24,540 bases of DNA from a virus, in the IMG/VR virus record IMGVR_UViG_3300018046_000112, positions 1 through 24,540 of that record; one strand, written 5' to 3'. Below are positions 1 to 24,540 of this stretch, piece by piece. The number at the start of each line of letters is the position of its first letter. The first letter of the stretch is position 1. The position numbers and the translations under genes are program-made. The notes under the pieces were generated by a model. The model ran no database searches. It had not been told where the DNA came from and was given only the letters and a program-made list of their open reading frames with translations.

Positions 1-11
1 ATGTGGAGCAG

Positions 12-446
12 TCAAAAAACCCAGAATCGAAAATCGAAGCTCTTATGCCATAACCGGACACTATCATCATACATGTCCACACAAGCGTCCAACTTCATCC
101 AAAATATATGCGTTCCGTTATTATTGGCAATGATTAAATTAAGAATAGAGACTACTCTCTCGTAAATAGTATCCGCTTGCAATTGATTTTGATTGCTCCA
201 TATGTCTGTCTGCATCCTGATATCTCGCACGGCGAGAGGAACGGTTCGTGATTGTTCTGAAATTACACGGATATTGATTTGCGGCATTACAAGTTGTTGT
301 GTATTTGCGGGAGTTCCCTGCGCTTCCACGACTATGTCCTCAGGACCCACGAAAATGTTATTTGGAGCAACAGAACCATACTGGGCGGTTTTAAGCTCAG
401 GATCGTTTACCAATTGTTGCACTATAAAACTTGTTACATTTATCAT
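12..446 (-). CDS. putative tail terminator / tail completion protein
   Basis: A 144-aa protein, the last complete gene of the head-to-tail joining series. Size, position and composition fit the tail terminator proteins that cap the tail tube and bind the neck in siphophages and myophages. The N-terminus is a short helix (residues 2-14, INVTSFIVQQLVN) followed by beta-rich sequence. The end (SVRLWHKSFDFRFWVF) resembles the final strand of such proteins. Its ATG overlaps the TGA of the upstream gp10-like gene by four bases (ATGA), which implies translational coupling. The assignment rests mainly on gene order: adaptor, closure, gp10-like, then this gene. The residues themselves are not diagnostic. 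The stop is TGA, which shows that TGA is a stop codon here. Confidence 0.55.
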   Translation of the reverse strand: MINVTSFIVQQLVNDPELKTAQYGSVAPNNIFVGPEDIVVEAQGTPANTQQLVMPQINIRVISEQSRTVPLAVRDIRMQTDIWSNQNQLQADTIYERVVSILNLIIANNNGTHIFWMKLDACVDMYDDSVRLWHKSFDFRFWVF

Positions 447-877
447 TTCTTGGATTTACTTGGCATAAGTTTACTGATCAACGGTTCTGTCATTGCCATG
501 GCTGGCCTAAAAAATGGCCTTGGACTTGTCATTCCAATTCCTCTTTCTACTTTTATTCCATAATCTGCCTCTGTTGCGTCTTGCCATGCTTTTCCGATAA
601 TCTTTGTCCCCGACTCAGATACATTTTTTTTGATTGATTTCTGCAGTTTTCCTGTTTTCACAGGAACGCCATAAGGAGCAGACGGATCAGAAATGGTTCC
701 CCATGTTTTACTGGGAATATTGGGCCTTGGGGTGGTGGCAATACCATAAAAATAGTCTATTATTTCTGTTATATTGTTTTTTATTTTATCTTTGTATTTC
801 CTTGCCGCCCGTTCTTTAATGTCGCTTATCGCCTTATTTTTATTCTTTAGATTAATTTTTAAAAATCCATTTGCCAT
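443..877 (-). CDS. HK97 gp10-like neck/tail completion protein
   Basis: A 144-aa basic protein of the HK97 gp10-like family, which acts at the head-tail joint. The family signature is visible in the middle and end: a PVKTGKLQKSI segment (residues about 91-101), then YGIKVERG and a PRPFFRPAM segment near residues 118-126. Family members share this 'TG.L..S' plus 'PRPF..PA' pattern. The N-terminus is strongly basic and predicted helical (KNKNKAISDIKERAARKY). No Shine-Dalgarno sequence precedes the ATG; the leader is A/T-rich. The gene follows the closure-like gene after a nine-base gap and overlaps the next gene by ATGA. Confidence 0.75.
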   Translation of the reverse strand: MANGFLKINLKNKNKAISDIKERAARKYKDKIKNNITEIIDYFYGIATTPRPNIPSKTWGTISDPSAPYGVPVKTGKLQKSIKKNVSESGTKIIGKAWQDATEADYGIKVERGIGMTSPRPFFRPAMAMTEPLISKLMPSKSKK

Positions 878-886
878 ATTCTATAT

Positions 887-1303
887 TTAAACCGGAAGCG
901 CAATATCTGCAAGATAGAAATCAACCACTCCGTTTATTATAAACCCCGCCACAACGCCTTTAACAGAATATTGTATGCCGGAGGGATAGCCGGGACATGC
1001 AACCGTATATATCTTGTCTTGTGGCAATATCTGTATATTGTTCGGTATATACATCTCTCCTGTAGGATAAATCAGATCTCCGGTATCTTTAAATCCTGTG
1101 GTTTTTCCCGACCATTGTATACGGACTTTTATGTCTTCATAAACCATTTCATATCCGGATATAGCGCTCCCATAGACCGGATTATTGAAAATATCTCTCG
1201 AAATTGTCGTAAAAACAGTATTGCTAGATGCATCATGAGAAGCTACCGAGTAGTCGGGCCTGCGATATATATCCACAATATCTGTAAAAATTACCGAAAT
1301 CAT
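887..1303 (-). CDS. putative head-closure (stopper) protein
   Basis: A 138-aa beta-rich protein with no catalytic motif. It lies between the adaptor/glutaredoxin pair and the gp10-like gene, the usual place of the head-closure (stopper) protein that seals the connector. It has glycine/proline turns and alternating hydrophobics (KVRIQW, DLIYPTGEMYIP, KIYTVACPGYPSG). That is compatible with the small beta-barrel of stopper proteins but is not proof. The ATG overlaps the stop of the glutaredoxin gene by four bases, so the two genes are probably translated together. The function is inferred from context. Confidence 0.45.
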   Translation of the reverse strand: MISVIFTDIVDIYRRPDYSVASHDASSNTVFTTISRDIFNNPVYGSAISGYEMVYEDIKVRIQWSGKTTGFKDTGDLIYPTGEMYIPNNIQILPQDKIYTVACPGYPSGIQYSVKGVVAGFIINGVVDFYLADIALPV

Positions 1304-1530
1304 AAATTATTCAATAAAGATTCTATTTTTGGCTTGTTAAATCCTATCACAAACTCTCCGTCTTTCTCGAATATCGGCACCACTGTTTGTCCCGTCTTTT
1401 CAAAAATTACTTCTGCCTTTTCTCTATTTTCGGAGATATCAACTTCTTCAAAATCAATTTTCTTTTCTTTAAGAAAATCTTTGAGCATTAAACAGAAATG
1501 ACAGGTTTTCGTTGAATAAACTTTTATCAT
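1300..1530 (-). CDS. glutaredoxin-like thiol-disulfide protein
   Basis: A 76-aa protein with a compact glutaredoxin/NrdH-like fold. The first strand MIKVYST is followed by the redox site CHFC (Cys10 and Cys13). The cis-proline motif TVVPIF is near residues 49-54, and the C-terminal helix is KIESLLNNL. In this family the CxxC pair transfers electrons to protein disulfides or to ribonucleotide reductase. Full length for the family, so it looks intact. It sits inside the connector operon with ATGA overlaps on both sides (adaptor before, closure protein after) and so is probably made together with structural proteins. No reductase gene is nearby, and the partner is unknown. A role in virion protein folding or disulfide control is only a guess. 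Confidence 0.85.
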   Translation of the reverse strand: MIKVYSTKTCHFCLMLKDFLKEKKIDFEEVDISENREKAEVIFEKTGQTVVPIFEKDGEFVIGFNKPKIESLLNNL

Positions 1531-2522
1531 AAGAATCCAATAAAGTGTCTTTGATAATGAGCTAGAAGTTGTTTTACTTCATTAAGCACAGCATCTCCAA
1601 AACTTACATTATAACTTAGAATACTGACTGATTTTGCTCCAAGGGGATTCTGTCCGGCTTTTCCCAAAATATCAGAGCAAAGCATTATCACGGCCTCTTT
1701 TATATCATAAGGCATGGACTCATTTGTAGTGAAATCCACGGTAACAATATCGGTAGCTAGAAGAGCGGAATTGAATGTTACGATGCCATTTACATATTCG
1801 ACTGAAAATCCGGTTATTATTAATATCCCGTTCACATAAACATTAAAAGTTCTATTGTCGGGAGTTGCCCACAATCTGTAGCCGACCGGAGATTGATAAG
1901 ATAAATACTCCCCGCTATCGGAATTGGTTAATTCAACTCCCGTGAATGGCTGCCCGAATCCGAAGTTATAATTAGTCCATAAATTACCAAGAGGAATATG
2001 GTCTATTATCTGTGCGGGGATAGGAGTTCCGGCTCCCGCTCCCGCAGAGCTTAACATCGGAACTATTTTGTAAGTTCCCCATTCAGGCTGTATCTGCACA
2101 TAACTTTGCTGTTGCGGTTGGATTAAAACTTCGACAAACCATTGGAGAACCTGTATATATACGCTGTTTACGGACGTCAAGGGAGCATTGTTCATAAATA
2201 CCGTTACCATCCTCGGATTAAATGGCCGCACTGTAAAATGCGTTTTTATTTCGTCTATCGTTTGGCTGTCGAAAAATCTTTGTGTCAGCCTGTTAACCAT
2301 TGCGGAAGCCCTTAAAATAACATTATCCAATTCTCCCGTTATATAAATAGGACTGGAAGCGTTTATTCCAAGACCTTGCGCCTCAGGGGTTAATATGTAA
2401 CTGTCTTTTGTGAGATACGGATTATCTACCGCCACTTTCATCGGAGCTCCCGTAGGGGTGTAAGGAAGTCCTCCAGGGGTTTCAAAAAATCCTGATTTTA
2501 TCGGAGCTAAAATTTGAGTCAT
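1527..2522 (-). CDS. putative head-tail adaptor protein with beta-rich N-terminal part
   Basis: A 331-aa protein at the first position of the connector operon. Residues about 1-260 are beta-rich with many Gly/Pro/Asn and Val/Tyr/Ile strands (NVYVNGILIITGF, YVNGIVTFNSALLATD). The C-terminal 65 residues are helical (PYDIKEAVIMLCSDILGKAG, then NEVKQLLAHYQRHFIGF), resembling the helical core of gp6/gp15-type adaptors that dock under the portal. It is longer than typical adaptors (about 100-150 aa), so it may be a fusion or a different virion protein. There is no Shine-Dalgarno sequence. A TATAAT-type element lies 27 bases before the ATG. The glutaredoxin gene follows with an ATGA overlap. Confidence 0.5.
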   Translation of the reverse strand: MTQILAPIKSGFFETPGGLPYTPTGAPMKVAVDNPYLTKDSYILTPEAQGLGINASSPIYITGELDNVILRASAMVNRLTQRFFDSQTIDEIKTHFTVRPFNPRMVTVFMNNAPLTSVNSVYIQVLQWFVEVLIQPQQQSYVQIQPEWGTYKIVPMLSSAGAGAGTPIPAQIIDHIPLGNLWTNYNFGFGQPFTGVELTNSDSGEYLSYQSPVGYRLWATPDNRTFNVYVNGILIITGFSVEYVNGIVTFNSALLATDIVTVDFTTNESMPYDIKEAVIMLCSDILGKAGQNPLGAKSVSILSYNVSFGDAVLNEVKQLLAHYQRHFIGFL

Positions 2523-2533
2523 AATTATTATTA

Positions 2534-2549
2534 TTCTATATATATTATA
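2534..2549 (-). promoter_or_regulatory. candidate late promoter -10 element (TATAATNNATATAGRA)
   Basis: Minus-strand TATAATATATATAGAA, 27 bases before the adaptor start. The first 14 bases are identical to an element before the portal gene (13799-13814), and a near copy stands before the 364-aa head gene (11418-11433). No good -35 box is present 15-19 bases upstream. That would fit a phage-specific or extended -10 promoter for head genes, but this is inference. Confidence 0.4.
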
Positions 2550-2581
2550 CAGGATTTGCGTATCTTTTTAGGGATAGACGT

Positions 2582-2597
2582 ATGCAATCTATTGCGC
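2582..2597. promoter_or_regulatory. palindromic site ATGCAATNNATTGCAT, copy 1 (operator candidate)
   Basis: ATGCAATCTATTGCGC matches the palindrome found perfectly at 2682-2697 and 21675-21690 except for the last two bases. It ends two bases before the -35 box of the plus-strand promoter at 2600, a usual place for an activator or repressor site. No candidate binding protein can be named from this window. Confidence 0.4.
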
Positions 2598-2599
2598 TA

Positions 2600-2628
2600 T
2601 TGACATTTTAAAAAAATAACACTATAAT
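2600..2628 (+). promoter_or_regulatory. perfect-consensus sigma70 promoter, plus strand
   Basis: TTGACA at 2600-2605 and TATAAT at 2623-2628, separated by exactly 17 bases. This is the full bacterial sigma70 consensus. It points to the plus strand, against every protein gene in the window. The predicted transcript starts near 2635 and runs into a 15-bp hairpin at 2791-2828. No protein gene lies downstream on this strand, so the product is probably a non-coding RNA. Confidence 0.85.
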
Positions 2629-2681
2629 GATTTCAGAAAATGAAATGGGAATCTCCCGTCTTCAATCGTGGAGAACAGTCA

Positions 2682-2697
2682 ATGCAATAAATTGCAT
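2682..2697. repeat. palindrome ATGCAATAAATTGCAT, copy 2
   Basis: A perfect palindromic frame (ATGCAAT..ATTGCAT) inside the plus-strand RNA unit. A 21-base stretch including it recurs in inverted orientation near 21675-21690. It could be a protein-binding site downstream of the promoter, a hairpin in the RNA, or both. Confidence 0.5.
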
Positions 2698-2790
2698 AAA
2701 TCAACCTCCGGGGGAGATTGGGCTCATTATCATCCCCGGGGACGCAACAAAAAATAATCTTTAATGAGCCATTCCGAGTCCAGACGGCAA

Positions 2791-2828
2791 ACACAAAAAT
2801 ACACCTTATCACGGGTGTATTTTTGTGT
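2791..2828. terminator. 15-bp terminator hairpin, possibly bidirectional
   Basis: ACACAAAAATACACC (2791-2805) pairs without mismatch with 2814-2828 across an eight-base loop, followed on the plus strand by the T-rich CTGTTTGTCTTT. It ends the plus-strand RNA. Read from the other strand it could also end transcripts leaving the ferritin-like gene at 2944. Confidence 0.75.
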
Positions 2829-2943
2829 CTGTTTGTCTTTATATTAATTCAAAATTCAGTAGTTGATATGATACTCAACTATTTTATTTTCATTTGATAC
2901 AAGGCAACGTGGAGCGAAACAGGGACATGATATAGTAAATATA

Positions 2944-3246
2944 TCAAGACTTAAAGTCAAATTCTGTATCTATAATGTTATTTACTTCATTTGACCCGTT
3001 TTCTAGCTCTTTTTCCTGCTCGGAATCGAATTTCAAGAGAAGTGTCTCAAATTCTCCCATATGGGTTTTTTCTTCTTTCGCCACATCTAAGAGAATCCTT
3101 TTAAGAAGTTTGTTTTCCGTCATATCAGCCATTTGCTCATAAAGGCTTATAGCATCTAATTCGGCCGTGATACTAATGCGAAGGATTCCCTTGGTTATAT
3201 TATTTTTATCTATTTTATTTATATCTATAGGTGATTTTGCCAACAT
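2944..3246 (-). CDS. encapsulin-type ferritin-like protein (ferroxidase)
   Basis: A 100-aa protein closely resembling the ferritin-like domain fused to the N-terminus of Pyrococcus furiosus encapsulin, from memory of that sequence. The shared pattern is AELDAI.LYEQMA (residues 28-40), then KILLDVA-EEK-H-GEF-like sequence (here 49-66) and a following LLL.. DxEQ segment. Family members oxidise and store Fe(II) as annular assemblies inside encapsulin shells. The di-iron ligands of the R. rubrum family member, Glu32/Glu62/His65, correspond here to Glu29, Glu59 and His62 with identical spacing, so the site looks intact. The C-terminal 25 residues are acidic and probably disordered, a possible cargo-loading tail. 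It stands alone between the glycosyltransferase and the plus-strand RNA unit. Confidence 0.85.
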   Translation of the reverse strand: MLAKSPIDINKIDKNNITKGILRISITAELDAISLYEQMADMTENKLLKRILLDVAKEEKTHMGEFETLLLKFDSEQEKELENGSNEVNNIIDTEFDFKS

Positions 3247-3275
3247 GATTTTAATTTAATATTACTCTCTTAGAT

Positions 3276-3334
3276 CCATGATTATTTTCATGGCAACATT
3301 CTCCCGCCACTTAAGAGGCGGGGAATTCTTGCCA
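3276..3334. repeat. pair of adjacent inverted repeats (REP/IS200-like palindrome)
   Basis: Two hairpins lie between the glycosyltransferase stop and the ferritin-like start. CCATGA/TCATGG occupies 3276-3293. A larger imperfect palindrome occupies 3291-3334: two 18-base arms, 14 of 18 positions paired, beginning TGGCAA and ending TTGCCA with a CCCGCC/GGCGGG core. No T-run follows on either strand, so it is not a plain terminator. The GC-rich core in an AT-rich context resembles REP or IS200/IS605 end palindromes, but no transposase is present. Confidence 0.5.
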
Positions 3335-3340
3335 CAAACG

Positions 3341-4546
3341 TTAAAAGTATTTGTTTAATTTATCCGCCAATATGTTCATGGCTGTTTCCCAAGTAAAATT
3401 ATCTCTGATAAATTGAGCCGATTTCCTGCCTTTTTTTCTTACTTCATCCTGATGAAGATACGCATATCTCATTTTATCGACCAGATCGTCTAAATTAGGA
3501 TTAGCCCAATCTCCGCAGGGTTCTTTATAAACGAGTTTTGAGAAGTTTTCTGCAGATATCATTGTGTGCTCTATTTTCCATCCTAAGTCGTCCGTTATGT
3601 ATTCGCTTATGCCTCCCCAGTCGGTCACGATAACGGGAATTCCAGTGGACATAAATTCAAAAGGCACCAGAGAGAATCCCTCCCCCAGCCAAGGGAACAC
3701 CCCGCAATCTATCCTATTATAGACATCTCTCGCCATTTCCCCTTGGTCATTATTTGTTTCCATAATCAATTCTATTCTCCCGTTATGAAAATCGGGGTCT
3801 TCTTTTGTATTAAAAGGAAATATGGAGTTTGATGTTTTTATTATTAATCTTACGTCTTTTTTTTTCGGGAATGCCAGCTTAAATGCTTGTATCAGAATGT
3901 CTGTTCCTTTTCTCATTGTAAGAAAACCGGCCTGACCGAAAGTGAAGAATTCGTTATTCCTTTCGACAACAGGGAACTTCTCCGATTCAACCCCCCAGAT
4001 AATCTTTTCTATAGGGACTCTTACTCCGCTATCTTTCATCATTTGAATATTCTGGTCTGACAAGGTAAAAAGAGAGTCCATATAATTTATTCTGCTTACC
4101 CATGATTTCGGTATCTGCGTTGTTTCAAAGGGAACGATGGCAATCTTTTTATAGAACACGCTATCAAACCATTCATGCTTAGGCTGTTCATGATAGATAG
4201 CGGGCATTCTATTATCGACTTCTTTGATAAAACTGTTCAGTTCAGCGACTTTCATTCCGTTTCCTATCCAATGAGGATGATAGCCGATCTTATCCATATA
4301 ATAAGCTATATTCCTTGTGCAGGTTCCAAACCCGCTGGAATTGTCCGCATTCCCCCATAAAACAAAATCTCTATTTTTCCAGAATTCAGGGTTATATTCC
4401 AATTCGGGCTTTTCAAATTCAATATGATTGGTAAGGCTTATTTTCAACGCCTTTAATAAAGGAACGTCTATCTCGGAATTTGTTTTATAATATTCATTAT
4501 CAAAATATATGCCACTGTACTTAGGGTGTTTTATTATTGCTTTCAT
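3341..4546 (-). CDS. glycosyltransferase family 4-like (GT-B fold)
   Basis: A 401-aa protein with the two-domain GT-B layout of retaining family-4 enzymes, which move a sugar from a nucleotide-sugar donor to an acceptor. The N-terminal half includes the glycine-rich GNADNSSGFGTCTRNIAYYM (residues 65-84). The C-terminal donor domain has the RKGTDILIQAF strand-helix (212-222), the catalytic EX7E motif EGFSLVPFE (Glu289 and Glu297), and TGIPVIVTDWGG (301-312). Residues 1-45 look like an extra small beta domain. The gene follows the capsid gene, with its own sigma70 promoter (4761-4789) and a structured 200-nt leader ending in a terminator just before the ATG, so its expression may be attenuated. 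The acceptor is unknown; virion glycosylation or host surface change are both possible. Confidence 0.85.
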   Translation of the reverse strand: MKAIIKHPKYSGIYFDNEYYKTNSEIDVPLLKALKISLTNHIEFEKPELEYNPEFWKNRDFVLWGNADNSSGFGTCTRNIAYYMDKIGYHPHWIGNGMKVAELNSFIKEVDNRMPAIYHEQPKHEWFDSVFYKKIAIVPFETTQIPKSWVSRINYMDSLFTLSDQNIQMMKDSGVRVPIEKIIWGVESEKFPVVERNNEFFTFGQAGFLTMRKGTDILIQAFKLAFPKKKDVRLIIKTSNSIFPFNTKEDPDFHNGRIELIMETNNDQGEMARDVYNRIDCGVFPWLGEGFSLVPFEFMSTGIPVIVTDWGGISEYITDDLGWKIEHTMISAENFSKLVYKEPCGDWANPNLDDLVDKMRYAYLHQDEVRKKGRKSAQFIRDNFTWETAMNILADKLNKYF

Positions 4547-4549
4547 TGT

Positions 4550-4754
4550 TTATAAAAAATAATATGCCTTCTGCGGGCAGAAGAATATTGTCCTTGCCTT
4601 AAATTTATAGTATTTTTATCTTCACGGGGATCTCTATATTTGGAAATCTTGCTGTAATTTTACCATGTGTCTCAGAAACTATTTAATAGCATTATATTAT
4701 GCGAAATAATTTCTTGCCCCTGAGTTACATACCCGCGAAGATAAAAATATTATA
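4550..4754 (-). ncRNA. structured leader RNA or small RNA before the glycosyltransferase
   Basis: This RNA is predicted to run from the promoter at 4761-4789 to a hairpin plus T-run at 4551-4589. Its 5' end forms an 18-bp helix (4732-4749 with 4611-4628, one G-U pair). The helix encloses about 100 nt with further helices: CTCAG pairs with CTGAG, and GCAT with ATGC. The architecture is a closed multi-helix domain followed by an intrinsic terminator immediately before a start codon. That is the layout of a riboswitch or attenuator, or of a free small RNA. I do not recognise the family and no ligand can be proposed. This and its flanking sequence account for the 339-base gap 4547-4885. Confidence 0.6.
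4551..4589 (-). terminator. intrinsic terminator directly before the glycosyltransferase start
   Basis: On the minus strand CTTCTG/CAGAAG with a CCCG loop is extended by AATAT/ATATT (4561-4589) and followed by ATTTTTTATA. The ATG of the glycosyltransferase is four bases further on. A terminator here would limit read-through into the gene. Confidence 0.6.
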
Positions 4755-4760
4755 TGTTTA

Positions 4761-4789
4761 ATTGTATGCTAATTTGCCAAATTTGTCAA
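4761..4789 (-). promoter_or_regulatory. sigma70 promoter of the structured RNA and glycosyltransferase
   Basis: Minus-strand TTGACA (4789-4784), a 17-base spacer and TACAAT (4766-4761). The predicted start is near 4754, leaving a leader of about 208 bases before the ATG at 4546. It lies downstream of the capsid terminator at 4840-4871, so it starts a new transcription unit. Confidence 0.8.
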
Positions 4790-4839
4790 TACATCATCTT
4801 TACAATTATTTTTAAAGTGATATGAAAACTGCCATGAAT

Positions 4840-4871
4840 AACAAAGGAGGGCAGAAATGCCCTCCTTTGTT
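4840..4871 (-). terminator. intrinsic terminator after the major capsid gene
   Basis: A perfect 13-bp stem AACAAAGGAGGGC/GCCCTCCTTTGTT with a six-base loop, 14 bases after the capsid TAG. It is followed by ATTCATGG on the minus strand, so the T-run lies mostly in the stem. It separates capsid transcription from the glycosyltransferase unit. Confidence 0.75.
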
Positions 4872-4885
4872 TATAACCCCTAAGA

Positions 4886-5026
4886 CTAGTTATTAGGATC
4901 TTGTACATTCTGAAGTACGCCATTCCAAGGTTCAGCTTTTACGGCCAAACAGGTATACTCGTTAATGTAAAAACGAACCGAATCAAAAATCTTAGCAAGT
5001 TCAGTGCGTCCAACGGGGACCAAATC
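4886..5026 (-). CDS. major capsid protein exon 4 (residues 303-348)
   Basis: Begins DLVPVGRTELAKIF and ends VQDPNN followed by TAG. The start is set by the P10 pairing GATT/AATC and the terminal G of intron 3. The final strand (TCLAVKAEPWNGVLQNV) resembles the C-terminus of HK97-fold capsid proteins. Confidence 0.88.
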   Translation of the reverse strand, partial: DLVPVGRTELAKIFDSVRFYINEYTCLAVKAEPWNGVLQNVQDPNN

Positions 5027-7961
5027 CTTTTATGTTATTCATACAATTTCTTGTATGTTCGGACTATATCTTTACTTATAGACAATTTTTCTTAATTATT
5101 TCTTCTGCTTCTTCTTGATTGGTATGTTCCCATATTCTCAATATTTTATATCCATTTGCCTTTAATAAAATATTAACTCTTTATTTTTTTGTTTCTTATT
5201 TAGTTTTTTGCCACAGTATCTACAATTCATTTTATATTTGTCTATAAGTATTCTACATAAAGTCTCTACGGATTCTATTGTATCATATTTACGGTAAAAT
5301 ACAATAGTCTTTCCTCGGTATTCCCTGTACGGGTTCACCGATATAGTAGAATTTTAAATGACCGATTATGTCCAGCCATTTCACATCCTTGATTATCTAA
5401 TCTAAGGAAAAAAATGTCAGATACTGAGTTACCAGCTGCGCCGGATGAACCAGAGAAGTTATAAGGATACGGAAGCGCGGCATTAATGAAGTACTTTTTA
5501 ATTGTTACTTAGAATTTTATCAACACAATACTCTATATTCTCATTTATTTCATGTTCCCAAAATCTAAAAACTTTTATTCCTTTGTTCGTCATGCTTTTA
5601 TTTTTTTTGATATCTTTATTCTTAATTTCTATATAATATCCTTTTCCATGTATTTCACATTCATGATAAAAACAACCATCACACTCTATTACAGAATTAA
5701 TATTAGGAATCCAAAAATCTACATTGCATATATTTTCTAAAGGAAACCATCGAAAATAATCTTTATTCTCAATTAATCCTCTTTTGATAAATTCATTATT
5801 CATCTTCTCTTCGATAGATGTTCTTTTAAACTTTTCTCTAGGATGATTAATCGCTTATATTCTTATTCTCTCAGCATGTTCTTTGCGTTTTTCTAAAGAA
5901 GGAAACATTTTTGCTTTTCCTTTTGTAGCATTAGATATTTTTATTCCTCTTTCGGGATTTTTTATAGATTCTTTATACTTTTTACTATTAAGTATTACTA
6001 ATCTGTGCTTTTCTGCTATCCCTTCTTTAAACATGCCATTATTATTGCTTATCTTTTTCTTTGATTCTTCTGTATGTTTCTTTCCTAAATGAGAATTATT
6101 CATCTTTATTCTGGTTTGTTCTGATGCTTTCTTTCCTAAATTAGCTAATCTTAATTTATTTATGGTTACCATTGAGGGATGTTTCCCCTTATTCCAAGGG
6201 ATTTGCCCTTTAATGAATCTACCATTATTTATTATATTTTTATTTTTCATGTTGATAAAATTTAGATTAAACATTTCTGTTTAATTCATACAATTTCTTG
6301 TATGCCCAGACTATATCTTCACCCTATTTCTAGGGGCAATACATTTAGTCGTTACGGATTCTCTTTCGAGTCTTTCCTCGGTATTGTCCACTTGCGTGGG
6401 TTTTCACCGATATAGTATTGTTTTTGTTTCCAACATTACAGTTGGAAGGAGACTACTTCTTGTTAATCTCCAACTATTGGCACTGGACCAAGAGGTGAGT
6501 TATAAGCCACTATATTATCGCCTGCCGTAAACTTTCCCGTCGATTCATCTGGTCGCACATAATATCTGCCCGCTGCGCCAACGATTTCGTTTATAATGGC
6601 TTGCACCCCGAAGGAGCAGCCTATCATATCCAACTTATTTCCGCCCTGAAGCCTGATAAGTTTAATCATTTTGTCGAGAGCAGGTATTGATACTCCGCTA
6701 GCCGTCAATGGGTTGCCATTGAAATCGATTACATTTGTAACCAACTGAACGGTTTCTCCGCTAAATGCTATCGGGTTTATTGCTGGATCCGCATACAAGA
6801 TTGCAAATTCTTCTCCTTGAATTATCCTGCGTAAAGCCGCTTCTGCTATTTCAGCTTCTAAATCAGTGTAGCTTCTGCCTCCGGCAATAGCCGGTCCGGT
6901 TATATTGCCGACCGTTCCAAGAAACTTATAAGGGGCTGTTGCCTGTTTATAAGTAGGATCTTGTTCGGGAGGCAAGGCTCCATCCATTTTGTCATTAAGG
7001 TTATTATTTCCTTAAAGTTTGGACTATCGTTTGTATTCTTTATAAGAATACTACTCTTGCTTAGTCTCTGCACCTGCACTATTACATAACGAGTTAAAAG
7101 AATATTCTCTAATATTTTTTTGTTTAGATTTTTTAAAATCTTTTTTCTTTAAAGATAATAAAAGATAAAGTTTTTCCCTAACTTCTATTTCTTTTTCTGA
7201 TAATTTTAATCTTTTATTATTGCTGTCATTATTATTTCTTTTTCTTCCTTGAAACCTGATTGCTATTGCTGCCTGATCTTTCTTTAATTTCAAAAAAGGA
7301 TAAACCTTCTTTAAAAATTCTAATGCTTTTAAATTGTCTGTCTGCCATACATATATCCAATTAGTTGTTCCAGTTATAAAAGATTTTTTATTTTTTAGAT
7401 ATACGACTCCTCCAAAGTTTCCATACAACCAATCAATTATTCTTCCATCTTTTTGTGAAATTGCCACAATAAGAGAATAATTTGGGCTAACCATGTATCC
7501 TCGTGGAGACAACCTATTTATTCTTATACGTCCCTCTCCATCAAGTATTCCTGCCGCATAAGAGTATTTAATAGATTTATTTTGTTTCATATGTTTAGTG
7601 ATATGTAATATGCTTGGTAAGGGTTACCAATTTCAGGCTTCCCTTTATCAAAGAGTATTTTACTACGCCAATGGTTTAAAACTCTGTTGAGTTTAGCGTA
7701 GAAGATGTTAATTAATCCTAGCGGTCCTTGCGAAAGCGTATCAAGCGATGTTCGAATGTTCCAAAGATGAGCTGTTCCTTCTCCTTTTATTCTGTTCATT
7801 CTGTCTCTTATTGGCGTTAGACGGTCAGAGAGTACTACTAAAGCCGACTCTAAATCCTGTCTTGCCAATAAGGTATTTCCATAAGGCAACAGATAACTTT
7901 GGTCAATCTGCTTCTCATACACTTCTAATGCGCGATCCAAACTGTTTATTCCATCATTCAT
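4886..7961 (-). CDS. major capsid protein, HK97 fold, four exons: join(7961..7695, 6984..6466, 5493..5374, 5026..4886)
   Basis: Joining four exons gives a 348-aa protein (89+173+40+46) ending in TAG. It reads like an HK97-fold major capsid protein. It has an N-arm (residues 1-48), the GEGTAHLWNIRTSLD start of the main fold, then DGALPPEQDPTY leading into a long helix (GRSYTDLEAEIAEAALRRII) that fits the spine helix. Next come beta strands and a C-terminal region (DLVPVGRTELAKIFDSVRFY). Each exon break falls between codons, after Ala89, Asp262 and Ala302. All three have a P1 helix ending in a U-G pair at the 5' splice site and a P10 pairing that sets the 3' site. The gene follows the protease-scaffold gene and ends at a strong terminator, as expected for the most abundant virion protein. 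No Shine-Dalgarno sequence is visible. Confidence 0.9.
5027..5373 (-). ncRNA. group I intron 3 in the capsid gene, with decayed endonuclease
   Basis: A 347-nt intron. P1 is exon AAATGGCT with guide GGTCATTT, closing with U-G. P10 is AATC with the exon 4 start GATT. P7 is GACT with AGTC in the typical AGATATAGTCC context (5061-5072). P8 is a 12-bp stem (ACTTATAGACAA with TTGTCTATAAGT) whose loop holds the endonuclease remnant. P9 is CATACAA-GAAA-TTGTATG with a GNRA tetraloop. The intron ends in G. It shares the blocks TACTATATCGGTGAA and AATACCGAGGAAAGACT and the P9 hairpin with intron 2, so the two are close relatives. Confidence 0.88.
5076..5230 (-). pseudogene. remnant of an intron homing endonuclease
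   Basis: The first part (ATG at 5230) encodes MNCRYCGKKLNKKQK, a CxxC zinc-finger-like start, and then stops. In another frame the last part reads NGYKILRIWEHTNQEEAEEIIKK, ending at TAA 5078-5076. That matches the C-terminal helix of the EDxHD nuclease in intron 2 (NKGIKVFRFWEHEINENIE). The catalytic centre is missing, so an internal deletion and a frameshift have destroyed the gene. The end overlaps the P8 strand that the ribozyme needs, which may explain why this piece is kept. Confidence 0.75.
5374..5493 (-). CDS. major capsid protein exon 3 (residues 263-302)
   Basis: A 40-codon exon with no start or stop of its own, beginning YFINAALPYPYN and ending NQGCEMA. Its 5' edge is set by the P10 pairing TACTTC/GAAGTA and its 3' edge by P1 of intron 3 (exon AAATGGCT with guide GGTCATTT). 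Too short to be called as a gene by itself. Confidence 0.88.
5494..6465 (-). ncRNA. group I intron 2 in the capsid gene, with endonuclease gene
   Basis: A 972-nt intron. P1 is exon GGAGAT with guide GTCTCC (closing U-G). P10 is GAAGTA with exon 3 TACTTC, immediately beside the guide. P7 is ACGACTA/ATAGTC near 6308-6350. P8 is a short hairpin CCCTA-GAAA-TAGGG. P9 is CATACAA-GAAA-TTGTATG. The endonuclease ORF follows P9, and its stop lies four bases before the 3' splice site, so the gene sits downstream of the catalytic core, unlike in introns 1 and 3. The intron ends in G. Confidence 0.9.
5498..6274 (-). pseudogene. intron 2 homing endonuclease (NUMOD3 + EDxHD/Vsr-like) with an in-frame TAA
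   Basis: One reading frame of 259 codons, interrupted only by a TAA at 5857-5855. The first 139 residues have NUMOD3-type DNA-binding repeats (IPWNKGKHPS, NLGKKASEQTRIKM, HLGKKHTEESKKKI). After the stop, 17 in-frame codons (AINHPREKFKRTSIEEK) lead into the nuclease part (VDFWIPNINSVIECDGCFYHE, then IKVFRFWEH). This is the Vsr-like EDxHD fold of endonucleases such as I-Bth0305I. The probable catalytic Glu (TSIE) lies in the 17-codon bridge, before the internal ATG at 5803. Restarting there would therefore make a nuclease without that residue. It is most likely a recent nonsense pseudogene; read-through, or two functional pieces, are alternatives. Confidence 0.8.
6466..6984 (-). CDS. major capsid protein exon 2 (residues 90-262)
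   Basis: Starts DGALPPEQ and ends PVPIVGD. The 3' splice site of intron 1 is fixed by P10: exon GATGG pairs with CCATT beside the guide. The exon end GGAGAT pairs with the guide GTCTCC of intron 2. Taken as a separate gene it would start at an ATG at 6987 that is partly intron, and it would stop at a TAA inside intron 2. Confidence 0.9.
6985..7694 (-). ncRNA. group I intron 1 in the capsid gene, with LAGLIDADG gene
   Basis: A 710-nt intron. P1 is exon CTACGCT with guide GGCGTAG (closing U-G), with P2 as AAACTC/GAGTTT in the P1 loop. P10 is CCATT with the exon 2 start GATGG, adjoining the guide. P7 is GACTA/TAGTC. P8 is GTATTC/GAATAC. P9 is TTAAGG/CCTTAA. The intron ends in G at 6985. The endonuclease ORF occupies the loop between the P4-P6 side and P7, and its last codons run into P7/P8. 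The core differs from introns 2 and 3, so it has a separate origin. Confidence 0.88.
7051..7590 (-). CDS. LAGLIDADG homing endonuclease of intron 1
   Basis: A 179-aa endonuclease with one LAGLIDADG-type motif, YAAGILDGEGRI (residues 11-22), so it probably acts as a homodimer. The acidic Asp/Glu at the end of that helix would bind catalytic metal. The rest fits the family: a beta-saddle (SLIVAISQKDGRIIDWLYGNFGG, WIYVWQTDN), then helices (LEFLKKVYPFLKLKKDQAAIAI). It cleaves intronless alleles so that the intron is copied into them. Its ATG overlaps the TGA that ends the unspliced exon 1 frame (ATGA at 7590-7587), which would couple translation to unspliced mRNA. The final codons and TAG overlap the ribozyme P7/P8 strands. 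Confidence 0.85.
   Translation of the reverse strand: MKQNKSIKYSYAAGILDGEGRIRINRLSPRGYMVSPNYSLIVAISQKDGRIIDWLYGNFGGVVYLKNKKSFITGTTNWIYVWQTDNLKALEFLKKVYPFLKLKKDQAAIAIRFQGRKRNNNDSNNKRLKLSEKEIEVREKLYLLLSLKKKDFKKSKQKNIREYSFNSLCNSAGAETKQE
7695..7961 (-). CDS. major capsid protein exon 1 (residues 1-89)
   Basis: Ends ...INIFYA with the codon GCT at the splice site. The exon bases CTACGCT pair with the intron guide GGCGTAG, leaving the last U opposite G. Without splicing, the frame reads 35 codons into the intron and stops at 7587. It contains TLLARQDLE at residues 30-38, which also occurs in the 364-aa head protein. Confidence 0.88.
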
Positions 7962-7970
7962 ATCTGTGTA

Positions 7971-8045
7971 TTAAATTGTCAATGTGCTTTTAAACACAAT
8001 ACAAATTAATTCTAATACTTTTTGGAGTGTTGCAACTTTACTCAT
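7971..8045 (-). CDS. possible 24-aa leader peptide before the capsid gene
   Basis: A short ORF starting MSKVATLQKVLELICIV and ending nine bases before the capsid ATG. The length and position suit a leader peptide or translational coupling. There is no ribosome binding site and no recognisable family. It may be chance in this AT-rich gap. Confidence 0.2.
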   Translation of the reverse strand: MSKVATLQKVLELICIVFKSTLTI

Positions 8046-8134
8046 AAATGAAAAACATTTTTATATGTTAAACAAGTATGTAGCCGAGTCTACCGACCTC
8101 TTCATAAAGAAACTCACTCCTGCTTCGATTCAAT

Positions 8135-8160
8135 CTCTGCGTCCGTAAAAGGACGCAGAG
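8135..8160 (-). terminator. 10-bp hairpin after the protease-scaffold gene
   Basis: CTCTGCGTCC pairs perfectly with GGACGCAGAG across a six-base loop, eight bases past the scaffold stop. No T-run follows on the minus strand (ATTGAATC), so it may be a partial terminator or an mRNA-stabilising or processing hairpin. Such hairpins often set the scaffold-to-capsid expression ratio. Confidence 0.5.
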
Positions 8161-8167
8161 TTAAATT

Positions 8168-10144
8168 TTACAATATTTGGGAAATGTTTTCACGTCTTGC
8201 CTCTGAAGAAAAGTTGTTTTTATACATTTCTTTAAAATCCTTTTCTTCCGAAACCGATTTATGCAATTCCTCGGCTGTTACGTCTGAAACCAATTTTAAT
8301 CTTGGCCCGCCATCTCTTGACATTACATAAGGGGTTCCGTTTATTACAGACCTCTTTAATCCGGGCTCACCCATATATTCTTTTATGCTTTTCTGTATTT
8401 TCTGGTCGTTTCTGATGAATTCCATAAATTGATTTCTTAACCCGATTATTCTGTTTCCGCTCTCTTCTTGGGATTTTTCAAGCTTTTCAAGAGCCTCCCC
8501 AACCAAGAACGCAAACTTATCAATATTGGCTACCGCGACTTTCGGATTGCTTTTCATTTGCTTTGACATTGCTTTCACCCTTTCCGCGGAAGGAATTTTA
8601 TATTCACTTGTATCCGCTGATTCGGAACTTCTGTCTTTTTCATCTCCAACCATTCTGCTTCCCGCAGGGACTGAATACGATTCGGAACTGGAAACCTCTT
8701 TCCTTGTTTTTGTTTCATTGGGAAATTCCTGATCTAAAGCTTCGGTGCTGTCTGGTTTTTCATTTCCGCCTCTTTCTCTCTTTGATTGGGCATGATCTCC
8801 GCCTATTGCTTTATACTCCGATTCGGAATATGTGTCGGAATCTCTTGATGTTTTATTATCCGCTTTCTTTGCGGAGCTTTCAGATTCAGAACTGTCTTCC
8901 GAAGAAGAAGATTTGAACGCTTTCTTTGTCTTGGACTCCGATGGGAATTCCTGATCCAATGCTTCGGTGCTTTCGGAGGATTGCTTGCCGCTTCTTTCCC
9001 TTGGGGCTGAATTGTCTCCATTAGCATAAGTTTCTTCTTGTCCTTCTCTTTGCTTTTCTTTCTTCTCATCAGGAATCTCTTGATCAAGCGCGTCTGAATC
9101 TAAAGAAGTATAAGACAGAGTTTTGGTGATATTGCTTAAAGCGTCTATCGCCTTGTTGATTCCTTCCACAATTGCTTTCTTTGTTGAAGAGCTTTCGCTG
9201 TCTGAATAATTACTTTCGGGAAATTTCTCTTTTGCGGTCTTTGTTTTCTCAGAAGATTTGCTTTCAGACGATTCCATCGCTTTCTTTGTTGGAGAGCTTT
9301 CGCTGTCTGAAGGTTCTGATTCAGACACTGAATCTTTGTCAGAACTCATTTCTTTTTCTTTGTCGGATGCTTCAGAAGAGCTGCTTGAGCTTTCTTCTTT
9401 TGGATCCGACTCTTTTTTATTAAATCCAAACATATTATTATTATTTAATTTTACATTATATCCTTGTTCATTATTATCCTCGACCCTTTGCTTTTCACTT
9501 TGCCATGCATTTTTAGGTATGGACTTTTCAAACGTCTGCAGGTAATCCATTTGCGGATTCTCAAACAAGAATTCATTATAACAGGATTTATATATATCCT
9601 CTTCCAAAGGAGTTCCCGTATAATTCTTAGCTATGAGCCATGAATCATAATTGGATGGTCTTGGCGTTACCGAAACTTCCCTCAGCATCACATCATAAAA
9701 TGTTTTTATCATCTTTCCTTTGGATTCAACTAATTCTCTGATTGCATCCTTCACTTCCCCTCCAACCGACAATCCCAATTGGGCTCCGGCCTTTAAAGAA
9801 TCATAGAGAATCATTGCGGCCGGCTTTGTCTTATCCAGCATGGCCTTTATTCTTAATTGGTTCCTATCATCAATATGAGCTTCGCAGACCCTGCCTATAA
9901 TAGCATCATCGGTTTTTTGGTGGGCTACCCTTAAAGGAACAGACTGTTCGTTTATAATCTTTGCCATTCTTATTAATGCGGGTTTTGCCATTCTTTCCTG
10001 GTCATGGTCTACATTAGTTGAAGAAGCCACCCCTTCAATAGCAAATTCGCTTCCCGATTCCGAAGGTATCGCTTTTTCTATATAAAATATAAAAGGAAAG
10101 CTTCCTTCCGCTCTTGATAATATTTGTGTTTTTTTAATATCCAT
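8168..10144 (-). CDS. prohead protease fused to a long acidic scaffold
   Basis: A 658-aa protein in two parts. Residues about 15-170 look like a phage prohead protease: SSTNVDHDQERM (42-52), a candidate catalytic His75 in RVAHQ, Ser126 in LGLSVGGEV, and the closing strand LREVSVTPRP (154-163). These proteases cut scaffold and capsid N-arms during maturation. Residues about 245-520 are low-complexity Ser/Glu/Asp/Lys, as in scaffolds. They contain three ALDQE(I/F)P repeats (352, 395 and 469) and three SES-S-KKA repeats (279, 314 and 418). The end (520-658) is helical with a coiled-coil-like segment, probably the capsid-binding part. The gene directly precedes the capsid gene. The three ALDQE repeats could be processing sites. 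Confidence 0.8.
   Translation of the reverse strand: MDIKKTQILSRAEGSFPFIFYIEKAIPSESGSEFAIEGVASSTNVDHDQERMAKPALIRMAKIINEQSVPLRVAHQKTDDAIIGRVCEAHIDDRNQLRIKAMLDKTKPAAMILYDSLKAGAQLGLSVGGEVKDAIRELVESKGKMIKTFYDVMLREVSVTPRPSNYDSWLIAKNYTGTPLEEDIYKSCYNEFLFENPQMDYLQTFEKSIPKNAWQSEKQRVEDNNEQGYNVKLNNNNMFGFNKKESDPKEESSSSSSEASDKEKEMSSDKDSVSESEPSDSESSPTKKAMESSESKSSEKTKTAKEKFPESNYSDSESSSTKKAIVEGINKAIDALSNITKTLSYTSLDSDALDQEIPDEKKEKQREGQEETYANGDNSAPRERSGKQSSESTEALDQEFPSESKTKKAFKSSSSEDSSESESSAKKADNKTSRDSDTYSESEYKAIGGDHAQSKRERGGNEKPDSTEALDQEFPNETKTRKEVSSSESYSVPAGSRMVGDEKDRSSESADTSEYKIPSAERVKAMSKQMKSNPKVAVANIDKFAFLVGEALEKLEKSQEESGNRIIGLRNQFMEFIRNDQKIQKSIKEYMGEPGLKRSVINGTPYVMSRDGGPRLKLVSDVTAEELHKSVSEEKDFKEMYKNNFSSEARRENISQIL
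9173..9313 (-). repeat. internal duplication in the scaffold coding region
   Basis: A 33-base stretch (plus strand GCTTTCTTTGTTG..) occurs at about 9174-9206 and again at about 9280-9312 with one mismatch. It encodes the SDSESS(S/P)TKKA units. This points to expansion of the scaffold by unequal exchange or slippage. Confidence 0.6.
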
Positions 10145-10286
10145 TTTGTATTAATACATTTATAATGTTAAATATTTCTTCTTCTTTTATTATACCAAGA
10201 CTGACCAATATTTTTATCACTTTCTGCTGCCATTGATAGTCTCCCTGCTCAACCTGATTCTTTATTTCTTCAATTAATCCTGCCAT
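10134..10286 (-). CDS. 50-aa protein between the head protein and the scaffold
   Basis: A small gene starting MAGLIEEIKNQVEQGDYQWQ and ending VLIQNGY. It overlaps the end of the 364-aa head gene by 17 bases and the start of the scaffold gene by 11 bases. Tight overlaps on both sides and a clean amphipathic helical sequence support a real gene. No family is recognised. It could be a small head assembly factor. Translation would be coupled at both ends. Confidence 0.65.
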   Translation of the reverse strand: MAGLIEEIKNQVEQGDYQWQQKVIKILVSLGIIKEEEIFNIINVLIQNGY

Positions 10287-11364
10287 TATTTAACGCTTCT
10301 TTGAATGTTTTATAATATTTTGACGGTTTGTTGCGTTGGTCTATCGGCCTTTCGACCACAGAATTTTTTATATCCAAAGGTCCATTGCCTCTTTCGTGAA
10401 GACATATTTTATCCCTTGCCATCTCTAATATTTTTCTCGACTCTCCCGAAGTAAGCCCAAATTCTTCAAGTAATATCTTTTCCCTGTAATTCTCATCTTC
10501 TACCTCATCCAGAAGCTGAGAAGCTCTAGCAAAAGTATCGGGGTTTATTATGCTTTTTGTTTTTGTCGAAGATGAATCTCCTTCTAAATCTTGCCTCGCT
10601 AAAAGTGTTTTTGGAACGGCTCCATTATATTCCGCATCAACTTCTTTCATTCTCTCGCTTCTGTCCGCGCTTTCTCTATTGTTTCTGTCCGCTCCTTCCG
10701 AGCTATGTCCTGAAATATCAGAATTAGAAAATATTGTTCCCAGCATTGAATTAACAAGAGACCTCTGTTCACTATCGGTTAAATTATATTCATCACTTTG
10801 TGATTTCTTTGCTTCATCTCTGTTCTCCGGCTTTATAGAACCTTTATATCCTAACTTTGCCTGGCAAATCGCAAAACACAAACCCTTTGGGTTTTGGCTT
10901 AAGCAAGAAGCCACACAACTCCTCCATTTGCCCGTATGAACATCGTCTTTGTATATTTCCATTGCCGAATCAAAAGATTTTATTACCATATCATCAAATG
11001 CAATATCTTGCATTTTAATCATCTTATTATAAGCTTCCGATCCGAGAGCATTAGTGCAAACAGCAAAAGCATTCTTTGCTCCGCCTTTTCTTTTTATATC
11101 TTGGACGCACCTATCGAATTTTTCCGAATGAGAGTCTAGTGATTTATTTGCGTATATGGCTCTTTCTTGATCTTGAGCCGCTTTTTTAGAAGGGTGTTCT
11201 CCCAAAACTTTTCCTTTATGAGAATATAGCATCCACTTTCCTTTTTTGTTTCTTATTATTTTTCCTATCTCAGAATTCTCGCTTCCGTATTCATCTCTTT
11301 TTTCATCGCAAGATTTGCTGAAATTCTCTTCAAAATATTTCTGAAATATTGTTTTGTTCTTCAT
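10270..11364 (-). CDS. 364-aa head-module protein with cysteine-rich centre
   Basis: A protein upstream of the protease-scaffold gene. Residues 40-74 have a GKWMLYSHKGKVLG..(K)AAQDQERAI pattern seen in phage proteins near the portal. Residues 83-107 have FDRCVQDIKRKGGAKNAFAVC, another motif common in such proteins. Cysteines cluster at 150-167 (SCVASCLSQ, CFAIC), a possible metal or disulfide unit. The centre is Ser/Asp/Glu/Arg-rich. At 253-261 it carries TLLARQDLE, identical to residues 30-38 of the capsid N-arm but encoded with different codons at seven of nine positions. This suggests a shared binding or protease site. The function is unknown; an internal head or minor scaffold protein is likely. 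Confidence 0.6.
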   Translation of the reverse strand: MKNKTIFQKYFEENFSKSCDEKRDEYGSENSEIGKIIRNKKGKWMLYSHKGKVLGEHPSKKAAQDQERAIYANKSLDSHSEKFDRCVQDIKRKGGAKNAFAVCTNALGSEAYNKMIKMQDIAFDDMVIKSFDSAMEIYKDDVHTGKWRSCVASCLSQNPKGLCFAICQAKLGYKGSIKPENRDEAKKSQSDEYNLTDSEQRSLVNSMLGTIFSNSDISGHSSEGADRNNRESADRSERMKEVDAEYNGAVPKTLLARQDLEGDSSSTKTKSIINPDTFARASQLLDEVEDENYREKILLEEFGLTSGESRKILEMARDKICLHERGNGPLDIKNSVVERPIDQRNKPSKYYKTFKEALNNGRIN

Positions 11365-11417
11365 AAAAGATTTTTAAATAATTGTAAACTTTTTAAAATA
11401 TATAAATTATGCAACTG

Positions 11418-11433
11418 TCCTATATTCATTATA
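11418..11433 (-). promoter_or_regulatory. candidate late promoter -10 element before the 364-aa head gene
   Basis: Minus-strand TATAATGAATATAGGA, 69 bases before the ATG at 11364. It differs by two bases from the 14-base core shared by the portal and adaptor elements. No -35 consensus is seen at the right distance. It lies downstream of the terminator at 11470-11497, so it would restart transcription. Confidence 0.4.
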
Positions 11434-11469
11434 CAATATTTATTATTTTTTTTATGATTGAATATAAAA

Positions 11470-11497
11470 ATCCCGCCCTTTTTTGAGAGCGGGATTT
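11470..11497 (-). terminator. intrinsic terminator after the 24-aa basic peptide
   Basis: On the minus strand AAATCCCGC and GCGGGATTT pair around TCTCAAAAAAGG and are followed by a T-run (TTTTTATATT). It is placed five bases after the TAG of the 24-aa gene. This is a typical rho-independent terminator. Confidence 0.85.
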
Positions 11498-11501
11498 GTT
11501 G

Positions 11502-11576
11502 CTATTTCTTGCCTTTTTTGTTGGCAGCAGCTTTCTTGGCCGGAGATTTTTTAGGAGCAACTTTTTTAGTTGGCAT
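11502..11576 (-). CDS. 24-aa lysine/alanine-rich basic peptide
   Basis: A tiny gene reading MPTKKVAPKKSPAKKAAANK then KGKK: 11 Lys and 6 Ala in 24 residues, like the tail of histone H1 or HU-type proteins. It lies between the portal stop and a strong terminator, with a candidate promoter (11605-11632) just upstream. It could therefore be made from its own short mRNA. Non-random composition, defined signals and a clean start and stop support it as real. A role in DNA condensation or packaging is a guess. Confidence 0.65.
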   Translation of the reverse strand: MPTKKVAPKKSPAKKAAANKKGKK

Positions 11577-11604
11577 CTTATTTATATTTAATTGTACTGT
11601 TTAT

Positions 11605-11632
11605 ATTTTACTTATTTTTATTTTTTTGTCAA
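11605..11632 (-). promoter_or_regulatory. possible promoter for the 24-aa peptide
   Basis: Minus-strand TTGACA (11632-11627), a 16-base spacer and TAAAAT (11610-11605). The predicted start is about 22 bases before the ATG. The -35 box lies inside the last codons of the portal gene, a Lys-rich AT-rich end, so chance cannot be excluded. Confidence 0.4.
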
Positions 11633-13771
11633 TTTCTTTTTTCGTTGCCCTGTCAGATCCATAAATAAATTATATAGATAAGGAATGGGCTTCAAAGAAT
11701 TAGCATAAGAATCTTTTGTGGATTCCCATCTGTTCTCATTATTTATAAACTGAAAATCATAGGCATATAATCTGTGGGTGTCCGGAGTTAAGATGACTTG
11801 GTCAGAACGCCTGTCACCTATTTTATATTTCTTCTCCGCCAGCCATATGTTCGCTAAATCATGTATAGCAAGCTCATATTTATTTGGATGATTTTTCATG
11901 TCTTCAATGAGAATTTGATCTTTAAGCGAGCGCCCATCCTTGAAATCTGAAACCAGATAATAAGGGAATTTTCTTGATCCGCCAAATTTTAACTTCCACT
12001 TTTGAGAATCATAAGCGGAATCCATATTCTGATAATGCTTAAATTCTTCTCTCACATAATCGGTGGGCAGTTCTCGCAATATATCCACTTCCGACATGCG
12101 AATTACAGGAATCACATTCAATCCCTTTTTATAAAGCATATTGGAAACTCTTTCTTCTTCTTTCTGAGAATCCAAATCCACGGCAATCGGAGTTTTTATA
12201 ACTTTGCCCTCTCCTGTAAGAATATTATAATAAATAAAGGGCTGACCATATCCCATGTCTGACACAAAACAGTTAAATCCGTCTTCGGTGAACACCGACT
12301 TATGAAATTCTTTTTCCTCTTTATTGTCTTCTTCTTGTTTTATGTCTTCATTATTTTTAATATCTATCGGATTTCCTTTTCCGTCTACTTGCTGTTGGTT
12401 GTTGTTACTATCTATTATGATGGGTTGATATCCCAAGTTTGTCAGCTTCAATGGCTTATCCGCCCATTCCCCGAAAGGTCTCTTGCCCATTTCTTCTCTT
12501 ATTTCATTTATAGTCATTATCCCTGTTTTTGTCGCTAAATCATAAAGAGCCGTTCTTTCTTTAACATCCACCACGTCAACATTGGCCCAGTCAAATTCCA
12601 AGTCTCTGTATCCGAATTGTCCCCAAATAATATACACATTGAATATTTCTTTTAAAAGATGAAGCAGGGAGTTATATCCTTTTTCGTCTGACGACTGCTT
12701 TTGTGTTTTTGCGGTATTGAAATTTATATCCCCGGTTATATTCAAATCTGCGGCGGTGAGTCCGAATTCTGCTGTTGCTAAACGAGCCATTAGCTCGAAA
12801 TAATCCATGAACTGCATATCTCTCTGGTTTATGTCTTTCAGATTTGTGATCTTTACTTCCTTCTCTCCGGACATAATAGCGGGACGATGGAATCTTCCTT
12901 CCATTTCCTGATAAAAATATTCTTTAAATCCGTCCAGACTCCTCTGATCCATGGTTTGCATTAACTGTATAACCAGTGGAGGGAATGCTCCGTCTTGGAA
13001 ATATGTGCTGTTAAAATTATCAGCATTAAGAATATTGTTTATTACGCCAATGATAGCCTCTATAGCTCCAAAGCCATATCCCCACCCGCCCATATCTCCG
13101 CGAGGGTGCTGATGGAAGAATATCATATCTCTCTTAGGCCAAGCGGCGACAACATCTCCGGTCTGTCCTCCCCTGTACGGATTTTGATTTAGAACTTGAA
13201 TATATGACACGGGGAGAAATTTTGTTCTCCCGTCTTCTCCTTTTATTAGGATAGGGATATCTTGGTTTCCGTGATCGTCCGCCACAACAGATATAGTGGC
13301 GGAATCTACTACAAATAATTCCGCGGGCATCCCATCGTGATAACGAGTTATTTCCACGGCAGCTGAGTCGAGAGCCAGTAAATCTTCCAATAATTTATCC
13401 AAAAAAGTCCTAAATGTGTCTCCTTGTCTGTTTGGTTTTTCAAAAAAATCAGAGAGTTCTTTTATTAAAACTGGGTCTACTTTTTTCAAAGGATCTCTCG
13501 ATTTGATAATCCACGGGGTTTTGCTTATTTTGTTTTTAAGAGAGTCTATGCAGATTCTTATTATATAGACATTGCGAGAGGCTCTGCGAAGAACGTCATA
13601 AGATATTCTGCCCGGCTTGCTTAATCCCTTATCTAATGCGTATGGGGCTCGCTGGTTTTTGCTATATGTAAAAGCGCGGCTGCGATTAACTTCTGACTTG
13701 TATATTACATCGTTGATATTCTCTATTTTTATGCTATCATTAGAACTCTTATTTTTATTCCTTCTGCTCAT
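11618..13771 (-). CDS. portal protein with a C-terminal kinase-like domain
   Basis: A 717-aa protein. Residues about 40-450 are the portal ring subunit: RISYDVLRRASRNVYIIRICID early, a central GGWGYGFGAIEAIIGVINN stem-like helix region, then TAKTQKQSSDEKGY and a WANVDVVD..ALYDLATKTGIMTINEIREEMG end, as in known portals. A polar linker (460-489) joins about 228 extra residues with the signature order of a protein-kinase/aminoglycoside-kinase fold. That order is: a VIK lysine (Lys526), a helix with EEER (538-541), hinge YYLVSDFKDGRSL (606-616), catalytic-loop-like IGDRRSDQVIL (652-661, Asp653), and YDFQF (Asp672). The usual Asn of the catalytic loop is Gln658 and DFG is DFQ, so the activity is uncertain. 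The portal starts head assembly and is the DNA channel. Confidence 0.85.
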   Translation of the reverse strand: MSRRNKNKSSNDSIKIENINDVIYKSEVNRSRAFTYSKNQRAPYALDKGLSKPGRISYDVLRRASRNVYIIRICIDSLKNKISKTPWIIKSRDPLKKVDPVLIKELSDFFEKPNRQGDTFRTFLDKLLEDLLALDSAAVEITRYHDGMPAELFVVDSATISVVADDHGNQDIPILIKGEDGRTKFLPVSYIQVLNQNPYRGGQTGDVVAAWPKRDMIFFHQHPRGDMGGWGYGFGAIEAIIGVINNILNADNFNSTYFQDGAFPPLVIQLMQTMDQRSLDGFKEYFYQEMEGRFHRPAIMSGEKEVKITNLKDINQRDMQFMDYFELMARLATAEFGLTAADLNITGDINFNTAKTQKQSSDEKGYNSLLHLLKEIFNVYIIWGQFGYRDLEFDWANVDVVDVKERTALYDLATKTGIMTINEIREEMGKRPFGEWADKPLKLTNLGYQPIIIDSNNNQQQVDGKGNPIDIKNNEDIKQEEDNKEEKEFHKSVFTEDGFNCFVSDMGYGQPFIYYNILTGEGKVIKTPIAVDLDSQKEEERVSNMLYKKGLNVIPVIRMSEVDILRELPTDYVREEFKHYQNMDSAYDSQKWKLKFGGSRKFPYYLVSDFKDGRSLKDQILIEDMKNHPNKYELAIHDLANIWLAEKKYKIGDRRSDQVILTPDTHRLYAYDFQFINNENRWESTKDSYANSLKPIPYLYNLFMDLTGQRKKKLTKK

Positions 13772-13798
13772 TATTATTAAAATTTAGTTTACAAACCA

Positions 13799-13814
13799 TC
13801 CTATATATATTATA
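13799..13814 (-). promoter_or_regulatory. candidate late promoter -10 element before the portal gene
   Basis: Minus-strand TATAATATATATAGGA, 43 bases from the TATAAT to the portal ATG at 13771. Its first 14 bases are identical to those before the adaptor gene. The spacer region upstream has no clear -35 box. Transcription from it would begin the head operon, directly downstream of the sigma-like gene. Confidence 0.45.
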
Positions 13815-13815
13815 G

Positions 13816-14109
13816 TCATTCTTCTATTTTTTTTATCTCTGTAAATATTTTGAACATTTTATTTTTAAGACTATACAATCCCTGGACATTTTTATATCCC
13901 ATTAATTTGTATATTTCTCTTATCTTAAATCCCAGCAGAAGAAATATAAATAATTTAAGCTGATTTTCATTGAAATTATTTATAAGATTTTCCACGAGAA
14001 TCTTATTTTCAAGAGCATCTTCTATATTACTGCTCTCGTCAATGATATCCCCGATATCTTTAAAAGGTATTTCTTCTACATTGACTCTTTTCCAGTAGAT
14101 ATTTTTCAT
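13816..14109 (-). CDS. sigma region 4-like helix-turn-helix protein
   Basis: A 97-aa protein. The ATG at 14109 is preferred because it overlaps the previous TGA as ATGA; a longer frame starting at 14148 would overlap that gene by 43 bases. The C-terminal half has the layout of sigma70 region 4 or a related HTH: NENQLKLFIFLLLGFKIREIYKLMGYKNVQGLYSLKNKM. The first helix of the HTH has 'IREIYKLMGY' where family members have 'sxxEIAxxLGx'. Such a protein could redirect RNA polymerase to late promoters or be a small DNA-binding packaging subunit. Its place directly before the portal and its TATAAT element fits a late-transcription role, but this is inference. Confidence 0.5.
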   Translation of the reverse strand: MKNIYWKRVNVEEIPFKDIGDIIDESSNIEDALENKILVENLINNFNENQLKLFIFLLLGFKIREIYKLMGYKNVQGLYSLKNKMFKIFTEIKKIEE

Positions 14110-14660
14110 TGTGTTTTCTTTCCCAGCATTCTCTGCCCTTGCGGCCATAATTTTTCCAATTCACCGCACCAATTAAGGAACCAAGACAAAAACTCCCCTG
14201 TTTCGGGATTATTTGTTACGCCCAGAGCAAACCCCTCCAATATAAATATCGTAACTCCCATCAAAGCATCGGAATAATCCAGAACTCTTGTGTCGAATCT
14301 TCCCGTTAATTTTTCTCTCTCTTTTTTTATATCGTTTCTTTGTTTCTCTTCGTTAAAAATACCTATTGTAAATTTATAGAAATCGGAAATATCACAGGCT
14401 TTTAATCCTTTTTCTTTGCATTCAATCTCCCACATTCTTCCTATGTCTCGCAAAACCCTTACGGATGCCTTAAGAACCGAAGGAGATGGTATGTATTTCA
14501 TTCCTGGTTGGCCCGGAAGCTTTACCGCGTTTTTTGTTTGGACAAGAGTATCCACAACACTGTCTTTATGCCTCAGTTTTTTCTGAATAAGCAATTCATC
14601 TGCCAGCTTCTTGGCTTCTCTAAGCTGTTTTATAGGCGCATGTTTTTTCTTTGCTGACAT
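14106..14660 (-). CDS. unknown 184-aa helical protein
   Basis: Basic N-terminus (MSAKKKHAPIKQLREAKKLADELLIQKK), then a mostly helical body (VLKASVRVLRDIGRMWEIECKEKG) and an aromatic C-terminus (FLSWFLNWCGELEKLWPQG). No known domain is recognised. Its position between the terminase region and the portal, and its basic helical start, would allow a small-terminase or regulatory role, without direct support. The start is preceded at exactly 12 bases by the conserved hairpin motif (14673-14702). The end overlaps the HTH gene by ATGA. Confidence 0.6.
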   Translation of the reverse strand: MSAKKKHAPIKQLREAKKLADELLIQKKLRHKDSVVDTLVQTKNAVKLPGQPGMKYIPSPSVLKASVRVLRDIGRMWEIECKEKGLKACDISDFYKFTIGIFNEEKQRNDIKKEREKLTGRFDTRVLDYSDALMGVTIFILEGFALGVTNNPETGEFLSWFLNWCGELEKLWPQGQRMLGKKTQ

Positions 14661-14672
14661 TTTAAATATGAC

Positions 14673-14702
14673 AATAATACTCCCTCTTTAGAGGGTTCAA
14701 TT
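14673..14702 (-). promoter_or_regulatory. conserved 30-base hairpin motif, copy A
   Basis: A minus-strand element beginning AATTGAAC, with stem CCCTCT/AGAGGG, ending AGTATTATT. Its end is 12 bases before the ATG at 14660. Two other copies (20558-20587 and 21641-21670) have the same length, the same 12-base distance to ATG and compensatory stem changes. TTGAAC and TATTAT also stand 15 bases apart, so it could double as a promoter. Confidence 0.6.
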
Positions 14703-14713
14703 ATTTATTATAT

Positions 14714-15232
14714 TTATTTGAAAGACAGCCCCGTTCCTGTGCCACCCGTAATCATGGCGGAATTAGTTCCTGTGGGGTCTTCTGTTCCTATTTTATTCGG
14801 ATCTCCAATCAATGCTCTGACTCCGGGAGGAACAGGCCTGATAGCTTTCTTGGGGCCAATACTTTCTTGTTTTTTATTGAAATTATTTATCATGGATTCC
14901 GCAAATATCTTGTCTTCATTAGACATGTTCTCTATCTTTTTTATATTCATTTCATTAAAAAACTCTTTATTCATAACCACTTGTCCCTCGGGCTGTTTTT
15001 GGTTTTCTTCCGCTGAAGGGAAAAAGTCGGATGAAATAGAAGGCATTGCCACGTAAGGATTACTATTGACATTAACTTTATTTATCGAGCTTACAACACC
15101 TAAATTAGAGAAATCGCAAATCTTGCATTTCTTTACTTTTATAGTAATAATTTCTAACTCATCTACGACATGGAATAATCCACATATATCGCATTTGGAA
15201 GCTACGCTATTTTTTTTCTTTTCCTTTTCCAT
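14714..15232 (-). CDS. unknown protein with N-terminal zinc ribbon
   Basis: A 172-aa protein with two CxxC pairs, CDIC (residues 14-17) and CKIC (36-39), in a zinc-ribbon arrangement. It is followed by a polar, partly helical region (NEDKIFAESMINNFNKKQ) and a Gly/Thr-rich tail (TGGTGTGLSF). Zinc ribbons usually bind nucleic acid or protein. No family is recognised. It overlaps the end of the upstream gene by 26 bases. Confidence 0.6.
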   Translation of the reverse strand: MEKEKKKNSVASKCDICGLFHVVDELEIITIKVKKCKICDFSNLGVVSSINKVNVNSNPYVAMPSISSDFFPSAEENQKQPEGQVVMNKEFFNEMNIKKIENMSNEDKIFAESMINNFNKKQESIGPKKAIRPVPPGVRALIGDPNKIGTEDPTGTNSAMITGGTGTGLSFK

Positions 15233-15800
15233 TAATAATATTATTTAATTTATTTTCTAGTATTCTCAGTTTTTTTAAATGGAACCATAAATTTATCGAT
15301 TCGAATATTCTATTATTCTTTCTTGCCAAATCAAGTTGTAATTCCAATAATTTCTTTATTCCTCTTATTCTTCTCTTGCGAAAAGTATTTGTAAAGTTAG
15401 TGTCCACATACCAGTCTGTGAAAGAATTATAATTCTTCTCTATATATTCTCCCTCGTTAATGTTTGGTTTCTCATAATATCTCCTGAATATCGGAAGAGA
15501 GTTTTTAAGACGCACAAAAATCTCCGTTGCGTCGCTTTTATCTTCTCCTCCCATTACTCTTTTATCTTCTCCTCCCTTTGCTCTAAGATACACGCTGTTT
15601 CTCTGATAAGGCACGCTCATCGTTCTTTCCCCTTTTTTTATTTTTTGCAATGAATTTATAAACAATTTGTCTATCTCTTCATTATTTTTTTTATCCATTC
15701 CCGCAATTGTTTTTAAATATTGCTTTTTTGCGGCTTCTATTTTCTTGGCGGCTTCTCTTATAGGATGCTTAATTTTTGACGTCTTTTTTATCTTCTTCAT
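15207..15800 (-). CDS. unknown 197-aa basic protein
   Basis: A strongly basic, largely helical protein starting MKKIKKTSKIKHPIREAAKK. A short internal duplication, GGEDKRVM and GGEDKSDA, lies near residues 76-90. The C-terminal third is helical (IKKLLELQLDLARKN, LWFHLKKLRILENKL), possibly coiled coil. It overlaps genes on both sides (32 and 26 bases), typical of compact phage operons. No function can be assigned. Confidence 0.55.
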   Translation of the reverse strand: MKKIKKTSKIKHPIREAAKKIEAAKKQYLKTIAGMDKKNNEEIDKLFINSLQKIKKGERTMSVPYQRNSVYLRAKGGEDKRVMGGEDKSDATEIFVRLKNSLPIFRRYYEKPNINEGEYIEKNYNSFTDWYVDTNFTNTFRKRRIRGIKKLLELQLDLARKNNRIFESINLWFHLKKLRILENKLNNIINGKGKEKK

Positions 15801-16413
15801 TTTTTAATAATTTACTTGTACTAATGCCTTTTTCTCTGGTTTCTCTTTCTTCGGTTATTTTATTTACCAAATCATAGAATTCTTTGGCATGCCCTTTTAA
15901 CTCCTGTTCGGTTATCACTTTTCCTCCCGCCTCTATGAATATTCCTTTACCCATTTCCCTTTCTCTGGAATACTCCACGGCTTCTTTTTCATTTATCAGT
16001 CTTTTAGCTATTTCTGCGAATCTGTCTGCTATTCCTTTTAATATTTCCTTTTCTTTGTTTTTTTTCTCAAGAGAATTATTAATAAAATTGGAAGTGTCAG
16101 ACAGAAGAAGGGATATCGTATCAATAAACATATCCAAGTCAAATCTAACTTGAGCCTTAAATATTCTTGTTTCCTTTGAATGCTGTCCTTTGTATCGAAA
16201 CAGTTCCGCCATCATAGAAGTGTCTTCCATTCCCTGCTCCCACAAATAATTGGCAAGAATGGCGTCCGTTTGGTCTTTTGACTTGCTATCGGCTATTATT
16301 TTCTTAATGCTGTTATTTATCTCTTCTTCCTTCTGCTTCGAGACAGAAGGGAATACTATGGGAAATCTTTCGTGAGAAGCAGCAGTTAAATTTTGTTTAT
16401 TGTCATTATTCAT
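15769..16413 (-). CDS. unknown 214-aa helical protein
   Basis: Mostly helical and charged. The middle has a regular hydrophobic pattern (RFDLDMFIDTISLLLSDTSNFI), then a long Lys/Glu helix (EKKNKEKEILKGIADRFAEIAKRL), and near the end the turn FIEAGGKVITEQEL. No membrane segment or catalytic motif is seen. It is separated from the upstream gene by seven bases and lies inside the terminase-portal interval, so it may act in packaging or head assembly, which is unproven. Confidence 0.55.
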   Translation of the reverse strand: MNNDNKQNLTAASHERFPIVFPSVSKQKEEEINNSIKKIIADSKSKDQTDAILANYLWEQGMEDTSMMAELFRYKGQHSKETRIFKAQVRFDLDMFIDTISLLLSDTSNFINNSLEKKNKEKEILKGIADRFAEIAKRLINEKEAVEYSREREMGKGIFIEAGGKVITEQELKGHAKEFYDLVNKITEERETREKGISTSKLLKNEEDKKDVKN

Positions 16414-16420
16414 AAATTCA

Positions 16421-17152
16421 TCAATATTTAATGTTCTCTACCATTCTCCATTTATTCTTGTACGCCTCCTTATCGGAATCATAGTCCTCTTTTTTAACAA
16501 AAGAACTCAACTGGAAATCATTTCTCATGGCAAGATGTTCAGACTGTATAGCTATTCGATTTATTCTGGTTTTCATTTGGTTCATAAGGTCGGAACCAAA
16601 GAAATATGGAGTTTTATAGTTTGTGTCAAACTGCAATATTTGAGATGTCTGTTTTGATACTCCCCAATAAAAAGATGAAACTCCAAGATACTCTCTTCCG
16701 TTATTGCTTATTTTTTCGTCTTTAGGCGTCCCCGAGATCATATCAATATCTCCCCTATTAAGATAATTAAGAGAATATTCCACAGCGTCTCTGGGAGTAA
16801 AAAACTCAACCACGGGAGTATAACACAAGACATAAGAGAAATCCAAATTGGATGTCTTTAGATATTTAATGCCCTCGTTTACTAAATCACCATAATTATT
16901 TCCTTCAACTTCAACAAAAAGAGCATTGTTCGCAAGACCTTTGGTGGCTAGAAAATTTGCCATTTCTTCGCTCAAAGTGTTTTTGAAAAAAGTAAATATA
17001 TTATAGCACTTGTGGCTTCCTGAAACAAAATCATCTGTTATTTTCTTAAGACGGCTTTTATACAATACCTTAGATCCATCGGAATATCCGTATAAAGGAT
17101 ATATGATAGCCACTTTTCTATCTACTGGAACTCTGCTAGAAAAATCTAACAT
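16421..17152 (-). CDS. glycosyltransferase family A-like protein, possibly inactive
   Basis: A 243-aa protein with a start (KVAIIYPLYGYSDGS) and mid section (EGNNYGDLVNEGIKYLKTSNLDFSYVL) that follow the first half of a GT-A glycosyltransferase, where N..G...N.GI..A..dyvl.lDdD is usual. The metal-binding DxD that should follow is replaced by CYTPVVEF, so catalysis by the standard mechanism is doubtful. Later DIDMISG and FFGSDLM could be substitutes. It lies two bases behind the acidic protein gene. The assignment is tentative. Confidence 0.45.
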   Translation of the reverse strand: MLDFSSRVPVDRKVAIIYPLYGYSDGSKVLYKSRLKKITDDFVSGSHKCYNIFTFFKNTLSEEMANFLATKGLANNALFVEVEGNNYGDLVNEGIKYLKTSNLDFSYVLCYTPVVEFFTPRDAVEYSLNYLNRGDIDMISGTPKDEKISNNGREYLGVSSFYWGVSKQTSQILQFDTNYKTPYFFGSDLMNQMKTRINRIAIQSEHLAMRNDFQLSSFVKKEDYDSDKEAYKNKWRMVENIKY

Positions 17153-17154
17153 AT

Positions 17155-17727
17155 TTAGTTGGTTTCTTCTGGTAATTGTTGGTAATTGTCGACATCATTT
17201 ATTTGCTGTTCTTGAGCATCTAAATCAGAAGTGGTTTGAGGTTGGCATGTGGTTGTTTGAGGTTGGTATGGCGGCTGGTCGGGCAGGGGAGAACAATTAT
17301 TCCCTACAGAAACATTATTCACGTCCATTGTTGGGAAGTTTTCAGTTAATTCTTCTCCTTGCATATTTTGTTCTTCTGATTGTTGTTTTGGTTCGTCATT
17401 TTCAGGAAGAGTTATATTTGAAATAGAGGGAGAGACATAATTGTCTTCATTTTGTTCTTCTGCTGGGCATGGCTCATCTTCAAAAGCAGCAGGGCAAGAA
17501 GTCTCTTCTTGCGCAGCATCCATTGCTTCTCTTTCTGTTTTCCCCATCGGAGTCTCGGCTTCTTCTTTTGTTATCTCTTCTTCTCTGCCAAGAAACGAAT
17601 ACATTATGTTTACTATATGAGCAAAATCTCTATATATTCTTTTCCAAAGAACATTGGTGGTTTCTTTAGTCTGATTCAATGCTTCATTTTTCAGGTTTTC
17701 CAAAAAATTCTTATTTTTCAAATCCAT
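17155..17727 (-). CDS. acidic low-complexity protein
   Basis: A 190-aa protein, helical for the first 50 residues (NFLENLKNEALNQTKETTNV, then YRDFAHIVNIMYSFLG). The rest is disordered, rich in Glu, Gln, Pro, Asn and Thr with a few cysteines, ending in a PQTTTCQPQTTSDLD repeat. No family is recognised. A strong promoter (17754-17782) lies just upstream, so this gene opens the operon that leads to the portal. Confidence 0.55.
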   Translation of the reverse strand: MDLKNKNFLENLKNEALNQTKETTNVLWKRIYRDFAHIVNIMYSFLGREEEITKEEAETPMGKTEREAMDAAQEETSCPAAFEDEPCPAEEQNEDNYVSPSISNITLPENDEPKQQSEEQNMQGEELTENFPTMDVNNVSVGNNCSPLPDQPPYQPQTTTCQPQTTSDLDAQEQQINDVDNYQQLPEETN

Positions 17728-17753
17728 TTTAAGTAAATTAATTATAACTGTAA

Positions 17754-17782
17754 ATAATATAACACTTTTTGAATTTTGTCAA
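17754..17782 (-). promoter_or_regulatory. sigma70 promoter between terminase and downstream operon
   Basis: Minus-strand TTGACA (17782-17777), a 17-base spacer and TATTAT (17759-17754). The predicted start is near 17747, 20 bases before the ATG at 17727. It lies just past the terminase stop and would drive the genes from 17727 towards the portal. Confidence 0.75.
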
Positions 17783-17785
17783 GGG

Positions 17786-19627
17786 TTAGAAGAAAGATAT
17801 TCTCCCATCTATATCTCTTCTGCCGTCCGCGCACTGCTTACTATAAATATTTACTTGTTCTTCCATCGTCTGTATGTCTAGCTGTCTGGCTGCCTCTTCC
17901 TTTTCTTCTTTAGTCATTGTCACATAATTTCCGGAAGTCACAGTGATGTCTCCAATGGTTTCTGTTTTAGTAGGATAAGTATACCCTCCGCCATAACTAT
18001 CCCGCATTTCAGAGAAGCTAAAGAAACAAGCCATAAGACAGTCCCCAGTATGTCCATCAGGCCATGCCCTCATTTCGTTTATAAGTTTCGAGCATTCAGA
18101 TCTTGTTCTTGCGTCATTCTGGCTATAAGGTATCACAAACTTTCCTCTTTCCATCATAAGTGAAATTGAGTTCACTCCTATGTTTGGATCAAACTTCTCT
18201 CCACCGGTATGATAAGCCCTGACAGGTATTCCCATTTCTTCCAAGTCTCTCACCATTGCCATCTGGAAAGCATTAGATTCCACTCTTATCCCGAGAGGAT
18301 TGCTTGCCTCATAAACATGTTTAACCAATTCTCTTGTCTGATTTGGGCTGTATTTATCTCTGTATATATTTCTTATAATATAATCTCCGACTTCCAGTGT
18401 TCCATTTCCAACACTTACCTTGTCGAGTACCACAAGACAAGTATCATCAGCCGATGATTTGTCTGATACGGCCAAATCAAGACCCGCTGTGGTCAAAGCC
18501 ATTATTAATCCTTCTCTTGAAAAGTCCTGCAATTTCAAATCATTGCCTTTTCTAACCGATGCCTCTATCCATTCTTCTTTTATTTTTTGGTTGGGGCGAA
18601 CTGAAGTATCGCATAATCTCATCCTAGAGAAGGCATAAGGGTTGTTTATTCTTTCTAAATATAACTCCCCATAATCAAACCCAAACCACTTATTTTTTTC
18701 TTTATTAAAATTTTTAGGCCATAAAAGTTCTATCCCTCTTTGCATTTCTTCTTTATTTTCTTCATAAAAAACTTCTGCATTCTTTTGTCTTTCTTGAGGA
18801 GTGGAGACATCCTTATCCATTAACATATTCGCCCATTTGTCCCACAAGTCTCTCCTATCTGCTTCATGCAAGATAGCCGGCACTTTCTTTGTATAATCAA
18901 ATAGGGGATTTGCTATGGCCCGATCAATGAAATCCCCGGGAGCCCAAGTATTGCCTAAGCAGATAAGCCTTCCTCCTTGGCTAAGAACAGGCAATACTGT
19001 TGTATCAACCCACTCTATTGTTTTCCTCCTCTGTTCTTCTGTGGCAGAATTCTCTTGTGTTACGATATCGTCAATTATAAGAACATCACACCTTTTAGAA
19101 AGAATAGAACCAAATAAACCAACACCTTCTACAGTAGGGTCTTTTTCTTGACTCTCCCTTGCAATTTGGAATTTCCTGCCTGTCCATTTCTTCTGGATAT
19201 TTTTATTCTTTTTTAATTGTGGAGTAACGCCGATACCTTTAGTGTCAATTATTTTTGACCAAGCGTTATATTTTTCATTAGTTTCTATGAGCTCTACAAT
19301 CTGCGAAACAAATCCTGAAGATGCTTCTTGCGTAGCAGAAACAATCAATATTCTTATATTGTGGTCTTTAGCTATAAGCCAGCACGGATAACTAAAAGAA
19401 AGAATAGTGCTTTTCCCTGATCCGCGAGCCAGGGCAACAGCTATCTTTTTATTATTATTATCTGAAATAACATTTGCTATCTCATCTTGAAAAGGAGAAT
19501 TCTCATTCCCTATTATTTCCTTAATAAATAAGTCAAAATTATTCTTAATAAGGTCTACTATTCTGAGCCCTTCTTTCTCCTCTTCTGTCAGCTCTTTTTT
19601 TTTAGGTCTTCCTCTCTTTCCCTGCAT
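17786..19627 (-). CDS. terminase large subunit
   Basis: A 613-aa DNA-packaging motor. The N-terminal ATPase has Walker A ARGSGKST (residues 67-74), Walker B VLIIDD (182-187) and the coupling motif GNTW (225-228). The C-terminal RNase H-like nuclease begins TTAGLDLAVSDKSSADDTC (379-397) with acidic residues Asp384 and Asp395. The N-terminus carries GRPKKK (6-11), an AT-hook-like basic patch. Length is normal and all motifs are intact. The protein binds the portal, pumps DNA into the prohead and cuts the concatemer. No small subunit is recognised next to it. The start is AT-rich without a Shine-Dalgarno sequence. Confidence 0.95.
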   Translation of the reverse strand: MQGKRGRPKKKELTEEEKEGLRIVDLIKNNFDLFIKEIIGNENSPFQDEIANVISDNNNKKIAVALARGSGKSTILSFSYPCWLIAKDHNIRILIVSATQEASSGFVSQIVELIETNEKYNAWSKIIDTKGIGVTPQLKKNKNIQKKWTGRKFQIARESQEKDPTVEGVGLFGSILSKRCDVLIIDDIVTQENSATEEQRRKTIEWVDTTVLPVLSQGGRLICLGNTWAPGDFIDRAIANPLFDYTKKVPAILHEADRRDLWDKWANMLMDKDVSTPQERQKNAEVFYEENKEEMQRGIELLWPKNFNKEKNKWFGFDYGELYLERINNPYAFSRMRLCDTSVRPNQKIKEEWIEASVRKGNDLKLQDFSREGLIMALTTAGLDLAVSDKSSADDTCLVVLDKVSVGNGTLEVGDYIIRNIYRDKYSPNQTRELVKHVYEASNPLGIRVESNAFQMAMVRDLEEMGIPVRAYHTGGEKFDPNIGVNSISLMMERGKFVIPYSQNDARTRSECSKLINEMRAWPDGHTGDCLMACFFSFSEMRDSYGGGYTYPTKTETIGDITVTSGNYVTMTKEEKEEAARQLDIQTMEEQVNIYSKQCADGRRDIDGRISFF

Positions 19628-19654
19628 TTAATAGAAATAAATTGTCATTTAAAT

Positions 19655-20545
19655 TTAATTATTTCTCCAGTCTATTATTTCTTGGCATTTTACATTACAT
19701 TGGCAATCTTCCTTGCAAGCATCCTGCAATGTCCATCTTATTGATTTCTTTGGATCATTAAAAGGATTTTTATAAGTTCCATTACTGCTATTGTCTATCT
19801 CTCCCCATTTTTTTTCTATATACTTTTTATTCTTTTCAAATGCTATATTTTTGACCATTCCTCCATTTTGAACTTGTGTTCTTGAACCAAAATGATAATA
19901 AGAAGCCGGCGGATAATTTATCGCACTTATTCCTGCTAATTTTATGCGAAAATGGAAATCACGGTCTTCGTGATAGGCGGGACGGAAACCTTCATCAAAT
20001 TCTCCCACTTCTCTGAAGATTTCTCTGTTAATCACAAAGTTTGAGAAGTCCGGACATTCCGCTTCAGGGACATCTTTCTTTAAGTTTGAGTCATAAATCA
20101 GTATATCTTGCGGATTAGGAAGCTCTCCTTGTATATTATGTCCCGTTACCATAAACCCTATTTTTCCTTTTTCTTTCTCCTCTCTTAACATTCTTTCCAT
20201 CATATTATCAATAGTGTCCGGAGACATTAAAATATCATTATTAATTACGAAGCAATAATCTATCCCATTACCAAAATGTCTGCGTATTCCATAATTCCAA
20301 CAGGCCGCCAAAGGGATTCTTTCTTCAAATCTCCTAAGCCAAACACGCTTTTTCATATTTATGCGAGTGCCTTGCACCATCTTGGACGCTTCCCTAAAAG
20401 TATGATTATTGTCTTCAGATTTATTATCTATAATTAAAATCTTTAAAGAATATTTATCAGATTTTAAGCTTTCAATACATGGAAGAGTGTACTCTTCCCA
20501 AAGACCGACAACTGGGATCACAATCCCGATATTTTTATTATTCAT
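19655..20545 (-). CDS. glycosyltransferase family 2-like (GT-A fold)
   Basis: A 296-aa enzyme. Features of family 2: NIGIVIPVVGLWEEYTLPCI start, LKILIIDNKSEDN (34-46), the NYGIRRHFG helix, metal-binding INNDI (101-105), and the acceptor-side HEDRDFHFRIKLAG near residues 217-230. The C-terminus has an added cysteine cluster (DACKEDCQCNVKC) that may bind metal. It transfers a sugar from an activated donor; the target is unknown. The start is set 12 bases after hairpin motif copy B. It lies between another GT2 gene and the terminase. Confidence 0.85.
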   Translation of the reverse strand: MNNKNIGIVIPVVGLWEEYTLPCIESLKSDKYSLKILIIDNKSEDNNHTFREASKMVQGTRINMKKRVWLRRFEERIPLAACWNYGIRRHFGNGIDYCFVINNDILMSPDTIDNMMERMLREEKEKGKIGFMVTGHNIQGELPNPQDILIYDSNLKKDVPEAECPDFSNFVINREIFREVGEFDEGFRPAYHEDRDFHFRIKLAGISAINYPPASYYHFGSRTQVQNGGMVKNIAFEKNKKYIEKKWGEIDNSSNGTYKNPFNDPKKSIRWTLQDACKEDCQCNVKCQEIIDWRNN

Positions 20546-20557
20546 AGTTGACAGAAA

Positions 20558-20587
20558 AATAATACTCTCCCTTGCAAGAGTCCAATT
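20558..20587 (-). promoter_or_regulatory. conserved 30-base hairpin motif, copy B
   Basis: Minus-strand AATTGGAC start, stem CTCTT/GGGAG, end AGTATTATT, then 12 bases to the ATG at 20545. It matches copy A at 23 of 30 positions, including a C-G to T-A switch at one stem pair. The upstream gene ends one base before it. Confidence 0.6.
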
Positions 20588-20588
20588 C

Positions 20589-21272
20589 TTAAAAAGGATT
20601 CATCCCCCTGGTCATGCGTCCTTGGATACTATCATCCCAAAGTCTATGTTCGTCTCCGATATAATCCACTGGATAAAAACTGTAATATTTATTAAGCGCT
20701 ATAAAAAACGCGGCATCTCCCGCGCCCCAATTGCAAGCATTATCATCCCATGGTCCGGTTTTTTCTAAACAAGATTTTCTATGCATAATGGAATTATGGT
20801 CTATCTCGCATCTATGGCTGTTTGTTATTCCTATTAAGTTTCTTATGTAAAGTTCCGTAGTCCCGCATGAATTAAACCTGACGACTCTTTGTCTGTCATA
20901 AACCAAACTTATTTCCGGATTGCTGAATGACTCCACCATCTTTTCCAGCCTCTGCGGATAATATATATCATCATCTGTAAGGTATGTTATCAGCTCTCCA
21001 GAGGCGCTCTGCAACCCTATATTGATGCAGGTGGCATATCTTGTCGTTTTGTTCCTATCTTGCTCTTGTACACCGGATCTGAGAAGGATACACCTATCAT
21101 TATCTTTTATGGATTCTTTTATCGCTTCTATTGTTTCTTTGTTTGAAGAATCGTCTATAATCAATAATTCCCAATTATCATAAGTCTGATTTTTTACGCT
21201 ATTAATGGCGTCTACAATCATTTTGGGACGATTATAACTATTCAGAATGACAGAAACTTTTAGATTCCCCAT
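20589..21272 (-). CDS. glycosyltransferase family 2
   Basis: A 227-aa GT-A enzyme: MGNLKVSVILNSYNRPKMI start, ELLIIDDSSN (35-44), TDDD metal-binding motif (99-102), VYDRQRVVRFN and a KTGPWDDNACNWGAGDAAFF acceptor loop. The ATG at 21272 is chosen because it begins the first beta strand and lies two bases past the previous stop. An upstream ATG at 21332 would overlap the HAD gene by 58 bases and add an unrelated 20-residue extension. Sugar and acceptor are unknown. Confidence 0.88.
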   Translation of the reverse strand: MGNLKVSVILNSYNRPKMIVDAINSVKNQTYDNWELLIIDDSSNKETIEAIKESIKDNDRCILLRSGVQEQDRNKTTRYATCINIGLQSASGELITYLTDDDIYYPQRLEKMVESFSNPEISLVYDRQRVVRFNSCGTTELYIRNLIGITNSHRCEIDHNSIMHRKSCLEKTGPWDDNACNWGAGDAAFFIALNKYYSFYPVDYIGDEHRLWDDSIQGRMTRGMNPF

Positions 21273-21274
21273 AT

Positions 21275-21628
21275 TTATACTTGCAATTCTCTTATAGATA
21301 AAAATGTTGGGCAAACTTTTGAGCAAGAACAAGAATTGTATAAGTCGTTCTCAAATAAAAAATCAATATTATTATTTTTGCAATATTCAGCCTTATTCAC
21401 ATCTAAAGGAGAATCGATAACCTTAATTTCTTTTATCCATTCCAGATCTATCCCTATGGCGCCAAGCTGTTGCCTCTTGAATATTAAGCTTTCTTCGTTA
21501 TCCATGTTTTCATCCAGACCTGAAATTATGTAAATTTCATTCCCTCCGTTATAAAGACATCTTATCATTTCTCTAAATTGTTTCGCGGCGGAAATTATGG
21601 TTCCATCCAAATCAAAACCAAATTTCAT
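21275..21628 (-). CDS. small HAD-type phosphatase-like protein
   Basis: A 117-aa protein with the HAD motifs in order: FDLDGT (residues 5-10, nucleophile Asp6 and Asp8), YIISGL (33-38) as motif II, Lys in NKAEYCKNN as motif III, and FENDLYN as motif IV. It is short and lacks a cap, like small sugar- or nucleotide-phosphate phosphatases. The N-terminus is complete. Next to glycosyltransferases it may process a sugar-phosphate. The ATG is 12 bases after hairpin motif copy C. Confidence 0.75.
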   Translation of the reverse strand: MKFGFDLDGTIISAAKQFREMIRCLYNGGNEIYIISGLDENMDNEESLIFKRQQLGAIGIDLEWIKEIKVIDSPLDVNKAEYCKNNNIDFLFENDLYNSCSCSKVCPTFLSIRELQV

Positions 21629-21640
21629 ATAATTAAATTT

Positions 21641-21670
21641 AATAATAATTTCTCTTCAGAAAATTCAACT
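21641..21670 (-). promoter_or_regulatory. conserved 30-base hairpin motif, copy C
   Basis: Minus-strand AGTTGAAT start, stem TTTTCT/AGAGAA, end ATTATTATT, then 12 bases to the ATG at 21628. The stem is kept although most pairs differ from copy A (C-G pairs replaced by T-A). The palindrome at 21675-21690 lies just upstream. Confidence 0.55.
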
Positions 21671-21674
21671 ATTT

Positions 21675-21690
21675 ATGCAATTTATTGCAT
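21675..21690. repeat. palindrome ATGCAATNNATTGCAT, copy 3
   Basis: A perfect copy, extended to 21 bases identical in inverted orientation to the site inside the plus-strand RNA. It overlaps the stop of the methyltransferase gene and stands six bases before the TTGAAT of hairpin motif C. Confidence 0.5.
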
Positions 21691-22256
21691 TAAACTAAAA
21701 TACCCAGCCCGGAATTTTCCTCGTAATTATAAAAATGCTTCCCTGTCTGTTTCGCTATATCCTTCACCGCTTGTTTCACTTCAGGGAAAGACTCCGTGTC
21801 ATGGAATATTGTAATATCTGAATGTTGGGCAGACCATAATCCGCATTGAAATGTCGACTCGTAAGAATGGACAATATCTATATGAATCAAATCAGCTCTG
21901 ACATTATTGTTTTTAATAAAGTCCTCAAAGCTGCTTACAATAACTCTTATATTTGGAAATTCCGACAGAGCCTTTTTAACTTTCAAGGCGAATCCTTCTT
22001 CTCTGCCTCCGGCATTCTCATCCCCTTTGAAATGATCAACCGCTACTACATCATTAAAGAAGTTGCTTAACGCAACGGTGGAATATCCGTTTTCAACTCC
22101 AAACTCCAACGCTGTATCCCTATCTATCTCAAATCTATTGAGAATATCTTCTATTATACTCTCGAGACCTTTCCAGCATGATGGCACATCAATTGTCTTT
22201 GAAGGCATCTCTATTTTATCGGGAACATATTGTATGGGAATTTCCATGTCTATCAT
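21690..22256 (-). CDS. SAM-dependent methyltransferase, class I
   Basis: A 188-aa protein with a Rossmann-type methyltransferase core: motif I ALEFGVENGYST (residues about 49-60), acidic ribose-binding position in VVAVDHFKG (70-78), VIVSSFEDF, and a DLIHIDIVHSYEST strand with the later ITIFHDTE. This resembles the class that modifies sugars or small molecules (Methyltransf_24-type). It starts with an ATGA overlap on the previous methyltransferase, so the two are probably made together. The substrate is unknown, and nearby glycosyltransferases suggest a sugar. Confidence 0.75.
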   Translation of the reverse strand: MIDMEIPIQYVPDKIEMPSKTIDVPSCWKGLESIIEDILNRFEIDRDTALEFGVENGYSTVALSNFFNDVVAVDHFKGDENAGGREEGFALKVKKALSEFPNIRVIVSSFEDFIKNNNVRADLIHIDIVHSYESTFQCGLWSAQHSDITIFHDTESFPEVKQAVKDIAKQTGKHFYNYEENSGLGILV

Positions 22257-22822
22257 TTTAATGTTTCGCGATTAATAGGAACGAATTTATATGTTGTCAA
22301 ATCAACCAGCTTCGTTTCTCCACTATAATTCTTTTTGGCTATTAATATGGAATCTTCATTATTCATAGTGTCGGCATAAAGGATATCAAGATTAACATAT
22401 CTTGCCATCGCAATCATTCCGTCCGTAAGAAACCTGTAACAATCCACGGGAAACCGATGCTCGACAAAAACACTCGGAGCGATAATACACATAAGACCGT
22501 TCTCTTTCAAAACCCTCGTCATCTCTGACATTGTAATCCAGAAAAACTCGGTATGCTCAAATGTCTGACCAGAAATAACGATATCAAAAGAATTAGTCTC
22601 GATATTACTCCAATCATAAGGATTTTCTATAACTATATCAATATTTGGCCCGGACTCCATGTCTATCCCGACATACTCGTATCTATTATTTGAGAATATA
22701 CTTTTATATGTTCCATTAACATCATAACTTCCTATATCAAGAATTTTAATTTTGTTCTTATTTATCTTAGAAGCATAATCTTTTTCAAACTTTGTCATTT
22801 CTGACATCGAATTTGCGTGCAT
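22253..22822 (-). CDS. SAM-dependent methyltransferase, type 11
   Basis: A 189-aa class I methyltransferase: motif I IKILDIGSYDVNG, YVGIDMESGPNID, then FDIVISGQTFEHTEFFWITMSEMTRVLKENG and MCIIAPS. The GQTFEH and TRVLKENG segments are typical of type 11. The ATG at 22822 lies just past the previous stop. An alternative GTG at 22837 adds five residues inside the upstream gene; the sequence GAAGGTGG near it may serve as a weak ribosome site. The pair of methyltransferases and the glycosyltransferases probably act on one glycan. Confidence 0.82.
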   Translation of the reverse strand: MHANSMSEMTKFEKDYASKINKNKIKILDIGSYDVNGTYKSIFSNNRYEYVGIDMESGPNIDIVIENPYDWSNIETNSFDIVISGQTFEHTEFFWITMSEMTRVLKENGLMCIIAPSVFVEHRFPVDCYRFLTDGMIAMARYVNLDILYADTMNNEDSILIAKKNYSGETKLVDLTTYKFVPINRETLK

Positions 22823-22823
22823 A

Positions 22824-23081
22824 TTATAAGAATCCACCTTCTCTTAATTTTAATATTCTGCTTATTTTATCGTCATCGGACAGATGGGTAGTAGGACAGC
22901 CAGAAATTCCCCATGATGTTAATTCCATGGTTATGGGAGTAGTTATCTGCATATTTATTTTTCTAAGAACCCACGCCTTGAAAACAGAACAATCACAACT
23001 GCTAACGGTTGTCCCGTCTTTTGCCACCTCCATATTAAGAATCTCATCTCTTTCTTGAGTTGTCATTTCATTGATTTTCAT
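22824..23081 (-). CDS. unknown 85-aa protein
   Basis: A small soluble protein starting MKINEMTTQERDEILNMEVA, with cysteines at SSCDCSVF and GCPTTHL. No domain is recognised. It overlaps the upstream OB-fold gene by 14 bases and precedes the methyltransferase directly, so it belongs to the same operon. Confidence 0.55.
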   Translation of the reverse strand: MKINEMTTQERDEILNMEVAKDGTTVSSCDCSVFKAWVLRKINMQITTPITMELTSWGISGCPTTHLSDDDKISRILKLREGGFL

Positions 23082-23412
23082 ATTTTATCGACTTTATTAT
23101 TACTTTAAAGAATCTCCTGGTTACCAAATCCGATGTTGGAGATGATAAAGAATCAAGAGTTTTAACAACATTTTCTTTTCCATACAGGTATCCGCTAATA
23201 GTAATGCTGTCTCCTTCTTTTATCTTATCAATGTATAAAGAAAGATCTTCCCCATACATTGAACAAGGGATAAAATTTTTATATACCATACCTCCTTCCA
23301 CCATCGTGTTTATAATGTTTATATTTATGTATTGAACTTTTCTATGGGTTATTCCCGAAGACATTTTAGATACTACCCCTGAAACAGTTATACTATTCAT
23401 ATCATTTTTCAT
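23068..23412 (-). CDS. single-stranded DNA-binding-like protein (OB fold)
   Basis: A 114-aa protein with the strand pattern of an SSB OB fold: NSITVSGVVSKMSSG, VQYININIINT, then FIPCSMYGEDLSLYIDKIKEGDSITISGYL (strand, helix, strand). The C-terminus lacks the acidic DDIPF-type tail of bacterial SSBs, and the protein is shorter. It would cover single-stranded DNA during replication or repair. ATG at 23412 lies two bases after the previous stop; a second ATG at 23400 is possible. Confidence 0.65.
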   Translation of the reverse strand: MKNDMNSITVSGVVSKMSSGITHRKVQYININIINTMVEGGMVYKNFIPCSMYGEDLSLYIDKIKEGDSITISGYLYGKENVVKTLDSLSSPTSDLVTRRFFKVIIKSIKYENQ

Positions 23413-23414
23413 CT

Positions 23415-23579
23415 TTATTTATATCTTAAATTATACTCAGCGTTTATTTGTTTTTCATTCCTTTCTTTTCTCCCTATTATATTCCCTTTCTCATCTCTTA
23501 TTAATTCAACTTTTAATGATTTTCTAATCAAGTCTTCAAATCCTCTTTTCGAGTTCTTCGATGCTTTAAAAACACTCAT
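23415..23579 (-). CDS. 54-aa basic protein
   Basis: A short gene reading MSVFKASKNSKRGFEDLIRK with a basic helical body and YNLRYK end. It fits tightly between the lysis gene (10-base gap) and the OB-fold gene (two-base gap), which supports it. No function is recognised. A DNA- or SSB-associated role would be a guess. Confidence 0.6.
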   Translation of the reverse strand: MSVFKASKNSKRGFEDLIRKSLKVELIRDEKGNIIGRKERNEKQINAEYNLRYK

Positions 23580-23589
23580 ATTTTTTATT

Positions 23590-24180
23590 TTAATAATATT
23601 TCAGATATTTGCCGGTTGAATAGCATGTCCAAGAGTCCCAAGAAGTAGCGGAATACAGTTGATATGCGAAAGCTATATTATACTGCCAATTAAACAAATT
23701 ATCAGTTTTTTCCTGAGGCGTGTCTCCCTCTACATGAGAAAAATGACTGGAATTTATTTGAAAGACGCCAAAATCTATTGAAGAGTTTGAATTCAAGTGT
23801 GTTGCGTTTGGATTCAATCCGCTTTCACACTTGGCAACCGCCAATGCTGTTTGCGACTGGCTTCCGAATATTTGCACAATATAATTTTCAATGTCCTGAT
23901 TATATACTATTTTTTCATTTTTGTCAATAGCTGAATAAATAACGCTATCCTGTGTTTTTTCGACAGAAATCGTTATCGGAGTATAACTTGAGGTCGCTTC
24001 ATTTATTTCCAAAGATTCTATATTTTGATTTTCTAATTTGCTGTTTGTCTTGTTGTTAGCGACCACTCCCACAGGAAATACGCAGAACATAATACAAACA
24101 ATAAAAAAAAAGAAAGAAAGAAATATTCCTATTCTCCTTTCCTTGTAGAAATAAATTCTATATCTTTTATAAAATTTCAA
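23590..24180 (-). CDS. membrane-anchored lytic transglycosylase-like lysin
   Basis: A protein of 196 aa. An N-terminal membrane segment or signal (IGIFLSFFFFIVCIMFCV) is followed by a linker and a C-terminal SLT/lysozyme-like domain: catalytic Glu in AVAKCESGLNPNA, then SSIDFGVFQINSSHF and AYQLYSATSWDSWTCYSTG. It cleaves peptidoglycan, for lysis or entry. The TTG at 24180 is chosen because AGGAG stands seven bases before it, one of the few good Shine-Dalgarno sites here. An upstream GTG at 24198 without such a site would add six residues. A strong promoter (24308-24336) precedes the gene. Confidence 0.82.
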   Translation of the reverse strand: MKFYKRYRIYFYKERRIGIFLSFFFFIVCIMFCVFPVGVVANNKTNSKLENQNIESLEINEATSSYTPITISVEKTQDSVIYSAIDKNEKIVYNQDIENYIVQIFGSQSQTALAVAKCESGLNPNATHLNSNSSIDFGVFQINSSHFSHVEGDTPQEKTDNLFNWQYNIAFAYQLYSATSWDSWTCYSTGKYLKYY

Positions 24181-24276
24181 AATAATTCTCCTATTCACTA
24201 TCGAAAGGATTTATAATGGCTGAATTAAGATAAAAAGAATATCTGCGGTATCTTCCAATCTTTCTTTAATGTTAAT

Positions 24277-24306
24277 AATAAGGGATAGCTCAAGCTATTC
24301 CTTATT
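24277..24306. repeat. 14-bp inverted repeat at the start of the lysin transcript
   Basis: AATAAGGGATAGCT and AGCTATTCCTTATT flank a two-base loop with one mismatch. The predicted start near 24301 places the hairpin at the extreme 5' end of the mRNA. It may protect the mRNA or be an operator. Confidence 0.5.
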
Positions 24307-24307
24307 A

Positions 24308-24336
24308 AGTATATCATATTTGATTAAAAAAGTCAA
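24308..24336 (-). promoter_or_regulatory. sigma70 promoter of the lysin operon
   Basis: Minus-strand TTGACT (24336-24331), a 17-base spacer and TATACT (24313-24308). It lies between the terminator at 24343-24371 and the lysin gene, giving a leader of about 120 bases. Confidence 0.8.
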
Positions 24337-24342
24337 TAACAC

Positions 24343-24371
24343 AAGAGGGACGGTTTAAAACCGTCCCTCTT
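24343..24371. terminator. 13-bp terminator hairpin after the partial gene
   Basis: AAGAGGGACGGTT pairs perfectly with AACCGTCCCTCTT around a three-base loop. It is placed 48 bases past the stop of the gene that enters from the right, and just before the lysin promoter. Confidence 0.75.
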
Positions 24372-24419
24372 ATTCGTAATATCAATTATTTGATTATCAT
24401 CTCGCCGAAGCCAAGATGA

Positions 24420-24540
24420 TCAGATATTCTTTTCAGTATCTTTAGCCGCTTTAAATGAAGCTATTGCGTCTGTAACCTGCGGGTCAAAACGAGAAATCAA
24501 AGTTATTACAAATTGTACTCCCGCGGCAACCATGGCTTTG
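24420..24540 (-). CDS. C-terminal part of an unknown protein (continues beyond the window)
   Basis: The last 40 residues of a protein, starting in the window as KAMVAAGVQFVITLISRFDP and ending AAKDTEKNI with stop TGA. The segment is helical with a short hydrophobic stretch. It is too short to assign. It is followed by a terminator, so it ends its operon. Confidence 0.55.
   Translation of the reverse strand, partial: KAMVAAGVQFVITLISRFDPQVTDAIASFKAAKDTEKNI

Follow-up and report, generated by a model that had tools for sequence, protein, structure and literature searches.

Encapsulins are considered to descend from phage capsids that were domesticated and gained a ferritin-like cargo. A gene for a ferritin-like protein inside the head module of a tailed phage raises the question of whether its product belongs to such a capsid-cargo pair, is packaged in the phage head in some other way, or acts only within the cell. 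We examined such a gene in a 24.5-kb viral fragment (IMG/VR record IMGVR_UViG_3300018046_000112, positions 1 to 24,540), which is called the window below.

Results

A free-standing EncFtn with an intact predicted ferroxidase site

The open reading frame at 2944-3246 on the minus strand starts with ATG and encodes 100 amino acids. Pfam assigned the product to Rubrerythrin (1.8e-8) and to the EncFtn-like family PF22277 (28.1 bits against a cut-off of 27), while NCBIfam EncB_fam (6e-19) and TIGR04535 for encapsulin-associated ferritin-like proteins (7e-15) matched it under the curated cut-off of the former and the cut-off of the latter. The best PDB sequence was the EncFtn domain of Pyrococcus furiosus (5n5e, 6e-20), followed by the P. 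furiosus encapsulin fusion (2e0z, 4e-19) and then by EncC and NE0167. The AlphaFold2 monomer (mean pLDDT 89) retrieved 5n5e first with Foldseek against PDB, then 7s8t, 5da5 and 3k6c, all of which are EncFtn structures; only weak matches were found in BFVD. The monomer model, the Foldseek matches and PF22277 agree on the two-helix ferritin-like fold of EncFtn, and the resemblance to the ferritin-like domain of the P. furiosus encapsulin, proposed in the initial annotation, holds by sequence and by predicted fold.

The ferroxidase residues of R. rubrum EncFtn are Glu32, Tyr39, Glu62 and His65 (PMC5012862), which correspond to E29, Y36, E59 and H62 of the window protein with a constant offset of +3. 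The three ligands that had been named from the sequence (Glu29, Glu59 and His62) do stand at the spacing of encapsulated ferritins, and Tyr36 joins them. These residues are invariant across 44 aligned proteins comprising the window protein and cellular ones, and across 24 aligned viral EncFtns. The window motif D54xxxE58E59KTH62 equals DxxxEExA(T)H, the motif of the archaeal fusion-FLP (PMC11202242). The entry-site residues Glu31 and Glu34 of R. rubrum have A28 and D31 as their counterparts. It was thus confirmed that 2944-3246 encodes an EncFtn-type protein with an intact predicted ferroxidase site.

Among proteins of known structure, the P. furiosus EncFtn shares 47% identity with the window protein in structural alignment, as well as the two-helix fold, the ferroxidase residues and the DxxxEExA(T)H motif, but it is fused to its own encapsulin shell, whereas the window protein stands alone and encapsulin is absent. 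The s-FLPs such as Nitrosomonas NE0167 (3k6c), which are described as decamer-forming (PMC11202242), are similar to it in length (about 95-100 amino acids), in the EncFtn fold and in having no targeting peptide; NE0167 differs in being bacterial and in sharing only 26% identity in structural alignment.

Cellular relatives and the encapsulin question

Sixty cellular proteins share 48-66% identity with the window protein, in most cases over near full length. The closest relatives are free-standing EncFtns of 90-119 amino acids from archaea and candidate-phyla bacteria, including Lokiarchaeota, Woesearchaeota, Methanosarcina and ANME-1, and not the ordinary rubrerythrins that had been set beforehand as the outcome speaking against an EncFtn assignment. 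They resemble the window protein in length, in N-terminus and in having no encapsulin, and differ in that their genes are chromosomal, near redox genes and outside any phage head module. For several of them, the genes downstream begin with sequences that resemble peroxiredoxin, superoxide dismutase and ferritin.

No encapsulin gene adjoins any of the 60 cellular homologues, and the targeting-peptide consensus found no match in them. PF04454 was detected in none of the 38 genomes of cellular relatives, while three control genomes were positive; many of the 38 are incomplete metagenome-assembled genomes, whose gaps hardly account for this result. PF04454 was also absent from the window record, itself a fragment, and from 26 viral EncFtn records. 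The cargo-peptide consensus L(F)xV(I)xxL(I) was absent from the last 25 residues of the window protein, which include the short acidic tail singled out for this search in the initial annotation. Thus neither mark of a Family 1 encapsulin cargo was found, that is, a targeting peptide or shell fusion, or a shell gene in the operon or genome. Because encapsulin and targeting peptide are both absent, we assign the close family to a free-standing branch of EncFtn. The encapsulin-type cargo relation put forward in the initial annotation is not supported for the window protein or for its relatives.

In a tree of 120 domains, whose cellular set was picked by similarity to the window protein and which has few columns, the window EncFtn falls within the cellular free-standing clade (97/87), and most other phage copies fall outside it. 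This position supports a putative separate capture of the window gene, undated.

Gene neighbourhood in the window

The minus strand carries, in transcription order, genes for terminase, portal, a probable protease, capsid, glycosyltransferase, EncFtn and neck proteins. The terminase large subunit (17786-19627; phrog_38, 5e-62) is followed by a portal protein with a long C-terminal extension (11618-13771; PF04860, 9e-32; phrog_2662, 7e-44), which is similar to Herelleviridae-type portals. A 658-amino-acid head-module protein (8168-10144) without Pfam match is probably the prohead protease, judging from its position and N-terminal sequence, and carries a long low-complexity extension. Directly upstream of EncFtn lies a group-1 glycosyltransferase gene (3341-4546; PF13692, 6e-13), whose product also matches PF20706 'GT4-conflict', and a neck or head-tail adaptor gene (1527-2522; phrog_442, 1.6e-7) comes after EncFtn. 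The surrounding region is indeed a tailed-phage head module on the EncFtn strand, with phage genes of similar GC on both flanks. The capsid gene is part of this module, but it does not directly adjoin EncFtn as first described, since the glycosyltransferase gene intervenes. No minus-strand promoter or terminator was tied to a late-operon reading of EncFtn, which rests on gene order.

Several other features were observed in the window. A glutaredoxin gene (1300-1530, minus strand; PF00462, 4e-14) overlaps the neck genes and brings the redox genes of the structural module to two. An imperfect hairpin with 22-nt arms of 77% complementarity was found by repeat search between the glycosyltransferase and EncFtn genes (3291-3334); it has no second copy in the window and is reminiscent of IS200/IS605 ends. 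A candidate small RNA of about 200 nt on the plus strand (2600-2831) has a perfect TTGACA-N17-TATAAT at 2600-2628 a strong terminator at 2791-2828 and a fold z-score of -5.1, and Rfam gave nothing convincing for it. Two glycosyltransferase and two methyltransferase genes (19655-22837, minus strand) lie upstream of the terminase gene.

A search of IMG/VR with the window portal gave no match, so this phage appears to have no close sequenced kin in that database. The terminase shares only 22-37% identity with its Patescibacteria matches, too little to assign a host; an SLT lysozyme suggests that the host has peptidoglycan.

A split capsid gene

The major capsid protein gene (about 4880-7961, minus strand, with outer limits set by frame and position) has intron-like insertions with homing-endonuclease reading frames. 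The exon at 6463-6987 matched phrog_752 (5e-8), an ordinary phage head-protein family. The coding piece at 7587-7961 was assigned from reading frame and position, and the last exon (about 4890-5029) from position, frame and a weak alignment to the capsid C-terminus of contig L075 (E 0.26). The insertions number at least three and contain LAGLIDADG-like (7051-7590), NUMOD3 (5855-6274) and DUF559 (5498-5803) reading frames; two of them, at 6309-6417 and 5062-5348, have a group-I-like core (ACTATATCGGTGAA ... AAGATATAGTC) in common, and Rfam detected no group I intron on the capsid gene. An encapsulin shell would be a PF04454 capsid without other virion genes, whereas here portal and terminase genes are present. 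With PF04454 absent and the capsid in phrog_752, the idea of a transitional capsid-encapsulin system was rejected.

EncFtn genes in other phages

The single-sequence search of IMG/VR with the window EncFtn found no relative, and profile searches recovered 26 loci at first and about 80 later, of which 59 are non-redundant. The ferroxidase residues are kept, by spacing, in 57 of these 59. In three contigs the domain is fused to a PF06381 portal: L069, whose portal domain is just under cut-off (5.5e-8), L070 (8e-77) and L118 (8e-72), the last with a large terminase gene upstream. The L070 fusion is a single 885-amino-acid reading frame (5980-8637) of portal, EncFtn and topoisomerase IB (2e-26 for this C-terminal domain). 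Downstream of the fusion, both L070 and L118 have a MuF-like gene and next a DUF2213 gene, and a capsid gene (phrog_264) lies farther along in L070. The AlphaFold2 model of the L118 fusion, made from four sequences, had a pLDDT of 33 and was set aside.

EncFtn is joined to other partners as well. In L105 it is fused to the head protein DUF2213, downstream of a portal gene. L075 and L116 combine it with NUDIX and DUF6496 and have a phrog_752 capsid gene in the vicinity; in L075 the genes for the head protease and the capsid come within 3 kb downstream. Eggerthella phage LE2-3 (LE23_74), the one cultured phage in which the domain was found, has a 948-amino-acid reading frame containing EncFtn between annotated portal and capsid genes. 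In L147, EncFtn is fused to InPase, which has been described in polyvalent proteins that are packaged in virions (PMC5512222).

EncFtn lies within 15.5 kb of the capsid gene in 10 of 14 records with a capsid gene (expected 4.1, P about 5e-4), with this cut-off picked after the distances were known. In the phrog_752 (L075-type) capsid clade, EncFtn is sporadic, lying within 10 kb of the capsid gene in only 2 of 10 records, and is therefore an accessory gene there.

Capsid-targeting-like N-termini

The T4 internal proteins IPII and IPIII start with MKTYQEFIAE (NC_000866), and the capsid targeting sequence (CTS) of T4 internal proteins carries proteins into the head (PMC3012670). The CTS of IPI, IPII and IPIII, which are not ferritin-like, resembles the starts of many stand-alone phage EncFtns (MVNFKDYLTE, MSKFKDYITE, MKKTLRFDDFLNE, MKLKNYLNE and similar). 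A strict CTS-like motif occurred in 10 of 49 such EncFtns versus 1 of 795 reading frames from cellular loci, and with a looser form the counts were 18 of 49 versus 21 of 795; the motif was set post hoc and anchored on IPII and IPIII, so the Fisher P of the enrichment is descriptive. A cleaner test asked whether neighbouring proteins share the EncFtn N-terminus, with internal segments as controls. Sharing exceeded the internal-segment expectation in L078 (6 vs 0.14), L085 (5 vs 0.3), L083 (3 vs 0.2) and L066 (2 near-copies vs 0.2); the test was positive only in L066, L078/79, L083, L085 and L087/88 and gave nothing in the other loci.

In L066, the N-terminus MNPRKAFEQALAK is common to three adjacent genes (9633-10788), the middle one being EncFtn. 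In L137, about a dozen genes surround EncFtn (5309-14820), most of them starting with MKFKEYL- or MRFKxYL-like sequences; this run has the appearance of a cassette encoding proteins targeted to the head.

The window protein starts with MLAKSPIDINK, which matches its cellular homologues and is unlike the T4 sequence. It thus has no N-terminal CTS of the T4 internal-protein type, which the prohead protease cuts, and as a single domain it is not fused to any virion protein.

Discussion

We favor, with a probability of about 60%, the reading that the window protein is a ferroxidase of cellular origin, expressed late and possibly associated with the virion. The phage would have taken the gene from a cellular donor carrying the free-standing, non-encapsulin branch of EncFtn, and its position in the head module would imply expression with the late head genes. 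By family precedent, the protein may form a D5 decamer with di-iron sites at the subunit interfaces, and its presumed ferroxidase activity would oxidise Fe(II) with O2 or H2O2. Less free Fe(II) and peroxide during DNA packaging and assembly would spare the DNA and proteins of the phage some Fenton damage. It is known that EncFtn oxidises Fe(II) but stores no mineral itself, as iron storage needs a surrounding shell (PMC5012862).

We put at about even odds that part of the window EncFtn is inside the virion or attached to it, judging from the fusions and CTS-like N-termini of unrelated phages. This is an extrapolation from distant phages, because the window protein is itself neither tagged nor fused. 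Phage polyvalent proteins join portal or MuF to effector domains, and some phages likewise fuse EncFtn to portal, NUDIX or InPase, unlike the single-domain window protein. These phages lend indirect support to the idea that iron is handled within the virion or around it; the window protein has neither their portal or head fusions nor their CTS-like N-termini.

A different account, to which we give slightly less than an even chance, is that the window EncFtn is never packaged and works only inside the infected cell, as the product of an auxiliary metabolic gene against iron and peroxide toxicity, much as the free-standing forms of cells do. Its full-length similarity to these forms, the native N-terminus kept and its nesting inside the cellular clade are consistent with such a role, as are the peroxiredoxin-, superoxide dismutase- and ferritin-like genes after several cellular homologues and the glutaredoxin gene in the same phage module. 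Moreover, Dps and Mn-catalase in gut phages have been reported as oxidative-stress genes (PMC8008677). On the other hand, the gene lies between capsid and neck genes, and other phage lineages fuse the domain to virion proteins.

The remaining explanations are improbable in different degrees. Loading in the manner of encapsulin cargo, through a C-terminal peptide bound by the capsid, would make the virion an iron-storing compartment. The tail has no cargo-peptide consensus, the window has no encapsulin, its capsid belongs to a phage head family and a mature phage head is full of DNA, so we regard such loading as unlikely, despite the HK97 fold that relates phage capsids to encapsulins (PMC8346489) and the need of EncFtn for a shell to store iron (PMC5012862). 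Still less likely is a structural or neck component using the ferritin-like fold as a mere scaffold: the adjoining neck genes and the portal fusions of other phages would fit it, but a scaffold has no need of the ferroxidase residues kept in the window protein and in nearly all phage copies. Contamination or mis-assembly of a cellular gene into a viral contig would explain why the closest similarity is to cellular proteins, and is very improbable, given the same-strand phage genes of similar GC on both flanks and comparable cases across many phage contigs.

More broadly, several tailed-phage lineages may have independently recruited EncFtn into the virion head through fusion, through a targeting peptide or, in the case of the window, through a gene position within the head operon, which would make the capsid a DNA-containing iron-handling compartment analogous to the encapsulin. 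We offer this tentatively, with the odds somewhat against it. The catalogue of polyvalent proteins (PMC5512222) mentions no ferritin or rubrerythrin domain, nor does a review of jumbo phages, and no report of EncFtn in portals or virions, or of CTS-like phage EncFtns, was found in open PMC text. The EncFtn family itself has been described before; what seems to be new is that it is repeatedly fused to phage heads or tagged for them.

Finally, the portal fusions and head-targeting-like tags of distant phages suggest iron handling within the capsid in some viruses. With EncFtn in phage portals and head modules, capsid and ferroxidase meet on the viral side too, and both the management of iron and reactive oxygen in virions and a viral origin of the capsid-ferroxidase pairing are now testable. 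The free-standing branch in archaea and candidate-phyla bacteria, which has no encapsulin, bears on the role of EncFtn when it is not enclosed. If EncFtn is indeed recruited into heads, packaged DNA may be shielded from Fenton chemistry, or a ferroxidase may be delivered together with the genome.
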